This document shows, one piece after another, positions 1-64,000 of a stretch of DNA of 64,000 bases; positions within the stretch are counted from its first letter, which is position 1; the number at the start of each line of letters is the position of its first letter. The translations under genes were made by a program, and so were the position numbers. Location: contig CP069300.1 of assembly GCA_016839165.1 (NCBI GenBank), positions 2,356,001 through 2,420,000 of the forward strand, read 5' to 3'. Under the pieces are notes generated by a model that saw nothing but the letters and a program-made list of their open reading frames with translations, was not told the DNA's origin and made no database searches. Source of the stretch: Bradyrhizobium sp. PSBB068. Its GTDB lineage: Bacteria > Pseudomonadota > Alphaproteobacteria > Rhizobiales > Xanthobacteraceae.

Positions 1-662
<662 letters not shown>

Positions 663-674
663 CAGGAGTTTTTC

Positions 675-1100
675 ATGCGCGTGACCCAAGGCTGTTTCTC
701 GTTCCTGCCGGATCTCACCGACGAGCAGATCGTAGCGCAGGTGCAATACTGCCTCGACAAGGGCTGGGCGGTGAACATCGAGTTCACCGACGACCCGCAT
801 CCCCGCAACACCTATTGGGACATGTGGGGCCTGCCGATGTTCGACCTGCGCGATGCGGCCGGCGTCATGAAGGAGCTCGCCGATTGCCGGCGGGTCTATG
901 ACAACCGCTACATCCGGATCTCCGGCTTCGATTCCAGCCATGGCTGGGAGTCGGTGCGGCTGTCCTTCATCGTCAACCGCCCGCGCGAGGAGCCCGGCTT
1001 CCGGCTCGACCGCCAGGAGGCCGCCGGCCGTAACCTGCAATACGCGACCCATTCCTATGCGGCGGTCCGCCCGGAGGGCGAACGCTACGCCGATCAGTGA
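675..1100 (+). CDS. cbbS: RuBisCO small subunit
   Basis: This small subunit of form I RuBisCO caps the octameric large-subunit core. It has 141 residues, the length typical of red-type small subunits, which carry a C-terminal extension. The N-terminus ([19 protein letters not shown]) and the central [13 protein letters not shown] segment are family hallmarks. An AGGAG ribosome binding site sits 6 bases before the ATG, and the gene follows cbbL by 12 bp, so the two are co-translated. A strong hairpin follows in the gap before cbbX. Confidence 0.97.
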
Positions 1101-1160
1101 CCGCGTCCGGTTGGCAAGCCAGGCGGGTTGCTCCCTCGACCGTCTGGCCCGGATGCACTT

Positions 1161-1197
1161 CTCCGTCGTCGTCCGCTGCGACGACGGAGCTTTTCTT
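1161..1197 (+). terminator. Hairpin with short T-run between cbbS and cbbX
   Basis: The arms CTCCGTCGTCG (1161-1171) and CGACGACGGAG (1179-1189) are perfectly complementary around a 7-base loop and are followed by CTTTTCTT. It resembles a partial intrinsic terminator. Inside an operon it would lower cbbX mRNA relative to the abundant subunit genes; it could instead protect the cbbLS 3' end. The function is inferred. Confidence 0.6.
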
Positions 1198-1208
1198 GAA
1201 GCGAGAGG

Positions 1209-2141
1209 ATGATGACCCAGGTGCAGGAACAAATCCGCGAGACGCCGCCCGAGAGCATCGACCTGCGACATGAATTCGCCGACCTCGGCATAGGCGACGT
1301 GCTCGACCAGCTCGATTCCGAATTGATCGGCTTGAAGCCGGTGAAGACCCGCATCCGGGAGATCGCATCGCTGCTGCTGGTCGAACGCATCAGGCGGAAG
1401 ATGGCGCTGGCGACGACCTTCCCGACCCTGCACATGTCGTTCACCGGCAATCCCGGCACCGGCAAGACCACGGTCGCACTGCGGATGGCCGGCATCCTGC
1501 ACAAGCTCGGCTTCGTGCGCCGCGGCCACGTCATCAGCGTCACGCGCGATGACCTCGTCGGGCAATATATCGGCCATACCGCGCCGAAGACGAAGGAGAT
1601 CTTGAAGAAGGCGATGGGCGGCGTGCTGTTCATCGACGAGGCGTATTACCTCTATCGTCCCGAGAACGAGCGCGACTACGGGCAAGAGGCGATCGAGATC
1701 CTGCTGCAGGTCATGGAAGCGCAGCGCGAGGATCTGGTGGTGATTCTGGCCGGCTATGGCGACCGCATGGAGAAGTTCTTCCAGAGCAATCCGGGGTTCC
1801 GGTCGCGCATCGCACATCACATCGACTTCCCGGATTATTCGGATGGCGAACTGCTGTGGATCGCCGAGCTGATGTTGCAGCAGCAGAACTATCGTTTCTC
1901 GCCGGAAGCCCGCGAGGCCTTTACCCGGTACATCGGCATCCGCAAGGAGCAGCCGCTGTTCTCCAATGCGCGCTCGATCCGCAACGCGCTCGACCGCATC
2001 AGGCTGCGTCAGGCCAACCGGATCGTGGCCAAGCTCGACCGCACGCTCACGGCCGACGACGTGATGTCGATCGAGGCCGGCGACGTGCTGGCGAGCCGCG
2101 TGTTCGCAAAGGGCGCCGTGGAGGCGGGCGAGGGGCGATGA
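1209..2141 (+). CDS. cbbX: CbbX, red-type RuBisCO activase (AAA+ ATPase)
   Basis: CbbX is a hexameric AAA+ motor that remodels inhibited red-type RuBisCO by pulling on the large-subunit C-terminus. It has 310 residues, the usual size. Walker [10 protein letters not shown] is at residues 80-88 and Walker B GVLFIDEA at 138-145; the arginine-rich C-terminal helical domain follows ([21 protein letters not shown]). There are two tandem ATGs (1209, 1212) behind GAGAGG, so the first two residues are uncertain. It lies 108 bp after cbbS with a hairpin between them. The stop codon overlaps the ATG of the broken cbbY. Confidence 0.95.
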
Positions 2142-2372
2142 ACCCGGCCCTCGCAGCGATCCGGACTGCCGGAATGAGCGACATCATCGCGGGCGCGCGC
2201 CTTGATCTTCGATGTCGACGGCACGCTCGCCGAGACCGAGGAGGTGCATCGCCGCGCCTTCAACGATGCGTTCGCCGCGGCCGGCCTCGACGTGTTCTGG
2301 GACCAGGTCACCTATGGAAGGCTGCTTCGCGTCGCCGACGGCAAGGAGCGCATCCGCGCCTTCGACGACTGA
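2138..2372 (+). pseudogene. cbbY: cbbY-like HAD phosphatase remnant (frameshifted and truncated)
   Basis: The reading frame beginning at TTG 2202 encodes [20 protein letters not shown], the N-terminal motif I and following helix of CbbY, a HAD phosphatase that removes the RuBisCO inhibitor xylulose-1,5-bisphosphate. Likely original starts (ATG 2138, overlapping the cbbX stop, or ATG 2174) lie in another frame. They read MSDIIAGA and then lose register in the GC run near 2191-2200, so one base appears inserted. The HAD frame then stops at 2370-2372, just after the residues [10 protein letters not shown]. Only about 55 of the usual roughly 230 codons remain and the cap domain and motifs II-IV are absent. 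The downstream sequence does not resume the gene in any frame I could recognise. Confidence 0.8.
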
Positions 2373-2406
2373 TGACCACTGCCGCCGTCGGGCCGCAGTT
2401 CCGAAT

Positions 2407-2432
2407 AATTTATTCGTGCGATTAAATAAATT
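2407..2432. promoter_or_regulatory. AT-rich inverted repeat (operator-like), copy 1
   Basis: AATTTATT (2407-2414) and AATAAATT (2425-2432) are perfect inverted arms with a 10-base spacer, in otherwise GC-rich DNA. I recall similar AATTTATT/AATAAATT sites for ROK-family sugar repressors of Rhizobiales; that link is inference. The site lies 546 bp upstream of chvE and a related one occurs at 2565. Confidence 0.45.
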
Positions 2433-2551
2433 GACCTTGCATCTATAGAATAGTGGGGGCACCTTCAGCCAGAAGCCGTGCCGAACCATCAGAAATTGTG
2501 GTGGTCGGTATCGGACGACAGCAGTTCTGGGGGAACGCGCCTCATGATCCT
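2425..2551 (+). repeat. Decayed direct repeat, copy A
   Basis: This copy shares ordered blocks with copy B (2582-2721): AATAAATTG (2425-2433), CTTGC (2436-2440), GGGGCACC (2456-2463) and a 16-base block ending CTCATGATCCT (2536-2551). The first three blocks recur at a period of 157-158 bp. The sequence between blocks has diverged strongly. It is not coding on either strand as far as I can see. Confidence 0.55.
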
Positions 2552-2564
2552 CGGCGTCTGGGTA

Positions 2565-2589
2565 AATTTATTCAGCTGATGAATAAATT
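2565..2589. promoter_or_regulatory. AT-rich inverted repeat (operator-like), copy 2
   Basis: The arms AATTTATTCA (2565-2574) and TGAATAAATT (2580-2589) are perfectly complementary around GCTGA. The outer eight bases match copy 1. The right arm opens direct-repeat copy B, just as in copy A. This is a likely protein binding site for a sugar-responsive repressor; the regulator itself is not adjacent. Confidence 0.5.
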
Positions 2590-2721
2590 GTGCTTGCTTC
2601 CGCGAGACAGGTCGGGGCACCATCCACCAAAGGTTGCCAGGAGCAGTGCCAAGCCACCAGAGGAGGTTCTGGGGGCGTCGGTGCGTGCCAGCAATTTCGG
2701 GGGACCGCGCCTCATGATCCT
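2582..2721 (+). repeat. Decayed direct repeat, copy B
   Basis: This is the second copy of the unit at 2425-2551, with the same ordered blocks at 2582-2590, 2593-2597, 2614-2621 and 2706-2721. It may be a duplicated promoter region left from a rearranged sugar operon, or remnants of a mobile element. The remaining non-coding DNA to 2977 holds only short unsupported reading frames. Confidence 0.5.
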
Positions 2722-2923
2722 TCACGTCATTCGGACCGCTCGTTCGTCTCACCGCATGACTTGCGGCTGATCCCGGCATTGTAGGATCGATATGGTTGAT
2801 CGTGCGGAGTGAGCATGGCGCTGTTGACGGGCTTGAGCGACATTCCGCGATTTCGGTTCGTGACGGCACTGGCGCCGATCCGACATCGCCGTAGATCTGT
2901 GACCAACCAATGATAGCCGTCGA

Positions 2924-2951
2924 TTGACACTGTCCAAAACAACGGTACCCA
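2924..2951 (+). promoter_or_regulatory. Candidate promoter of chvE
   Basis: TTGACA at 2924-2929 matches the -35 consensus exactly; TACCCA at 2946-2951, 16 bases on, is a weak -10. It would give a leader of about 20 bases with the AAGGGAG ribosome binding site before ATG 2978. Confidence 0.3.
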
Positions 2952-2977
2952 ACTCAAAAAAGCCAAGGGAGTGACGC

Positions 2978-4045
2978 ATGTTCAGATTGAAGGTCTCGTT
3001 GATCGCATTGGCGCTGGCAGGTCTCGCCGCGGCGGCACCGGACGCGCTCGCCCAGAGCAAGCCGACCATCGGCATCGCGATGCCGACCAAGTCCTCGGCG
3101 CGCTGGATCGACGACGGCAACAACATGGTCAAGGTGCTGAAGGAGCGCGGTTACGGCACCGATCTGCAATATGCCGACGACGACATCCCGAACCAGCTTT
3201 CCCAGGTCGAGAACATGGTGACCAAGGGCTCCAAGGTGCTGGTCATCGCGGCGATCGACGGCACCACGCTGTCTGACGCGCTGAAGCAGGCCAAGGCGCA
3301 GGGCATCACTGTCATCGCCTATGACCGCTTGATCCGGGATACACCGAACGTCGACTACTACGCGACCTTCGACAATTTCCAGGTCGGTGTGCTGCAGGCG
3401 AGCTCGATCGTGAATGCGCTCGGCCTGAAGGACGGCAAGGGGCCCTTCAACATCGAGCTGTTCGGCGGCTCGCCCGACGACAACAACGCCTATTTCTTCT
3501 ACGACGGCGCGATGTCCGTGCTGAAGCCGTACATCGACAGCGGCAAGCTGGTGGTGGCCAGCGGCCAGATGGGCATGGACAAGGTCGCGACCCTGCGCTG
3601 GGACGGCGCCACCGCGCAGGCGCGGATGGACAATCTGCTCAGCGCCTTCTACGGCAAGAAGCGGGTCGATGCGGTGCTGTCGCCCTATGACGGCCTTTCG
3701 ATCGGCATCATCTCCTCGCTGAAGGGGGTCGGCTACGGCAGCAAGGACCAGCCGATGCCGTATATCAGCGGCCAGGATGCCGAGGTGCCGTCGATCAAGG
3801 CGATGCTGCGCGGCGAGCAATACTCGACCATCTTCAAGGACACCCGCGATCTCGCAAAGGTCACCGCCGACATGGTCGATGCCGTCTTGAGCAAGAAGGA
3901 GGTCACCGTCAACGACACCAAGACCTACAACAACGGGGTCAAGGTGGTTCCGTCCTATCTGCTCAGGCCGGTCGTGGTGGACAAGACCAATTGGGAGAAA
4001 GTCCTGATTGACAGCGGCTACTATAAGCGTTCGCAATTCGACTGA
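2978..4045 (+). CDS. chvE: ChvE-type periplasmic multiple-sugar-binding protein
   Basis: This is the substrate-binding protein of a CUT2 sugar ABC importer, acting in the periplasm. The 355 residues include a signal peptide ending near ALAQ (residue 26). The mature part reads almost like Agrobacterium ChvE: VGIAMPTK-like [29 protein letters not shown] and [17 protein letters not shown] are diagnostic. ChvE binds several aldoses (for example arabinose, galactose, glucose, xylose) and in Agrobacterium also signals to VirA. AAGGGAG precedes the ATG. gguA and gguB follow in the same direction. The closely related XylF is the alternative; the sequence resembles ChvE more. Confidence 0.9.
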
Positions 4046-4102
4046 GGCGGGTGAGCCGGACGCACCCCGCCGAGGCCGATCGACGCTGCGAGACATGATC
4101 CG

Positions 4103-5683
4103 ATGACGGCGATGCTTGAGATGCGTGACGTCAGCAAGAGCTTTGCCGGCGTGCAGGCGTTGCGCGACGTCAGCTTTACGGTGGAAGCCGGCCAGATCCA
4201 CGCTCTGGTCGGCGAGAACGGCGCCGGCAAGTCGACCCTGATGAAGGTGCTGAGCGGGGTCTATCCCGCCGGCAGCTATGAGGGATCGATCCTGTTCGAC
4301 GGCAAGGAGCGCCGGTTCCGCGACATCAACGATTCCGAGGAACTGGGGATCATCATCATCCACCAGGAGCTGGCGCTGATCCCGCTGATGTCGATCGCCG
4401 AGAATGTCTTTCTGTCGCGCGCGCCGTCGCGGTACGGGGTGATTGACCGCGATGCGGTGTACCGGCGGACCGCAGAGCTGCTGGCGCAAGTTGGCCTGCG
4501 GGAATCGCCGGACACCCTGGTCACCGATCTCGGCGTCGGCAAGCAGCAACTGGTCGAGATCGCGAAGGCGCTGTCGAAGAAGGTGCGCCTCCTGATCCTC
4601 GACGAGCCGACCGCGAGCCTCAACGAGGCCGACAGCGCCGCGCTGCTCGACCGGTTGCTGGCGTTCCGCGCGCAGGGCATCGCCTCGATCCTGATCTCGC
4701 ACAAGCTGAACGAAGTCGCACGCGTTGCCGACCGCATCACGGTGCTGCGCGACGGCCGTACCGTGGACAGCATCGATTGCCGGACCGAAGCGGTCGACGA
4801 GGACCGGATCATCCGCAGCATGGTCAACCGCGATCTCGCGCATCGTTTTCCGGAGCGGCAGGTTGCGATCGGCGATCCCGTGATGACGGTCGAGAACTGG
4901 TCGGTGTATCATCCGCTGCACACCGCCCGGCAGGTGATCAAGAACGTCGACTTCACGGTGCGCCGTGGCGAGGTGGTCGGCATCGCCGGCCTGATGGGCG
5001 CCGGCCGCACCGAGTTCGCGATGAGCCTGTTCGGCAAGGCCTGGGGCTACAACATCACCGGCAGGATCAGCCTTGACGGTCGCGAGGCGAGCCTTGCAAG
5101 CGTGCCCGCCGCGATCGATGCCGGCCTTGCCTATGTCACCGAGGACCGCAAGCAGCTCGGGTTGATCCTCGCCGACGACGTCCGCAAGAACGTGACGCTG
5201 GCGAGCCTACGCCAGGTCGCCGATCGCGGCGTGATCGACGATGTCGTCGAGCTGAAGGCCGCGAGCGATTACCGCAACCGGATGCGGATCCGCTGTTCCG
5301 ACGTCTATCAGGAGGCCGGGCAGCTCTCGGGCGGCAACCAGCAGAAGGTGGTGCTATCGAAATGGCTGATGACCGATTCGCAGGTGCTGCTGCTCGACGA
5401 GCCGACCCGCGGCATCGACGTCGGGGCGAAGTACGAGATCTACTGTATCATCAACGAGCTCGCCGAGGCCGGCAAGGGCGTCGTGGTGATCTCGTCGGAG
5501 ATGCCGGAACTGCTCGGCATCTGCGACCGGATCTGCGTGATGAATGACGGCGCCTTCGTCGGCGAGTTTGCCAAGGACGACGCGACGCAGGAGAAGATCA
5601 TGCGCGCCATCATGCGCAATGTCAGGATGTCCGGGAGCGGCGTGCATGACGATGCCGTGCGGGTGGCGGGAGGAGCGCGATGA
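4103..5683 (+). CDS. gguA: GguA-type sugar ABC transporter ATPase (two NBDs)
   Basis: This cytoplasmic ATPase energises sugar import with ChvE and GguB. It has 526 residues and two fused nucleotide-binding domains. The first has a complete Walker A (GENGAGKST, 37-45) and LLILDEPTASLN. The second has GLMGAGRTE in place of Walker A, with no lysine, as usual in CUT2 ATPases, plus QLSGGNQQKVVLSKWL and LLLDEPTRGIDVGAKYEI. It starts 57 bp after chvE and its last codons overlap gguB by 4 bp (ATGA), indicating translational coupling. Confidence 0.93.
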   Translation: MTAMLEMRDVSKSFAGVQALRDVSFTVEAGQIHALVGENGAGKSTLMKVLSGVYPAGSYEGSILFDGKERRFRDINDSEELGIIIIHQELALIPLMSIAENVFLSRAPSRYGVIDRDAVYRRTAELLAQVGLRESPDTLVTDLGVGKQQLVEIAKALSKKVRLLILDEPTASLNEADSAALLDRLLAFRAQGIASILISHKLNEVARVADRITVLRDGRTVDSIDCRTEAVDEDRIIRSMVNRDLAHRFPERQVAIGDPVMTVENWSVYHPLHTARQVIKNVDFTVRRGEVVGIAGLMGAGRTEFAMSLFGKAWGYNITGRISLDGREASLASVPAAIDAGLAYVTEDRKQLGLILADDVRKNVTLASLRQVADRGVIDDVVELKAASDYRNRMRIRCSDVYQEAGQLSGGNQQKVVLSKWLMTDSQVLLLDEPTRGIDVGAKYEIYCIINELAEAGKGVVVISSEMPELLGICDRICVMNDGAFVGEFAKDDATQEKIMRAIMRNVRMSGSGVHDDAVRVAGGAR

Positions 5684-6870
5684 CCGACAAGACGGTGTCA
5701 CTTCCCGAGACCCCCAAGCACTCCGGCTTCATCAAGAACAATCTGCGCAATTACGGCATGCTGCTGTCGCTGCTCGCGATCATGCTGTTCTTCCAGATCG
5801 TGACCGACGGCACGCTGTTGCAGCCGGTCAATCTTACCAATCTCGTGCTGCAGAACAGCTACATCGTGATCATGGCGCTCGGCATGCTGCTGGTGATCGT
5901 GACCGGGCATATCGACCTGTCGGTCGGCTCGGTCGCGGGATTCGTCGGCGCGGTCGCGGCGGTGCTGATGGTGACCTACCATGTCGACTACCCGATCGCA
6001 TTCATCGCCTGTCTCTTGATCGGTGCCGCGATCGGCGCCGCGCAGGGCTATTGGGTCGCCTATTTCAAGATTCCGTCCTTCATCGTGACCCTGGCGGGCA
6101 TGCTGGTGTTCAAGGGCCTTGCGCTCGCGGTGCTGCAGGGGCGGTCAGTCGGACCGTTTCCGCCGACCTTCCAGAAGCTGTCGTCGGGCTTCATTCCCGA
6201 GCTGTTTCCGAGCGCCGGCACGCTCTATCCGACCTCGCTGCTGATCGGTGTTGTGCTGGCATTCGCGCTGGTGCTGGCGAGCGCAAGGGGGCGGGCGCGC
6301 GAGCAGTCGCACGGCATCGAGGTCGAGCCCTACGCGTTCTTCGTCGCCAAGAGCATCGCGCTGGCGGGAGCGGTGCTCTATTTCACCTATCTGATCGCCT
6401 CGCATCGCGGCCTGCCGAACGTGCTGGTCATCATGACAGTGCTGATCGCGGCCTACGGCTTCGTCACGCGGCGGACGGTGATCGGCCGGCAGATCTATGC
6501 GGTGGGCGGCAATGCCAAGGCCGCGAAGCTCTCGGGCGTCAAGACCGAGCGGCTGACCTTCTTCACCTTCGTCAATATGGGCGTGCTGGCGGCGCTCGCC
6601 GGGCTGGTGTTCGCGGCGCGGCTCAATACTGCGACGCCGAAGGCCGGCCTCGGCTTCGAGCTCGACGTGATCGCCGCCTGCTTCATCGGCGGCGCCTCGG
6701 CCTATGGCGGTGTCGGCCGGGTCGGCGGCGCCGTGGTCGGCGCCATGATCATGGGCGTGATGAACAACGGCATGTCGATCCTCGGCATCGGCATCGACTA
6801 CCAGCAGGTGATCAAGGGGCTCGTCCTGCTCGGCGCCGTCTGCATCGATGTCTACAACCAGCGCCGGTGA
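5680..6870 (+). CDS. gguB: GguB-type sugar ABC transporter permease
   Basis: This integral inner-membrane permease of the CUT2 family forms the sugar channel. Its 396 residues have about ten hydrophobic segments. The typical motifs LVIVTGHIDLSVGSVAGF (near residue 73) and AVGGNAKAAKLSGVKTERL (cytoplasmic EAA-like loop) are clear. It overlaps gguA by 4 bp. The third Agrobacterium gene of this operon, gguC, is not downstream; a phosphatase-family gene follows instead. Confidence 0.92.
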   Translation: MTDKTVSLPETPKHSGFIKNNLRNYGMLLSLLAIMLFFQIVTDGTLLQPVNLTNLVLQNSYIVIMALGMLLVIVTGHIDLSVGSVAGFVGAVAAVLMVTYHVDYPIAFIACLLIGAAIGAAQGYWVAYFKIPSFIVTLAGMLVFKGLALAVLQGRSVGPFPPTFQKLSSGFIPELFPSAGTLYPTSLLIGVVLAFALVLASARGRAREQSHGIEVEPYAFFVAKSIALAGAVLYFTYLIASHRGLPNVLVIMTVLIAAYGFVTRRTVIGRQIYAVGGNAKAAKLSGVKTERLTFFTFVNMGVLAALAGLVFAARLNTATPKAGLGFELDVIAACFIGGASAYGGVGRVGGAVVGAMIMGVMNNGMSILGIGIDYQQVIKGLVLLGAVCIDVYNQRR

Positions 6871-6902
6871 TTGCCGCACGGTCATGATTTCGCGATATGA
6901 TG

Positions 6903-6917
6903 CCTGCGCAACGCAGG
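6903..6917 (+). promoter_or_regulatory. Small hairpin overlapping the ribosome binding site of the next gene
   Basis: CCTGCG (6903-6908) and CGCAGG (6912-6917) pair perfectly around CAA. The right arm contains the first four bases of the AGGAG (6915-6919) that serves GTG 6928, so folding would hide it. Coupling to translation of gguB upstream, which ends 33 bp earlier, could open it. This is inference from base pairing only. Confidence 0.35.
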
Positions 6918-6927
6918 AGAATGCCGC

Positions 6928-7764
6928 GTGAAACTGTCCCATGCCGATGCGCTGACCATCGGAAACATCCTTGCTGAAGTCGGCCGTGCCGAGATCATGC
7001 CGCGGTTTCGTCGCGTCCGTGACATCGAGGTTCGCACCAAGACGTCGGCGTTCGACGTCGTCACTGAAGCCGACGAACTCGCCGAGCAGGCGATCTCGGC
7101 AGCGCTGCTGCGGGCGTTTCCGAATGCGGTCGTGATCGGGGAGGAGGGCACGGCGCGCGATCCGTCCGCGCTCGATCAGGTCGGAACCGCGGAGCTCGCT
7201 TTCATCATAGATCCGATCGACGGTACGCGGAATTTCACCTCGAGCCTGCCGCTGTTCGGCACCATGGTGGCTGCGACGATGCGCGGCGAGATCGTGTTCG
7301 GCGCGATCCATGATCCTGTCTGCAACGACACCGCGTACGCGCTGCGCGGTGAGGGCGCATGGCTCGAGATGCCTGATGGCAGCCGGCATGGCCTGAAGGT
7401 GGCGCCCGCGGTGCCGATCAAGCAGATGGAAGCGGTGATCGGCGTCAACTTCCTGCCTGAGGCGCTGCGTCCGATCGTCGCCGGCAACCTGTCCAAGCTT
7501 GGCGTCAGCGCCTGGCTCAGATGCGCCGCGCATGAATACCGCATGGCGGCGTCCGGGCATTGCCATCTGCTGTTCTACAACAAGCTGATGCCGTGGGATC
7601 ACGCGGCGGGCTGGCTGTTGCATCGCGAGGCCGGCGGCTACAGCGCGCATTTCGACGGCTCACCCTACAAGCCGGTCAATCTGACCGGCGGCCTGCTTTG
7701 CGCGCCCGACGAAGAAAGCTGGCATGCGGCACAGCAGGCGGTCCTGACGATGACGGCGGAATGA
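6928..7764 (+). CDS. Inositol monophosphatase family protein
   Basis: This Mg-dependent, Li-sensitive-fold sugar/inositol phosphatase is probably cytoplasmic. The 278 residues show the metal-binding motifs GEEG (71-74), DPIDGT (95-100) and WDHAAG (223-228), plus TEADELAEQ near 46. The start is GTG with AGGAG ahead of it. It lies 57 bp after gguB on the same strand and may be the last gene of that sugar operon. The family covers inositol-1-phosphatase, histidinol-phosphate phosphatase (HisN) and 3',5'-bisphosphate nucleotidase, and I cannot choose among these from the sequence. Confidence 0.88.
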   Translation: MKLSHADALTIGNILAEVGRAEIMPRFRRVRDIEVRTKTSAFDVVTEADELAEQAISAALLRAFPNAVVIGEEGTARDPSALDQVGTAELAFIIDPIDGTRNFTSSLPLFGTMVAATMRGEIVFGAIHDPVCNDTAYALRGEGAWLEMPDGSRHGLKVAPAVPIKQMEAVIGVNFLPEALRPIVAGNLSKLGVSAWLRCAAHEYRMAASGHCHLLFYNKLMPWDHAAGWLLHREAGGYSAHFDGSPYKPVNLTGGLLCAPDEESWHAAQQAVLTMTAE

Positions 7765-7783
7765 ATGCACAACTCTTCACGCG

Positions 7784-7906
7784 CGTCGTCCTGGCGAAAG
7801 CCAGGACCCATACTCCGCGGCGATTGTGGTGAACGGGACTCTTCGTTCCGGTATCGTGAAGCAATAGCGATCGGTGGTTATGGGTCCCCGCTTTCGCAGG
7901 GACGAC
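7784..7906. repeat. Dispersed Bradyrhizobium-type palindromic repeat
   Basis: The left arm CGTCGTCCTGGCGAAAGCCA (7784-7803) continues to GGACCCATA, and the right arm from TATGGGTCCC (7879) ends in GGGACGAC (7906). The two are largely inverted complements of each other, separated by about 66 bp. I recognise this wording (GTCCTGGCGAAAGCCAGGACCCATA) as a repeat scattered through Bradyrhizobium intergenic DNA. The rest of the 7765-7994 gap holds nothing else I can identify. Confidence 0.65.
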
Positions 7907-7994
7907 ATTGAATGTGTTGCGGGGCCGGTGGGTCACAGTGCCGGCATTCCTGCACCGCGCGTTCGCGTGGCCGACCGGATGACGCCAAAAGAAA

Positions 7995-9221
7995 TTATTC
8001 GCTGCCGACCTCGCCGGTGATGACGTTGCCGAACAGCGTCCAGCTTTCGCCTTCGAACCGCATCAGCTGCGACTGCTCGATCGGACGGAAGTCGGTCGCG
8101 CTGGTGTTGATCCTGATCCCGGGCAGGATCATCTTCGGCGCAAAGTCCTTCAGGCTGGCGGCCTGCTTCATCACGTTCTCGCGCGTCAGATCGTCGCCGC
8201 ATTGCTTGAGCACTTGCGCAAGCGTTTGCGCGGCGGCGTAGCCGTAGACGTGATTGCCGTTGGTCTTGTCGCCGTCGGGCATGTACTTGTCCATGAAGGA
8301 CCGCCACTCCTTGGTCTCGGCGTCATTGGCCCAGATCGTGTCGGTCGGATCCTTCAGATAAGAGACTGAGATAATGCCTTGCGAATGCTCGATGCCGGCG
8401 GCGCGCATCACCGAGGCGACCGAGGTTGCGGTCGAGGTCAGGAAGAAGGTCGGCTTCCAGCCGAGCTCGGCGACCTTCTTGATGGTCTGCGCCGCACCCT
8501 TCGGCGCCGCCCAGGTGAACAGGATGTCGGCGCCGGAGGCGCGCAATGCCACGATCTGCGAATCAAGCGTCGGATCGGTGAGCTCATAGGATTTGTCGGC
8601 GACGATCATGCTGCCGGCCTTGTCGCCAAGGCCGTCACGCAGCCCCTTGAGCGCATCCTTGCCGGCATCGTCGTTCTGCCAGAGCACCGCGATCTTGCCG
8701 TTCGGGAATTTGTCCAGGATGTATTTGGCGTAGATCCGCCCCTCGCTTTGGTAGTTCGGCTGCCAGCCCATGGTCCAGGCAAAGTTCTTCGGATCGCCGA
8801 ACCGCGTCGCGCCCGATGCGATGAAGAGATGAGGGACCTTCTTGCCGTTCAGGTATTTCTGGATCGCGACATTCGGCGCGGTGCCGAGCGGTTGGAACAC
8901 CAGCAGCACCTCGTCGCCCTCGATCAGCTTGCGCGCCTGCTCGACCGATTTCGGCGGCGAGAAGCCGTCGTCATAGCTGATGAAGTCGACCTTGCGTCCG
9001 TTGATGCCGCCCTGGTCGTTGATCATCTTGAAATAGGCCGCCTCGGTGCGGCCGATCGCGCCGTAGGCGGACGCAGGTCCGCTATAGGGCATGATGTTGC
9101 CGATCTTGATCTCGGTGTCCGAGACCCCCGGGCCGTAATTCTTCTGCGCGAGCGCCGGCGACAGCGCGCCGATCGTTGCCGCGACCGCCACGCACGCGCG
9201 AAGACAAATTCTCTCCAGCAT
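7995..9221 (-). CDS. Orphan ABC transporter substrate-binding protein (LivK/HAAT family)
   Basis: This periplasmic type I binding protein belongs to the branched-chain amino-acid (HAAT) family. The 408 residues include a signal peptide ending near LSPALAQ (residue 26). Characteristic segments are IGNIMPYSGPASAYG, NDQGGINGRKVDF and PFSPPKSVEQARKLIE-like FSPPKSVEQARKL. No permease or ATPase gene lies next to it, so it must share a transporter encoded elsewhere. It is divergent from the monooxygenase at 9397 across 175 bp. The ligand is unknown; members of this subfamily bind amino acids, aromatic acids or amides. Confidence 0.85.
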   Translation of the reverse strand: MLERICLRACVAVAATIGALSPALAQKNYGPGVSDTEIKIGNIMPYSGPASAYGAIGRTEAAYFKMINDQGGINGRKVDFISYDDGFSPPKSVEQARKLIEGDEVLLVFQPLGTAPNVAIQKYLNGKKVPHLFIASGATRFGDPKNFAWTMGWQPNYQSEGRIYAKYILDKFPNGKIAVLWQNDDAGKDALKGLRDGLGDKAGSMIVADKSYELTDPTLDSQIVALRASGADILFTWAAPKGAAQTIKKVAELGWKPTFFLTSTATSVASVMRAAGIEHSQGIISVSYLKDPTDTIWANDAETKEWRSFMDKYMPDGDKTNGNHVYGYAAAQTLAQVLKQCGDDLTRENVMKQAASLKDFAPKMILPGIRINTSATDFRPIEQSQLMRFEGESWTLFGNVITGEVGSE

Positions 9222-9396
9222 CCCTCATTCACTCCCTGATTGTTCGCTGATCGCCTTGTTGCGTCCGTGGGCCGGATGGCCGGCGCGTTGACGCCCGGCG
9301 ACAATTATCGTATGCGCTTCCCGTCTGGAAACGTTCTCAGACATAGCGCGTGTTCCCACCGATGGCAATATTCCTGCGGCCGGAGAGATGTGACAA

Positions 9397-11028
9397 ATGA
9401 GCAGACTGGAGCAGATGAGCCCGGACCATGGCGCGAGGCCGCCGTTGGTCGCCGAATGCGATGCGGTCGTGGTCGGGGCCGGTTTCGGCGGGCTGTATGC
9501 GATCTACCGGTTGCGCGAGCTCGGGCTGAAGGTGATCGGCATCGAGGCGGCGTCCGACGTCGGCGGCACCTGGTACTGGAATCGCTATCCCGGTGCGCGC
9601 TGCGACATTCCGAGCCTGTTCTATTCCTACACCTGGTCGGAAGAGCTGTGGCAGGAATGGCGCTGGAGCGAGAAATACGCCACCCAGCCCGAGATCCTGC
9701 GCTACGCGCAGCGCGTCGCCGACCGTTTCGAGCTGCGCTCCCTGATCCGCTTCGATACGCGTGTGACCAGCGCGGATTGGGACGAGGCCGGCGAGAGCTG
9801 GACCGTCCGCACCGATCGCGGCGATTGCATCGTCGCGTCGACCTGCGTGATGGCGACCGGCAATCTCTCGGTGCCCAACAAGCCGAGGCTGCCCGGGCTC
9901 GAGCGCTTCGGCGGGCCGGTCTATCACACCGGGCAGTGGCCGCATGAGGAGGTCGACTTTTCCGGCTTGCGTGTCGCCGTGATCGGCACCGGCTCATCCG
10001 GCGTGCAGACGATCCCGATGGTCGCCAAGGCGGCCAGCCGCCTGACCGTATTCCAACGCACGCCGAACTACTCGGTGCCGGCGCGGAACGCGCCGCTTTC
10101 CGACGCCGATATCGCCGCCGCCGAACCCTTGATCGCGAAATATCGCGAAAGCCTCGAGACGCCGGAGTTCGGGCGCGTGCCTGCAAATGCATTCGAGGCG
10201 CCGGTGCCGGAGCGCGACGTGCAATGGGCGCGCTACGAACAGCTTTGGGAGCAGGGCGGCGGCGGCATTCTGACCGCGTTCCCGAACATCCTGACAGATG
10301 AGGCCGTCAACGATGTCGCCTGCGACTTCGTGCGCGACAAGATCCGCGGCATCGTCAACGATGCGACGACGGCGGCAGCGCTGTCGCCGAAGGACTATCC
10401 GCTCGGCGTCAAGCGGATCTGCATCGATACCGGGTACTTCGCGACCTACAATCTGCCGCATGTCGAGCTGGTCGATCTGCGCGCGGAGCCGCTGACGACG
10501 GTCACCGAGACCGGCGTCGAGACCGCGACGCGATCCTTTGCGCTCGATGCGCTGGTGCTGGCGACCGGCTATGACGCGATGACCGGGGCACTCGCCGCGA
10601 TGCAGATCCGCGGCCGCGACGGCGCGAGCTTGAAGGAGGCCTGGGCCGATGGTCCCAGCGCCTATCTCGGCCTGATGGTGTCGGGCTTTCCGAACCTCTT
10701 CATCGTGACCGGCCCGGGTAGCCCATCAGTTATTGGTAATGTGATCCACGCCTGCGAGAACCATGTCGAGTGGATCGCGGCATGCCTCGGCGGCATGCGG
10801 GCCAACGGACAGACGCGGATCGAGCCGGAACGCGAGGCCGAGCGGGCCTGGATGGCGCATGTCGCGGATGCCGCCAGCCGCACGCTCTATCCGAAGGCCA
10901 ATTCCTGGTACCAGGGCGCCAACATAGCCGGCAAGCCGCGGGTGTTCATGCCGTATGTCGGCCAGGGCTATCGCCATCGCATCGCGCAGGTCGCGCAGCG
11001 CGGCTACGAGGGATTTGTGTTGCGCTGA
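9397..11028 (+). CDS. Baeyer-Villiger-type flavin monooxygenase
   Basis: This class B flavoprotein monooxygenase uses FAD, NADPH and O2 to insert oxygen into ketones or to oxidise heteroatoms. It has 543 residues, the usual length for the cyclohexanone/phenylacetone monooxygenase group. The FAD fold GAGFGG is at 27-32, the BVMO fingerprint FGGPVYHTGQWP at 171-182, and the NADPH fold GTGSSG at 197-202. The GGTWYWNRYPGARCD segment (56-70) is also typical. GGAGAG lies about 9 bases before the ATG. The natural substrate cannot be told from the sequence. It may be co-expressed with the cupin at 11215, but a dispersed repeat lies between them. Confidence 0.9.
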   Translation: MSRLEQMSPDHGARPPLVAECDAVVVGAGFGGLYAIYRLRELGLKVIGIEAASDVGGTWYWNRYPGARCDIPSLFYSYTWSEELWQEWRWSEKYATQPEILRYAQRVADRFELRSLIRFDTRVTSADWDEAGESWTVRTDRGDCIVASTCVMATGNLSVPNKPRLPGLERFGGPVYHTGQWPHEEVDFSGLRVAVIGTGSSGVQTIPMVAKAASRLTVFQRTPNYSVPARNAPLSDADIAAAEPLIAKYRESLETPEFGRVPANAFEAPVPERDVQWARYEQLWEQGGGGILTAFPNILTDEAVNDVACDFVRDKIRGIVNDATTAAALSPKDYPLGVKRICIDTGYFATYNLPHVELVDLRAEPLTTVTETGVETATRSFALDALVLATGYDAMTGALAAMQIRGRDGASLKEAWADGPSAYLGLMVSGFPNLFIVTGPGSPSVIGNVIHACENHVEWIAACLGGMRANGQTRIEPEREAERAWMAHVADAASRTLYPKANSWYQGANIAGKPRVFMPYVGQGYRHRIAQVAQRGYEGFVLR

Positions 11029-11047
11029 GGCCGGCGCTTTGCTCTCC

Positions 11048-11165
11048 GTCATTGCGAGGAGCGAAGCGACGAAGCAATCCATCGCTCCGCGTGGGCGGAG
11101 GGATGGATTGGTTCGGGGAGCCTGTCATCGGACGCGCGTTCGCGCGACCGTTGGCTCGCAATGAC
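11048..11165. repeat. Dispersed rhizobial repeat element
   Basis: It opens with GTCATTGCGAGGAGCGAAGC (11048-11067) and closes with CTCGCAATGAC at 11165, so the ends are inverted complements. It also contains GAAGCAATCCAT and GGATGGATTG as inner inverted arms. This is a familiar intergenic repeat in Bradyrhizobium and Rhodopseudomonas genomes. Confidence 0.7.
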
Positions 11166-11214
11166 AGGTAGAACTGGAACCGTTTCCAGATCGGGAAGAG
11201 TTGGAGGACTGAAG

Positions 11215-11625
11215 ATGGACATCAAGCGCGCAGGAACGGTCGCGAGCCGACGCGGCAACGCCGAGTGGTTCAGCGGCACTGTGTGGGCTGACTCGATCGT
11301 CAACGCACCGGCGCCGGCGCGGGTGCAGGCGGCGCGCGTCACGTTCGAACCCGGCGCGCGCACGGCGTGGCACACCCATCCGCTCGGCCAGACGCTCTAC
11401 GTCACGGCCGGCGTCGGATATGTACAGAGCTGGGACGGCCCGACCCGGGTGATCCGTCCGGGCGACGTGGTGTGGATTCCGCCGGGCGAGAAGCATTGGC
11501 ACGGCGCGGCGCCGACCACCGGCATGAGCCACATCGCGATCCACGAAGCGCTCGACGGCGACTACGCGACCTGGATGGAGCACGTCTCCGACGCACAATA
11601 CGCGGCGGCGCCGCAGGCGGACTGA
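11215..11625 (+). CDS. Cupin closely resembling Mn-dependent (R)-hydroxynitrile lyases
   Basis: This small single-domain cupin has 136 residues. It looks like the metal-dependent (R)-mandelonitrile lyase GtHNL of Granulicella tundricola, with the same putative metal ligands at the same positions: His53, His55, Gln59 (WHTHPLGQT) and His94 (GEKHWHG). GtHNL cleaves cyanohydrins to aldehyde plus HCN. The upstream-extended frame to 11161 is possible, but GGAGG before ATG 11215 decides the start. The native role of these bacterial cupins is not known to me, so the lyase call is by similarity only. It neighbours a Baeyer-Villiger monooxygenase and a LacI regulator pointing towards it. Confidence 0.75.
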   Translation: MDIKRAGTVASRRGNAEWFSGTVWADSIVNAPAPARVQAARVTFEPGARTAWHTHPLGQTLYVTAGVGYVQSWDGPTRVIRPGDVVWIPPGEKHWHGAAPTTGMSHIAIHEALDGDYATWMEHVSDAQYAAAPQAD

Positions 11626-11635
11626 TCGCGCGACA

Positions 11636-12682
11636 CTATTTTCGGCCCCGCGCTGGCGCTGCCGGCGCGGCGCAGGAATGGCGCAGGATGAGACGCGTCG
11701 GCAGGAATACCGGCTCGCTGCTGCCCGGCTCGTCGGCGTTGCGGATCCGCTCCAGCAACAGCCGCGCGGCGGTGCGGCCGACCTCGTTCATGTCCCAGCT
11801 CAATGCGGTGATCGCCGGCGTCGCATGGCGGGCGAGGTCGGTGTCGCCGCTGCACACCAGCGAGACGTCCTGCGGATAGCGCAGGCCGTTGCTGGTGATC
11901 GCCTCCAGCACCTCGGCCAGCATGCTGGTGCCGAGCGAGATGATTGCGGTCGGCGGTTTTGTCATTTGCAGCAACTGGCAGACCGAGCTGAAGGCGGTGT
12001 TGGCGCCCTGCATGTGCGGTCGGATCAGGGCCGGGTCGACCTCGATCTTGGCTTCCTGATGCGCTTGCCGGTAGCCCGCGAGCCGCTCGGTGCTCGGCAG
12101 CACCGCGGCGCTGCCGGTGAGCAATGCGATCCGGCGATGGCCGAGGCCGATCAGATAGCGCGTCGCCTCCAGCGCGCCGCCGCGGTGATCGACGCGAACC
12201 GGGATGCTATCAGGCACCTCGCGGTCGACGGTCACGCAGGGCAGATCGAGCGTCGCCAATCCCTTCATGAAATCCTTGTGGGAATTGTCGCCGGCGAACA
12301 GCAGCAGGCCATCCATCTGGCGCCGCCGCACCGCCGACAGGAATGCGGCCTCGCGCGCTTCCTCGTGCTTGGTCGCGGCCAGCATCAGCAGGAATCCGGC
12401 GCGCTGGAATTCCTCCTCCGCCGCACTGACCATGCCGGTATAGTGCGGGTTGGAGAAGTCGGCCACCATGCAGCCGATCGTGTTGGAGGCCCGCGAGCGC
12501 AGCACCTGCGCCGCTTGGTCGGGCTCGAAGCCGAGCCGCTTCACCGCGCGCATGATGCGGGCATGCAGTTCCGCGCTGGTGTAGATGCCGCCATTGAGCG
12601 TGCGGCTGACACTTGAGACGGACACGCCGGCCTCGGCCGCGACGTCACGAATCGTCGGTCGTGTCCGTCGCGCCTTGCTCAT
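11636..12682 (-). CDS. LacI family transcriptional regulator
   Basis: This DNA-binding repressor has 348 residues. The N-terminal helix-turn-helix PTIRDVAAEAGVSVSSVSRT (residues 9-28) is followed by the hinge region (DQAAQVLRSRASNTIGCMV) and a periplasmic-binding-protein-like effector domain (GCMVADFSNPHYTGMV, VRVDHRGGALEATRYLIGLG). It is convergent with the cupin, 10 bp away, and lies downstream of cbtA on the same strand. The effector is probably a sugar or sugar derivative, as for most of the family. Its target could be the cupin/monooxygenase genes or the sugar importer at 2978; no operator is evident. Confidence 0.9.
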   Translation of the reverse strand: MSKARRTRPTIRDVAAEAGVSVSSVSRTLNGGIYTSAELHARIMRAVKRLGFEPDQAAQVLRSRASNTIGCMVADFSNPHYTGMVSAAEEEFQRAGFLLMLAATKHEEAREAAFLSAVRRRQMDGLLLFAGDNSHKDFMKGLATLDLPCVTVDREVPDSIPVRVDHRGGALEATRYLIGLGHRRIALLTGSAAVLPSTERLAGYRQAHQEAKIEVDPALIRPHMQGANTAFSSVCQLLQMTKPPTAIISLGTSMLAEVLEAITSNGLRYPQDVSLVCSGDTDLARHATPAITALSWDMNEVGRTAARLLLERIRNADEPGSSEPVFLPTRLILRHSCAAPAAPARGRK

Positions 12683-12701
12683 CGATGGTTGGGCCCTGTC
12701 G

Positions 12702-12748
12702 GTTCGGCATTGCGGCCGTCAGGCCTGTGGCGGACGGCATCGCCGAAC
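12702..12748. other. Nested inverted repeat between lacI-type gene and cbtA
   Basis: The outer arms GTTCGGC/GCCGAAC (12702-12708, 12742-12748) enclose the inner arms GCCGTC/GACGGC (12715-12720, 12733-12738). It may end the leftward cobP-cbtA transcript or serve as an operator for the regulator gene. No T-run is present on either side. Confidence 0.35.
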
Positions 12749-12802
12749 CTAATCAGGCTCCGTGGCGAATCTCAATTGATTCTTGCCGCGATCGTTGTCG
12801 TG

Positions 12803-13540
12803 TCACGCCGACGCCGGCCGATCGAAATAGGCGAAGGCGGCACTGGTCAGGCTGCCGAGCAGGGTCCAGAACACCAGGCTGGTCAGCGTGACGGCGACCA
12901 CGAACTGATGCGACAGGGACGACGGAACGTTGGTCTCGATATGCTCGAGCTCGGGCGCGCCGATCAGATGCGGCAGCATGATCAGGACCACGCCGGCGAT
13001 TGCGGCCGGCATCGAGCGGCGGAACACGATCAGTCCAAGGCCGGCAGCGGTCGCCAGCACCGCGATCGTCCACCAGATCTGACGCGAGAGCAGCGGAGCG
13101 GCGGGGACTCCGGGCAATTCAGGCGGCAGCCCAAGGCCGGGAGCGATGGTGAAGACGGCAAAGCCCGCGAGGCCCCACATCAAGCCCTCATGCCACGAGA
13201 TCGGCTCGCCGGTCGCGCCGCTGCGGACCGCGAGGAAGCCACCGAGCAGAAGCGCAAAGCCGACCGCGGTCAGGATGTTCGCGCCCGCCGTGTAGAGATT
13301 GCGCTCCAGCCCGTCCTTCGGCTCCCACCCCTCCGCGCCATGATCATGATCAGCATGATCATGCACGAGGATGGCTTGCGGTGTCGCCGAGGCTTCGTGC
13401 TTGTGCTCGGCCGCCTTCTCATAGACCTCGGCCCTGAGGATCAGGGGAACGGTGCCGAACTGCTGAGCCGCGGTAACGATCAGGCCGACGATGAATCCCG
13501 CGATGACCGACGAGAAGACGATCGAGCGAAACGTACTCAT
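12803..13540 (-). CDS. cbtA: CbtA, cobalt transporter subunit
   Basis: CbtA is the predicted membrane subunit of a B12-regulated cobalt uptake system. The 245 residues have about five to six hydrophobic segments and a His/Asp-rich loop after the first one (HDHADHDHGAEGW) that would bind metal. That loop is the signature of CbtA. The start at MSTFRSIVFSS is chosen by family pattern. It follows cbtB by 10 bp and ends the leftward cobP-bluB-orf-cbtB-cbtA unit, which ties cobalt supply to corrinoid assembly. Confidence 0.9.
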   Translation of the reverse strand: MSTFRSIVFSSVIAGFIVGLIVTAAQQFGTVPLILRAEVYEKAAEHKHEASATPQAILVHDHADHDHGAEGWEPKDGLERNLYTAGANILTAVGFALLLGGFLAVRSGATGEPISWHEGLMWGLAGFAVFTIAPGLGLPPELPGVPAAPLLSRQIWWTIAVLATAAGLGLIVFRRSMPAAIAGVVLIMLPHLIGAPELEHIETNVPSSLSHQFVVAVTLTSLVFWTLLGSLTSAAFAYFDRPASA

Positions 13541-13550
13541 ACCGACGGGG

Positions 13551-13745
13551 TCAGTGGCAGGGGAATGCGTTGGAGTGGCGCACGTCGTGCGCGGCATTGT
13601 GGATCACGTCGATGTGCGAGAAGCCGACCACGCCGACGATGAACAGGCCGAGCGTCATCGCCATCAGGGACTGGGCAAGCCGGCCGACCTGTCGGGTGGC
13701 AACCGGCAGATGCTGGGCTTGCGCGGTCTGGGACTGGCTCATCAT
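13551..13745 (-). CDS. cbtB: CbtB, cobalt transporter small subunit
   Basis: This 64-residue single-pass membrane protein pairs with CbtA. One hydrophobic helix (LMAMTLGLFIVGVVGF) is followed by the conserved His-rich tail HNAAHDVRHSNAFPCH, which is diagnostic of CbtB and probably binds cobalt. Two adjacent ATGs are possible starts; GGAG lies upstream. The start overlaps the stop of the preceding small gene (ATGA), so translation is coupled. Confidence 0.92.
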   Translation of the reverse strand: MMSQSQTAQAQHLPVATRQVGRLAQSLMAMTLGLFIVGVVGFSHIDVIHNAAHDVRHSNAFPCH

Positions 13746-14068
13746 CGTTCTCCACGTTCGATTTGGTCGGCTTCTAGCAGCTTTCGGGCGATGTCGCGAC
13801 TGGTAAGATGCAGATTTGTTCCAGGAGGTATGCGCTTGCCCAGGATCTTGGCGCTGGCAGCTGACCTGAATGCGTCTCTGTGGCGCTCGAAATAGCCGAG
13901 GCAGACCTCCGGCACCGGCTCTGCGCCAAGCAGAGTCCGAAATGCACCTCGATGCACTGCGCAGATCGCGCCGTGCTCCGGGACAGGAAAGACCAGGGAG
14001 GCAATGTCCGCGCGCCAGTGGGCGCCGCTGCCGGTCGGAGATTCGTCAGCGCCGGATGGTGCATTCAC
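13742..14068 (-). CDS. Small protein of unknown function between bluB and cbtB
   Basis: I do not recognise this family with certainty. The frame encodes 108 residues from GTG 14068, which has GAGG five bases ahead. The coherent part begins around RADIASLVFPVPEHG and includes CAVHRGAFRTLLG, VCLGYFERHRDAF and the C-terminal PPGTNLHLTSRDIARKL. There is no signal peptide or membrane segment; it has six His and two Cys. It overlaps bluB by 23 bp and cbtB by 4 bp, so it sits tightly coupled inside a cobalt/corrinoid operon. A resemblance to DUF1488-like small proteins is possible but weak. Confidence 0.6.
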   Translation of the reverse strand: MNAPSGADESPTGSGAHWRADIASLVFPVPEHGAICAVHRGAFRTLLGAEPVPEVCLGYFERHRDAFRSAASAKILGKRIPPGTNLHLTSRDIARKLLEADQIERGER

Positions 14069-14714
14069 CGGGACCTCGCCGCGATTCCCACTTGGCTTGT
14101 TCGAGCTCCGGGCGGTCGCATTCTGCCTGCGGGTAGCCGATGCAGAGGTAGCCGATGAACTTCCAGCCGTCCGGTATCTCCAGAATCTCACGTACGCGGC
14201 CCGGATTGAGGATCGATACCCAGCCGAGGCCAATCCCTTCCGCGCGCGCGGCGAGCCACATCGAACAGATCGCGGCCACTACGGAATATTCCGACGTCTC
14301 CGGCATGGTCGCGCGGCCGAGACCGGAGCCGATGTGGTCGGTCTTCTCGGCGAACACGGCGAGATGGCCGGGCGCCTCTTCGAGGCCCGATAGTTTCAAT
14401 GCGGCATATTTTGCTGCACGCTCGCCGGAATAGGACCGCAACGCGTCAGCGTTGCAGGCCTTGAAGTCTTCGATGACCGCGCGGCGCCGTGTCGCATCGT
14501 CGACAATGACGAACCGCCAGGGCTGGCTCAACCCGACCGAAGGCGACAGGCAGGCGATCTCGATCAGCCGCTCGATCGACCCATCCGGCAGCGGATCGGT
14601 CCGGAAACGCCGCACGTCGCGCCGCCACACGAACAACTCGTGCAGTTGCCGGCGAAACGCGTCGTCGAATGAGACCATCGCGGGGCCTTTGGCAGGATCG
14701 CTCTCGGAGTTCAT
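14046..14714 (-). CDS. bluB: BluB, 5,6-dimethylbenzimidazole synthase
   Basis: BluB destroys reduced FMN with O2 to make dimethylbenzimidazole, the lower ligand of cobalamin. The 222 residues have a nitroreductase-like fold: WRRDVRRFRTDPLPDG, SPSVGLSQPWRFVIVDD and MPETSEYSVVAAICSMW are conserved. The start ATG overlaps the cobP stop (ATGA). The C-terminus overlaps the next small gene by 23 bp. Its presence shows the organism makes true cobalamin by an oxygen-dependent route. Confidence 0.95.
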   Translation of the reverse strand: MNSESDPAKGPAMVSFDDAFRRQLHELFVWRRDVRRFRTDPLPDGSIERLIEIACLSPSVGLSQPWRFVIVDDATRRRAVIEDFKACNADALRSYSGERAAKYAALKLSGLEEAPGHLAVFAEKTDHIGSGLGRATMPETSEYSVVAAICSMWLAARAEGIGLGWVSILNPGRVREILEIPDGWKFIGYLCIGYPQAECDRPELEQAKWESRRGPGECTIRR

Positions 14715-15214
14715 TTGAGTTTCATCGGCAGGCCGGCAACGACGAACTCGACCTCGTCTGCCGCAGCGGCAATGGTCTGGTTCATCAGACCTGCGGCGTC
14801 GCGGAAGGTCCGCGCCAGCGCGTTGTCGGGCACGATGCCGAGGCCGACCTCGTTGGTGACCAGGATGACCGGGCTGCGTTGGCGCGACAACGCCTCGGCA
14901 AGGCGCGTCACTTCTTGCGACCAGTCGCGCTCCGCATGCAGCAGGTTGGACAGCCAGAGCGTCAGGCAATCGACCAGCCTGACGCCGCCGCCGTCGGTCT
15001 CGGTCAATGTCGCGACGAGATCGAGCGGCACCTCGCGCTCGATCCAGTCGTTGCCGCGCCGCGCGCGATGCCTGGCGATCCGCTCGTCCATTTCCGCGTC
15101 GAGAGCCTCGGCGGTGGCAATATACACCAGCTGGCCCGGAAAGGAGCGCGCGCGAAGTTCGGCGCGCCGGCTCTTGCCGGACCGGGCTCCGCCCGTGATC
15201 AGAATGACCGCCAT
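14711..15214 (-). CDS. cobP: CobP, adenosylcobinamide kinase/guanylyltransferase
   Basis: CobP phosphorylates adenosylcobinamide and converts it to the GDP derivative in nucleotide-loop assembly. The 167 residues carry the P-loop GGARSGKS at 8-15. The RLVDCLTLWLSNLL and TNEVGLGIVPDNALARTFRD segments mark the CobU/CobP family. The start at MAVILITGG is chosen because the family begins there; an in-frame upstream ATG would add nine residues. It is the first gene of the leftward unit and is divergent from cobD across 148 bp. Confidence 0.95.
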   Translation of the reverse strand: MAVILITGGARSGKSRRAELRARSFPGQLVYIATAEALDAEMDERIARHRARRGNDWIEREVPLDLVATLTETDGGGVRLVDCLTLWLSNLLHAERDWSQEVTRLAEALSRQRSPVILVTNEVGLGIVPDNALARTFRDAAGLMNQTIAAAADEVEFVVAGLPMKLK

Positions 15215-15230
15215 CTCATCTCCCGTGCGG

Positions 15231-15260
15231 CCGGTATCCACGCCGCTCGAAACGCTCTAA
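15231..15260. repeat. Short dispersed repeat, copy 1 (cobP-cobD gap)
   Basis: The text CCGGTATCCACGCCGCTCGA followed by AACGCTCTAA closely matches 17310-17340. I recall this ...TCCAC..CGCTCGAAAACGCT motif as a repeat common in rhizobial intergenic DNA. The rest of the gap to 15362 shows no riboswitch. Confidence 0.5.
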
Positions 15261-15362
15261 CCACCAATCGCGATGAAAGACAAAGCCGAAATCCGCCCGC
15301 GGAGGGCTTGCGCTCGCTCAATGTCTTGCGCATCAGGGGGATCGCGGCGAGGAGAGGGTTAA

Positions 15363-16304
15363 GTGGGATTTGCGGGAGCGATGGCGGTGGCGATGGCTGT
15401 GGACGCCCTGATCGGCTGGCCGGCGTGGCTGTTTGCCCGCATCGGCCATCCCGTGACCTGGCTCGGCCGGTTGATCCATCTCCTCGATACCAGTTGGAAC
15501 AGGGCCTCCGATCCGCCGGCGTTCCGCCGTGCTGCCGGTGTTGCGGCGGCCGTGCTGGTGATCGCGCTGGCGACGGCGCTGGGGTGGGCCGTTCAGTCCG
15601 CGCTTGGATCCGGATGGGAGCATGTCGTTGTCGTGGGCGTGCTGGCATGGCCGCTGGTGGCGCTGCGCTCACTGCATGACCATGTCGCCGCGGTGGCAAA
15701 TCCGCTTGCATCAGGCGACATTGCGGCTGCGCGGTCGGCGGTCGCGCAGATCGTCGGGCGCGATCCGGCCACGCTCGATGACGCCGGCATCGCGCGCGCA
15801 ACCATCGAGAGCCTTGCCGAGAACGCGTCCGACGGCATCGTGGCGCCGCTGTTCTGGGGGGCGCTGTTCGGACTGCCGGGAATCCTCGGCTACAAGGCGA
15901 TCAACACGCTGGACTCCATGATCGGCCATCGCTCCGAGCGGCACGAAGCCTTCGGTTGGGCCGCGGCGCGGATCGACGATCTCGCCAATCTCATTCCGGC
16001 GCGGCTGACCGGTCTCTTGTTCGTGTTGCTTGCGCCAAACCGCGCGCAGGCATGGTCATGCATGCTGCGTGACGCGCACCGGCATCGCTCGCCCAATGCC
16101 GGCTGGCCGGAAGCGGCGATGGCCGGCGCGCTCGGTGTGCGGCTCAGCGGACCGCGCATCTATCACGGCAGCATCGCGAACGAGCCCTGGCTGAACGAGG
16201 GCGCGCGCGATCCGGCTGCCGCCGATGTCATCACCGGGCTGCGACTCTATCGTTACGCCATGATACTGCTGGCCGGAGCTTTCGTGGCCCTGGCGCTGGC
16301 GTGA
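15363..16304 (+). CDS. cobD: CobD, adenosylcobinamide-phosphate synthase
   Basis: CobD (CbiB in the anaerobic pathway) is an integral membrane protein that joins adenosylcobyric acid to (R)-1-amino-2-propanol or its phosphate. The 313 residues start at GTG 15363 with GGAGAGGG ahead of it. The N-terminal DALIGWPAWLFARIGHPVTW, the ENASDGIVAPLFWGALFG loop and the HRSPNAGWPEAAMAGALGV segment are family marks. It is translationally joined to cobC at its 3' end. Confidence 0.94.
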   Translation: MGFAGAMAVAMAVDALIGWPAWLFARIGHPVTWLGRLIHLLDTSWNRASDPPAFRRAAGVAAAVLVIALATALGWAVQSALGSGWEHVVVVGVLAWPLVALRSLHDHVAAVANPLASGDIAAARSAVAQIVGRDPATLDDAGIARATIESLAENASDGIVAPLFWGALFGLPGILGYKAINTLDSMIGHRSERHEAFGWAAARIDDLANLIPARLTGLLFVLLAPNRAQAWSCMLRDAHRHRSPNAGWPEAAMAGALGVRLSGPRIYHGSIANEPWLNEGARDPAAADVITGLRLYRYAMILLAGAFVALALA

Positions 16305-16315
16305 AGGAGCGGCGG

Positions 16316-17281
16316 ATGCGTGAGCACGGCGGAAATCTCGATGTCGCCCAGCGACGCTTCGGCGGGCCTGTGGAAGACTGGATCGATCTGTCGACCGGGA
16401 TCAATCGGGTGCCTTATCCTGACGTCGGCGTGGAGCCACGGCAATGGAACGCGTTGCCGTCGCGATCCGACATCGAATCCCTGCACCACGCGGCGCGGCA
16501 GGCCTACGGCACCGGTGCGCCGATCGTGGCGATCGGCGGTGCGCAGGCCGCCATTCAGTTGCTGCCGAATCTCGTGTCGCGCGGGCGGGCGCGCATCCTT
16601 GCGCCCACGTATAATGAGTATGCCGGTGTGTTGTCGGCTGCGGGCTGGGACGTTGACGAAGTGTCCGAGCTCGCTGCGCTCGCAGGCGCAGACATTGCCG
16701 TCGTCGTCAATCCGAACAACCCCGACGGACAACGTCATGATCGGGGGGAACTGCTTGCGTTGCTGCCGCGCGTTGGCCGGCTCGTCATTGACGAGAGTTT
16801 TGCGGATGCCGTACCCGGCATCTCGCTTGCAGCGGAAGCAGGGCGCGCGGGGCTCCTGATCCTGCGCTCATTCGGCAAGTTCTACGGGCTTGCCGGCTTG
16901 CGGCTCGGCTTCGCTGTCGGCAGCGAGCCCGATATCGCCGCGCTTGCCGCGATGGCAGGCCCATGGCCAGTTTCGGGGGCCGCGATCGCGATCGGACGGC
17001 GGGCCTTGCTCGATCGCGACTGGGCGAGGGCGACGATCGCGCGCCTAGCGGACGACTGCGCCAGGCTCGACGCGGCGGCGCAATCGCGGGGTTGGACGCT
17101 GGTCGGCGGCACGCCGCTGTTCCGGCTCTACGAGACCGGCGATGCGCTTGCCGCACAGGAGGTGCTTGCCCGCGGACGGATCTGGTCGCGCGTCTTCCAG
17201 CAGAAGCCGGGATGGCTGCGCCTGGGCCTGCCGGGCTATGAGGCCGAATGGTCCCGTGTCTCGGCCGCTTTGTCGCGATGA
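16316..17281 (+). CDS. cobC: CobC, PLP-dependent L-threonine-O-3-phosphate decarboxylase-type enzyme
   Basis: CobC makes the aminopropanol phosphate donor used with CobD. The 321 residues have an aminotransferase class I/II fold: DWIDLSTGINRVPYP near the N-terminus, VVVNPNNPDGQRHDRG, and the PLP lysine in LRSFGKFYGLAGLRLGFA. I chose ATG 16316 because AAGGAG lies seven bases before it; GTG 16301, overlapping the cobD stop, would add five residues. It is convergent with cobQ. Confidence 0.93.
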   Translation: MREHGGNLDVAQRRFGGPVEDWIDLSTGINRVPYPDVGVEPRQWNALPSRSDIESLHHAARQAYGTGAPIVAIGGAQAAIQLLPNLVSRGRARILAPTYNEYAGVLSAAGWDVDEVSELAALAGADIAVVVNPNNPDGQRHDRGELLALLPRVGRLVIDESFADAVPGISLAAEAGRAGLLILRSFGKFYGLAGLRLGFAVGSEPDIAALAAMAGPWPVSGAAIAIGRRALLDRDWARATIARLADDCARLDAAAQSRGWTLVGGTPLFRLYETGDALAAQEVLARGRIWSRVFQQKPGWLRLGLPGYEAEWSRVSAALSR

Positions 17282-17309
17282 TTTTCACGACACGTTCTCT
17301 TCACGCGAA

Positions 17310-17340
17310 CCGGTGTCCACTACGCTCGAAAACGCTTTAG
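17310..17340. repeat. Short dispersed repeat, copy 2 (cobC-cobQ gap)
   Basis: The text CCGGTGTCCACTACGCTCGA followed by AAACGCTTTAG matches 15231-15260. Its end supplies the cobQ stop codon (17337-17339 on the minus strand), so the repeat has become part of the gene boundary. Confidence 0.5.
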
Positions 17341-18785
17341 CGCGCCAGCGCGAGCAGGCCGTCGACATCGAGATGGGCTTCGATGTGCGCGGCAAGCGCG
17401 TCGAGCGCGCTTTCGACCCTGGCGCCATAGAGCTGATCCGCCACAGCGATATCGAGCTGCGCAAGGAACGCCTTGCGGAATTCGTCCGACGTGAACAGGC
17501 CGTGCAGATAGCTGCCGTGAACGCGCCCGTCGCTGGAAACGGCACCTTCAGCCACGCCATCAAGCCGTGCAAACGGCCGGGCGCGGTCCGGACCGTCGGT
17601 GCGCCCGATGTGGATCTCGTAGGCGTTGATCGGCTGACCGGTCGCAGCATGCACCGCGCTGACGCGGGTCAGCGTCTTCTGCTCGGTCATGGTGGTGGTG
17701 ACATCGAGCAGGCCGAGGCCGCGCGTCTCGCCGGCGGGGCCCTCGATCCCATCGGGATCGGCGACGCTCTCGCCGAGCATCTGGTAGCCGCCGCACAGGC
17801 CGAGGACATGGCCGCCGCGGCGATGGTGCGCCAGCAGATCGATGTCCCAGCCTTGCGCGCGCAGGAAGGCGAGGTCGCCGCGGGTCGATTTCGAGCCGGG
17901 CAGGATGACGAGCCTGGCATCGCCGGGGACGGCTTCGCCCGGGCGCACCATCACGAGGTCGACGCCGGGCTCGAGCTTCAGCGGATCGAGGTCGTCGAAA
18001 TTGGCGATCCGCGACAGCGCCAGAAACGCGATCTTGCATTGTCCGGGCTTGCGCGCCTCGCCGAGCCCGAGCGCATCTTCGGCAGGCAGCTCGGCGGCGC
18101 GAGCGAACCAGGGCAGCACGCCGAAGCCGCGCCATCCGGTGCGGGTTTCGATCAGGCGGTAGCCGTCATCGAACAGCGAGGGATCACCGCGGAATTTGTT
18201 GATGACGAAGCCCTGGATCATCGCGGCATCGTCGGGATCGATCACCGTCTTGATGCCGACGAGCTGCGCGATCACGCCGCCGCGGTCGATGTCGCCGACC
18301 AACACCACGGGCACGTCGGCCTTGCGCGCAAAGCCCATATTGGCGATGTCGGCCTTGCGCAAATTGACCTCGGCGGGACTGCCGGCGCCTTCGACCAGCA
18401 CCAGATCGGCGCACGCCTTCAGGCGCTCGAAGCTTTCCAGCACCGCGCCCATCAGCGACGGTTTCATCGCGGCATATTCGCGCGCGCGGGCGGTCGCGAT
18501 CCGCTTGCCGTGCACGATGACCTGGGCGCCGACATCGGTCTCCGGCTTCAGCAGCACCGGGTTCATGTCGGTGTGCGGCTCGACGCCGGCGGCGAGCGCC
18601 TGCAACGCCTGCGCGCGTCCGATCTCGCCGCCGTCGACGGTCACGGCCGCATTGTTCGACATGTTCTGCGGCTTGAACGGCAGCACGCGCAGGCCGCGCC
18701 GCGTGGCGGCGCGCGCGAGGCCGGCGACGATGAGCGACTTGCCCACGTCCGAGCCGGCGCCCTGGATCATCAATGCGCGCGCCAT
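17337..18785 (-). CDS. cobQ: CobQ, cobyric acid synthase
   Basis: CobQ is a glutamine-dependent amidotransferase that amidates the b, d, e and g carboxylates of adenosylcobyrinate a,c-diamide. The 482 residues have an N-terminal ATP-binding domain ([31 protein letters not shown]) and a C-terminal class I glutaminase domain with nucleophile Cys in [10 protein letters not shown] and the His in SYLHGLF. It lies 12 bp after cobO on the same strand. Confidence 0.96.
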
Positions 18786-18797
18786 GGCGTTGGGCTC

Positions 18798-19451
18798 TTA
18801 GAACTCGACGCCCGGCTGGGCCTTGATGCCGGACCGGAACGGATGCTTCACCAGCGTCATCTCGGTGACGAGGTCGGCGATCTCGATCAACTCCTCCTTG
18901 GCGTTGCGACCGGTGAGCACGACATGGGTCATCGGTGGCTTCGACGTCTTCAGGAAATCGACCACGTCGGCGATCGCCAGATAGTCGTAGCGCAGCGCAA
19001 TGTTGATCTCGTCGAGCACGACCATGCGCAGGCTTTCGTCGGCGATCAGCTGCTTGGCCTTTTCCCAGCCGGCTTGCGCCGCCGCGATGTCGCGGGCGCG
19101 ATCCTGCGTCTCCCAGGTGAAGCCTTCACCCATCGCGTGGAATTGACAGAGATCGCCGAAATGCCCGGCGAGCAGGCGGCGCTCGCCGGTATCCCAGGCA
19201 CCCTTGATGAACTGCACCACGGCGCAGGGAAAGCCGTGCGCCACGCAGCGGACGATCATGCCGAAGGCGGAGGAGGATTTTCCCTTGCCGGCGCCGGTGT
19301 GAACGATGATCAGGCCCTTTTCGCCGCTCTTGGTCGCCATGATCTTGTCGCGGGCGACCTTCTTTTTCGCCATCTTGGTCGCGTGGCGCGTATCCAGCGA
19401 AGCCTCGCCGCTGACGACCTCGTCTTCGGTCCCGTTTCCTTCAGACGTCAT
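18798..19451 (-). CDS. cobO: CobO, cob(I)yrinic acid a,c-diamide adenosyltransferase
   Basis: CobO attaches the 5'-deoxyadenosyl group to the corrinoid cobalt. The 217 residues include the P-loop HTGAGKGKSS at 51-60 and the segments FIKGAWDTGERRLL, FTWETQD and VVLDEINIALRYDYL. The N-terminal 40 residues are charged and variable. ATG 19451 is preferred over an ATG 21 bases upstream because AAGGA lies six bases before it. It is divergent from the riboswitch-led operon. Confidence 0.95.
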   Translation of the reverse strand: MTSEGNGTEDEVVSGEASLDTRHATKMAKKKVARDKIMATKSGEKGLIIVHTGAGKGKSSSAFGMIVRCVAHGFPCAVVQFIKGAWDTGERRLLAGHFGDLCQFHAMGEGFTWETQDRARDIAAAQAGWEKAKQLIADESLRMVVLDEINIALRYDYLAIADVVDFLKTSKPPMTHVVLTGRNAKEELIEIADLVTEMTLVKHPFRSGIKAQPGVEF

Positions 19452-19465
19452 GACGTTCCTTCGGC

Positions 19466-19494
19466 TTGACAAGTTCGAGCCGCGGACGAATGGT
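19466..19494 (+). promoter_or_regulatory. Candidate promoter of the riboswitch-led cob operon
   Basis: TTGACA (19466-19471), a 17-base spacer and AATGGT (19489-19494, weak -10) would start RNA near 19501. That is just before the predicted 5' end of the riboswitch, and this position is the main support. Confidence 0.4.
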
Positions 19495-19503
19495 GGGTCC
19501 GCG

Positions 19504-19690
19504 TTGGTTCCTGTCCTATGACAGGCGAAGAGGGAATGCGATAGGGCTCAAGTCGGGCCTGAAAAGCAGCCGCCCCCGCGACCGTGACCGGAGAGATGCC
19601 CAAAGCCACTGATTCCCCAAGGGGATCGGGAAGGCGGGGATCGAAGGGAGAAATCCTGCTCCGCAAGCCGGGAGACCTGCCAACGCAGCA
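19504..19690 (+). ncRNA. Cobalamin (B12/AdoCbl) riboswitch
   Basis: The conserved elements occur in the right order on the plus strand: GGTTCC (19505), GAGGGAATGCG, GCAGCCGCCCCCGCGACCGT, AAAGCCACTG, GGGAAGGC, and the closing CCGCAAGCCGGGAGACCTGCC (last base 19682; the B12 box and P1 3' side). It precedes the DUF1636 gene, cobW and cobN, so corrinoid binding would shut down the operon. A downstream stem, ACGAACCG/CGGTTCGT near 19728-19752, may belong to the expression platform. Confidence 0.93.
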
Positions 19691-19792
19691 TGTTGTGAGA
19701 CCGGCGGACGGGGTGTTCCGCGACGGGGAACGAACCGGTGCAAGATCGGTTCGTGTGCCTCATCGCTTCCCGCTGTCAATCCAGGAAGGCCG

Positions 19793-20167
19793 ATGAGCGT
19801 TACCCTTCATGTCTGTATTACCTGCCGCGCCGGCCAAACGCTGGCGGAAGGTGAAGTCGCGCCCGGTGCGCGCCTGCACGCCGCGCTTGTCGAGGCCGGT
19901 GTGCCCGATGGCGTCAATCTGGTTCCCGTCGAATGTCTCTCGGCTTGCAGCCAGGGCTGCTCGGTCGCGCTCAGCGCGCCCGGCCGGTGGTCCTATGTCT
20001 ATGGGCGCCTGTCCGAAGCCAATGCCGGGGATGTGATCGCCGGCGCCAGCGCCTATGCCGCGGCGCCCGACGGCATCGTGCCGTGGCGCAGCCGCCCGGA
20101 AGTTTTCCGCAAGCAATCGCTTGCCCGCATTCCACCACTTCCCGTCGTGCCGGAGGCCGCAGAATGA
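19793..20167 (+). CDS. DUF1636 family Cys-rich protein, ferredoxin-like
   Basis: This protein has 124 residues with a thioredoxin-like 2Fe-2S ferredoxin pattern: CITC near the N-terminus and CLSACSQGC about residue 48. It would bind a metal cluster or metal ions in the cytoplasm. It is the first gene after the cobalamin riboswitch and overlaps cobW by 4 bp. Its exact function is not known to me; the position next to cobW and cobN points to electron supply or metal handling for cobalt insertion. Confidence 0.8.
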   Translation: MSVTLHVCITCRAGQTLAEGEVAPGARLHAALVEAGVPDGVNLVPVECLSACSQGCSVALSAPGRWSYVYGRLSEANAGDVIAGASAYAAAPDGIVPWRSRPEVFRKQSLARIPPLPVVPEAAE

Positions 20168-21198
20168 CGACACTCGCCAAGGTTCCGGTCACCGTCGTGA
20201 CCGGCTTTCTCGGATCCGGCAAGACGACGCTGATCCAGCATCTGATCCGCAACGCCAACGGCAAGAAGCTCGCCGTGCTGGTGAACGAATTCGGCAGCGA
20301 GGGCGTCGACGGCGACATCCTGAAGTCGTGCGCCGACGCCGATTGCCCGACCGAGAACATCGTCGAGCTCGCCAATGGCTGCATCTGCTGCACCGTCGCC
20401 GACGATTTCATCCCGGCGATGGAGCAGTTGCTCGCGCGCCCGGTGAAGCCCGATCACATCGTGATCGAGACCTCCGGCCTCGCGCTGCCGAAGCCGCTGC
20501 TCAAGGCGTTCGACTGGCCGGAGATTCGTTCGCGGATCACGGTCGACGGCGTGATCGCGCTGGCCGATGCGGAAGCCGTTGCGGCCGGCCGGTTTGCGCC
20601 CGACGTTGCCGCAGTGGATGCGCAGCGCGCGGCCGACGCCAATCTCGACCACGAGACGCCGCTGTCCGAAGTGTTCGAGGATCAGATCGCCTGCGCCGAC
20701 ATCGTGCTGCTGACCAAGGCCGATCTCGCCGGGGCAGAGGGGATCAGGGTGGCCAAGGAGGTGATCGCGGCCGAGATGCCGCGCGAGGTGCCGATGTTGC
20801 CCGTTGTCGACGGCACCATCGACGCGCGCGTGATCCTTGGGCTCGGCGCCGCGGCGGAAAACGATCTCGCGGCGCGCCCGTCGCATCATGACGGCGAAGA
20901 GGAGCACGAGCACGACGATTTCAATTCGGTGGTGATCGATCTGCCCGAGATTGTCGATGTCGAGGCGCTGGTCGCTTCGATCAAGGGGCTGGCGCGCGAG
21001 CAGAACGTGCTGCGCGCCAAGGGCTATATCGCCGTCGAGGGCAAGCCGATGCGGTTACTGGTGCAATCGGTCGGCGAGCGGGTGCGGCATCAGTTCGACA
21101 TGCCCTGGGGCATGCGGCCGCGGCAGTCGAAGCTCGTCGTGATCGGCGAACACGGCGATATTGATGAAGCCGCCATCAGGGCACGGCTTGGTGTCTGA
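20164..21198 (+). CDS. cobW: CobW, GTPase / metal chaperone (COG0523)
   Basis: CobW is a G3E P-loop GTPase thought to deliver cobalt to the CobNST chelatase. The 344 residues show Walker A GFLGSGKTT (14-22), the metal-binding CxCC motif NGCICC (Cys73, Cys75, Cys76), the TKAD guanine motif and a His-rich stretch HHDGEEEHEHDD before the CobW C-terminal domain. The start overlaps the DUF1636 gene (ATGA) and the stop overlaps the cobN ATG by one base. Confidence 0.95.
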   Translation: MTTLAKVPVTVVTGFLGSGKTTLIQHLIRNANGKKLAVLVNEFGSEGVDGDILKSCADADCPTENIVELANGCICCTVADDFIPAMEQLLARPVKPDHIVIETSGLALPKPLLKAFDWPEIRSRITVDGVIALADAEAVAAGRFAPDVAAVDAQRAADANLDHETPLSEVFEDQIACADIVLLTKADLAGAEGIRVAKEVIAAEMPREVPMLPVVDGTIDARVILGLGAAAENDLAARPSHHDGEEEHEHDDFNSVVIDLPEIVDVEALVASIKGLAREQNVLRAKGYIAVEGKPMRLLVQSVGERVRHQFDMPWGMRPRQSKLVVIGEHGDIDEAAIRARLGV

Positions 21199-24100
21199 TG
21201 CACGTCGTCTTCCGCGAGAGTCGCGGCCTTGAGGAGACCGCGACACCAAGGGACCTCGGCCAGGATCCGGCCGATCTCGTGGTGTTGTCGTTTTCCGACA
21301 GCGATCTCGCGGCGTTCGCGGCCGGCTGGCGACGTGGCCGTGCGGCATTGCCGTCGCTGCGGCTCGCCAATCTCGCGGAGCTGCGCCATCCGCTGTCGGT
21401 CGATACTTATATCGAGCGGACGCTGTCGCACGCGCGCGGCATTCTGGTGCGGCTGATCGGCGGCGAACCCTATTGGTCCTACGGGCTCTCAGCGGTGCAT
21501 CGGCTGGCCAGGGAGCGCGGCATCGCCCTGGTAGTGCTGCCGGCGGATGGCCGCGACGATCTGCGGCTCGATGAATTCTCGACCTTGCCGGTCTCGACCC
21601 TGCGCCGTCTGAAGGTGCTGTGCGACAAGGGCGGCCCGGTTGCCGCGCAGGCCGTGATCGCGCAACTGGCGCTGGCGTCCGGCCTCTATGCCGGGCCAGT
21701 GGTGGGCGAGATCGATCTGCCGGAGATCGGCGTCTACGATCCCCGGCGCGGTGCCGTCGCGGTGCTGCCGGCGCCGGATGGCCGGCCGCGGGCGCTCGTG
21801 ACCTTCTATCGCTCCTATCTCGCGGCCGGCGACACCGCGCCGGTCGACGCGTTGATCGATGCGTTGCGTGAGAGGGGCTTTGATGCCCACGGTGTCTTCG
21901 TCACCTCGCTGAAGGCGGCAGGTGTTGCGGACTGGCTGCGCGTTCAGCTCGCGCAATGCCCGCCTGCGGCCATCGTCAACGCCACTGCGTTCTCCGCTGC
22001 CGGGAACGACGGCACGACGCCGTTCGACGCGGCTTCGTGCCCGATGTTCCAGGTCGCGCTGTCCACGGCGCGGCGCGAGGATTGGGCCTTGTCGCTGCGC
22101 GGCCTGTCGCCCGGCGATCTCGCAATGCATGTGGTGTTGCCGGAAGTCGACGGCCGCCTGTTCGCTGGTGTAGCGAGCTTCAAGTCGCCCGGTGAGCGCG
22201 ATCCCGATCTGCAATTCGCGCATCTTGCGCATCGACCGGACGCCGAGCGTGTCGCGGCGATTGTCGCGCGCGTCGCAGCCTGGCACCGGCTTGCCGGCAA
22301 GCCGGCGCAAGACAAGCAGCTCGCGCTCGTGCTGTCGAACTATCCCGGCCGTCCGCATCAGATCGCCCACGCCGTCGGCCTTGATGCGCTTGCTTCAGTC
22401 CAGACGTTGCTGGCCGATCTCGCGGGTGCAGGGTTTGACGTCGAGGCGGTGGAGTTGCCGGGCGATGCGCTTTTGCGCCGGAAACTGACGTGGGACGTGA
22501 ACGAATATCGCGCGGCGCTCTCCGGTATTCCCCTGCAGCTCCAGGATGATCTGGCGCGTGCATGGGGCGCCCCGGAGGACGATCCCGATTGCCGTGACGG
22601 CGCATTTCATTTCGCCGCGATCCGATGCGGCAAGTCGGTCATCGCCGTTCAGCCGGAGCGCGGTGATGTCAGTCATCGCGATGCCGACTATCACGATCTG
22701 TCGCGCATGCCCCGCCATGCCTATGTCGCGTTCCATCTCTGGCTCCGGGGGCAAGGTATCGACGCCGTCGTCCACATCGGCGCGCATGGCACGCTGGAAT
22801 GGCTGCCCGGCAAATCGGTTGCGCTGTCGTCCGCGTGCTGGCCGGAGGCATTGATCGGCGATCTGCCGGTTGTCTATCCCTTCATCGTCAACGATCCCGG
22901 CGAGGCGGCGCAGGCCAAGCGCCGGATCGGCGCCGTGACGATCGGTCATCTGCCGCCGCCGCTGGGACAAGCCGCGGTGCCGGAAAGCCTGCGTGCTCTC
23001 GAGCGCCTGCTCGATGAATATTCGACCGCCGATGGTCTCGACCCGGCGCGGCGGCAGCGCCTGATCGCTGCGATCCGCGAAGAAGCGCGCATAGCCGGGC
23101 TGGAGGACGATCTCGGTCTTGCCGCGTCAGTCTCCGCGGCCGAGGCCATCCCGCAGATCGACCGCTTCGTCTGCGATCTCAAGGAAAGCCAGTTCGGCGA
23201 CGGACTGCACGTGTTCGGGCAGGGCGCTTGCGGCGAGGCGGAGAAGGCGGCGTTACTTGATGCGCTGGCCGGCCGGCGCGTCGCGCCGGGGCCGTCGGGC
23301 TCGCCCTATCGCGGGCGCAGCGACGTGCTGCCGACCGGACGCAATCTGTTTGCCGTCGATCCACGCGCGGTGCCGACGCCGTCGGCGCATGCGCAGGGTG
23401 TGAAGCTCGCCGAGGAACTGCTGCGCCGTCATTTGCAGGATCACGGCGACTGGCCGAAGGGACTCGTCGTCGATCTCTGGGGCTCGTCGACGATGCGCAC
23501 TGCCGGTGAGGATTTTGCGATGGCGTTGCACCTTGCCGGCATCGCGCCGCGCTGGGATCACGGGTCGGGCCGGGTGACCGGCTACGACATCATCGCGCTG
23601 GCGGAGCTCGGCCGTCCCCGCATCGACGTCACGCTGCGTGTGTCAGGCCTGTTCCGCGACGTGTTTGCGGGGCTTGCCCAATTGTTCGAAGCCGCGACGG
23701 AAGCTCTGTCAGAACGCAGCGAGGAGGCGGACGAGAATCCCTATCGGCAGCGTATCGCCCGCGTGTTCGGTCCGCGCCCCGGACATTATGGTGCCGGCAT
23801 CGCGTCGATCCCCGATGTCTTCACAGCAGAGGCGCGCGAGGCGGCCGGCGAAGCCTGGCTCTCGGCGTCATCCTGGGCCATCGCGTCCGATGGCCAGATC
23901 CGGCCGGATCGCGCCGCCATCGAGGCGCGGCTCGCTGCCGCCGACAGCTTTGTTCATACCCAGGACTTGCCGGAGACCGATCTGCTGCTGGCGGCGGACT
24001 ATGCTGCGCACGAGGCGGGCATTGCGGCGGCGGCGCGCCGGTTAGGCACAAGCATCCCCTCGCTCTATCACCTCGATGCGACGCGGCCGGATCAGCCGCA

Positions 24101-24446
24101 TGCGCGATCGCTGACCGAGGAGATCGCGCGGGTGGTGCGGGCGCGCGCAGCCAATCCGGCATGGATCGCGGGGATGATGCGTCACGGCTTCCGCGGCGCT
24201 GCCGAAATATCCGCGACGCTGGAGCACATGGCGGCATTTGCGCATCTTGCCGGTGCGGTGCCGCCGCATCTGTTCGACCTGTATTACGACGCGACGATCG
24301 GCAATGACGAGGTTCGCGGCTTCATGGCGCGCGAGAATCCAGCCGCGCTGGCTGCGATCGAAACCTGCTTCACCCGGCTGCATGAAGCCTTGCTCTGGCA
24401 AACGCGGCGCAACTCGATTGCGGCTGCGCTGCAGGAGGCCTCATGA
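21198..24446 (+). CDS. cobN: CobN, cobaltochelatase large subunit
   Basis: CobN is the substrate-binding subunit of the aerobic ATP-dependent cobaltochelatase CobNST, acting on hydrogenobyrinate a,c-diamide. Its 1082 residues are shorter than the roughly 1270 of Pseudomonas denitrificans CobN. Family segments seen include HIGAHGTLEWLPGKSVALS, YPFIVNDPGEAAQAKRR, and VVDLWGSSTMRTAGEDFAMA in the magnesium/cobalt chelatase H-subunit fold. cobS and cobT are not in this window. One-base overlap with cobW; 4-bp overlap with cobG. Confidence 0.95.
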   Translation: MHVVFRESRGLEETATPRDLGQDPADLVVLSFSDSDLAAFAAGWRRGRAALPSLRLANLAELRHPLSVDTYIERTLSHARGILVRLIGGEPYWSYGLSAVHRLARERGIALVVLPADGRDDLRLDEFSTLPVSTLRRLKVLCDKGGPVAAQAVIAQLALASGLYAGPVVGEIDLPEIGVYDPRRGAVAVLPAPDGRPRALVTFYRSYLAAGDTAPVDALIDALRERGFDAHGVFVTSLKAAGVADWLRVQLAQCPPAAIVNATAFSAAGNDGTTPFDAASCPMFQVALSTARREDWALSLRGLSPGDLAMHVVLPEVDGRLFAGVASFKSPGERDPDLQFAHLAHRPDAERVAAIVARVAAWHRLAGKPAQDKQLALVLSNYPGRPHQIAHAVGLDALASVQTLLADLAGAGFDVEAVELPGDALLRRKLTWDVNEYRAALSGIPLQLQDDLARAWGAPEDDPDCRDGAFHFAAIRCGKSVIAVQPERGDVSHRDADYHDLSRMPRHAYVAFHLWLRGQGIDAVVHIGAHGTLEWLPGKSVALSSACWPEALIGDLPVVYPFIVNDPGEAAQAKRRIGAVTIGHLPPPLGQAAVPESLRALERLLDEYSTADGLDPARRQRLIAAIREEARIAGLEDDLGLAASVSAAEAIPQIDRFVCDLKESQFGDGLHVFGQGACGEAEKAALLDALAGRRVAPGPSGSPYRGRSDVLPTGRNLFAVDPRAVPTPSAHAQGVKLAEELLRRHLQDHGDWPKGLVVDLWGSSTMRTAGEDFAMALHLAGIAPRWDHGSGRVTGYDIIALAELGRPRIDVTLRVSGLFRDVFAGLAQLFEAATEALSERSEEADENPYRQRIARVFGPRPGHYGAGIASIPDVFTAEAREAAGEAWLSASSWAIASDGQIRPDRAAIEARLAAADSFVHTQDLPETDLLLAADYAAHEAGIAAAARRLGTSIPSLYHLDATRPDQPHARSLTEEIARVVRARAANPAWIAGMMRHGFRGAAEISATLEHMAAFAHLAGAVPPHLFDLYYDATIGNDEVRGFMARENPAALAAIETCFTRLHEALLWQTRRNSIAAALQEAS

Positions 24447-25606
24447 GCGCGGTCGCGATCAAGGGCTGGTGTCCCGGCGCGCTGCGGCCGATGCAGTCGG
24501 GCGATGGCCTCGTGGTGCGGATCCGCCCGCGCGTCGGTCGACTGGACGCCATCCAGGCGGTGGGGATCGCCGAGCTTGCTGCGCGATATGGCAACGGCCT
24601 GATCGACCTGACCAGCCGCGGCAATCTCCAGATCCGCGGCGTCAGCGATGCGGGGTATCCGGCCTTGATCGACGGGCTTGCCGAGCTCGGGTTGCTGGAT
24701 GCAGATTCCGAGACTGAAGCGCAGCGCAACATTCTGGTGACGCCATTCTGGACCGCCGGTGACGACACGCGCCCGCTCGCGGCCGAGCTCGAGCGGGCAC
24801 TCGCCGGTGCCTCTCTCGATCTTCCGACCAAGTTCGGTTTCGCCATCGACGACGGCAACGAGCGGCTTCTGGCTGGCGCATCGGCGGATGTCAGGATCGA
24901 GCGCGATCGCAATGGAAGCCTGCTGGTGCGCGCTGATGGCGCGCGGTCCGGGCGCTCGGTCAGGCGGGACGAGGCCGTGCGGGTCGCGCTTGCGCTGGCC
25001 GAGTGGTTCGTTGCTTCCGGCGGAGCCAGGGGTGGGAAGCGACGGATGGCGGCGCATCTGGCCGGCGGCGCGAGCCTTCCCGTATTGCTTCGTGGCGATG
25101 CCAAGCCTGTGGCCCGATCGGCGGACCCTGTTCCCGGCCTCTATCCTATCGGTGCAATGGTCGGCGTGGCCTTCGGGCAAATGCCGCACCACACACTCGG
25201 CCATCTCGCCGCGTGCGCACAGGTGCTTCGCATGACGCCGTGGCGGATGCTGCTGGCGGAAGGAATGCATGAGATGCCTCGCGGGGCGGACCTCGTCACC
25301 GATGCCGACGATCCGGCGCTCCGCGTGATCGCCTGCAGCGGCGCGCCGCGCTGCGGTGAGGCGTATGCCGATACGCGCGCATTGGCGTCGACGCTTGCGC
25401 GGCATATCCCGGCTGACGCGCGGCTGCATGTGTCAGGCTGTGCCAAAGGCTGCGCCCATTCCGGCTCCGCGGACATCACCCTTGTGGCCACACGCGACGG
25501 CTTTGACCTGATCCGTCACGGCACGGCGCGTGACGTGCCCGTCATGCGGGGACTAACTGGTTCGGACCTCGTTGCAAATCCTTCGCTGCTGTCGGGAGCC
25601 CATTGA
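24443..25606 (+). CDS. cobG: CobG, precorrin-3B synthase
   Basis: CobG is an oxygen-dependent Fe-S enzyme of the nitrite/sulfite reductase fold that converts precorrin-3A to 3B, the step that defines the aerobic pathway. The 387 residues have DLTSRGNLQIRG (siroheme/4Fe-4S reductase-type repeat) and the cluster cysteines in ACSGAPRCGEAY and VSGCAKGCAHS. It is joined to cobN and cobH by overlapping start and stop codons. Confidence 0.94.
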   Translation: MSAVAIKGWCPGALRPMQSGDGLVVRIRPRVGRLDAIQAVGIAELAARYGNGLIDLTSRGNLQIRGVSDAGYPALIDGLAELGLLDADSETEAQRNILVTPFWTAGDDTRPLAAELERALAGASLDLPTKFGFAIDDGNERLLAGASADVRIERDRNGSLLVRADGARSGRSVRRDEAVRVALALAEWFVASGGARGGKRRMAAHLAGGASLPVLLRGDAKPVARSADPVPGLYPIGAMVGVAFGQMPHHTLGHLAACAQVLRMTPWRMLLAEGMHEMPRGADLVTDADDPALRVIACSGAPRCGEAYADTRALASTLARHIPADARLHVSGCAKGCAHSGSADITLVATRDGFDLIRHGTARDVPVMRGLTGSDLVANPSLLSGAH

Positions 25607-26235
25607 TGCCGCACGTCTACGAGACCGACGGTGCGGCGATCTATCGCCAGTCCTTTGCCACCATCCGGTCGGAGGCCGAACTCGGCCGCTTCACGCCCGA
25701 CGAGGAGCCGGTGGTGGTACGCATGATCCATGCGGCGGGCATGGTGGGCCTGGAAGCGCATATTCGCTTCACGCCCGGCATGGCCGCGCGGGCACGGGCA
25801 GCATTGCAGGAGGGCGCGCCGATCCTCTGCGATGCGCGCATGGTCTCGGAGGGAATTACGCGCGCGCGGCTGCCGGCCCGCAACGAGGTGATCTGCACGC
25901 TCGGTGACGCCACCGTTCCCGCGCTCGCGCAATCGATGCGCAATACGCGGTCTGCTGCCGCGCTTGAGCTGTGGCGGCCGCATCTGGCCGGCGCCATCGT
26001 CGCGATCGGCAATGCGCCGACGGCGCTGTTCCATCTGCTCAACATGCTGGAGCATCCCGACTGCCCGCGGCCGGCGGCGATCATCGGCTGTCCGGTCGGC
26101 TTCGTCGGTGCGGCCGAGTCCAAGGCGGCATTGATGGCCGGGGCGCCCGTGCCGGCGCTGACGGTTGAGGGACGTCTCGGCGGCTCGGCGATCACCGTTG
26201 CCGCCGTCAATGCGTTGGCGAGCTGGAGCGAATAG
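25606..26235 (+). CDS. cobH: CobH, precorrin-8X methylmutase
   Basis: CobH moves a methyl group from C-11 to C-12 to give hydrogenobyrinate. The 209 residues include the catalytic His in VRMIHAAGMVG (His42 here, His43 in the model enzyme) and the DARMVSEGITRARLP segment. ATG 25606 overlaps the cobG stop by one base; a TTG just before it is less likely. cobI follows after 2 bp. Confidence 0.95.
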   Translation: MPHVYETDGAAIYRQSFATIRSEAELGRFTPDEEPVVVRMIHAAGMVGLEAHIRFTPGMAARARAALQEGAPILCDARMVSEGITRARLPARNEVICTLGDATVPALAQSMRNTRSAAALELWRPHLAGAIVAIGNAPTALFHLLNMLEHPDCPRPAAIIGCPVGFVGAAESKAALMAGAPVPALTVEGRLGGSAITVAAVNALASWSE

Positions 26236-26237
26236 CG

Positions 26238-26960
26238 ATGGGACGCATCATCTGCTGCGGGCTCGGCCCCGGCGATCCCGACCTGATGAGCGTGCGCGCC
26301 GACCGCATCGTGCGCTCGGCAAGACATGTCGCCTATTTCCGCAAGAAGGGGCAATCCGGGCAGGCGCGCCGGATCGTGGACGGATTGCTTGCCGCTGACG
26401 TCAGCGAATATCCGATGGAGTACCCGGTCACCACGGAGATTGCGTTCGACAACCCCGAATACGCGCGGCTGCTGGCCGATTTCTACGATGCATGGGCCGA
26501 GCGGCTGGCGCGGCTGGCGCGCGAGATAGACGTGGTCGTGCTGTGCGAGGGCGATCCCTATTTCTACGGTTCGTTCATGCATCTCTACGCGCGCCTGCAG
26601 GGCCGGGTCGAGATCGAGGTGATCGCCGGCATTCCCGGCATGGTGGGCTGCTGGAATGCGGTCGGCCAGCCGATCGCGTTGGCCGACGATGTGACCACCG
26701 TCCTGATGGGCACGCTGCCGGAGGCGGAGCTCATGCAGCGGATGCGCAGTTCCGACGCGCTGGTCGTGATGAAGACCGGCCGCAATCTTCCGAAGATCCG
26801 CCGCGCGCTCGCGGCCGCCGGTCGTCTCGACGATGCGTGGCTGGTCGAACGCGGCACCATGCCGGACCAGCGGGTCGCGCGGCTTGCTGACATCGGCGAG
26901 GCCGATTGTCCGTATTTTGCGATCGTGCTGGTGCACGGGCAGGGGCGGCGCAGGCCATGA
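26238..26960 (+). CDS. cobI: CobI, precorrin-2 C20-methyltransferase
   Basis: CobI is a SAM-dependent methyltransferase giving precorrin-3A. The 240 residues have the tetrapyrrole methylase start GLGPGDPDLMSVRA, the middle motif LCEGDPYFYGSFMHLY and the IAGIPGMVGCWNAVGQP loop, which distinguish CobI from other family members. It is overlapped by cobJ by 4 bp (ATGA). Confidence 0.95.
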   Translation: MGRIICCGLGPGDPDLMSVRADRIVRSARHVAYFRKKGQSGQARRIVDGLLAADVSEYPMEYPVTTEIAFDNPEYARLLADFYDAWAERLARLAREIDVVVLCEGDPYFYGSFMHLYARLQGRVEIEVIAGIPGMVGCWNAVGQPIALADDVTTVLMGTLPEAELMQRMRSSDALVVMKTGRNLPKIRRALAAAGRLDDAWLVERGTMPDQRVARLADIGEADCPYFAIVLVHGQGRRRP

Positions 26961-27691
26961 GCGGCACGCTGACCATCGCAGGATTGGGGCCGGGCGATGA
27001 AGCACAGATCACGCCGGAAGTCTCCGCCGCGCTCGCGGCGGCGACCGACATCATCGGCTATGCCCCCTATGTTTCGCGTGTGCCGCCGCGCGCCGGCCTG
27101 ACGCTGCACCCGTCCGACAATCGTGTGGAATTGCAACGCGCCGGCGAGGCGCTGCGGCTCGCATCCGAGGGGCGGCAGGTCGTCGTGGTTTCATCAGGCG
27201 ATCCCGGGGTGTTCGCGATGGCATCCGCCGTGTTCGAAGCGCTGGAGGACGCGCCGCAATGGCACGATCTGCCGATTCGCGTGCTGCCCGGCGTGACGGC
27301 GATGCTGGCGGCAGCCGCGCGTGTCGGCGCGCCACTCGGCCATGATTTCTGCGCGATCAACCTCTCCGACAATCTCAAGCCATGGTCGTTGATCGAAAAG
27401 CGCCTGCGGCTCGCGGCCGAAGCCGATTTTGCCATCGCGATGTACAATCCACGCTCGGCGAGCCGGCCGGAAGGCTTTGCGCGGACGCTCGAGATCTTGA
27501 ACGACGCCGGTTGCGGCGAACGCATCGTGATTTTCGCGCGCGCCGTCTCTACACCAGACCAGCAGATCGAAACGGTCGAGTTGCGCGACGCGCGGCCCGA
27601 GATGGCCGACATGCGGACGCTCGTGATCGTCGGCAATTCGGCGACGCGGCGCGTCGGCCGCTGGGTCTATGCGCCGAGGCAGGTCCGATGA
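26957..27691 (+). CDS. cobJ: CobJ, precorrin-3B C17-methyltransferase
   Basis: CobJ methylates C-17 and contracts the ring to give precorrin-4. The 244 residues show GLGPGDEAQITPEV, the CobJ-specific IIGYAPYVSRVP, VVSSGDPGVFAMASAVFEA and MYNPRSASRPEG. Its last 25 bases overlap the 3' end of cobK on the other strand, so the two genes are convergent and share codons. Confidence 0.95.
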   Translation: MSGTLTIAGLGPGDEAQITPEVSAALAAATDIIGYAPYVSRVPPRAGLTLHPSDNRVELQRAGEALRLASEGRQVVVVSSGDPGVFAMASAVFEALEDAPQWHDLPIRVLPGVTAMLAAAARVGAPLGHDFCAINLSDNLKPWSLIEKRLRLAAEADFAIAMYNPRSASRPEGFARTLEILNDAGCGERIVIFARAVSTPDQQIETVELRDARPEMADMRTLVIVGNSATRRVGRWVYAPRQVR

Positions 27692-28413
27692 CCGAGCCAT
27701 TGCATCACGGCTTCGACGCTCTCTACCCGCGGTCGCTCAGGGAGCCGCGGCCGCGTGATCATGATGACGGGAAGGTCGAGCGCGCGTGCGGCGTCGATCT
27801 TGGCGCGGGCGCCGGTTCCGCCGGAATTGCGGGCGACGATCCATTCGATATTGCGCGCGCGCATCATCTCGAGCTCGGCCTCGAGCGTGAAGGGTCCGCG
27901 CGAGACGATGACGTCCGCATCGGGCAATGGCAGCGGTTGCTCGGGCGGATCGACAAATCGCAACGTATAGGCCTGCTGCGGCAGGGCACCGAACGGCGCG
28001 ATATGCTGGCGGCCGATTGCGAGAAATACATTGGCACGACGCTCCGGCAAGGCCGCGACCGCGGCTGCGACGTCCGCGACCTCGATCCAGCGGTCGCCGG
28101 GGGTCCTCTCCCAGGGCGCGCGTTCGAGCGCGAGCAACGGTGTCGCGGCCTGCGCGCAGGCGGCGATCGCGTTGCGGCTCATCTCGGCCGCGAAGGGGTG
28201 CGTCGCGTCGATCACATGGGTGATGCGTTCACGACGCAGATAATCGGCAAGGCCGCTGATGCCGCCGAAGCCGCCGATGCGGGTCGGCAGCGGCTGCTCG
28301 GCCGGCGCGTGGGTGCGGCCGCCATAGGAATAGATCGCGTCGATCCCCGCGCGGCTGACCGCAGCGGCAAGCAAATTGGCGTCGGCCGTTCCGCCCAGGA
28401 TCAGGGCGCGCAT
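27667..28413 (-). CDS. cobK: CobK, precorrin-6A reductase (antisense within the operon)
   Basis: CobK is an NADPH-dependent reductase giving precorrin-6B. The 248 residues contain LILGGTADANLL at the N-terminus, YSYGGRTHAP, IDATHPFAAEMSRNA and VARNSGGTGARAKIDAA near the C-terminus. It is the only minus-strand gene between cobJ and cobL. Its stop overlaps cobJ by 25 bp and its start codon (28411-28413) is one base from the cobL ATG at 28415. It therefore needs its own promoter inside or ahead of cobL. Confidence 0.94.
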   Translation of the reverse strand: MRALILGGTADANLLAAAVSRAGIDAIYSYGGRTHAPAEQPLPTRIGGFGGISGLADYLRRERITHVIDATHPFAAEMSRNAIAACAQAATPLLALERAPWERTPGDRWIEVADVAAAVAALPERRANVFLAIGRQHIAPFGALPQQAYTLRFVDPPEQPLPLPDADVIVSRGPFTLEAELEMMRARNIEWIVARNSGGTGARAKIDAARALDLPVIMITRPRLPERPRVESVEAVMQWLGHRTCLGA

Positions 28414-28414
28414 C

Positions 28415-29596
28415 ATGGGTAATCCGTGGTTGACCATCATCGGTATCGGCGAAGATGGCCTTGCCGGGCTGTCCGACGCAAGCCGAAAGGCGCTTGATGA
28501 AGCCGAGGCGGTTTTCGGCGGCGAACGGCACCTTGCGCTGGCCGGCATCACCGATCGTGGCCGCACCTGGACGGTGCCGTTCGATGCGGACATCGTGCTC
28601 GGTTGCCGCGGTCGTCCGACTGTCGTGCTCGCCTCCGGCGATCCGTTCTGGCATGGCGCCGGTGGAAGCCTTGTCGAGAAGCTGCAGGCCGGCGAGTGGG
28701 TCGCACGTTCCGCGCCGTCGACGTTCGCGCTGGTGGCGGCTCGTTTGGGCTGGCGGCTCGAGAACACAGTCTGCCTCGGTCTTCACGCTGCGCCATTCGA
28801 ACGGCTGGTGCCGCATCTTTCGCGCGGTGCACGGATCGTCTGTCTGGTGCGCGATGGCAAGGCGGCCGCCGATCTCGCGCGCTGGCTCACGGAGCGTGGC
28901 TGGGGGGCGTCAGCGGTGTGGACGCTGTGCGCGCTCGGCGGCCCGCGCGAATCCGTTACGCAGCATCGCGCTGACTCCTATGCTGGCAATTCAGGCGACA
29001 GCCTGGTCACGCTTGCCCTGGAGGCGAGGGGAGGGCAAGGACTCGCGCGCAGCTCGGGCCTTCTCGACGCATTGTTTGTGCATGACGGGCAGCTGACAAA
29101 GCGGCCGGTCCGCGCGCTTGCGCTGTCGGCGCTTGCGCCGCGGCCCGGTGAGCGGCTGTGGGATATCGGCGCCGGTTCGGGCTCGATCTCGGTCGAATGG
29201 GCGCTCTGCGGCGGAACAGCGATCGCGGTCGAGGCGCGCGGCGAACGCGCCGCCAACATCCGCAGCAATGCCGCGAGCTTCGGCCTGACGCACCGGATCA
29301 CCGTCATCGAGGGCGAGGCACCCGGCATCCTGCTGGAGCTTGCGGCACCCGATGCCGTATTCATCGGCGGCGGCCTCGATGCCGATATGTTCGATGCGAT
29401 CTGGTCGCGCATCGCGCAGGGCACGCGGCTGGTCGCGCATGCGGTGACCCTGGAAACCGAGGCGCTGCTCTCCGGCCTGCAGCAGCGCCATGGCGGCGAA
29501 TTGATGCGTTTCGAGATCGCGCTGGCCGAGCCGCTCGGCCGCTATCGCGCCTGGAAGGCCGCGCGGCCGATTGTGCAGTGGAGCGTGATCAGATGA
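28415..29596 (+). CDS. cobL: CobL, precorrin-6Y C5,15-methyltransferase (decarboxylating)
   Basis: CobL is a bifunctional enzyme of 393 residues that fuses a CbiE-like tetrapyrrole methylase domain (about 1-205, IIGIGEDGLAGLSDASRK, ASGDPFWHGAGGSL) with a CbiT-like methyltransferase domain (about 225-393, ERLWDIGAGSGSISVEWAL, DAVFIGGGLDADMFD). It makes precorrin-8x. The start is fixed by the family N-terminus; the ribosome binding site must lie in the antisense of cobK. The cobE ATG overlaps the stop. Confidence 0.95.
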   Translation: MGNPWLTIIGIGEDGLAGLSDASRKALDEAEAVFGGERHLALAGITDRGRTWTVPFDADIVLGCRGRPTVVLASGDPFWHGAGGSLVEKLQAGEWVARSAPSTFALVAARLGWRLENTVCLGLHAAPFERLVPHLSRGARIVCLVRDGKAAADLARWLTERGWGASAVWTLCALGGPRESVTQHRADSYAGNSGDSLVTLALEARGGQGLARSSGLLDALFVHDGQLTKRPVRALALSALAPRPGERLWDIGAGSGSISVEWALCGGTAIAVEARGERAANIRSNAASFGLTHRITVIEGEAPGILLELAAPDAVFIGGGLDADMFDAIWSRIAQGTRLVAHAVTLETEALLSGLQQRHGGELMRFEIALAEPLGRYRAWKAARPIVQWSVIR

Positions 29597-29961
29597 AGGT
29601 CGCGGGTCTGGGATTCAGGCGCGAAGCCGGTGTCGCGTCCCTGCGTGAAGCGCTCGACGCGGCCGGTGGTCCCGAGGGCCTTGCGGCGCTTGCAACGCTG
29701 AGTGACAAGGCGGATGCGGCGGCGTTGAGAGCCCTGGCGCAGGAACTCGGGCTGTCGATCCGAAGCATCCCCGCCGAGGCGTTGACCGAGATCGAAACCG
29801 TGACGCAATCCGAGTTGATCCGCGCCGAGTTTGGCACAGGCTCCGTCGCAGAAGCCGCGGCGATCGCCGCAGCAGGACGCGGTGCGCGGCTGATTTCGGT
29901 GAGGGCTGTTTCGCAGGATCGAATGGCGACCGCGGCAATCGCGGAAGGAGATGGCGAATGA
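29593..29961 (+). CDS. cobE: CobE, cobalamin biosynthesis protein
   Basis: This small protein of the CobE/CbiG C-terminal family has 122 residues. Recognisable features are the start [43 protein letters not shown] and the small-residue-rich C-terminus. It is needed for the aerobic pathway in Pseudomonas denitrificans but its step is not well defined; a role near CobM/CobF has been proposed. It overlaps cobL and cobM by 4 bp each. Confidence 0.88.
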
Positions 29962-30743
29962 CGGTGCATTTCATCGGCGCAGGACCGGGCGCGGCCGATC
30001 TCCTGACCTTGCGCGGGCGCGATCTCATCGCCTCGTGCCCGGTCTGCCTCTATGCCGGATCGCTTGTGCCTCCAGGCGTGCTGGCGCATTGCCCGAAGGA
30101 TGCCCGCATCGTCAACACCGCGCCGCTGTCGCTCGATGAGATCATTGCCGAGATAGCCACGGCGCATGCGGCGGGCAAGGACATCGCGCGGCTGCACTCG
30201 GGCGATCTCTCGATCTGGTCCGCGATGGGAGAACAGCTGCGCCGGTTGCGCGCGTTGCGGATTCCCTATTCCGTCACGCCTGGCGTACCGGCTTTCTCGG
30301 CTGCTGCGGCGGCGCTGGAGTCCGAGCTCACGCTGCCGGGCCTTGCGCAATCGGTGGTGCTGACGCGCACGCCGGGCCGGGCAAGCGCGATGCCGGATGG
30401 CGAGACGCTCGCAGCGTTCGCCACGACTGGCGCGGTGCTGGCCATCCATCTGTCGATCCATCTGCTTGACAAGGTCGTCGCCGAGCTCACGCCGCACTAC
30501 GGCGCGGACTGTCCGGTGGCGATCGTCTGGCGTGCGAGCTGGCCGGACCAGCGCATCGTGCGCGCCACGCTCGCGACGCTCGATGCCGCGATCGGGCCGG
30601 AGCTCGAACGTACCGCGCTCATCCTGGTCGGCAAGACGCTCGGCGCAGACGAGTTCGCCGAAAGCCGGCTCTATGCCGCCGATTATGACCGCCGCTACCG
30701 CCCGGTCGGCGAGGTGCCGCGCTTTCCGGAACCATCACGATGA
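29958..30743 (+). CDS. cobM: CobM, precorrin-4 C11-methyltransferase
   Basis: CobM is a SAM-dependent enzyme that makes precorrin-5. The 261 residues have [19 protein letters not shown], the CobM-type [32 protein letters not shown] and [15 protein letters not shown]. The gene overlaps its neighbours cobE and cobB by 4 bp at each end. Confidence 0.95.
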
Positions 30744-32050
30744 CCGTGGGGCTCGTGATCTCCGCGCCGGCATCCGGTGTCGGCAAGACGACGCTGACGC
30801 TGGCGCTGGCCCGCGCCTGGCGCAATCGCGGGCTCAGGGTGCAATGCCTCAAGAGCGGGCCCGATTACATCGATCCGGCGTTCCATGCGGTCGCCACGGG
30901 ACGGCCATCCGTCAATCTCGATAGCTGGGCGATGGCGTCGGATGCGATCGTCCATCTGGCGAGCCGCGGCGCGGATGCCGATCTCGTGCTGGCCGAAGGC
31001 TCGATGGGGTTGTTCGACGGCGTCGCCGCGCGCGGCGTCTCCGGCACCGGGGCCACCGCCGACATCGCCGAGATGACGGGATGGCCGGTGCTGTTGGTGA
31101 TCGATCCCTCCGGCCAGGCCCAGACGGCGGCGGCGATCGCCGCCGGGCTGCGCGACTTCCGCACCGGCGTGCGGCTGGCCGGCGTCGTTCTCAACCGCGT
31201 CGCGAGCGCAAGGCACGAAGCGCTGGTGCGCGATGCCATGGCAGGTGCTGGCGTTGCGGTTTTCGGTGCGCTGCCGCGCCACGCCGAGATCGCCTTGCCG
31301 AAGCGTCATCTCGGTCTGGTGCAGGCCGAAGAGCAGGCCGAGATCGATGGTCTGATCGACGAAGCTGCCCGCTTCGTCGCCAATCATGTCGATCTGGACG
31401 CCGTACTGCAATCGGCCGGCGCCTGGGCGCCGCAACCTTCCGCGCGCGGGCTGGATATCATGCCGCCCGGCCAGCGCATTGCGCTGGCGCGTGACGCCGC
31501 ATTCTCGTTCGTTTATCCGCACATGCTGGAAGCCTGGCGCGCGGCCGGCGCCGAGGTCGTGACGTTCTCGCCGCTTGCCGATGAGAGCCCCGATGCGGAC
31601 GCCGATGTGTGCTGGCTGCCCGGTGGCTATCCCGAGCTGCATGCCGGCCGGCTCGCGGCAAACAGGCGATTCCTCGATGGGGTGCGCGCATTTGCCGGGA
31701 CGAAGCCGGTGCATGGCGAGTGCGGCGGCTACATGGTGCTGGGCGCCGCGCTCACCGATGCGGACGGTGCGCGCCACGAGATGGTGGGGCTACTCGGCCT
31801 CGAGACGAGCTATGCCAAGCGCCGCATGCATCTGGGTTATCGGCTCGCCGAGCTTGCGGCACCGATGCCGGGATATGGCTCGGGCGCGCGCCTGCGCGGC
31901 CATGAGTTTCACTACTCAACGATCATCTCGCAGCCCGACACCCCGCTCGCGGTGGTGCGCGATGCGACCGGCACGGTCGTCGCAGAGACCGGATCGCGGC
32001 GGGGCCATGCGACAGGCACATTCTTCCATCTGATCGCGGAGGACCGGTGA
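30740..32050 (+). CDS. cobB: CobB, hydrogenobyrinic acid a,c-diamide synthase
   Basis: CobB is a glutamine-dependent amidotransferase for the a and c side chains before cobalt insertion. The 436 residues have the ATP-binding domain [32 protein letters not shown] and [11 protein letters not shown], and the glutaminase domain with Cys in [12 protein letters not shown] and a C-terminal [15 protein letters not shown] in which His completes the active site. ATG overlaps cobM by 4 bp. Confidence 0.95.
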
Positions 32051-32775
32051 GCGGTTTCGTCTCCTTCGTCTCGGCCGGTCCCGGCGATCCCGACCTCCTG
32101 ACCATGAAGGGGGCCGCGCGGCTGCGCGAGGCCGACGTCGTGCTCTATGACGACCTCGCCTCGGGTGCGATCCTCGATCTCGCGCGCTCCGGCGCCAATC
32201 TCGTCGCGGTCGGCAAGCGCGCCGGCCGGCTGTCGGCGCGGCAACACCATGTCAGCCGGTTGCTGGTCGACTATGCCGCGGCCGGTGTGCGGGTGGTGCG
32301 GCTGAAATCCGGCGACGCCGGCATCTTCGGCCGGCTCGAGGAGGAGATCGAGGCGCTGCGCGCCGCCGGCATCGGCTACGAGATCATCCCGGGCGTGACC
32401 TCCGCGTCGGTCGCCGCGGCGCGGGCCGGCATCCCGCTGACGCGGCGGTTGACCTCGCGCCGGGTGCAGTTCGTAACCGGCGCCGATGTCACCGGCGGAT
32501 TGCCCACGGATTTGAACTGGGCGGCGCTGGCCGACCCGGAAGCGACCACGGTCGTCTATATGGGGCGGCGCACGTTTCCGGCGCTGGCCGCAAAATTGAT
32601 CGCGCAGGGTCTCGCGCCTGACACGCCCGCATTGTTGGCGGAGTCGCTCGGTCAGGCCGATGAGCGGCTTGTCCGCACCACGATCGCAGCGCTGGCCGAA
32701 CGTCTCACCGATGTGGGCGCTGCCACCGCGGCTGCCGTCATTCTGTTCGGTGCGCTGGCGCCGGAGCAAGGGTGA
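32047..32775 (+). CDS. cobA: CobA, uroporphyrinogen-III C-methyltransferase
   Basis: This SAM-dependent enzyme converts uroporphyrinogen III to precorrin-2, the entry step of the pathway. The 242 residues show SAGPGDPDLLTMKGAARL, VLYDDLASGAILDLA, RLKSGDAGIFGRLEEEIEAL and PLTRRLTSRRVQFVTGAD. There is no CysG oxidase/chelatase extension, so it is a SUMT of the CobA type. The start is GTG overlapping the cobB stop. Confidence 0.95.
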   Translation: MSGFVSFVSAGPGDPDLLTMKGAARLREADVVLYDDLASGAILDLARSGANLVAVGKRAGRLSARQHHVSRLLVDYAAAGVRVVRLKSGDAGIFGRLEEEIEALRAAGIGYEIIPGVTSASVAAARAGIPLTRRLTSRRVQFVTGADVTGGLPTDLNWAALADPEATTVVYMGRRTFPALAAKLIAQGLAPDTPALLAESLGQADERLVRTTIAALAERLTDVGAATAAAVILFGALAPEQG

Positions 32776-32782
32776 CGCGGCC

Positions 32783-33529
32783 ATGTTGACGTTTTCGCTG
32801 ATTGGTATCGGTTGTGGCGATCCCCGACAGCTCACGCTCGCTGCAACAGCCGCGATCAATGCCGCCGATCTGATCCTGATCCCGCGCAAGGGCACGGCGA
32901 AGTCCGATCTCGCCGGCTTGCGCAGGACGATTTGCGCGCAGGCACTGAGTAATACCCGCACCCGGATTGCCGAGTTCGACCTGCCGGTGCGGGACGCCGG
33001 CGAGGAAGATTATCGCAGGGGCGTCGACGATTGGCATGATGCGATCGCTGCGACCTGGTCGCTGGAGATCGCACGCCATCTCGGCGGCGAGGGGCGCGTC
33101 GCCCTGTTGATCTGGGGCGATCCTTCGCTTTACGACTCGAGCCTGCGGATTGCGCGACGGCTTGATCCGCTGCCTGACATCGCGGTGATCCCGGGCATCA
33201 CGTCGATCCAGGCGCTGTGCGCGGCGCATGCGCTGCCGCTCAACGAGATCGGCGAGCCGTTCGTGGTCACGACGGGGCGCCGGCTTCGTGAGGGTGGTTG
33301 GCCGGCTGGCGTTGACACTGTGGTCGTGATGCTCGACGGTGGCACGGCTTTCGAGACGCTGGATCCTGCGGGCCTGAAGATCTGGTGGGGTGCCTATCTC
33401 GGCATGCCTGATCAGATCATCATGGCAGGGGAGCTCGCGGAGACCGGTCCTCGCATCGTCGCCGCGCGGCGGAAGGCGCGTGCGCAGCACGGCTGGATCA
33501 TGGACTGTTATGTCTTGAAGCGATCGTGA
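32783..33529 (+). CDS. cobF: CobF, precorrin-6A synthase (deacetylating)
   Basis: CobF methylates C-1 and releases acetate to give precorrin-6A. The 248 residues have IGIGCGDPRQLTLAA, LILIPRKGTAKSDLAGLRR, LIWGDPSLYDSSLRIA and the C-terminal WWGAYLGMPDQIIMAGEL, typical of CobF. It is the last gene of the rightward cob operon, 7 bp after cobA. CobF occurs only in the aerobic route, which confirms the pathway type together with CobG. Confidence 0.94.
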   Translation: MLTFSLIGIGCGDPRQLTLAATAAINAADLILIPRKGTAKSDLAGLRRTICAQALSNTRTRIAEFDLPVRDAGEEDYRRGVDDWHDAIAATWSLEIARHLGGEGRVALLIWGDPSLYDSSLRIARRLDPLPDIAVIPGITSIQALCAAHALPLNEIGEPFVVTTGRRLREGGWPAGVDTVVVMLDGGTAFETLDPAGLKIWWGAYLGMPDQIIMAGELAETGPRIVAARRKARAQHGWIMDCYVLKRS

Positions 33530-33561
33530 TCGCGGATCGCGCCGGCACGCGATGCCGCCGC

Positions 33562-33597
33562 GGGTCTCAGGTCTTCAATGGGTCTCAGGTCTTCAAC
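33562..33597. repeat. Tandem 18-bp duplication
   Basis: GGGTCTCAGGTCTTCAAT (33562-33579) is followed directly by GGGTCTCAGGTCTTCAAC (33580-33597), with one difference. It covers the stop codon of the leftward zinc-ribbon gene and its downstream flank, so it is a recent local duplication. Confidence 0.85.
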
Positions 33598-33776
33598 CCG
33601 CGAATGGACGGCTGGATGGTGAGGCGATAGGCAACGAGCCTGTCGCCATCGAACTGCTCGAGCGTCGTTTCGCAAACCGGGCAGCGATACTCACCCCTGT
33701 CGCCCGATCTGGAGACCAGCTCAAGGCGCCGGAATCCGGCCCCGCAGCGTGGACACGTGACGTCGTCCTTCTTCAT
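33585..33776 (-). CDS. Small zinc-ribbon protein
   Basis: This frame encodes 63 residues with two CxxC knuckles: CPRC at Cys8/Cys11 and CPVC at Cys32/Cys35, which would bind one zinc. The middle (LELVSRSGDRGEYRCPVCE) reads like small rhizobial zinc-ribbon proteins of unknown role. The start ATG 33776 is supported by GGTGG upstream. It lies in the gap between the cob operon and the signalling genes. I see no clear function. Confidence 0.65.
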   Translation of the reverse strand: MKKDDVTCPRCGAGFRRLELVSRSGDRGEYRCPVCETTLEQFDGDRLVAYRLTIQPSIRGLKT

Positions 33777-34074
33777 CAAGCCACCCCAGAACAACACCGG
33801 CGGTATTTTGTAACCCAGACCGCGCGGCGGAACTATGGTCATGGCCGGAGGGCTGCGGACCATTCGTGCATGGGAACAAACGATGCGCCCGCACCGAGCC
33901 GGAGACGCCGCAGCCGACCGCGCCGAACGGGTCGTCCAGTTCGACGCATTCCGGTGATCCGGCAATGGGTTATGGCTCGACCTTGAGAGGGGCCGTCTGC
34001 GATCGGAATTGCGCACCCATCATGGCTGCCGCGTTGCCGCATCGGGGAGCTGTGACGCCGCGGCGGCCGCAGGG
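33777..34074. other. Non-coding gap, nothing identified
   Basis: About 300 bases separate the zinc-ribbon gene from the response-regulator stop codon. I found no convincing gene, terminator or repeat here; short reading frames on both strands look random. Confidence 0.4.
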
Positions 34075-35001
34075 TCAGGACTTGCGATGCCTGGCGTTGA
34101 CTGCGATCGCCGCGGCGGCGGTGCGGTTCTCGACCCCGAGCTTGGCGTAGATTTGCTCCAGGTGCTTGTCGACGGTGCGTGGGCTAAGGCCCAGGATCTG
34201 CGCGATGTCGCGGTTGGTCTTGCCCTTGGAGAGCCAGGACAGCACCTCGCCCTCGCGGGTGGTGAGGCCGAGCTCGCTGGAGAATTCCGCGGGCATGTCG
34301 CCGCTGGTGTCTTTTGCCAACCGCAGCAGGAATTCGTTGGGCCCGAGCTTGCCCATGTATTGCAGCCGAAGCTGCTCGTTGCCGGGGAAGGACGCCACGG
34401 TCGCGGTCTTCTTTCCAGCCGTACCTTTTTGCGCCTGTTCGATCCATTGCGGCATCGGATCCGGCAAGACGAAATCATCGGCGGCATCGGCGAGCGTATC
34501 CGACAGCAGTTTCTGGGCCTGCGGCGTCGCCCATAGCAGCGCGCCGGCGTTGTTGACCGCGAGCAGATAGCGACCGGAGACATCGAGCGCGGCGCGGGCG
34601 CTTTGCGTCATCCGCGCGTTGGCGAGATGGACCCGAATGCGCGCCAGCATCTCCTCGATCACGATCGGCTTGGTGACGTAGTCGACGCCACCGGCCTCCA
34701 GTCCGTGCACGATGTGCTCGGTCTCGGCCAGGCCCGTCATGAAGATGATCGGGACGCCGTCGAGCCCGGCATCGCGCTTCAGCCGCCGGCAGGTCTCGAA
34801 GCCGTCCATGCCCGGCATCACGGCATCGAGCAGTACGATATCGGGCGTGATCTGGTCGACGATGCGCATTGCGGAGGCGCCGTCGAGCGCGACCATCACG
34901 GTCATGCCGGCGCTGTCGAGCGCGTCGGTGAGCAGGCGCAATGTCTCCGGCGAGTCGTCGACGACGAGCGCGACGTCGCGCTTTCTCTGTTCAGTGGTCA
35001 T
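34075..35001 (-). CDS. Response regulator, REC + LuxR-type HTH
   Basis: This transcription regulator has 308 residues. The receiver domain (about 10-130) carries the acidic pair in VVDDS, the phospho-acceptor Asp59 in IVLLDAVMPGMDG and the conserved Lys in YVTKPI. A middle region (about 140-225, GRYLLAVNNAGALLWAT) looks PAS-like. The C-terminal LuxR-type helix-turn-helix is LTTREGEVLSWLSKGKTNRDIAQILGLSPRTVDKHLEQIYAKLGV, shown here only to locate it at about 240-295. It overlaps the kinase gene by 11 bp, so the two form a pair. The likely target is the divergent amide transporter operon. Confidence 0.93.
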   Translation of the reverse strand: MTTEQRKRDVALVVDDSPETLRLLTDALDSAGMTVMVALDGASAMRIVDQITPDIVLLDAVMPGMDGFETCRRLKRDAGLDGVPIIFMTGLAETEHIVHGLEAGGVDYVTKPIVIEEMLARIRVHLANARMTQSARAALDVSGRYLLAVNNAGALLWATPQAQKLLSDTLADAADDFVLPDPMPQWIEQAQKGTAGKKTATVASFPGNEQLRLQYMGKLGPNEFLLRLAKDTSGDMPAEFSSELGLTTREGEVLSWLSKGKTNRDIAQILGLSPRTVDKHLEQIYAKLGVENRTAAAAIAVNARHRKS

Positions 35002-38000
35002 AGCTGTGCAATATCTTCAACGTCGCCATATATTGATCGAGATCGAACCGGTCGACCAGCGTACGCATCTGTTCGACGAAGTCAGCGTGCTCGGGACACT
35101 CGTTGCCGATCTCGTCGAGCTTGAGCTGGATCGCCCTGACATAGCCGAGCTGGCCGAGGCTGATCAGCTCTTCGACATATTTGACCGGCGGGCGCGAACC
35201 ACTCTCGGGCTTCCATTGCGGCGGCGGTGCCTGCTCGGCCTCGTACTGCCACTCGATCTTGAGCAGTTGGCGGATGGTCTCGAGCAGCCGCGGGATGTCG
35301 ATCGGCTTCATCAGATAGCCGTCGTGGAACGGTTGCGCCAGCGGCGCGCCATGGGCTTCCAATGCGCTCGCCGAGATCATCAGGATGCGGGCCTGGTGAT
35401 GGCCTTCGGAGCGCAAGGTTTCGGCGACCGTCCAGCCGTCCATGCCCGCCATCGAGATGTCGAGCAGGAACATGTCCGGCCGGCAATGCTGGGCGAGGGC
35501 AAGGCAGCCGGGCCCGTCCGGCGCGCTGAGCAGGATGAAGCCGAGCGGCGCCAGGATCTCGCGCAGGAGGTCGCGCTGGGTCGGGTCATCGTCGGTGATC
35601 AGGATGGTCTTGCGCGGGCCGTGATAGCCGTAGACGGGTGCATCGACCGGCGCGTCGCGGCGCGGGTTGGTGACCTCGGACAGCAGCAGCTTGACCTTGA
35701 AGGTGCTGCCGGTGCCGACCGTGCTCAAGACCTTGATGTCGCCCCCCATCACGCCGGCGAGCAGGCGGCTGATGGTCAGGCCGAGCCCGGTGCCGGTCTG
35801 CGGCTGGGTGACGCCGAGCGCGCCGCGCTCGAACGGCGCGAAGATCCGCTCGAGGTCGTCGGGCTGGATGCCCGGCCCGGTGTCGATCACCTCGAACTCG
35901 GCGACCGGGCTACGGTAGTGCACCACGAACTGCACCCGACCGGATTGGGTGAACTTGATTGCATTGGATAGCAGGTTGATCAGGATCTGCCGCAGCCGCT
36001 TCTCGTCGGCATAGACCACGACGGGCAGCACGGCCGGCCGCTTGAACACGAAGTCGATGCCTTTTGCCGCAGCTTGCAGGCGGAACATGCCGACCAGCTG
36101 TTCGAGGAAATCGTTCAGCCGCACCTCGTCGCGCGACAGATAGAGCCGGCCGGCCTCGATCTTGGAGATGTCGAGGATGCCGTCGATCAATCCCGACAGA
36201 TGATCAGCGCTGCGGCGGACCACGCGCACCTGCTCGCGCGGCCGCACCTGCAGACTGTCGTCCTGCTCCAGCAGCTGCGCGTAGCCGGAGATCGCATTCA
36301 GCGGCGAGCGAAGCTCGTGGCTGAGGCCCACGACATAGCGGCTCTTGGCGAGATTGGCCGATTCCGCCACTTCCTTGGCGCGCTGCAGCTCGGCGTCGGT
36401 ACGCTTGTGGGCGTCGATTTCCTGGATCAGCAGCGTGGTCTGTCGCCGGGTTTCGGCTTCCGCGGCGCGCCGGCTCTGCTGCGCCAGCACAAACAGCCAG
36501 GCGACGACACCGATGATGATGGTCAGTGCAAAGAACACCTTCCACAGCACGTCGGCCAGCAATTCATTGGCATGCACGGCTGCTGTCGTTTGCAGGTAGA
36601 TCAGGCCGAGCACCAGCGCGACGAGGCCGGCCGAGACCGCGAACACGCCGAGGTAATGTCCGAGTTGCGAGTTGAGGCGGGCGTAGATCGGCTGCGGCAT
36701 CACCTTGCCCAGCGCGTCCGAGACTTGCGCACCGATCCGGCCGTGCGGCTTGCAGAGATCGTGGCAGCGCGCGTCGAGCGAGCAGCACAGGGAACAGATC
36801 GGGCCGGCATAGGCCGGGCAGGCGGCCATGTCCTCGGGCTCGAAGGCATGCTCGCAGATACAGCACTGGATCGATTCAAGGTTCTGCCAGCTCCGCTTCG
36901 GCTTGCGCGCGATGTAGTACTTGCCGTCGGTCGCCCAGGCAATCAGCGGGGCCGTGATGAAGGCGACCGCGAGCGCGACGAAGGCGGACAGCGCCTTCGC
37001 GGTTGGACCGAACAGGCCGTAGAACGCGCTGATCGAGATGACGGTTGCGATCGCCATCGCGCCGACACCGACCGGATTGATGTCGCAGAGATGGGCGCGC
37101 TTGAATTCGATGTGCTGTGGGCGAAGGCCGAGCGGCTTGTTGATGACGAGGTCGGCCACCAGCGCGCCGACCCAGGCGATCGCGACATTGGAGTAGAGCG
37201 CCAGCGTCTGCTCCAGCGCCTTGTAGACGCCGATCTCCATCAACAGCAGCGCGACCACGACGTTGAAGACCAGCCACACCACGCGACCGGGATGCGAGTG
37301 GGTGAGACGGGAGAAGAAGTTCGACCAGGCGATCGAGCCGGCATAGGCATTGGTGACGTTGATCTTGACCTGCGACAGGATCACGAACGTGCCTGTCAGC
37401 GCCATCGCGAGATCCGGCTGCGACAGCACGTAACGGAAAGCTTCGAGATACATGTTCGCCGGCTCGGCGGCATGCTCGGCCGACACGCCGTGGCTGAGCG
37501 CGAAGAAGGCCAGGAACGAGCCGGCCAGCAGCTTCAGCGCGCCGAGCACGATCCAGCCGGGGCCGGCGCCGAGCAGCGCGATCCACCAGGCCTTGCGCGA
37601 GGTGCGGCGGTCGCGCGGCAGGAAGCGCAGGAAGTCGACCTGCTCGCCGATCTGCGCCACCAGCGCGAACACGACGGAGGCCGCGGTGCCGAACAGCAGA
37701 AGGTCGAGATTGCCCGCGGGATCGCCGTGCTCGCCGGCGAATTTGCGCCACTCGGTGAAGGAATGCGGATTGGCCCAGGCGATCGCCGCGAACGGCATGA
37801 TGTGGAGGATGATCCACAGCGGCTGGGTCCAGAGCTGGAACCGGCTGATCAGCGTGATGCCGTAGATGACAAGCGGAATGATCACGACCGCGCTGATCAG
37901 GTAGCCGATCGGCCGCGGAATGCCGAAGCACATATCGAGCGCGCTGGCCAGGATCACCGCCTCGATCGCGAAGAAGATGAAGGTGAAGGAGGCGTAGATC

Positions 38001-38380
38001 AGCGAGGTGATGGTCGAGCCGATATAGCCGAAGCCGGCCCCGCGGGTCAGGAGGTCGATGTCGATGCCGCTCTTCGCGGCATGGTAGGCGATCGGCAGCC
38101 CGCACAGGAAGATGATGACGCTGACGACCAGGATCGCGGCGGAGGCGTTCATCGCGCCATAGTTCAGCGTGATGGTGCCGCCGATCGCCTCCAGCGCCAG
38201 GAAGGAGATCGCGCCGAGCGCGGTGTTGGCGACGCGCGCGGCGGACCAGCGCCGCGCGCTCTTGGCCGTGAAGCGCAGCGCGTAGTCTTCCAGCGTCTGG
38301 TTGGCGACCCATTGATTGTATTGGCGCCTGACGCGGTCTATCCGCTGCCGCCCTGCCACTCGCTCAAACTCCTGGTCCAC
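34991..38380 (-). CDS. Hybrid histidine kinase fused to an NCS1 nucleobase-transporter domain
   Basis: This membrane sensor has 1129 residues. Residues about 30-490 form an NCS1 (cytosine/purine/allantoin) permease-like domain with about twelve hydrophobic segments (GYIGSTITSLIYASFTFIFF). A Cys-rich segment at 506-543 holds nine cysteines (CCIC, CPAY, CSLCC, CHDLC) and may bind zinc or an Fe-S cluster. Two more membrane helices follow (577-597, 613-633), then the dimerisation domain with His688 in SHELRSPLN, an ATPase domain (about 790-900, NLLSNAIKF, DTGPGIQ, GTGLGL) and a receiver (about 925-1040, Asp974). The C-terminal 90 residues may be a phosphotransfer or linker region. It probably senses a nitrogenous solute or its flux and controls the divergent fmd-type operon. 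Confidence 0.93.
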   Translation of the reverse strand: MDQEFERVAGRQRIDRVRRQYNQWVANQTLEDYALRFTAKSARRWSAARVANTALGAISFLALEAIGGTITLNYGAMNASAAILVVSVIIFLCGLPIAYHAAKSGIDIDLLTRGAGFGYIGSTITSLIYASFTFIFFAIEAVILASALDMCFGIPRPIGYLISAVVIIPLVIYGITLISRFQLWTQPLWIILHIMPFAAIAWANPHSFTEWRKFAGEHGDPAGNLDLLLFGTAASVVFALVAQIGEQVDFLRFLPRDRRTSRKAWWIALLGAGPGWIVLGALKLLAGSFLAFFALSHGVSAEHAAEPANMYLEAFRYVLSQPDLAMALTGTFVILSQVKINVTNAYAGSIAWSNFFSRLTHSHPGRVVWLVFNVVVALLLMEIGVYKALEQTLALYSNVAIAWVGALVADLVINKPLGLRPQHIEFKRAHLCDINPVGVGAMAIATVISISAFYGLFGPTAKALSAFVALAVAFITAPLIAWATDGKYYIARKPKRSWQNLESIQCCICEHAFEPEDMAACPAYAGPICSLCCSLDARCHDLCKPHGRIGAQVSDALGKVMPQPIYARLNSQLGHYLGVFAVSAGLVALVLGLIYLQTTAAVHANELLADVLWKVFFALTIIIGVVAWLFVLAQQSRRAAEAETRRQTTLLIQEIDAHKRTDAELQRAKEVAESANLAKSRYVVGLSHELRSPLNAISGYAQLLEQDDSLQVRPREQVRVVRRSADHLSGLIDGILDISKIEAGRLYLSRDEVRLNDFLEQLVGMFRLQAAAKGIDFVFKRPAVLPVVVYADEKRLRQILINLLSNAIKFTQSGRVQFVVHYRSPVAEFEVIDTGPGIQPDDLERIFAPFERGALGVTQPQTGTGLGLTISRLLAGVMGGDIKVLSTVGTGSTFKVKLLLSEVTNPRRDAPVDAPVYGYHGPRKTILITDDDPTQRDLLREILAPLGFILLSAPDGPGCLALAQHCRPDMFLLDISMAGMDGWTVAETLRSEGHHQARILMISASALEAHGAPLAQPFHDGYLMKPIDIPRLLETIRQLLKIEWQYEAEQAPPPQWKPESGSRPPVKYVEELISLGQLGYVRAIQLKLDEIGNECPEHADFVEQMRTLVDRFDLDQYMATLKILHSYDH

Positions 38381-38430
38381 GATGCGCTGATCGCGGGCAA
38401 ATCCCGTACCAAAAACCTACGTCGCTATTT

Positions 38431-38471
38431 TGCGGTGCAGTATACGCGATCTCACGTATCAGTGCGCCGCA
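38431..38471. promoter_or_regulatory. Large operator-like dyad between kinase and amide operon
   Basis: The core arms ATACG (38442-38446) and CGTAT (38455-38459) are flanked by TGCGG (38431-38435) and CCGCA (38467-38471), all centred near 38451. T-rich and A-rich ends (TTTT before, AAAA after) extend the symmetry imperfectly. It lies in the 148-bp divergent gap and is the best candidate site for the LuxR-type regulator encoded at 34075. Confidence 0.5.
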
Positions 38472-38528
38472 CAAAAGTAAGCAATCCTCGCCTCATCAAT
38501 AAGCGTTCTCGAACCAGATGGGGTGCTC

Positions 38529-39791
38529 ATGTCAGACGAAACAAAACCAGGACTGCAGTCTCCGCTCCGCCGCAAGCTCTTGATGGGAATGGCGGCATTG
38601 CCGGCCATGTCGATGCTGGGCCGTCCGGCCTTTGCCGACGTTCCTGCAACTTCCGCGGTCAACACCACCGGTCTTGCAGTCACTAATAGCGAAGTCACGG
38701 TCGGCATCCTGCACTCCGTCACCGGCACCATGGCGATCTCCGAGACCGGCTCGGTCGAGGCCGAGAAGCTCGCGATCGAGCAGATCAACGCCGCCGGCGG
38801 CGTGCTCGGGCGCAAGATCAAGTTCATCCAGGAGGACGGCGCGAGCGACTGGCCGACCTTCGCGGAAAAGGCGAAAAAGCTCCTGGTCAACGACAAATGC
38901 GCCGCCGTGATGGGCTGCTGGACCTCGGCCTCGCGCAAGGCGGTGCTGCCGGTGTTCGAGCAGTACAACGGCATGCTGTACTACCCGACCTTCTACGAAG
39001 GCCTCGAGCAGTCCAAGAACGTGATCTACACCGGCCAGGAGGCGACGCAGCAGATCATCGCCGGCCTCGACTGGGTCAACAAGACCAAGGGCGCCAAGAG
39101 CTTCTACCTGCTCGGCTCGGACTACATCTGGCCGCGCACCTCGAACAAGATCGCGCGCAAGCACATCGAAAACCACCTGCAGGGCTGCAAGGTGGTCGGC
39201 GAGGAATACTTCCCGCTCGGCTCGACCCAGTTCAACTCGGTCATCAACAAGATCAAGCTGACCAAGCCGGACGTGATCTACGCCATCATCGTCGGCGGCT
39301 CCAACGTCGCGTTCTACAAGCAGCTCAAGGCGGCCGGCATCGACCTGTCGAAGCAGACGCTGCTGACCATCTCGGTCACCGAGGACGAGATCGACGGCAT
39401 CGGCGGCGAGAACATCGCGGGCGCCTATGCCTGCATGAAGTATTTCCAGTCGCTCGACAATCCGAACAACAAGGCCTTCGTGCCGGCGTTCAAGAAGATG
39501 TGGGGCGAGAAGACCGTGATCGGCGACGTCACCCAGGCTGCCTATCTCGGCCCGTGGCTGTGGAAACTGACGGTGGAGAAGGCGGGCTCCTTCGACATCG
39601 ACAAGATCGCGGCGGCTTCCCCCGGCGTCGAGTTCAAGGGTGCGCCGGAAGGTTATGTGCGGATTCACGAGAACCATCACCTCTGGTCGAAGACCCGCGT
39701 CGGCCGCGCCAAGGCCGATGGCCAGTATGAGCTGATCTACGAGACCGCCGATCTCGTCGAGCCGGATCCATTCCCCAAGGGCTACCAGTGA
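38529..39791 (+). CDS. Urea/amide-type ABC transporter substrate-binding protein (UrtA/FmdD-like)
   Basis: This periplasmic binding protein belongs to the UrtA/AmiC group of type I periplasmic proteins. The 420 residues carry a signal with RRKLLMGMAALPAM and a cleavage near RPAFA; the two arginines suggest possible Tat export. The family pattern is clear: VGILHSVTGTMAISETGSVE, WTSASRKAVLPVFEQYNGML, YYPTFYEGLEQSKNVIYTG. GTG 38523 is an alternative start. The four transporter genes and formamidase follow, so formamide or a short amide is the likely ligand, with urea the alternative. Confidence 0.88.
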   Translation: MSDETKPGLQSPLRRKLLMGMAALPAMSMLGRPAFADVPATSAVNTTGLAVTNSEVTVGILHSVTGTMAISETGSVEAEKLAIEQINAAGGVLGRKIKFIQEDGASDWPTFAEKAKKLLVNDKCAAVMGCWTSASRKAVLPVFEQYNGMLYYPTFYEGLEQSKNVIYTGQEATQQIIAGLDWVNKTKGAKSFYLLGSDYIWPRTSNKIARKHIENHLQGCKVVGEEYFPLGSTQFNSVINKIKLTKPDVIYAIIVGGSNVAFYKQLKAAGIDLSKQTLLTISVTEDEIDGIGGENIAGAYACMKYFQSLDNPNNKAFVPAFKKMWGEKTVIGDVTQAAYLGPWLWKLTVEKAGSFDIDKIAAASPGVEFKGAPEGYVRIHENHHLWSKTRVGRAKADGQYELIYETADLVEPDPFPKGYQ

Positions 39792-39862
39792 GGCCGCGCG
39801 CCTGAGCGCAGGTCACATCAACGCATCGCGGCGTGGACGTCACCGCCCACGCCGCCGATCGG

Positions 39863-39883
39863 GCGCCGCGCGCGTCGCGGCGC
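39863..39883 (+). other. GC-rich hairpin between binding protein and permease
   Basis: GCGCCGCG (39863-39870) and CGCGGCGC (39876-39883) pair perfectly around CGCGT, 72 bp after the binding-protein stop. It probably stabilises the upstream mRNA so that binding protein exceeds permease. A similar hairpin sits at the same place in the second operon (58082-58108). Confidence 0.5.
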
Positions 39884-39908
39884 ATGCCCCTGGACTGGAG
39901 GACGACAG

Positions 39909-40835
39909 ATGTTCGGCGACTATTCGATCAGTGATCTCGGCGCCATCCTTGCGATGCAGGGATTTGCCGGGCTCATCCTGTTCTCCGTCTACGTGCTGAT
40001 GGCACTCGGGCTTGCCATCATCTTCGGCCAGATGGGCGTCATCAACATGGCGCACGGCGAGTTCATGATCCTGGGGGCCTACGTCACCTGGATGACCTCG
40101 AACGCGGTGCAGCACGCCGCGCCCTGGCTGTTCCCCGGCTACTTCTTCATCGCGATGATCCTGGCGTTCATCGCCTCCGGCGCGCTCGGCATGCTGGTGG
40201 AGTGGGCGCTGATCCGCCATCTCTACAAACGTCCGCTCGATACGCTGCTGGCGACCTGGGGCCTCAGCCTGATCCTGCAGCAGGCCTACCGCTCGATCTT
40301 CGGCGCACGCGAAGTCGGCGTCGAGCTGCCGGAATGGATGATGGGCTCCTGGCAGGCTACCGACTCCATCCAGATCCCGATCAACGGCATGTTCGTGATG
40401 GCGCTGACCATCCTGATCACGATCGCGGTCTCCTACGTGCTGTTCTGGTCGAACTGGGGCAAGCAGGTGCGCGCCGTGGTGCAGAACCGCGTGATGGCAG
40501 GCGCCGTCGGCATCAATACCGAGAAGGTCGATCGTTACACCTTTGGTCTTGGCTGCGGCATCGCCGGGATCGCCGGCTCAGCCTTCACCATGATCGGCTC
40601 GACCGGGCCAACCGCCGGCCAGCTCTACATCGTCGACACCTTCCTGGTCGTCGTGTTCGGCGGCGCCGCCTCGCTGTTCGGCACCATCGCCTCCGCCTTC
40701 TCGATCTCGCAGACCCAATCGACGCTGGAATTCTTCCTGTCGGGTTCGATGGCCAAGGTGATCACGCTGTTGACCATCGTCGCGATCCTGATGGTGCGTC
40801 CGCAGGGGCTGTTCGCGCTCAAGGTCCGCAAATAA
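39909..40835 (+). CDS. Urea/amide-type ABC transporter permease 1 (UrtB/FmdE-like)
   Basis: This inner-membrane permease of the LivH/UrtB family has 308 residues and about eight to nine hydrophobic segments. Characteristic segments are MGVINMAHGEFMILGAYVTW and TLLATWGLSLILQQAYRSIFG, and the short cytoplasmic loop GKQVRAVVQNRVMAGAVGIN. TGGAGG lies 8 bases before the ATG. The partner permease begins 17 bp after its stop. Confidence 0.9.
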   Translation: MFGDYSISDLGAILAMQGFAGLILFSVYVLMALGLAIIFGQMGVINMAHGEFMILGAYVTWMTSNAVQHAAPWLFPGYFFIAMILAFIASGALGMLVEWALIRHLYKRPLDTLLATWGLSLILQQAYRSIFGAREVGVELPEWMMGSWQATDSIQIPINGMFVMALTILITIAVSYVLFWSNWGKQVRAVVQNRVMAGAVGINTEKVDRYTFGLGCGIAGIAGSAFTMIGSTGPTAGQLYIVDTFLVVVFGGAASLFGTIASAFSISQTQSTLEFFLSGSMAKVITLLTIVAILMVRPQGLFALKVRK

Positions 40836-40852
40836 GAACAAGCAGGCTGGTC

Positions 40853-41986
40853 ATGATCAACTCGCGCTTTTTCAATCGCTCCGAACTGCTCGGCTTCCTG
40901 GCGCTCGCGGTGCTGCTGTTTCTGATCCTGCCGCTGTCGCTGGACATCTTCCGCCTCAATCTGGTCGCCAAATATTTGACCTACGCCTTCGTCGGCATCG
41001 GCCTCGTGCTGTGCTGGGGCTATGGCGGCATCCTGAGCCTGGGGCAGGGCGTGTTCTTCGGCCTCGGCGGCTACTGCATGGCGATGTACCTCAAGCTCGA
41101 GGCATCCTCGGTCGCGAACACCAAGATCCAGTCGACGCCGGGCATCCCGGACTTCATGGACTGGAACCAGCTCACCTCGCTGCCCTTCTTCTGGAAGCCG
41201 TTCCACAGCTTCCCGATAACGCTGCTGGCGATCCTGCTGGTTCCCGCGTTCTTCGCGCTGATCATCGGCGCTGCGATGTTCAAGCGCCGGGTCGGCGGCG
41301 TCTATTTCGCGATCATCACGCAGGCGATCGCCGCGATCCTCACCATCCTGATCGTGGGGCAGCAGGGCTACACCGGCGGCATCAACGGCATCACCGATTT
41401 GCGCACGCTGCACGGCTGGGACATCCGCACCGATCACGCCAAGTTCATTCTGTATTTCGTCGAGGTTGTGCTGCTGTTCGGATGCATCGTCGCCGCGCAA
41501 TTCATCCGGCTGACAAAACTCGGGCGCATCCTGGTGGCGATGCGGGAGCAGGAGGACCGTGTGCGCTTCTCCGGTTATAGCGTCGCCAACTTCAAGATCT
41601 TCGCGTTCTGTGCCGCGGCGGTGTTCGCTGCGATCGGCGGCGCCATGTTCACGCTCGAGGTCGGCTTCATGTCGCCGTCCTTCGTCGGCATCGTGCCGTC
41701 GATCGAGATGGTGATCTACACCGCGGTCGGTGGCCGGATGTCGATCTTCGGCGCGGTCTGGGGTGCACTCTTGGTCAATTTCGCCAAGACCAGTCTCTCG
41801 GAATCCTTCCCGCAGCTCTGGCTGTTCGGCCTCGGCGCGCTGTTCATCGCGGTCGTGCTGGCGTTCCCGAACGGGCTCTCCGGCATCTGGGCGGACCACA
41901 TCCAGCCCCGCATCGATCGCCTTTTGTCATCACGCAAATCGAAATCGGCGGCCGGCATGATCGCCGACGGCGCACCGGCCGAGTGA
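40853..41986 (+). CDS. Urea/amide-type ABC transporter permease 2 (UrtC/FmdF-like)
   Basis: This inner-membrane permease of the LivM/UrtC family has 377 residues and about ten hydrophobic segments. Recognisable parts are CWGYGGILSLGQGVFFGLGG, GQQGYTGGINGITDL and VAMREQEDRVRFSGYSVANF. The last 25 residues are a variable polar tail. ATG 40853 begins at MINSRFFNRSELLGF; upstream in-frame sequence belongs to the preceding gene. The ATPase gene follows after 12 bp with GAGGAGGG as ribosome binding site. Confidence 0.9.
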   Translation: MINSRFFNRSELLGFLALAVLLFLILPLSLDIFRLNLVAKYLTYAFVGIGLVLCWGYGGILSLGQGVFFGLGGYCMAMYLKLEASSVANTKIQSTPGIPDFMDWNQLTSLPFFWKPFHSFPITLLAILLVPAFFALIIGAAMFKRRVGGVYFAIITQAIAAILTILIVGQQGYTGGINGITDLRTLHGWDIRTDHAKFILYFVEVVLLFGCIVAAQFIRLTKLGRILVAMREQEDRVRFSGYSVANFKIFAFCAAAVFAAIGGAMFTLEVGFMSPSFVGIVPSIEMVIYTAVGGRMSIFGAVWGALLVNFAKTSLSESFPQLWLFGLGALFIAVVLAFPNGLSGIWADHIQPRIDRLLSSRKSKSAAGMIADGAPAE

Positions 41987-41998
41987 GGAGGGACCATC

Positions 41999-42754
41999 AT
42001 GCTCGTCGGCCATCAGCCCAAAGACTTCCTGCTCGCGGTTTCCGGTCTCACCGTGTCCTTTGACGGCTTCAAGGCGGTGAACGATCTCTCCTTCTATGTC
42101 GAGGAGAACGAGATCCGCGTCATCATCGGCCCGAACGGTGCCGGCAAGACCACGGTGCTCGACCTGATCTGCGGCAAGACCCGTGCCACGTCAGGCTCGA
42201 TCCAGTTCCGCGGCCAGGAGCTGACCAAGCTGCGCGAGAACGAGATCGTGCAGGCGGGGGTGGGTCGCAAGTTCCAGACGCCGTCGGTGTTCGAGGATCT
42301 GACGGTTTTCGAGAACCTCGAGATTTCCTTTCCGCGCGGCCGCACCGTGTTCGGCTCGCTGACCTTCCAGCGTGACGACACCGTCAAGCAGCGGGTCGAG
42401 GAGGTCGCCGAGATGATCTTCCTCAAGGATCGCCTCGACACCTATGCCGACCAGCTCAGCCACGGCCAGAAGCAGTGGCTGGAGATCGGCATGCTGCTGA
42501 TCCAGGATCCGGACCTCCTGATGCTCGACGAGCCGGTGGCGGGGATGAGCGTGTCCGAGCGCGCCAAGACCGCAGAACTGCTCAACCGCATCATCAAGGA
42601 CCGCTCGGTGCTGGTGATCGAGCACGACATGAAGTTCGTCGAGGACATCGCGCACAAGGTCACGGTGCTGCACCAGGGCCAGATCCTGTCCGAGGGGACC
42701 ATGGAGCACGTCAAGAACGATCCCAAGGTGATCGAAGTGTATCTGGGGCATTGA
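41999..42754 (+). CDS. Urea/amide-type ABC transporter ATPase 1 (UrtD-like)
   Basis: This LivG/UrtD-class cytoplasmic ATPase has 251 residues. Walker A GPNGAGKTT is near 44-52, the signature LSHGQKQWLEIGMLL (SHGQ in place of SGGQ, as in UrtD) and Walker B LLMLDEPVAGMS follow, and the switch His is in VIEHDMKFV. It is the fourth gene of the operon. A REP-like hairpin separates it from the second ATPase gene. Confidence 0.92.
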   Translation: MLVGHQPKDFLLAVSGLTVSFDGFKAVNDLSFYVEENEIRVIIGPNGAGKTTVLDLICGKTRATSGSIQFRGQELTKLRENEIVQAGVGRKFQTPSVFEDLTVFENLEISFPRGRTVFGSLTFQRDDTVKQRVEEVAEMIFLKDRLDTYADQLSHGQKQWLEIGMLLIQDPDLLMLDEPVAGMSVSERAKTAELLNRIIKDRSVLVIEHDMKFVEDIAHKVTVLHQGQILSEGTMEHVKNDPKVIEVYLGH

Positions 42755-42794
42755 TCGATGATCGAAACGCCACGAGCGGCAGACGCGCACTCGG

Positions 42795-42823
42795 TTCACC
42801 TCTCCCCGTCGGGGAGAGGTGAA
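42795..42823. repeat. REP-like palindrome inside the amide operon
   Basis: The arms TTCACCTCTCCCC (42795-42807) and GGGGAGAGGTGAA (42811-42823) are perfectly complementary around GTC. This CACCTCTCCCC palindrome is a common dispersed repeat in Bradyrhizobium. Here it sits between two ATPase genes of one operon and may act on mRNA stability. Confidence 0.75.
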
Positions 42824-42848
42824 GACAACCCGGCAATAGAGGACGCAC

Positions 42849-43538
42849 ATGCTGGCAATCAATGATCTTCACGTCGCCTACGGCCAGAGCGAGGTGCTGC
42901 ACGGCCTCAACGTCAAGGTCGCGGCCAACGAGATCGTCGCGATCATGGGCCGCAACGGCATGGGCAAGACCACGCTGATGAAATCGCTGATGGGCATCTT
43001 GCCGGCCAAGAGCGGCAAGGTGACCATGGACGGCACCGAGCTCGGCGCGATGAAGAGCTACGAGCGGGTGGCGAAGGGGCTCGCCTACGTGCCGCAGGGC
43101 CGGATGATCTTCTCCACCATGACGGTGAAGGAGAACATCGAGACCGGCCTTGTGGTGTCAGGCGACTCCGAGGTGCCCGGCGACATCTACGAGCTGTTCC
43201 CCGTGCTGCTGGAGATGAAGGGCCGCCGCGGCGGCAATCTCTCCGGCGGACAACAGCAGCAGCTCGCGATCGCCCGCGCGCTGGCGACCAGGCCAAAAGT
43301 GCTGCTGCTCGACGAGCCGACCGAAGGCATTCAGCCGTCGATCATCAAGGACATGGCGCGCACCCTGAAACGGATCCGCGACGAGCGGGGGCTGTCGATC
43401 GTGGTCTCCGAGCAGGTGCTGAGCTTCGCGCTCGACATCGCCGACCGCGTGCTCGTCATCGAGAACGGCGAGATCGTCCGCGACGATCCGCGCGCTGGCG
43501 TCGATGCCGCGCAGATCTCAAAATATCTGTCTGTGTAA
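42849..43538 (+). CDS. Urea/amide-type ABC transporter ATPase 2 (UrtE-like)
   Basis: This LivF/UrtE-class ATPase has 229 residues. Walker A GRNGMGKTT is near 34-42, followed by AYVPQGRMIFSTMTVKENI, NLSGGQQQQLAIARALA and LLLDEPTEGIQPSII. The EGIQP text after Walker B is typical of UrtE proteins. Formamidase fmdA follows after 32 bp. Confidence 0.92.
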   Translation: MLAINDLHVAYGQSEVLHGLNVKVAANEIVAIMGRNGMGKTTLMKSLMGILPAKSGKVTMDGTELGAMKSYERVAKGLAYVPQGRMIFSTMTVKENIETGLVVSGDSEVPGDIYELFPVLLEMKGRRGGNLSGGQQQQLAIARALATRPKVLLLDEPTEGIQPSIIKDMARTLKRIRDERGLSIVVSEQVLSFALDIADRVLVIENGEIVRDDPRAGVDAAQISKYLSV

Positions 43539-43570
43539 CCAACCACCAGTAAGCGAAGGGGAGCAATGCG

Positions 43571-44800
43571 ATGCCAGATACACTGATCAAGGTCGATCTC
43601 AGCAAGTCGGCCTATGAAAACGACAAGATCCACAACCGCTGGCATCCCGAGGTTCCGATCGTCGAGTGGGTCAGCCCCGGCGACGACTTCATCATCGAGA
43701 CCGTCGACTGGACCGGCGGCTTCATCAAGAACAACGACTCGGCCGACGACGTGCGCGACATCGATCTGTCGATCGTGCACTTCCTGTCCGGCCCGATCGG
43801 CGTCAAGGGCGCCGAGCCGGGTGACCTCCTGGTCGTCGATCTGCTCGACGTCGGTCCGTTGAAGGAGAGCCTGTGGGGTTTCAACGGCTTCTTCTCCAAG
43901 CAGAACGGCGGCGGCTTCCTCACCGACCATTTCCCGCTGGCGCAGAAGTCGATCTGGGACATCAAGGGCCTCTACACCTCGTCGCGCCATGTTCCCGGCG
44001 TCAACTTCGCCGGCCTGATCCATCCCGGCCTGATCGGCTGTCTGCCCGATGCCAAGATGCTGGCGGCGTGGAATGCGCGCGAAGCCGAGCTGATCGCGAC
44101 CAACCCGACCCGCGTGCCGGGCCTCGCCAATCCGCCGTTCGCGCCGACCGCGCATGCCGGCCAGGCCAAGGGCGACGTCAAGGCCAAGATCGGCCTCGAG
44201 GGTGCCCGCACCGTGCCGCCGCGCGAGCACGGCGGCAATTGCGACATCAAGGACCTGTCGCGCGGCTCGAAGATCTATTTCCCGGTCTATGTGCCGGGCG
44301 GCGGGCTCTCGATGGGCGATCTGCATTTCAGCCAGGGCGACGGCGAGATCACCTTCTGCGGCGCCATCGAGATGGCCGGCTGGCTGCACATCAAGGTCGA
44401 CCTGATCAAGGACGGCGTGTCGAAATACGGCATCAAGAATCCGGTATTCAAGCCGTCGCCGATCACGCCAAACTACAAGGACTACCTGATCTTCGAGGGC
44501 ATCTCGGTCGACGAGGCCGGCAAGCAGCATTACCTCGACGTCCACATCGCCTATCGCCAGGCCTGCCTGAACGCGATCGAATACCTGAAGAAGTTCGGTT
44601 ACTCCGGCGCCCAGGCCTATTCGATCCTCGGCACCGCGCCGTGCCAGGGCCACATCTCCGGCGTGGTCGACGTGCCCAATGCCTGCGCCACGCTATGGCT
44701 GCCGACGGAGATCTTCGACTTCGACATCATGCCGTCGTCGGCAGGACCGATCAAACACATCAAGGGCGACATCCAGATGCCGATCTCGCAAGACAAGTAA
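43571..44800 (+). CDS. fmdA: Formamidase (FmdA)
   Basis: This enzyme hydrolyses formamide, and more slowly other short amides, to the acid and ammonia. It belongs to the acetamidase/formamidase family, which is unrelated to AmiE. The 409 residues match the length of Methylophilus FmdA and carry KVDLSKSAYENDKIHNRWHP, GPIGVKGAEPGDLLVVDLL, NGGGFLTDHFP, VPPREHGGNCDIKDLSRGS and SMGDLHFSQGDGEITFCGAI. No signal peptide. It ends the transporter operon at its position of use, pointing to formamide as imported substrate. Confidence 0.94.
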   Translation: MPDTLIKVDLSKSAYENDKIHNRWHPEVPIVEWVSPGDDFIIETVDWTGGFIKNNDSADDVRDIDLSIVHFLSGPIGVKGAEPGDLLVVDLLDVGPLKESLWGFNGFFSKQNGGGFLTDHFPLAQKSIWDIKGLYTSSRHVPGVNFAGLIHPGLIGCLPDAKMLAAWNAREAELIATNPTRVPGLANPPFAPTAHAGQAKGDVKAKIGLEGARTVPPREHGGNCDIKDLSRGSKIYFPVYVPGGGLSMGDLHFSQGDGEITFCGAIEMAGWLHIKVDLIKDGVSKYGIKNPVFKPSPITPNYKDYLIFEGISVDEAGKQHYLDVHIAYRQACLNAIEYLKKFGYSGAQAYSILGTAPCQGHISGVVDVPNACATLWLPTEIFDFDIMPSSAGPIKHIKGDIQMPISQDK

Positions 44801-44888
44801 TCCCTGCGCGAAGGGTGCGGGACGGCTGCGTATAGGCCGCCCCGCATCCATCGCCGGATGTCACACGACTGCGCAAGGATTTACGGAA

Positions 44889-45242
44889 ATGCCGATCTAC
44901 GAATATCTCTGCAATGACTGCGGCCCGTTCACCGATATGCGGCCGATGGCAGAATGCGACCTGCCGCAGGACTGTCCGCAATGCGAGACGACGTCGCCGC
45001 GCGTGATCCTGACCGCACCGGCGTTCTTCTGCATGCCGTCGGACAAGCGCAAGGCATACGCCACCAACGAGCAGAGCCGGCACGCGCCGAAGACGCTCGA
45101 CCAGTACAAGGCCGCGCACGGCCCGGGCTGCGGCTGCTGCTCGTCGTCGTCCGGAAAGAAGAAGCCGGCGCGGCTGATGACCAAGACCAAGAGCGGCGCC
45201 AAGGGGTTTCCGACCGCGCGGCCCTGGATGATCAGCCACTGA
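44889..45242 (+). CDS. fmdB: FmdB family zinc-ribbon protein
   Basis: This small protein is proposed to regulate formamidase in Methylophilus, where fmdB lies beside fmdA. The 117 residues start with the family text MPIYEYLCNDCGPFTDM; the zinc ligands are Cys8, Cys11, Cys29 and Cys32. A second Cys cluster (GPGCGCCSSSSGKKK) lies near residue 80, and the tail is basic. It is 88 bp downstream of fmdA on the same strand and is convergent with the next ABC operon. Confidence 0.88.
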   Translation: MPIYEYLCNDCGPFTDMRPMAECDLPQDCPQCETTSPRVILTAPAFFCMPSDKRKAYATNEQSRHAPKTLDQYKAAHGPGCGCCSSSSGKKKPARLMTKTKSGAKGFPTARPWMISH

Positions 45243-45245
45243 TCA

Positions 45246-46031
45246 TCAGGCCTGTTCGGCGACCTTCAGGGCCTCGGTGCGGATCTCCTCGACCAGCCGC
45301 TCCTTCAAGGCGACGAATTCGGGTGTGGTCTTGATCTTGTAGGAGCGGGGATGCGGCAGGTCGACCGCGATCTCCGCCTTGATGCGGCCGGGACGGGCGC
45401 TCATCACGATCACGCGGCTGCCGAGGAAGATCGCTTCCTCGATGTCGTGGGTGACGAACAGCACCGTCTTCTGGGCGCGCTCCCAGATCCCGAGCAGCAT
45501 TTCCTGCATCAAGGCGCGGGTCTGGTTGTCGAGCGCGCCGAACGGCTCGTCGAGCAGCAGGATTTTTGGGTCGTTGGCGAGCGCGCGGGCGATCGCCGTG
45601 CGCTGCTGCATGCCGCCGGACAACTGCTTGGGCCAGTGGTTCTCGAAGCCCGACAGTCCGACCCGGCGGATGAAGGCGTCGGCGATCTCATGCCGCTCGG
45701 CTTGCGATGCGCCGCGCTCGCGCAGCCCGAAGGCGATGTTCTCCCGCACGGTCAGCCAGGGAAACAGCGTGTAGGACTGAAACACCATGCCGCGATCGGC
45801 GCCGGGGCCGGTGACCTCGCGGCCGTCGAGCGTGACGCGGCCGCTGGTCGGCCGGTCAAGCCCGGCGATGATCCGGAGCAGCGTGGACTTGCCGCAGCCG
45901 GACGGGCCGAGGATGGTGACGAAGTCATTGTCGACGACATCGAGCGTGGTCGGCTCCAGCGCCCGAGTCGGCGCATTGCCGCCGCGCGCGGGGAAGGTGC
46001 GCGAGACCTGATCGATCCGAAGCAGGGTCAT
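45246..46031 (-). CDS. Taurine/nitrate/sulfonate-type ABC transporter ATPase
   Basis: This cytoplasmic ATPase of the SsuB/TauB/NrtD group has 261 residues from ATG 46031, whose ATGA overlaps the permease stop; an in-frame ATG 12 bases upstream is possible. Walker A GPSGCGKST, QLSGGMQQRTAIARALA, LLLDEPFGALDNQTR and the switch FVTHDIEEAIFLGSRV are clear. It is the last gene of a leftward three-gene importer. Confidence 0.9.
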   Translation of the reverse strand: MTLLRIDQVSRTFPARGGNAPTRALEPTTLDVVDNDFVTILGPSGCGKSTLLRIIAGLDRPTSGRVTLDGREVTGPGADRGMVFQSYTLFPWLTVRENIAFGLRERGASQAERHEIADAFIRRVGLSGFENHWPKQLSGGMQQRTAIARALANDPKILLLDEPFGALDNQTRALMQEMLLGIWERAQKTVLFVTHDIEEAIFLGSRVIVMSARPGRIKAEIAVDLPHPRSYKIKTTPEFVALKERLVEEIRTEALKVAEQA

Positions 46032-46801
46032 GCGAGCTTCCACGGGAACAGCCAGGCGTTGAACGCCTTGAACAGGAAATCGGAGATCAGGCCGATCAGC
46101 CCGATCACGATGATGCCGAAGATGATCTGGCCGGTGTTGAGCAGCGCCTGGCTGTCGGTGATCATGTGCCCGATGCCGGACGACGAGCCGATCAGCTCGG
46201 CGACGATGACGTAGGTCCAGGCCCAGCCCAGCACCAGGCGCAGGATTTCGGCGATCTCCGGTGCGGCTGATGGCAGCAGCACGCGGCGGATGATGCCGCT
46301 GTCGCGCGCGCCGAGCGTGTAGGCGGCTTCGACCAGATCACGCCGCGTGGCGCCGACGGTGACGGCCACCATCAGGATGATCTGGAACACGGCGCCGATG
46401 AAGATCACCAGCAGCTTTTGCAATTCGCCGATGCCCGCCCACAGGATCAGCAGCGGGATGAAGGCCGACGCGGGCAGATAGCGCGCAAAGGACACGAACG
46501 GTTCGAGGAACGCCTCGACCGGCTTGTAGGCACCCATCAGCACGCCGAGCGGCACCGCGATCACGGCGGCAAGCGCGAAGCCGCCGATGACGCGCCAGAT
46601 CGTCATGCCGATGTCGAACAGGAAGCCCTGTTTGGCAAGCAGCTCATAGCCTTCCTGCACCATGGTCAGCGGGTTGGCGAGGAAGGTCTTGGACACATGG
46701 CCGCCGAACGTCGCCCAGGACCACAGGGCGACGAACAGCACGAAGAACGCGAGGCCGTAGGCCACGCGCTGCCTCGATGTGGTCGGTTCGAGAGGACGCA
46801 T
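46028..46801 (-). CDS. Taurine/nitrate/sulfonate-type ABC transporter permease
   Basis: This inner-membrane permease of the SsuC/TauC family has 257 residues and about six hydrophobic segments. The cytoplasmic coupling loop is VEAAYTLGARDSGIIRRVLLPSAAPE, given here for position at about 160-185, and LGWAWTYVIVAELIG is typical. The ATG overlaps the binding-protein stop by one base. It works with the genes on either side. Confidence 0.9.
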   Translation of the reverse strand: MRPLEPTTSRQRVAYGLAFFVLFVALWSWATFGGHVSKTFLANPLTMVQEGYELLAKQGFLFDIGMTIWRVIGGFALAAVIAVPLGVLMGAYKPVEAFLEPFVSFARYLPASAFIPLLILWAGIGELQKLLVIFIGAVFQIILMVAVTVGATRRDLVEAAYTLGARDSGIIRRVLLPSAAPEIAEILRLVLGWAWTYVIVAELIGSSSGIGHMITDSQALLNTGQIIFGIIVIGLIGLISDFLFKAFNAWLFPWKLA

Positions 46802-47745
46802 CACTTGATGAAGCTGGCGTCGTAGATGTCTTCGACCTTCGGCGCGGCCTTGATGATGCCGACCTCGAGCAGGAGCTCGGCGGCGTCCTTGTTGAAGGAG
46901 AGGAAGTCGCCGGCGAAGAACTTCTGGTTGGCGGCCTTGTCCTGCCAGCGCAGGTACTTGGCCGAATTGCCGAACTGCTCGCCGGTCTGCTTCACGTCCG
47001 CGCCCATGATCTCGTAGGCCTTGGCCTGGTCCTTGGCGATCATGTCGAGCGCCTCGAAATAGCTGTTGGCCAGCGCCTGCGCCGCCTTCGGATTGTCGGT
47101 CAGGAATTTCGGGGTGCAGCCGAATGTGTCCATCACGATCGGGTAGTCGAGCGTCGTGGCGATGATCTTGCCCTTGTCGGGCGCGGCGCGCACCGTCGAC
47201 AGATAGGGCTCGTAGGTCATCGCAGCGTCGTTCTGGCCGGAGACGAAGGCCTGCGCCGCGGCGGCGGGCTCAAGGTTGACCACGGTGACGTCCTTCACCG
47301 AGAGACCGTTCCTCTTCAGCATCCAGGCCAGCGCGAAATAGGGCGAGGTGCCCGGCGCCGATGCCGCGACCGTCTTGCCCTTGAGGTCCTTGATCGCCGC
47401 GACGTCGTTGCGCACGGCCATGCCGTCGGCGCCATAGCTCTTGTCGAGCTGGAAGATCTGCTTGGTCGCGACGCCATTGGCGTTCCAGGAGATCCAGGTT
47501 TCGACCGTCGTCGCGGCGCACTGAATGTCGCCCGAAGCGATCGCGAGATGACGGTCCTTCTGCGGGATCTTCTTCAAGGTGACGTCGAGGCCGTTCTTCT
47601 TGAAGATGCCGGCCTCCTTGGCGAGCGTCAGCGGCGCGAAGCCGGTCCATCCGGAGATGCCGACGCCGACCTTGATGTCATCCGCGAACGCTGCCGTGGA
47701 CGCGAGCAACGCGACCATTGCGGGCAATAGCTTGAAGGAACGCAT
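46801..47745 (-). CDS. NMT1/THI5-type ABC transporter substrate-binding protein
   Basis: This periplasmic binding protein of the SsuA/TauA/THI5 superfamily has 314 residues with a signal peptide ending near TAAFA (residue 21). Segments include VGVGISGWTGFAPLTLAKEA, GDIQCAATTVETWISW and KTVAASAPGTSPYFALAWML. The ligand is not evident: taurine, other sulfonates, nitrate, pyrimidine precursors and aromatic acids are all bound by this group. The gene lies 135 bp downstream of hutC on the same strand, so a role in uptake of histidine, urocanate or another N-source is possible. Confidence 0.87.
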   Translation of the reverse strand: MRSFKLLPAMVALLASTAAFADDIKVGVGISGWTGFAPLTLAKEAGIFKKNGLDVTLKKIPQKDRHLAIASGDIQCAATTVETWISWNANGVATKQIFQLDKSYGADGMAVRNDVAAIKDLKGKTVAASAPGTSPYFALAWMLKRNGLSVKDVTVVNLEPAAAAQAFVSGQNDAAMTYEPYLSTVRAAPDKGKIIATTLDYPIVMDTFGCTPKFLTDNPKAAQALANSYFEALDMIAKDQAKAYEIMGADVKQTGEQFGNSAKYLRWQDKAANQKFFAGDFLSFNKDAAELLLEVGIIKAAPKVEDIYDASFIK

Positions 47746-47880
47746 GAGTGTTGACCCCTTGAACGATGGATTGAACCCTGTTGATTGCTCTTACGTCAGT
47801 CGCGGCGGATTGCCGCATCAGGAACGTCGGTGGTTGGTGGCCTATGATGCATTGCATGAATTATGCCGCGCAAGACGTCG

Positions 47881-48624
47881 TCAGCCTCCCTTGAAACGCG
47901 CGACCAGGCGGTGCGTCTCGCCGGGATAATGCAGCCGCACCGCCGTCACCGTGCGTGCGCTGCGCCAGGTGTAGCGGTCGATCACGAGGCAGGGCGCGCC
48001 GACCGCGATGGCGAGGGCCTTTGCCGTGCGGTCGTCGGCAACCACTGCGCTGATCGTATGTTCTGCCTCGGTCCACGGCACGTGGTGCAGCAGCCATGAT
48101 CCCGGCGGCTCGCGCGCAAAATCCGCGTTGGCAGCTTCGGGAACCGTGGAGAGATCGATCAGCCTGTCCTCGACGGCGAACGGCACATCGTCGGCGCTGT
48201 GCCGGCAGGCGATCGCGATCACCTTGCCGGCGGTGCCGACGCCGAGCCGGGCGCGATCGGCCGATGTCGCGGTGCGCCGCCGGCAATCGATCAGCTGATA
48301 GCCGTAAGCGCGGCCGAGCGCGGTGATCTCGGCTCTGATGTCGGCGATCTTGAGCACTGCGGACATATGCTGCGGACGGCGCACGAATGAGCCGGCGCGC
48401 CGCCGCCGCTCGATCAGGTCGGCCTGCGCCAGTTCCGACAGCGCCTTGTTCACGGTCATGCGCGAGCAGCGGTAGCGCGCCATCAACTGGTGCTCGAACG
48501 GAATGCGGTGACCGGGCGGCCACTCGCCGGTCAGGATCCGTGTCTCGATGTCGAGCCGGATTCGCTTGTAGAGTGTCGGCTTGCCGGCTGCATTGGGTTT
48601 GGCCCGATCGGAAGCGAGGCTCAT
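47881..48624 (-). CDS. hutC: HutC, GntR-family repressor of histidine utilisation
   Basis: This repressor of hut genes is induced by urocanate. Its 247 residues have an N-terminal GntR winged helix (IRLDIETRILTGEWPPGHRI, YRCSRMTVNKALSELAQADL) and a C-terminal UTRA effector domain (LLHHVPWTEAEHTISAV, YTWRSARTVTAVRLHYPGE). The family text fits HutC. The ATG overlaps the hutF stop by 4 bp. It should bind the palindrome at 50014-50033. Confidence 0.93.
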   Translation of the reverse strand: MSLASDRAKPNAAGKPTLYKRIRLDIETRILTGEWPPGHRIPFEHQLMARYRCSRMTVNKALSELAQADLIERRRRAGSFVRRPQHMSAVLKIADIRAEITALGRAYGYQLIDCRRRTATSADRARLGVGTAGKVIAIACRHSADDVPFAVEDRLIDLSTVPEAANADFAREPPGSWLLHHVPWTEAEHTISAVVADDRTAKALAIAVGAPCLVIDRYTWRSARTVTAVRLHYPGETHRLVARFKGG

Positions 48625-49979
48625 GCGACGAGCCTCCGGACGCTGGCGTTGAACCGCTCGCGCGCACTGTCGCGCAGCCGGTGCCGTCCGCCCGCGACCA
48701 GTTTGTCGCCGCCGGCCCAGACGCAGTCGATCGCGTCGCTGCCGGCCGCAAACAGCCAGCCGTCTAGCACTGCATCGCCCGACCGTCCCGCCAGCGACGG
48801 ATGCGTGGTGTCGAGGCTGACGATGTCGGCGCGGGCGCCGGGTACAAGTCCTGACTTGGCCTGTGCGAGCGCCTGCGCGCCGCCCGCGAGCGCGTGATCG
48901 AACAGCGCACGGCCGGTGGACGCGCCGGGACGCCCCGAGAGCACGTTGCGCTCGCGGTGTTTCAGCCGCTGGCCGTATTCGAGCTGCCGCAGTTCGTCGG
49001 CGACCCCGACCAGCACGTTGGAATCGGTCCCGACGCCGAACCGGCCGCCCGCGGCGAGGAACTCACGCGCCGAGAAGATGCCGTCGCCGAGGCTTGCTTC
49101 GGTGATGGGGCAGAGGCCGGCAACAGCGCCACTGCCGGCGAGCGCCGTGACTTCCTGCTCCGTCATATGGGTTGCATGAATCAGGCACCAGCGCTGGTCG
49201 ACGGGCGCGTGTTCGAGCAGCCACTCGACCGGCCGCTGTCCCGACCAAGCGAGGCAATCCCCCACCTCGCGCACCTGTTCGGCAGCGTGGATGTGGATGG
49301 GGTCCGCTCCGGCAAGCGGAATGATCGCCGCGAGTTCATCCGGCGCCACGGCACGCAGGCTGTGCGGGGCGATGCCGATATTGGCGCCGGGCAATTTTCG
49401 GATCGCATCGCGCGAAGCCGCCATCAGCGTCGTGAACTGATCGACCGAGCAGATGAAGCGGCGTTGCCCGGCATGCGGTGCTGCGCCGCCGAAAGTGCCA
49501 TGGGCATAGAAGCTCGGCAGCAGCGTGAGCCCGATGCCGGAGGCGTCGGACGCCTCCGCGATGCGCACCGCCATCTCGGCCGGATTGGCGTAAGGCGAGC
49601 CGTCCCGATCATGGTGAAGATAGTGAAACTCGCCGACGCGGGTGAAGCCCCGCTCGAGCATCTCGACATAGAGTAGCGTCGCAACGGCCGTGACGTCGTC
49701 CGGCGTCATCGTCAGCGCGAAGCGATACATCGTCTCGCGCCAGGTCCAGAACGTATCCGTCGTATCGCCGCGCAGTTCGGCAAGGCCGGCCATGCCGCGC
49801 TGAAAGGCGTGGCTGTGCAGGCTCGCCAATCCCGGAACCGCCAATTGGTGACGTTCGTCGGCGTCCGTGGATGCGACGCCGGCCGTCACCGAGGCAATGA
49901 TGCCGTCGGTGAACTCGACCCGCACGTCATTGGCCCAGCCCGAGGGCAGCAGCGCGAATGCGAAATGCAGTCGTGTCAT
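48621..49979 (-). CDS. hutF: HutF, formimidoylglutamate deiminase
   Basis: HutF is a zinc-dependent amidohydrolase that turns N-formimino-L-glutamate into N-formyl-L-glutamate plus ammonia. The 452 residues have the metal site HSHAFQRGMAGLAE, HIHAAEQVREV, LIHATHMTEQE and GVGTDSNVLVG. The presence of HutF means the five-step histidine route, which also needs HutG to release formate; hutG is not in the window. It is divergent from hutI across 85 bp containing the operator. Confidence 0.94.
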   Translation of the reverse strand: MTRLHFAFALLPSGWANDVRVEFTDGIIASVTAGVASTDADERHQLAVPGLASLHSHAFQRGMAGLAELRGDTTDTFWTWRETMYRFALTMTPDDVTAVATLLYVEMLERGFTRVGEFHYLHHDRDGSPYANPAEMAVRIAEASDASGIGLTLLPSFYAHGTFGGAAPHAGQRRFICSVDQFTTLMAASRDAIRKLPGANIGIAPHSLRAVAPDELAAIIPLAGADPIHIHAAEQVREVGDCLAWSGQRPVEWLLEHAPVDQRWCLIHATHMTEQEVTALAGSGAVAGLCPITEASLGDGIFSAREFLAAGGRFGVGTDSNVLVGVADELRQLEYGQRLKHRERNVLSGRPGASTGRALFDHALAGGAQALAQAKSGLVPGARADIVSLDTTHPSLAGRSGDAVLDGWLFAAGSDAIDCVWAGGDKLVAGGRHRLRDSARERFNASVRRLVA

Positions 49980-50013
49980 TTTTCCATGCCGGCTGGACAG
50001 AACCGGGACACGA

Positions 50014-50033
50014 TTATATGTCTAGACATATAA
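50014..50033. promoter_or_regulatory. HutC operator (perfect 20-bp palindrome)
   Basis: TTATATGTCTAGACATATAA is a perfect palindrome between the divergent hutF-hutC and hutI-hutH-hutU units. Its TGT...ACA form fits GntR/HutC-type sites. One bound dimer could silence both directions. No other palindrome in the gap compares with it. Confidence 0.85.
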
Positions 50034-50064
50034 GTCAAGCATCCCAGCTCGAGGGGACGATCGC

Positions 50065-51279
50065 ATGGCAGAGCGCTTCGACCGCATCTGGTACAACGCC
50101 CGGCTCGCCACGATGCGCGGTGACCGCGCCGATCTCGGCGAGATCGAGCGCGGATTGATCGCAGCGCGCGACGGCCGCATCGTCTACGCGGATGCGCAAT
50201 CGAATTTTCCTGTGGACGCGGACGCCGTCGAGCGGATCGATTGCGGCGGCCGCTGGATCACGCCCGGGCTGGTCGATTGCCACACCCATCTCGTTTTTGG
50301 CGGCAATCGCGCGCATGAGTTCGAGCTTCGCCTGAAGGGCGCGAGCTATGAGGAGATCGCGCGCGCCGGCGGCGGCATCGTCTCGACAGTGGCGGCAACA
50401 CGCAAGGCGACCGAAGCTGAGCTCGTTGCCGGCGCGCTGCCCCGGCTCGACGCGTTGATCGGCGAGGGCGCAACGACCGTCGAGATCAAGTCCGGCTATG
50501 GTCTCGATGCCGAGACCGAGATGCACCAGCTGGCGGCCGCGCGCAAGCTCGGCCAGTTGCGAAAGGTTGCGATACGTACCTCTTTCCTCGGTGCGCATGC
50601 GTTGCCGCCGGAAGCCGATGGTGACAAGGACCGCTACATCGATCTGGTCTGCAACGCGATGCTGCCGGCCGTGGCCAAGGCCGGCCTTGCCGATGCCGTC
50701 GACGCGTTCATGGAGGGCATCGCATTTTCCGGAGAGCAGACGGCCCGCGTGTTCGCGGCAGCGCGCACGCTGGGACTGCCGGTGAAGCTGCATGCGGATC
50801 AGTTGTCGAATCTCGGCGGCGCGGCGCTCGCCGCGAAATTCTCGGCGCTGTCGGCCGATCATCTGGAGCATACCGACGAGGCCGGCGCCGCTGCGATGGC
50901 GAAGGCGGGAACGGTGGCCGTGTTGCTGCCCGGCGCGTTCTATTTCATTCGCGAGACGCAGAAGCCGCCGGTCGAGCTGTTCCGCAAACACGGCGTGCCG
51001 ATGGCGCTGGCAACCGACTGCAATCCCGGCAGCTCGCCGCTGACCTCGCTGCTGCTTGCGATGAACATGGGCGCGACACTGTTCCGGATGACCGTCGTCG
51101 AATGTCTCGCCGCGGTAACGCGCGAAGGGGCACGCGCGCTCGGCATGCTTAGCGAGACCGGTACGCTCGAGGCCGGCAAATGGTGCGATCTGGCGATCTG
51201 GGACATCGAACGCCCCGCCGAACTGGTCTACCGGATCGGCTTCAATCCGCTGCACCGCCGGGTGTGGAGGGGGCAATGA
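50065..51279 (+). CDS. hutI: HutI, imidazolonepropionase
   Basis: HutI is a metal-dependent amidohydrolase that opens imidazolone-5-propionate to formiminoglutamate. The 404 residues carry the metal motif [20 protein letters not shown], the [16 protein letters not shown] segment, [15 protein letters not shown] and [21 protein letters not shown] lies ahead of ATG 50065. It is first of the rightward hutIHU operon, and hutH overlaps its stop by 4 bp. Confidence 0.96.
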
Positions 51280-52835
51280 GCAATCCCCACGCGCCTGAAG
51301 TCGTGACGCCCGGGACGGTCGGCCTTGATGCGCTCGCGCGCGTGCTCGCGGGGGCGAGCGTCGAGCTCGATGCATCGTTCTGGCCGCGGGTCGAGGCCGC
51401 GGCTGAAATCGTAGCGAAGGCGGCGCAGACCGACGTTCCCGCCTACGGCATCAATACCGGATTCGGGAAGCTGGCATCGACGCGCATCGCGCCCGACCAG
51501 ACCGCGCTGCTTCAACGCAACCTCATCCTGTCCCATTGCTGCGGCGTCGGCCCGGCCACGCCCGAGCCGATCGTGCGCCTGATGATGGCCTTGAAGGTCA
51601 TCTCGCTCGGCCGCGGCGCCTCCGGCGTACGGCGCGAAATCATCGAGCAGTTGCAGGGCATGCTGGCACGCGGCGTCACGCCGCTGGTCCCTCAGCAGGG
51701 TTCGGTCGGCGCCTCCGGCGATCTCGCGCCGCTCGCCCACATGACGGCTGTCATGATCGGGGAGGGGCAGGCGATCCGCGACGGCAAGATCGTGCCGGGT
51801 CACGAAGCGCTGGCCGCCGCCGGGCTCGTGCCATTGACGCTCAGCCCCAAGGAAGGGCTCGCACTGATCAACGGCACGCAGTTTTCGACCGCCTACGCGA
51901 TCTCCGGCCTGCTGCGCGCGCATCGCCTGGCGTGCGCCGCGCTGGTGACCGGCGCGCTGTCGGTCGACGCGGCGATGGCTTCCACGGTGCCGTTTCGTCC
52001 TGAAATTCAATCGTTGCGGGGCCATGCCGGCCAGATCGCCGCGGCTGCGACTCTGACCGCGCTACTCGACGGCAGCGACATCAGGCAGTCGCATCTCGAC
52101 GGCGACGAGCGCGTGCAGGATCCATATTGCCTGCGCTGCCAGCCGCAGGTCGCGGGCGCCGTGCTCGATCTGCTCGCGCAGGCCGCGCGCGGGCTGACCA
52201 TCGAAGCCAATGCCGTCACCGACAATCCGCTGGTGCTGGTCGAGACCAATGAGATCGTGTCCGGCGGCAATTTTCACGCCGAACCGGTGGCATTCGCTGC
52301 CGACCAGATCGCGCTGGGGCTCTCGGAGATCGGCGCGACCAGCGAGCGGCGGATCGCGACCCTGGTCGATCCCGCTCTGAACTTCGGCCTGCCGCCGTTC
52401 CTGACACCGGAGCCCGGCATCAACTCAGGCTTCATGATCGCCGAGGTGACGGCGGCGGCGCTGTACGCCGAGAACAAGCAGCGCGCGATGCCGTGCTCGA
52501 TCGATTCCACGCCGACGAGCGCCAACCAGGAGGATCACGTGTCGATGGCGGCGCATGCCGCGCGCCGGGTGTCCGACATGGCCGACAACCTCGCTTCCAT
52601 CCTTGGCATCGAGCTCTTGGTCGCGGCGCAGGGCATCACGCTGCGCGCGCCGCACTCAACGAGTGCACCGCTCGCTGCGGTGATTGCCGCCTTGCGTGCG
52701 CATGTACCGGCGCTCGCCGCCGACCGCTACATGGCCGACGATCTGGCGCGCGCAGCGCGGCTGATCGAGGCCGACGCGTTGCCTGCCGCCGCGATCGCGG
52801 TCCTTCCGACAAATCCGTTTCCAAAACTTGCTTAG
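51276..52835 (+). CDS. hutH: HutH, histidine ammonia-lyase
   Basis: HutH converts L-histidine to urocanate and ammonia. The 519 residues include the Ala146-Ser147-Gly148 triad ([16 protein letters not shown]) that forms the MIO electrophile, plus [10 protein letters not shown] and the [18 protein letters not shown] segment. It is slightly longer at the N-terminus than the roughly 510-residue norm. ATGA overlap with hutI; hutU follows after 18 bp. Confidence 0.96.
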
Positions 52836-52853
52836 CCGACAAGGGCATCCGTC

Positions 52854-54521
52854 ATGAACCGCCGACTGGACAACGAACGTATCATCCGCGCTCCCCGCGG
52901 CAGCGACATCAGCGCGAAGAGCTGGCTGACCGAAGCGCCGCTGCGCATGCTGATGAACAATCTGGATCCCGATGTCGCCGAACGTCCGGGCGAGCTCGTG
53001 GTGTATGGCGGCATCGGCCGCGCGGCACGCGACTGGGAGAGTTTTGACCGGATCGCTGCTTCCCTGCGCAAGCTCGAAGGCGATCAGACGCTGTTGGTGC
53101 AGTCCGGCAAGCCGGTCGGCGTTTTCCGTACCCATGCCGATGCGCCGCGCGTCCTGATCGCGAATTCGAACCTGGTGCCGCATTGGGCGACGCTCGATCA
53201 TTTCAACGAGCTCGACCGGCAGGGCCTGATGATGTTCGGCCAGATGACGGCAGGCTCCTGGATCTATATCGGCAGCCAGGGCATCGTGCAGGGGACCTAC
53301 GAGACCTTCGTCGAGGTCGGCCGCCGCCATTACGGCGGCAGCCTCGCCGGCAAATGGATCCTGACCGCTGGCCTCGGCGGCATGGGGGGCGCGCAGCCGC
53401 TGGCCGCGACCATGGCGGGCGCCTCGATGCTCGCCGTCGAGTGCCAGCCGAGCCGCATCGAGATGCGGTTGCGCACGGGCTATCTCGACCGTCAGGCCAC
53501 GACTCTCGACGAGGCGTTGGCGATCATTGCCGATGCGACCAAGAGCGGGAAGCCTGTCTCGGTCGGTTTGCTCGGCAACGCGGCCGAGGTCTTCCCGGAA
53601 CTGGTGCGCCGTGGTGTGAGGCCGGACGTCGTCACCGATCAGACCAGCGCGCATGATCCGATCAACGGCTATTTGCCGAAGGGATGGACGCTCGCCGATT
53701 GGGAAGCGCGGCGCGCCGCCGATCCGAAGGCGGTCGAGACGGCGGCCAAGACCTCGATGGTCGAGCACGTCCAGGCCATGCTGGATTTCCACGCGCAGGG
53801 AATCCCGACGCTCGATTACGGCAATAACATCCGCCAGATGGCCAAGGACATGGGCCTGAAGCAGGCGTTCGATTTCCCCGGTTTCGTGCCGGCCTATATC
53901 CGTCCGCTGTTCTGCCGCGGCGTCGGTCCGTTCCGCTGGGCGGCGCTGTCGGGCGATCCCGAGGACATCTTCAAGACCGATGCCAAGGTCAAGGAGCTGA
54001 TGCCCAACGATGGCCATCTGCACAACTGGCTCGACATGGCGAAGGCGCGCATCAAGTTTCAGGGACTGCCGGCGCGGATCTGCTGGGTTGGTCTCGGCGA
54101 CCGTCATCGCCTCGGCCTTGCCTTCAACGAGATGGTGGCGCGCGGCGAGCTCAAGGCGCCGATCGTGATCGGCCGCGATCATCTCGACAGCGGCTCGGTG
54201 GCGAGCCCGAACCGCGAGACCGAGGCGATGCGCGATGGCTCGGACGCGGTGTCGGACTGGCCGCTGCTCAATGCGCTGCTCAACTGTGCGAGCGGCGCCA
54301 CCTGGGTGTCGTTGCATCACGGCGGCGGCGTCGGCATCGGCTATTCGCAGCATGCCGGCATGGTGATCGTCGCCGACGGCACGCCGGAGGCGGCGCGCCG
54401 GCTCGAACGCGTGCTGTGGAACGACCCGGCGACGGGCGTCATGCGCCACGCCGACGCCGGCTATGAGACGGCGATCGAATGCGCCCGCGCCAATGGGCTC
54501 GATCTGCCGAGCCTGCGCTGA
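52854..54521 (+). CDS. hutU: HutU, urocanate hydratase
   Basis: HutU is an NAD-dependent enzyme that hydrates urocanate to imidazolonepropionate. The 555 residues match the usual length. The NAD-binding text [55 protein letters not shown] and the C-terminal [20 protein letters not shown] are family marks. AAGGG precedes the ATG. It closes the hutIHU operon. Confidence 0.97.
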
Positions 54522-54894
54522 CGGGACTTGATGGATCGGGAGTCGCTCGGTGTTCGGCCGCATCTCCTGATTGGGGTTCGCAGGTTAGCGAGATATCTCC
54601 TTGCAGCCCTCAACCTTCCGGTTGATGGACGCGAGGTGACCGGCTGGACATGCCTTGACACGCGAGATCGGCGGTGCAGCTACCGGAGATAGTTGGTCCA
54701 CGGACTGCTGCATCTGTGATCGGCCGCTGATTTTCGATTTGCCTGCTTTCGCGTCAGCGTCGCTGACAGGATGAGCTGCGAGGGTCCTTGTCTCGCGGCA
54801 GATGACATGCAATCTTCCGCTCCCGGCAATGCTGTTCGAGAGCAACAAGAACAATAATCCCTCTCGTCCCTCCAATTCTGTCGAGGGCCTGATC
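54522..54894 (+). promoter_or_regulatory. Gap upstream of amiC; weak promoter candidates only
   Basis: These 373 bases hold a small stem CAACC/GGTTG near 54610 and a TTGACA at 54655-54660 without a good -10. There is also a TGG-N9-TGC pair (54694-54708) with the spacing of a sigma-54 site but poor match otherwise. An A-rich stretch precedes the GAGGG of amiC. I see no gene here. Confidence 0.3.
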
Positions 54895-56049
54895 ATGTCG
54901 AACCCTACCCAAGCGACCTCCGCTCCGTGGCGGATAGGAGTCCTGTTTTCACGAACCGGCTTCATGTCGGTCATCGAGGAAACCCAATATCAGGGCACGC
55001 AGCTTGCGATCGAGGAGGTCAATGAAGCGGGCGGGGTCTGCGGCCGCGAACTGGTTCCCGTCGCCTACGACCCCGGCTCGGATTCGGCCGCCTATGGCCA
55101 CTACGCCAAACGGTTGATGGTCGAGGACCAGGTCAGCACCATCTTCGGCTGCTACACCTCGTCGAGCCGCAAGGCGGTGTTGCCGGTCGTCGAACGGCTG
55201 AACGGCCTGCTTTGGTACCCGACACTATACGAAGGGTTCGAGGCGTCGCCGAACGTCATCTACACCGGCGCCTCGCCGAATCAGAACAGCCTCGCGCTGT
55301 GCCGCTATCTGATGGATACGTTCGGAACACGGTTCTATTTCGTGGGCTCGGACTACATCTATCCGCGCGAGTCCAACCGGGTGATGCGGGAATTGCTCAA
55401 GAGCAATGGCGGCTCGGTGGTTGGCGAGCGCTACGTCAATGTCTACGCGCGCTGGCAGGACTTCGTCCCCATCATCCAGGACATCAAGCGGGTCAAGCCC
55501 GACGTGATCTTCTCGACCGTGGTCGGCGAGGGCACCGTGTTCCTCTATCAGGCCTATGCCAATGTCGGCCTCGATCCCAGGCAGGTTCCGATCGCCAGCC
55601 TGACCACGACGGAGGCCGAAATCGCCGCCATGGGCTTCGACGTCGGTGAAGGGCACGTCACGGCGGCGTCCTATTTCCAGGGCGTCGAGGGCAGCGCCAA
55701 TAGTGCGTTCGTGCAGCGCTTCAAGAAGCGGTTCGGTGCCGATATCTCGACCAACATGTGCGCCGAGGCGTCCTATTTCCAGCTGCATCTGTTCGCGAAA
55801 GCGCTCGAGCAGGTCAATTCGCTCGACACCGAGGTGCTGCGTTCCATGGTGCTCGGCACCAGTTTTGATGCACCGCAAGGTGCAGTCACCGTCAACCCGA
55901 TGTCGGGTCATACCGACCTGTGGACCCGGATCGGGCGAGCCAATCGCCAGGGACAGTTCGACGTCGTCAGCCAGTCGAAGGAAGCGGTGCATGCGGATCC
56001 GTTCCTGATCGGATATGGTCGTGCAACGCAAACAGGAAGCGCCCAATGA
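54895..56049 (+). CDS. amiC: AmiC-type amide sensor (cytoplasmic UrtA-like protein)
   Basis: AmiC is the ligand-responsive negative partner of AmiR in amidase control. The 384 residues are nearly the length of Pseudomonas AmiC (385) and lack any signal peptide, so the protein stays in the cytoplasm. It keeps the UrtA fold: IGVLFSRTGFMSVIEETQYQ, YTSSSRKAVLPVVERLNGLL, WYPTLYEGFEASPNVIYTG. ATG 54895 follows GAGGG; an ATG 93 bases upstream is in frame but lacks a ribosome binding site. The ATGA overlap with amiR is the classic amiC-amiR arrangement. Confidence 0.9.
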   Translation: MSNPTQATSAPWRIGVLFSRTGFMSVIEETQYQGTQLAIEEVNEAGGVCGRELVPVAYDPGSDSAAYGHYAKRLMVEDQVSTIFGCYTSSSRKAVLPVVERLNGLLWYPTLYEGFEASPNVIYTGASPNQNSLALCRYLMDTFGTRFYFVGSDYIYPRESNRVMRELLKSNGGSVVGERYVNVYARWQDFVPIIQDIKRVKPDVIFSTVVGEGTVFLYQAYANVGLDPRQVPIASLTTTEAEIAAMGFDVGEGHVTAASYFQGVEGSANSAFVQRFKKRFGADISTNMCAEASYFQLHLFAKALEQVNSLDTEVLRSMVLGTSFDAPQGAVTVNPMSGHTDLWTRIGRANRQGQFDVVSQSKEAVHADPFLIGYGRATQTGSAQ

Positions 56050-56687
56050 ACGAAATGTCGCGTAAGCCGTCACCGAGCCGAGACGTCGGCGGGCGCAAGA
56101 CCATGGTTCAAGAGCTTGCCGATCTGTCGGCGGTCGTGGTCGCGCCGGTCGACGATCAGATCGGCATGCTGCTGCGCGAATTGCAGCGATTCCGGATGCG
56201 GGTGCGTCAGGTTTGGCCGATGCCGGAAAGCGTGCCGGCCGACGCCGATGTGGTGTACTGCGAATATTCGCCCGACCTTGCGCGGCGCCTGCCGTGGATT
56301 CCCGGCGATGCGCGCTCGGCGCTGGTCGTGATCCTGCCGGCGACGGAGGCGGTTCACGCCGATGCGCTGTGTCATGCGACGCCGAACGCCGTGCTACCGC
56401 GGCCGTTCACGCCGAATGCGGTGCTGTCCAGCCTCGTGCTGGCGCGCAGTCAGTTCGGTTACGAGCGGCGGCTGCGCAGCAAGATCGAGAAGCTCGACGA
56501 CAATCTGCGCTCGATGCGCACGGTGGAGCGCGCCAAGGCGATCCTGATGGCCACGCGGCAGATGCCGGAAACCGAAGCCTACGGCTTCATCAGGCGACAG
56601 GCGATGGATCGTCGCGTGTCGGCAAGCGCAGTCGCCGCGGCGATTGTTGACTCGTTCGAACTGCTTGGCTACGATCATCAACAGTAA
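56046..56687 (+). CDS. amiR: AmiR, ANTAR-domain transcription antiterminator
   Basis: AmiR is an RNA-binding protein that prevents termination in the amidase leader when released by AmiC. The 213 residues have a degenerate receiver-like domain (about 27-135, LSAVVVAPVDDQIGMLLREL), a coiled-coil segment (about 145-165, RRLRSKIEKLDDNLRSMRTV) and the C-terminal ANTAR helices (VERAKAILMATRQMPETEAY, ASAVAAAIVDSFELL). The receiver lacks a clear phospho-acceptor pocket, as in AmiR. Its likely RNA target begins right after its own stop codon. Confidence 0.93.
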   Translation: MNEMSRKPSPSRDVGGRKTMVQELADLSAVVVAPVDDQIGMLLRELQRFRMRVRQVWPMPESVPADADVVYCEYSPDLARRLPWIPGDARSALVVILPATEAVHADALCHATPNAVLPRPFTPNAVLSSLVLARSQFGYERRLRSKIEKLDDNLRSMRTVERAKAILMATRQMPETEAYGFIRRQAMDRRVSASAVAAAIVDSFELLGYDHQQ

Positions 56688-56740
56688 GCCCCAATAGCGG
56701 GGCCGGCGGCGACAGCGCCGCCTTCGACACAACCGGCAAC
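56688..56740 (+). ncRNA. Predicted AmiR target: tandem hexaloop hairpins
   Basis: Hairpin 1 is GCCCC-AATAGC-GGGGC (56688-56703). Hairpin 2 is GGCGGC-GACAGC-GCCGCC (56705-56722), whose loop may close by one more pair. Both loops share the pattern xAxAGC and the hairpins are one base apart, just ahead of an intrinsic terminator. Two small hexaloop hairpins before a terminator is the layout known for ANTAR targets, although the published loop consensus (A first, G fourth) fits only with a one-base shift. Confidence 0.6.
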
Positions 56741-56793
56741 AAAGCCCTCCCAATGCTCGCGTCAGCGCGCATCGGGAGGGCTTTTTGTTTTTT
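56741..56793 (+). terminator. Intrinsic terminator in the amidase-operon leader
   Basis: AAAGCCCTCCC (56741-56751) pairs with GGGAGGGCTTT (56774-56784), with a further stem inside, and is followed by TTTTTGTTTTTT (56782-56793). It lies between amiR and the next gene, 21 bp before ATG 56815. It is the strongest terminator in the window and the natural point of AmiR control. Confidence 0.9.
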
Positions 56794-56814
56794 CAATCCT
56801 GAAGGGAGCTAGGG

Positions 56815-58065
56815 ATGAGCATTTCACGGCGGACTTTGCTGAGGAATACCGCGGCGTTTGGCGCATTTGCCGGCGCCGGACTGCCGCATATCTGGATCAA
56901 GAACGCCGACCTCGCTTACGCCGCGGGCGGCGAGATCAAGGTCGGCGTGCTGTTCTCGCTGACGGGAACGACTGCGATCATCGAGGAATCACTCAACAAG
57001 GCGACGCTGCTCGCGATCGAGGAGATCAACGCCGCCGGCGGCATCAAGGGCAGCAAGATCGTGCCGATCGTCGAGGATCCGGCCTCCGATCCGGCGACGT
57101 TCTCGGAGAAGGCGCGCAAGCTCGTCGTCGGCGACAAATGCGTCAGCGTGTTCGGCTCCTACACCTCGGCGAGCCGCAAGGCGGTGCTGCCGGTGTTCGA
57201 GCGGCAGAACAATCTCTATTGGTATCCGACGCTCTATGAAGGCCGCGAGTGCTCGAAGAACGTCATCTACACCGGCGCGGTGCCGAACCAGCAGCAGGAC
57301 GAGTTCGTGCCCTGGCTGGTCAAGAAATTCGGCAAGAAGTTCTATCTGATCGGGTCCAACTACATCTATCCGAAGGAAGAGAACAACTACTGCAAGAAGC
57401 TGCTCGAGAAGCTCGGCGGCGAGGTCGTGGCGGAAGAATATGTGCCGCTCGGCCATTCCGAATTCTCTTCCGTCATCAACAAGATCCGCTCGACCCAGCC
57501 GAACGTGATCTTCTCCACCGTGGTCGGTGATTCCGTGGTCGCGCTGCATCGGCAGTACAAGGCTGCCGGCCTCGATCCCGAGAAGATGCCGATGGCGAGC
57601 CTGACGACCTCCGAGAACGAGGTCGCGGCGATGGGCGGTGAGGCGGCGGCCGGTCACTTCACCTCGGCGCCGTATTTCATGGTGCACAAGTCGCCGGAGA
57701 ACGAGAAGTTCGTCGAGGCCTACAAGAAGCGCTGGGGCGCCGACAAGGTGACGCATTTCGTCTCTGAGGCCTGCTACTTCCAGACCTATCTGTTCAAGCA
57801 GGCGGTCGAGAAGCTCGCCACCAGCGACCTCACGCCGCCGAACATCCGCGACGCGGTCAAGGGACAGAGCATGATTGCGCCGCAGGGCAAGGTCCAGATC
57901 GAGCCGGACAACCTGCACACCTGGCTGTGGCCGAAGATCGCGCAGGCGAAGTCGAACGGCCAGTTCGAGATCCTGGTCGAAGCCAAGGACTGGCTGAAGC
58001 CGGTGCCTTACGCGGCCTATCCCGGGCAGTCCTGCACCGAGAAGGGCCTGGTCGAGAAGAGCTGA
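56815..58065 (+). CDS. Second urea/amide-type ABC substrate-binding protein (UrtA-like)
   Basis: This periplasmic binding protein has 416 residues. The N-terminus SISRRTLLRNTAAFGAFAGA resembles a Tat signal, with cleavage near AYAAG (residue 37). The family text is clear: VGVLFSLTGTTAIIEESLNK, YTSASRKAVLPVFERQNNLY, WYPTLYEGRECSKNVIYTG. It is paralogous to the protein at 38529 and to AmiC at 54895. GAAGGGAG precedes the ATG. It heads the operon that ends in amiE, so aliphatic amides (acetamide, propionamide) or urea are the likely ligands. Confidence 0.88.
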   Translation: MSISRRTLLRNTAAFGAFAGAGLPHIWIKNADLAYAAGGEIKVGVLFSLTGTTAIIEESLNKATLLAIEEINAAGGIKGSKIVPIVEDPASDPATFSEKARKLVVGDKCVSVFGSYTSASRKAVLPVFERQNNLYWYPTLYEGRECSKNVIYTGAVPNQQQDEFVPWLVKKFGKKFYLIGSNYIYPKEENNYCKKLLEKLGGEVVAEEYVPLGHSEFSSVINKIRSTQPNVIFSTVVGDSVVALHRQYKAAGLDPEKMPMASLTTSENEVAAMGGEAAAGHFTSAPYFMVHKSPENEKFVEAYKKRWGADKVTHFVSEACYFQTYLFKQAVEKLATSDLTPPNIRDAVKGQSMIAPQGKVQIEPDNLHTWLWPKIAQAKSNGQFEILVEAKDWLKPVPYAAYPGQSCTEKGLVEKS

Positions 58066-58081
58066 CGACGGGAGCTGACGA

Positions 58082-58108
58082 AGGCCGTCGGCGTGCGGCG
58101 CCGGCGGC
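58082..58108 (+). other. GC-rich hairpin after the second binding-protein gene
   Basis: GGCCGTCGGCG (58082-58092) pairs with CGCCGGCGGCC (58098-58108) around TGCGG with one G-U pair, 17 bp after the stop codon. It matches the position of the hairpin at 39863-39883 in the first operon. Confidence 0.5.
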
Positions 58109-58193
58109 CAGCCACCTGCAACCATGGCTTCCCTTTGCGCGAATCGTTGCGAGGGGCAGGGCGCACGAGATCACCTTGAAGAGCGGATTCGAC

Positions 58194-59063
58194 GTGGACC
58201 AATTCATCGAACAAATCGTCACCGGACTCAGCATCGGGTCGATCCTGCTGCTGGTCGCGCTCGGGCTATCGATCATCTACGGGTCGATGGGCATCATCAA
58301 TCTCGCCCATGGCGAGTTCGTGATGCTCGGCGCTTACGCCGCCTGGGTGTTCCACACCTATCTCGGGCTCGGCCTGCTGGCGAGCCTGGTTCCGATCTTC
58401 CTCGTGGTTGCCGCGTTCGGCTGGATCATCGAACGCTTTGTCCTGAGCCTGCTCAACAACCGGCCGCTGGATACGATCCTCGCGACCTGGGGCGTCGGCA
58501 TCATGCTGCAGCAGGCGGTGCGGCTATCGGTCGGTAGCGAGCTGCGTTACGTGCAGCTGCCGCCGGCGCTGTCCGACAGCATGAACGTGTTCGGCATCCC
58601 GATATCGTCGTATCGGGTGTTCCTGTTCGTGGTGTCGATCGCGCTGTTCGGAGCCACCTGGTTGCTGATGAACCGCACCACGGTCGGGATGAAGCTGCGC
58701 GCCATCATCCAGGACCGCTCGGTCGCCGCCTCGTTCGGCATCAACGCCAAGCGGGTTTACGCGCTGACATTTGCTTACGGTGCAGGCCTTGCGGGGCTGG
58801 CCGGTGCGCTGGTGTCGCCGCTCAAGAGCGTCTCGCCCGACATGGGCACCGGCTATGTGGTCGATGCCTTCATGGTGGTCGTGCTCGGCGGCGTGCAGAG
58901 CCTCGCCGGCACCGTGGCGAGCGCCTTCATCCTCGGCGAGCTCTCCGGCGGCATCGCCTTCCTGCAGAACGACACGGTGGCCAAGGCGATCGTGCTGCTC
59001 GCCATCGTCGTCCTCATCCGTTTCCGCCCCGAAGGGCTTTTCACCGCACGCGTGCGGGCCTGA
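58194..59063 (+). CDS. Second urea/amide-type ABC permease 1 (UrtB-like)
   Basis: This LivH/UrtB-family inner-membrane permease has 289 residues from GTG 58194 (VDQFIEQIVTGLSIGS); TTG 58164 is an alternative start, and no ATG fits. Family segments are MGIINLAHGEFVMLGAYAAW and TILATWGVGIMLQQAVRLSVG, and the loop GMKLRAIIQDRSVAASFGIN. It is 16 bp ahead of the second permease. Confidence 0.87.
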   Translation: MDQFIEQIVTGLSIGSILLLVALGLSIIYGSMGIINLAHGEFVMLGAYAAWVFHTYLGLGLLASLVPIFLVVAAFGWIIERFVLSLLNNRPLDTILATWGVGIMLQQAVRLSVGSELRYVQLPPALSDSMNVFGIPISSYRVFLFVVSIALFGATWLLMNRTTVGMKLRAIIQDRSVAASFGINAKRVYALTFAYGAGLAGLAGALVSPLKSVSPDMGTGYVVDAFMVVVLGGVQSLAGTVASAFILGELSGGIAFLQNDTVAKAIVLLAIVVLIRFRPEGLFTARVRA

Positions 59064-59079
59064 GACAGATCGCTGATTC

Positions 59080-60219
59080 ATGCCGTCGAATGCTATTACT
59101 TCCAGCGGATTGCAGCGCCTGATCGCGCAGCTTGCACCGATACTTGTCGTCTGTGCGATCGTGTTCGCGCTGCCGGTGTTGCTCAACAACGACTTCCTGC
59201 TCAACAAGGTCGCGCGCTATCTGGTGCTCGGCATCCTCACGATATCGCTCGGGCTGTCCTGGGGCTTCGGCGGGATCCTCAATCTCGGCCAGGCGATGAG
59301 CTTCGGGCTCGGCTCCTACGCGATGGCGATGGCGCTGAAGCTCAAGACCATCCCTGTGCACACCGGAGCCAGTGGCCTGCCGGACTTCATGGTCTGGAAC
59401 AACGTTGCGCATCTGCCGTGGTTCTGGGAGCCGTTCCGCTCGCTGACTTTTGCGATTGCCGCGGGCCTGATCGTGCCGGCGCTGGTCGCGGCGGCGCTCG
59501 GCTGGTTCATGTTCCGCGGACGTGTCACCGGCGTCTATGTCTCGATCATCACGCTCGCCACCATGGTGGTGATCAATCTCGTGATCATCGACCAGCAGAG
59601 CTACACCGGCGGCTTCAACGGCATCACCGATCTTGCCCAGCTCGAGATCTTCGGCGTCGCCTTCGACGCCTATGGCCGCGCCACCTACTATCTCGTGGCC
59701 TGCTGCGTACTGCTCAGCCTGCTGGTCGCCTTTGCCTTCACCAAGTCCAAGGCCGGCCTGATCGTGCAGGCGATCCGCGATCATGAGAGCCGGGTGCGCT
59801 ATTTCGGCTACGACGTCGCGCTCTACCAGATCTTCGTGTTCGCGCTGTCGGCGGCGATCGCGGGGCTCGCCGGCATGCTCTACACGGTGGTGATGGAGTT
59901 TGCCTCGCCGACCTTCCTCGGCGTGCAGCTGTCGCTGTCGGTCGTGGTGTGGTGCGCCGTCGGCGGCCGGCAGAGCCTGGTCGGGGCGTTCCTCGGCGCC
60001 GTGCTGGTGGCAGGCATGCAGGGCGCGCTGTCGGAATCCGCGGCGTTTCTCGAAACCTGGACGCTGGTGATGGGCGCGCTGTTCGTGCTCGTCGTGCTGT
60101 TCCTGCCCAAAGGACTCGCCGGCCTCGCGCAGGTCATCCTGCGCTGGATCGTGCAGCGCCGCCAGGCCGCCAGTGGCCGCGTCGCGCAAGGCGTCGGCCA
60201 GACGGAGGGCAGCACATGA
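59080..60219 (+). CDS. Second urea/amide-type ABC permease 2 (UrtC-like)
   Basis: This LivM/UrtC-family permease has 379 residues and about ten hydrophobic segments, with LSWGFGGILNLGQAMSFGLG, DQQSYTGGFNGITDLAQLE and QAIRDHESRVRYFGYDVALY. It closely parallels the protein at 40853. The stop is overlapped by the ATPase start (ATGA). Confidence 0.9.
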   Translation: MPSNAITSSGLQRLIAQLAPILVVCAIVFALPVLLNNDFLLNKVARYLVLGILTISLGLSWGFGGILNLGQAMSFGLGSYAMAMALKLKTIPVHTGASGLPDFMVWNNVAHLPWFWEPFRSLTFAIAAGLIVPALVAAALGWFMFRGRVTGVYVSIITLATMVVINLVIIDQQSYTGGFNGITDLAQLEIFGVAFDAYGRATYYLVACCVLLSLLVAFAFTKSKAGLIVQAIRDHESRVRYFGYDVALYQIFVFALSAAIAGLAGMLYTVVMEFASPTFLGVQLSLSVVVWCAVGGRQSLVGAFLGAVLVAGMQGALSESAAFLETWTLVMGALFVLVVLFLPKGLAGLAQVILRWIVQRRQAASGRVAQGVGQTEGST

Positions 60220-60968
60220 GTTCGCATCTCGATCTCCGCGACGTCTCGGTCAGCTTCAACGGCTTCAAGGCGCTGAACGCGCTCAACATGAGCGTGCGCA
60301 AGGGCGAGCTGCGCTGCCTGATCGGACCGAACGGCGCCGGCAAGACCACTGCGCTCGACATCATCTGCGGCAAGGTCAAGCCGAGCGCCGGCACCGTCAG
60401 TTTTGACGGCACCGCGCTGCAGGATCTCGAGGAATACGAGATCGCCCGCGCCGGCGTCGGCCGTAAGTTCCAGGTGCCGAGCGTGTTCCGCGAGCTTTCG
60501 GTGAGCGAGAATCTTGACGTGGCACGGGCGCGCCGCACCTCCGTGCTGGGCAATTTGCGCTGGAGTGTCGGCAACTCCGGGCGCGAAGACATCGAACGTC
60601 TGGCCGAATTGGTCGGGCTCACCGAGCAGCTCGACCGGCCGGCGGCCTATCTGTCGCACGGCCAGACCCAGTGGCTGGAGATCGGCATGCTGGTCGCCCA
60701 GGACGCCGAGCTGATCCTGATGGATGAGCCGACCGCGGGCATGACCGCGCAGGAAACCCGCAAGACCGCCGAATTGTTCGCGCGGCTGAAGGGTAAGCAC
60801 ACGCTGATCGTGGTCGAGCACGACATGGGTTTTGTGAAGGCGATCGGCGACGTCATTTCGGTGATGCATATGGGCCAGATGCTGGCCGAGGGCACCGCCG
60901 CGGAGGTGGAGGCGCACCCTGAAGTGCGGCGCGCCTATTTGGGATCGGGAGGCATCAGCCATGCTTGA
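60216..60968 (+). CDS. Second urea/amide-type ABC ATPase 1 (UrtD-like)
   Basis: This LivG/UrtD-class ATPase has 250 residues: Walker A GPNGAGKTT, AGVGRKFQVPSVFRELSVSE, YLSHGQTQWLEIGMLV and LILMDEPTAGMTAQE. As in the first operon, the signature motif reads SHGQ. Overlaps of 4 bp with the permease and 8 bp with the next ATPase gene show tight coupling. Confidence 0.92.
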   Translation: MSSHLDLRDVSVSFNGFKALNALNMSVRKGELRCLIGPNGAGKTTALDIICGKVKPSAGTVSFDGTALQDLEEYEIARAGVGRKFQVPSVFRELSVSENLDVARARRTSVLGNLRWSVGNSGREDIERLAELVGLTEQLDRPAAYLSHGQTQWLEIGMLVAQDAELILMDEPTAGMTAQETRKTAELFARLKGKHTLIVVEHDMGFVKAIGDVISVMHMGQMLAEGTAAEVEAHPEVRRAYLGSGGISHA

Positions 60969-61653
60969 GCTGACCGACATCGACGCGTTCTACGGCAACA
61001 GCCGCGCCCTGCAGGGAATCAACCTGATGGTCGGCAACGGCGAGTTCCTCTCGGTGCTCGGCCGCAACGGCGTCGGCAAGACCACGCTGATGCGCAGCAT
61101 CCTCGGCCTGATGGACCGGGTCACCGGACGGCTGTCGCTCGACGGCGCCGACATCTCGCCGCTGCGCACCTATCAACGCGCCAAGGCCGGCATCGCCTAT
61201 GTGCCGCAGGGCCGCGGCATCCTGCCGAAATTCACCGTGCGGGAGAACCTGACGCTCGGCACCTTCGCCGCGAGGTCCGCCGGCGGCATCGAGGAATGGG
61301 TGCTCGAGCTGTTTCCGGTGCTCAAGGATTTTCTCAATCGCTACGGCGGCAATCTCTCCGGCGGCCAGCAGCAGCAGCTCGCGATCGCGCGTGCGCTGCT
61401 GGCCCAGCCCAAGGTCATCCTGCTGGATGAGCCGACCGAGGGCATCCAGCCGAACATCGTCGAGCAGATCGAGGACGTGATCACGCGCCTCAATCGCGAG
61501 CGCGGCATCACGGTGGTGCTGGTCGAACAGAATGTCGCGTTCGCGCGGCGTGCGTCTCACCGCTTCGCGCTGCTCGAAAAGGGACGCGTCGTCGCCAAGG
61601 GCGCGATCGGTGAACTCACCGATGATCTCATCCAGCTGCACATGGCCGTGTAG
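60961..61653 (+). CDS. Second urea/amide-type ABC ATPase 2 (UrtE-like)
   Basis: This LivF/UrtE-class ATPase has 230 residues with GRNGVGKTT, AYVPQGRGILPKFTVRENL, NLSGGQQQQLAIARALL and LLDEPTEGIQPNIVEQI. It overlaps the preceding gene by 8 bp. amiE follows after 33 bp. Confidence 0.92.
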   Translation: MLELTDIDAFYGNSRALQGINLMVGNGEFLSVLGRNGVGKTTLMRSILGLMDRVTGRLSLDGADISPLRTYQRAKAGIAYVPQGRGILPKFTVRENLTLGTFAARSAGGIEEWVLELFPVLKDFLNRYGGNLSGGQQQQLAIARALLAQPKVILLDEPTEGIQPNIVEQIEDVITRLNRERGITVVLVEQNVAFARRASHRFALLEKGRVVAKGAIGELTDDLIQLHMAV

Positions 61654-61686
61654 CGGGAATTATCGTTCAAGAAAGGGAGTCGAGAC

Positions 61687-62724
61687 ATGTTGCATGGAGA
61701 TATATCGAGCAGCAAGGACACGGTCGGCGTTGCCGTGGTCAACTACAAGATGCCGCGCCTGCACACCAAGGCCGAGGTGCTGGATAACGCGCGCAACATC
61801 GCCAAGATGGTCGAGGGCATGAAGCTCGGCCTGCCGGGCATGGATCTCGTGATCTTCCCGGAATACTCGACCCACGGCATCATGTACGACTCCAAGGAGA
61901 TGTACGAGACGGCCTCGTCGGTGCCGGGCGAGGAGACCCGCATCTTCGCCGACGCCTGCCGCAAGGCCAAGGTCTGGGGCGTGTTCTCGCTGACCGGCGA
62001 GCGCCACGAGGAGCACCCCAACAAGGCGCCGTACAACACCCTGATCCTGATGAACGACAAGGGTGAGATCGTGCAGAAGTATCGCAAGATCATGCCCTGG
62101 GTGCCGATCGAGGGCTGGTATCCCGGCGATTGCACCTACGTCTCGGAAGGGCCGAAGGGGCTGAAGATCAGCCTGATCATCTGCGACGACGGCAACTATC
62201 CGGAGATCTGGCGCGACTGCGCGATGCGCGGCGCCGAACTGATCGTCCGCTGCCAGGGTTACATGTATCCGGCCAAGGAGCAGCAGATCCAGATCTCGAA
62301 GTCGATGGCCTGGGCCAACAATTGCTACGTCGCGGTCGCCAATGCCTCCGGTTTCGACGGCGTCTATTCCTACTTCGGCCATTCGGCGCTGATCGGCTTC
62401 GACGGAAGGACGCTCGGCGAGTGCGGCACCGAGGAGAACGGCATCCAGTACGCCCAGCTCTCGGTGTCGCTGATCCGCGACGCCCGCCGCAACATGCAGT
62501 CGCAGAACCATCTCTTCAAGCTGATGCACCGCGGCTACACCGGCCTGATCAACTCCGGCGACGGTGACCGCGGCCACGCCGTCTGCCCGTACACCTTCTA
62601 CAAGAACTGGATCACGGATCCCGAGGGCACGCGGGAGATGGTCGAGGCCATGACCCGTCCGACGGTCGGCACCGACGAATGTCCGATCGAGGGCATCCCG
62701 AACCAGAAGGTCGCACATCGTTGA
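61687..62724 (+). CDS. amiE: Aliphatic amidase (AmiE)
   Basis: This nitrilase-superfamily enzyme hydrolyses acetamide, propionamide and similar amides to acid plus ammonia in the cytoplasm. The 345 residues match Pseudomonas aeruginosa AmiE (346), and the catalytic triad is at the same positions: Glu59 (FPEYSTHG), Lys134 (YRKIMPW) and Cys166 ([10 protein letters not shown]). GAAAGGGAG precedes the ATG. It is encoded after a whole ABC operon, with amiC, amiR and the leader at the far 5' end, so induction of amidase is probably linked with induction of the transporter. Confidence 0.97.
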
Positions 62725-62778
62725 TTTGAGAAACCAGGCCGTACCGGCGCGATCACATGCGCCGGCACGGTTCTCAAA
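62725..62778 (+). other. Large imperfect hairpin between amiE and the NCS1 permease
   Basis: The outer arms TTTGAGAA (62725-62732) and TTCTCAAA (62771-62778) enclose the inner arms CCGTACCGGCGC (62739-62750) and GCGCCGGCACGG (62759-62770), which pair except for one position. It starts directly after the amiE stop. With no T-run it is more likely an mRNA end-protector or factor-assisted attenuator than a plain terminator. Confidence 0.6.
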
Positions 62779-62806
62779 ACTGTTGCAAGGGGAAACGGGG
62801 GTTACC

Positions 62807-64000
62807 ATGAGCAGCGAAGCCAATAGCGGTATCGTTCACCAGGCCGAAGGACAGATCGACGATCTTCTCGGCCACGAATTCGAGCACGAGCCGGTGCCGA
62901 TCAGCGCCCGGCGCAGCGCCTTCTCGGTCACCATGGTGTGGCTGGGCTTTCCGATGATCATCACCGGCGCGATGACCGGATCGCTGCTGGTGCTGGGCAT
63001 GGGGTTCAAGAATGCGCTGGTGGCGATGATCATCGGCAATCTGATCATGTTCGCCTATGTCGGCGCACTCGGCCTGATCGGCACGCGGAAGGGCATGAAC
63101 TTTGCGCTGATCGCCAGCATCGTGTTCGGCAGGAAGGGCTATGTGCTGGCGTCGGGCCTGCTGTCGACCCTGCTGCTCGGCTGGTACGCGGTGCAGACCG
63201 GCATCACCGGCGCGTTGATCTCCTCGACCTACGGCCTCAACTATGTGGCGATGACCATCGTCGCCGGCGTGCTCTATATCGGGATCACCTTCGTTGGGGT
63301 GAAGGGATTGCACTATATCGGGCTGGCGTCGGTGCCGCTGTTCGTCGTGCTCGGCCTCTGGGTTGCGGCTGATGCGGCCTCGACCACGACAGCGGCAGCG
63401 ATCTTCAGCTATGCCGGCAACAATGGCGTGGCCAGCATGTCGATGGGCGTCGGCCTCACCGTGGTGCTGGCGCTGTTCATCGATGCCGGAACGGTGACCG
63501 CGGACTTCAACCGCTGGGCGCCCAGCCCGGGAGCGTCGCTGTTCGCCACCTTCAGCGCGTTTCCGTTCGCCAATCTGGTGGCGATGCTGGTCGGCGGCGT
63601 GATGACGGCGGCGCTCGCAGTGCCGAACGCCAATCCGTTCGGCGTCGACAACATGTTCGGCTACATGAACGGCAAGCAGCTGACCTGGCTCAGCATCCTC
63701 GCCTTCATCTTCCTCTACACCAATCTCGGCTCGGTGTGTTCACACTGTCTCTACAATGCGGCGACCGGCTGGTCGCGTATCCTCGGCACCAATATGCGTC
63801 TGATGGCCGTGATCCTCGGCGCCATCGGCATCGTCGTCGCCGCGGGCAACGTCTGGGCGTTCTTCATCCAGTGGCTGTCGCTGCTCGGCATTCTGGTGCC
63901 GCCGATCGGCGCGATCATCCTGGTCGACCAGTATCTGTTGCGCACCGAGGCGCGTGCGGATGTCGACTGGCGTGCCAAGCCGTTCATTGCCTGGGGCATC
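62807..64000 (+). CDS. NCS1-family nucleobase/cytosine permease, N-terminal part
   Basis: This is an inner-membrane permease of the NCS1 (CodB-like) family, 398 codons long up to the window edge with no stop. About ten hydrophobic segments are visible after a polar N-terminus of some 40 residues. Segments include MVWLGFPMIITGAMTGSLLV, GRKGYVLASGLLSTLLLGWY and LFIDAGTVTADFNRWAPSPG. Substrates in this family are cytosine, purines, allantoin or hydantoins; the amidase context suggests a nitrogen source. The N-terminal domain of the kinase at 34991 belongs to the same transporter family. CAAGGGG lies about 15 bases before the ATG. Confidence 0.88.
   Translation, partial: MSSEANSGIVHQAEGQIDDLLGHEFEHEPVPISARRSAFSVTMVWLGFPMIITGAMTGSLLVLGMGFKNALVAMIIGNLIMFAYVGALGLIGTRKGMNFALIASIVFGRKGYVLASGLLSTLLLGWYAVQTGITGALISSTYGLNYVAMTIVAGVLYIGITFVGVKGLHYIGLASVPLFVVLGLWVAADAASTTTAAAIFSYAGNNGVASMSMGVGLTVVLALFIDAGTVTADFNRWAPSPGASLFATFSAFPFANLVAMLVGGVMTAALAVPNANPFGVDNMFGYMNGKQLTWLSILAFIFLYTNLGSVCSHCLYNAATGWSRILGTNMRLMAVILGAIGIVVAAGNVWAFFIQWLSLLGILVPPIGAIILVDQYLLRTEARADVDWRAKPFIAWGI

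Follow-up and report, generated by a model that had tools for sequence, protein, structure and literature searches.

An NCS1-type transporter as the sensor domain of a hybrid histidine kinase family, most likely controlling the use of urea and short amides

A hybrid kinase divergent from a urea and amide operon

The window analysed here is a stretch of 64,000 nucleotides from Bradyrhizobium sp. PSBB068. On its reverse strand (34991..38380) lies a gene for an NCS1-type hybrid sensor histidine kinase of 1129 aa as called; the start is probably at 38359, which gives 1122 aa. The protein begins with an NCS1-type transporter domain (residues 30-487, 36920..38293), followed by a segment with nine cysteines (residues 506-543, 36752..36865) and two further helices that run into the kinase (residues 572-661, 36398..36667). 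The HisKA domain (residues 679-744, His688; 36149..36346), the HATPase_c domain (residues 792-900; 35681..36007) and the receiver domain (residues 926-1037, Asp974; 35270..35605) complete it. All three possess their catalytic residues and the protein is a hybrid histidine kinase. A Pfam scan found neither an Hpt nor a PAS domain in it. In the structural model 12 carrier helices and two more were counted by eye, and a simple hydropathy scan gave 12 transmembrane helices (TM) in total. The preliminary description, which had read the gene as a whole transporter followed by these same elements, is confirmed in this respect by the domain calls and the model.

The kinase gene overlaps by 11 bases with a gene for a LuxR/NarL-type response regulator on the same strand (34075..35001, receiver Asp59). 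A small ORF past the regulator (33585-34016, reverse strand) has a C-terminal part resembling a zinc-ribbon protein (CPRC...CPVC). On the other side of the kinase the forward strand carries an operon that starts with urtA, encoding the binding protein of a urea/amide ABC transporter (38523..39791, TIGR03407). It is followed by the permease genes urtB (39909..40835, TIGR03409) and urtC (40880..41986, TIGR03408, start inferred), the ATPase genes urtD (41999..42754, TIGR03411) and urtE (42849..43538, TIGR03410), the formamidase gene fmdA (43571..44800, NF045496) and a gene for an FmdB-type zinc-ribbon protein (44877..45242, TIGR02605, start inferred). In the kinase/urtA intergenic region an inverted-repeat search detected the palindrome TACGCGATCTCACGTA (38443..38458), a candidate response-regulator site. 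A scan of 38200-38700 for sigma-70-like promoters found none. The urease alpha gene of this genome is situated elsewhere, away from the kinase locus.

The cobalamin genes cobN and cobF (21198-24446 and 32660-33529) lie next to the amide region. A second amide-type cluster (54802-62724, reaching to the window end) begins with a UrtA-like protein (54802-56049). A further UrtA relative, with 46% identity to urtA, is located at about 56.8-58.0 kb, followed by UrtC (59080-60219) and an aliphatic amidase (61687-62724). The cluster also includes an ordinary NCS1 carrier, which runs from about 62.7 kb to beyond the window end. The histidine utilisation genes hutF, hutI and hutU (48621-54521) adjoin that cluster.

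Sensor identity and the conserved neighbourhood

The assignment of the sensor to NCS1 was settled by profile and fold comparison. Its fold is of the 12-TM LeuT type with a broken TM1, and CodB and Mhp1 were the top structural matches. Profile-profile alignment with NCS1 carriers (hhalign) gave 98.3% with an E-value of 1.1e-14, so that the earlier claim of an NCS1-type sensor on a histidine kinase is borne out by both lines of evidence. The sensor is also 42.8% identical to a free-standing carrier of Klebsiella pneumoniae (L178), which itself scores 37.7 bits against PF02133 (cut-off 23.5 bits). Another free-standing relative scores 27.1 bits, and three others that were tested (L018, L021, L179) did not reach the cut-off. 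Direct searches were negative: PF02133 matched neither the window kinase at E 1e-3 nor the sensor part alone at E 10, Pfam and NCBIfam searches of the sensor returned no NCS1 call, and in PDB sequence searches (phmmer, profile) no NCS1 structure was matched by the sensor or the free-standing carriers. An SSS (SLC5) carrier as the sensor domain was rejected: there is no SSF Pfam match, and the profile and the top fold match are to NCS1.

Matches were found in 13 of 190 genomes of the class, the present genome included; one of these matches, at 23% identity, belongs to a more remote carrier. With a free-standing carrier as the query, 62 of 398 genomes of the phylum matched at E 0.001, weak matches to other carriers included. 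The phylum matches above 300 bits all lie in open frames of at least 894 aa, which is kinase-sized. Two relatives (G267:C3 and G370:C2) have open frames of 894 and 899 aa only and are perhaps kinases without a receiver domain. In the class to which genome G544 belongs, 16 of 274 sampled genomes matched, and in one genome (G812) a free-standing carrier adjoins the kinase. The sensor also matches 529 plasmid-collection records, of which 342 are from Klebsiella.

Neighbourhoods were counted in the best 80 of 591 confirmed genome loci, several of which end at contig edges. Among these best 80, a LuxR-type regulator lies downstream of the kinase in every case, and urtA is present in 77, always upstream of the kinase and on the opposite strand; at one locus (L077) urease genes sit between the two. 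The placement of the kinase beside amide genes, as first described from the window, holds for most of these loci. The other counts in the same 80 loci are 72 for urtB, 70 for urtC, 69 for urtD, 64 for urtE, 46 for fmdA, 45 for fmdB and 14 for urease genes (ureD). When the best 80 were reduced to one locus per name group by our own choice (39 groups), Urt was found in 38 groups, Fmd in 23 and urease in 5. Two loci without urt, in which the contig ends close to the kinase (L049, L074), were left out of this set. The single group lacking Urt is Azospirillum, and a second Azospirillum record likewise lacks it. Within the stretches scanned, the two Azospirillum loci (L086, L203) and the Acinetobacter baumannii locus (L018, 22 kb) showed no match to Urt, Fmd, urease or amidase. 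In A. baumannii a free-standing carrier lies divergently beside the kinase, and a polar amino-acid-type ABC system lies downstream.

Kinase loci occur on plasmid records as well, in several combinations: urt with fmdA, urt alone, urt with urease, and urease without urt. In a Mitsuaria record a urease operon occupies the expected place of urt. A Methylovirgula plasmid (L179) possesses fmdAB, kinase, regulator, a free-standing carrier and an aliphatic amidase. By its carrier lies an 87-residue match to urtA (8893-9153, 56%) with no further urt genes; it looks like the remnant of a urt operon, which the carrier may have replaced. On a Klebsiella plasmid typed as conjugative (L019) the kinase is found together with urt and formamidase. 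A "urea transport system" was reported on pKPN-307 plasmids (PMC5506382), and this may be the same block. Overall, what most kinase loci have in common are genes to take up or hydrolyse urea, formamide or short amides.

The inverted-repeat search over the kinase/urtA intergenic regions uncovered one dominant family of palindromes. Of 105 regions, 81 have its core, TACG-N8-CGTA, and 24 lack the exact core; 50 dinucleotide shuffles gave a mean of 0.18 and a maximum of 2. The 105 regions include the window locus three times (WIN, L004, L127), which a dereplicated set (sensor identity below 78%) removes. In that set the exact core was found in 32 of 52 regions and at least 7 of its 8 bases in 43 of 52. 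The 37 exact sites, in which eight bases are fixed by the search, gave the consensus ATACGTCAWWTGACGTAT. Among 39 further kinase loci, where urtA is missing, less than 30% identical or more than 900 bp away, the exact palindrome lies within 700 bp upstream in 7 only. Among these 7 are the loci of A. baumannii, G812 and Methylovirgula. In the first two the palindrome is situated between the free-standing carrier and the kinase, and in Methylovirgula it occurs twice, the second copy upstream of the amidase. None of nine free-standing carrier loci whose stretch contains no kinase, each scanned in full, has it. The window contains one copy versus 0.09 expected, and the genome, 7.67 Mb in size, has three places for the longer form TACGY-N6-RCGTA, the kinase/urtA region being one of them. 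Since the palindrome is kept between the two operons and is associated with the kinase, it can be regarded as a candidate site that ties the regulator to the divergent operon.

Free-standing carriers and the change from carrier to receptor

Free-standing relatives of the sensor are 41-54% identical to it and, where named, are annotated as allantoin, cytosine or purine-cytosine permeases. Twelve such loci were compared: 11 stretches from the plasmid collection (flanks up to 10 kb), the only source of the actinobacterial carriers, and L152 from G812 (flanks 1.5 kb). Urease, formamidase or amidase genes are close by in 9 of the 12. Urease genes were found near the carriers of A. ursingii, A. lwoffii, A. 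johnsonii and K. pneumoniae, formamidase near those of Moraxella, Tsukamurella, Methylovirgula and G812, and an aliphatic amidase near that of Arthrobacter U41. At the remaining three loci (Streptomyces, Arthrobacter StoSoilB13, A. baumannii) none of these genes was found. From this gene company we infer that the free-standing carriers move urea or amides. In K. pneumoniae the carrier gene, annotated as a cytosine permease (L178:6953-8560), follows the urease genes and is a candidate urea permease.

Phylogenies point to a single origin of the fusion. In a FastTree phylogeny of 74 kinases, 12 carriers and 2 outgroups the kinases formed a single clade (support 0.963), to which the carriers L152 and L179 are sister. 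An IQ-TREE phylogeny was built from 12 carriers and 27 kinases, 26 of which were a random draw, with the fusion-specific columns removed and the ten other carriers as root; it recovered the kinase clade with a support of 100. The frame of one kinase (L059) is broken after 689 aa and its in-frame part was used unaltered.

The preliminary description had also regarded the cysteine cluster as an added metal or redox input. Eight of the nine cysteines are invariant in a 40-sequence alignment. A shorter version, CxxC...CSLC, is found near the C-terminus of free-standing carriers of Acinetobacter, Moraxella, Klebsiella and Streptomyces, and the full extended form in L152 and L179, the carriers nearest to the kinases; in those of Arthrobacter and Tsukamurella the cluster is largely lost. 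The idea of an addition is thus not supported: since free-standing relatives carry the same cluster, short or full, it was inherited with the carrier and not added. In the model the region forms a small unit resembling a treble clef, with weak fold matches only, and zinc-finger matches were likewise only weak when it was searched alone. A treble-clef Pfam family matched 2 of 40 members (best E 0.00055) and did not match the window protein's own segment. A metal-binding role is plausible. It is very improbable that the carrier domain is a mere membrane anchor and that the true sensor is this cluster, reading metal or redox state, or a cytoplasmic input. The cluster is present in free-standing carriers too, and the kinases strongly conserve polar residues in the carrier domain, for which a simple membrane anchor would have no use.

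Those residues are E140, Q243, E246, Q247, D249 and N344, common to kinases and carriers in at least 97% of 86 proteins. In a two-step alignment, Mhp1 W117 and Q121, which we take to be substrate residues, correspond to F136 and E140 of the window kinase. Other positions changed. Twenty-seven divide the kinases from the ten other carriers, and at six of them (59, 60, 63, 141, 178, 347) the sister carriers are carrier-like. At positions 60, 63, 64 and 347 none of the 74 kinases has the residue of any of the 12 carriers, sister carriers included, the changes in all 74 being Y60F, the loss of D63, F/Q64E and S347A. The split is nearly complete at positions 59, 141 and 178, where the carriers' residue is kept by 3, 1 and 2 of the 74 kinases respectively; A59S and G141A are found in nearly all. 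In NCS1 carriers the ion and substrate sites lie on TM1, TM3 and TM8. Five of the six fusion-specific positions are on these helices (helix boundaries our own; hypergeometric p 0.043, post hoc). The pattern is suggestive of a binding site that was kept and a coupling site that was changed.

The same residues bear on whether the domain still transports. A transporter domain that is at once a working carrier and a sensor, so that the kinase reads the flux of urea or amide and not static binding, would agree with the many polar residues held in common with the free-standing carriers and with CbrA, the SSS part of which was reported to transport histidine (PMC7918813). The residues that are never, or almost never, carrier-like in the kinases, mostly on TM1, TM3 and TM8, argue against it, and we consider it rather unlikely. 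A wider evolutionary scheme can be offered tentatively, at less than even odds. It holds that the branch of NCS1 annotated as "allantoin/cytosine permease" consists of urea and short-amide carriers, that one fusion with changes in TM1, TM3 and TM8 made a non-transporting receptor, and that one palindrome serves it across alpha-, beta- and gammaproteobacteria. If true, the receptor would control ABC-type amide uptake, urease or a sister carrier through that one palindrome.

Proposed function and related systems

The reading we favour, with a probability of about 0.68, is that of a transceptor-type hybrid kinase. What was once an NCS1 carrier of urea and short amides would have been kept whole, with its C-terminal cysteine cluster, and the two additional helices would connect it to the kinase and receiver. 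The ligand, either urea, formamide or another small amide of this kind, would bind in the carrier site and move both the helices of the carrier and the two that link it to the kinase, thereby altering kinase activity, while transport by this domain would have been lost. Phosphate would pass from His688 to receiver Asp974 and then to the response regulator; a complete relay would also involve a putative Hpt step. The regulator would bind the palindrome (family consensus TACGTCAWWTGACGTA) between the divergent operons and turn on urtABCDE-fmdAB. Because relatives of the kinase adjoin genes for the uptake and breakdown of urea and formamide, switching on such genes is its most likely role. Sensing of a small nitrogenous compound, as the preliminary description proposed, is likewise the most likely function given the amide and urea genes beside the kinase (urtA in 77 of the best 80 of 591 loci). 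Cytosine, allantoin and hydantoin are unlikely ligands, as the conserved genomic partners are genes for urea, formamide or short amides. In Bradyrhizobium sp. PSBB068, with its urease alpha gene elsewhere, the likeliest inducer would be formamide or another short amide.

One member of the family has probably been studied already. AmsSR of A. baumannii (ABUW_2427/ABUW_2426) is described as a hybrid kinase for which 14 TM are predicted, which lacks an Hpt domain and which has a NarL/LuxR-type regulator immediately downstream (PMC10112286), and as the only LuxR-type pair of 14 (PMC5382811). ABUW_2436 is katE (PMC9802203). The kinase of locus L018 (9950-13423) is 49.8% identical to the window kinase and has 14 TM in a simple hydropathy scan, one of these in the kinase part. 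Its overlapping regulator and its nearness to katE make it the probable AmsS; the catalase HPII gene lies at 252-2396, and seven ORFs of at least 110 aa separate it from the kinase, against eight expected from the locus tags. A. baumannii has another multi-TM hybrid kinase (L182:1432-4929, 1165 aa, 12 predicted TM, PAS, receiver), perhaps of the CrbS type. It has a LuxR-type regulator about 1.2 kb off on the other strand and was ruled out as AmsS: no regulator lies immediately downstream, whereas L018 has one and is near katE. Like the window kinase, AmsSR is a hybrid without an Hpt match and with a LuxR-type regulator immediately downstream; unlike the window locus, it has a free-standing carrier where urt would be.

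The amsSR promoter is induced by CCCP, disruption of amsSR lowers internal pH and depolarises the membrane, and carbon metabolism changes widely; the authors speculate on quinone or redox sensing, and the terms "urea", "nitrogen" and "NCS1" are absent from the main text (PMC10112286). The promoter and disruption results would fit a sensor that responds, through the ion site of the carrier, to internal pH or to the energisation of the membrane, with the amide genes as one output of several. However, a rise in amsSR transcription under CCCP does not equal activation of the kinase. In most of the family both the palindrome and the conserved neighbourhood indicate urea and amide genes, and the palindrome occurs at only three places in the genome. 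We regard energisation sensing as improbable.

The data show a real and widespread family of NCS1-based sensor kinases, which most likely control the use of urea and short amides. No description of an NCS1-kinase fusion was found in the literature searched, which covers few subscription papers. The transporter-kinase fusions found described use SSS or Amt carriers, and the NCS1 version is a new addition. With a single apparent origin, near free-standing relatives and a candidate binding site, the family offers a comparison for how a carrier becomes a receptor. It suggests an inducer and a regulator for urt-fmd and urt-urease operons. For "allantoin/cytosine permeases" next to urease genes it points to the likely class of substrate, and AmsS gains a new reading.

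Among known operons, fmdCABDEF of Methylophilus methylotrophus resembles urt-fmd in combining formamidase with ABC uptake of short amides and urea. According to a review that cites others, formamide and urea are inducers of these genes; the terms "histidine kinase" and "two-component" are absent from this review (PMC10781810). For a urt-like cluster beside formamidase and amidase genes in Bradyrhizobium an amide other than urea was suggested as the substrate (PMC3098086), and formamide for a similar Pseudomonas cluster (PMC13209695). A urt operon that adjoins the genes of a hybrid kinase and of a LuxR regulator has been shown (PMC13296017).

Among proteins, Mhp1 and CodB share fold and family with the window sensor but are free-standing, and by their PDB names are hydantoin and cytosine carriers. 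The ammonium sensor kinase of Kuenenia is also a transporter-kinase fusion for a nitrogen compound (PMC5764959), with an Amt/Rh carrier in place of NCS1. The CbrA-type kinases can be taken as the closest analogues. In CbrA, CrbS/MxtR, RpuS and PrlS, as in the window kinase, a whole carrier forms the N-terminal sensor; some of these SLC5/SSS-type kinases are hybrid, and the partner of PrlS is a LuxR-type regulator (PMC7918813, PMC13022988). Their carrier is of the SSS family and that of the window kinase is NCS1. CbrA has STAC and PAS domains before the kinase, where the window kinase has the cysteine cluster and two helices with no PAS match, and, unlike the CbrA type, the window kinase is partnered by genes for urea and amides.
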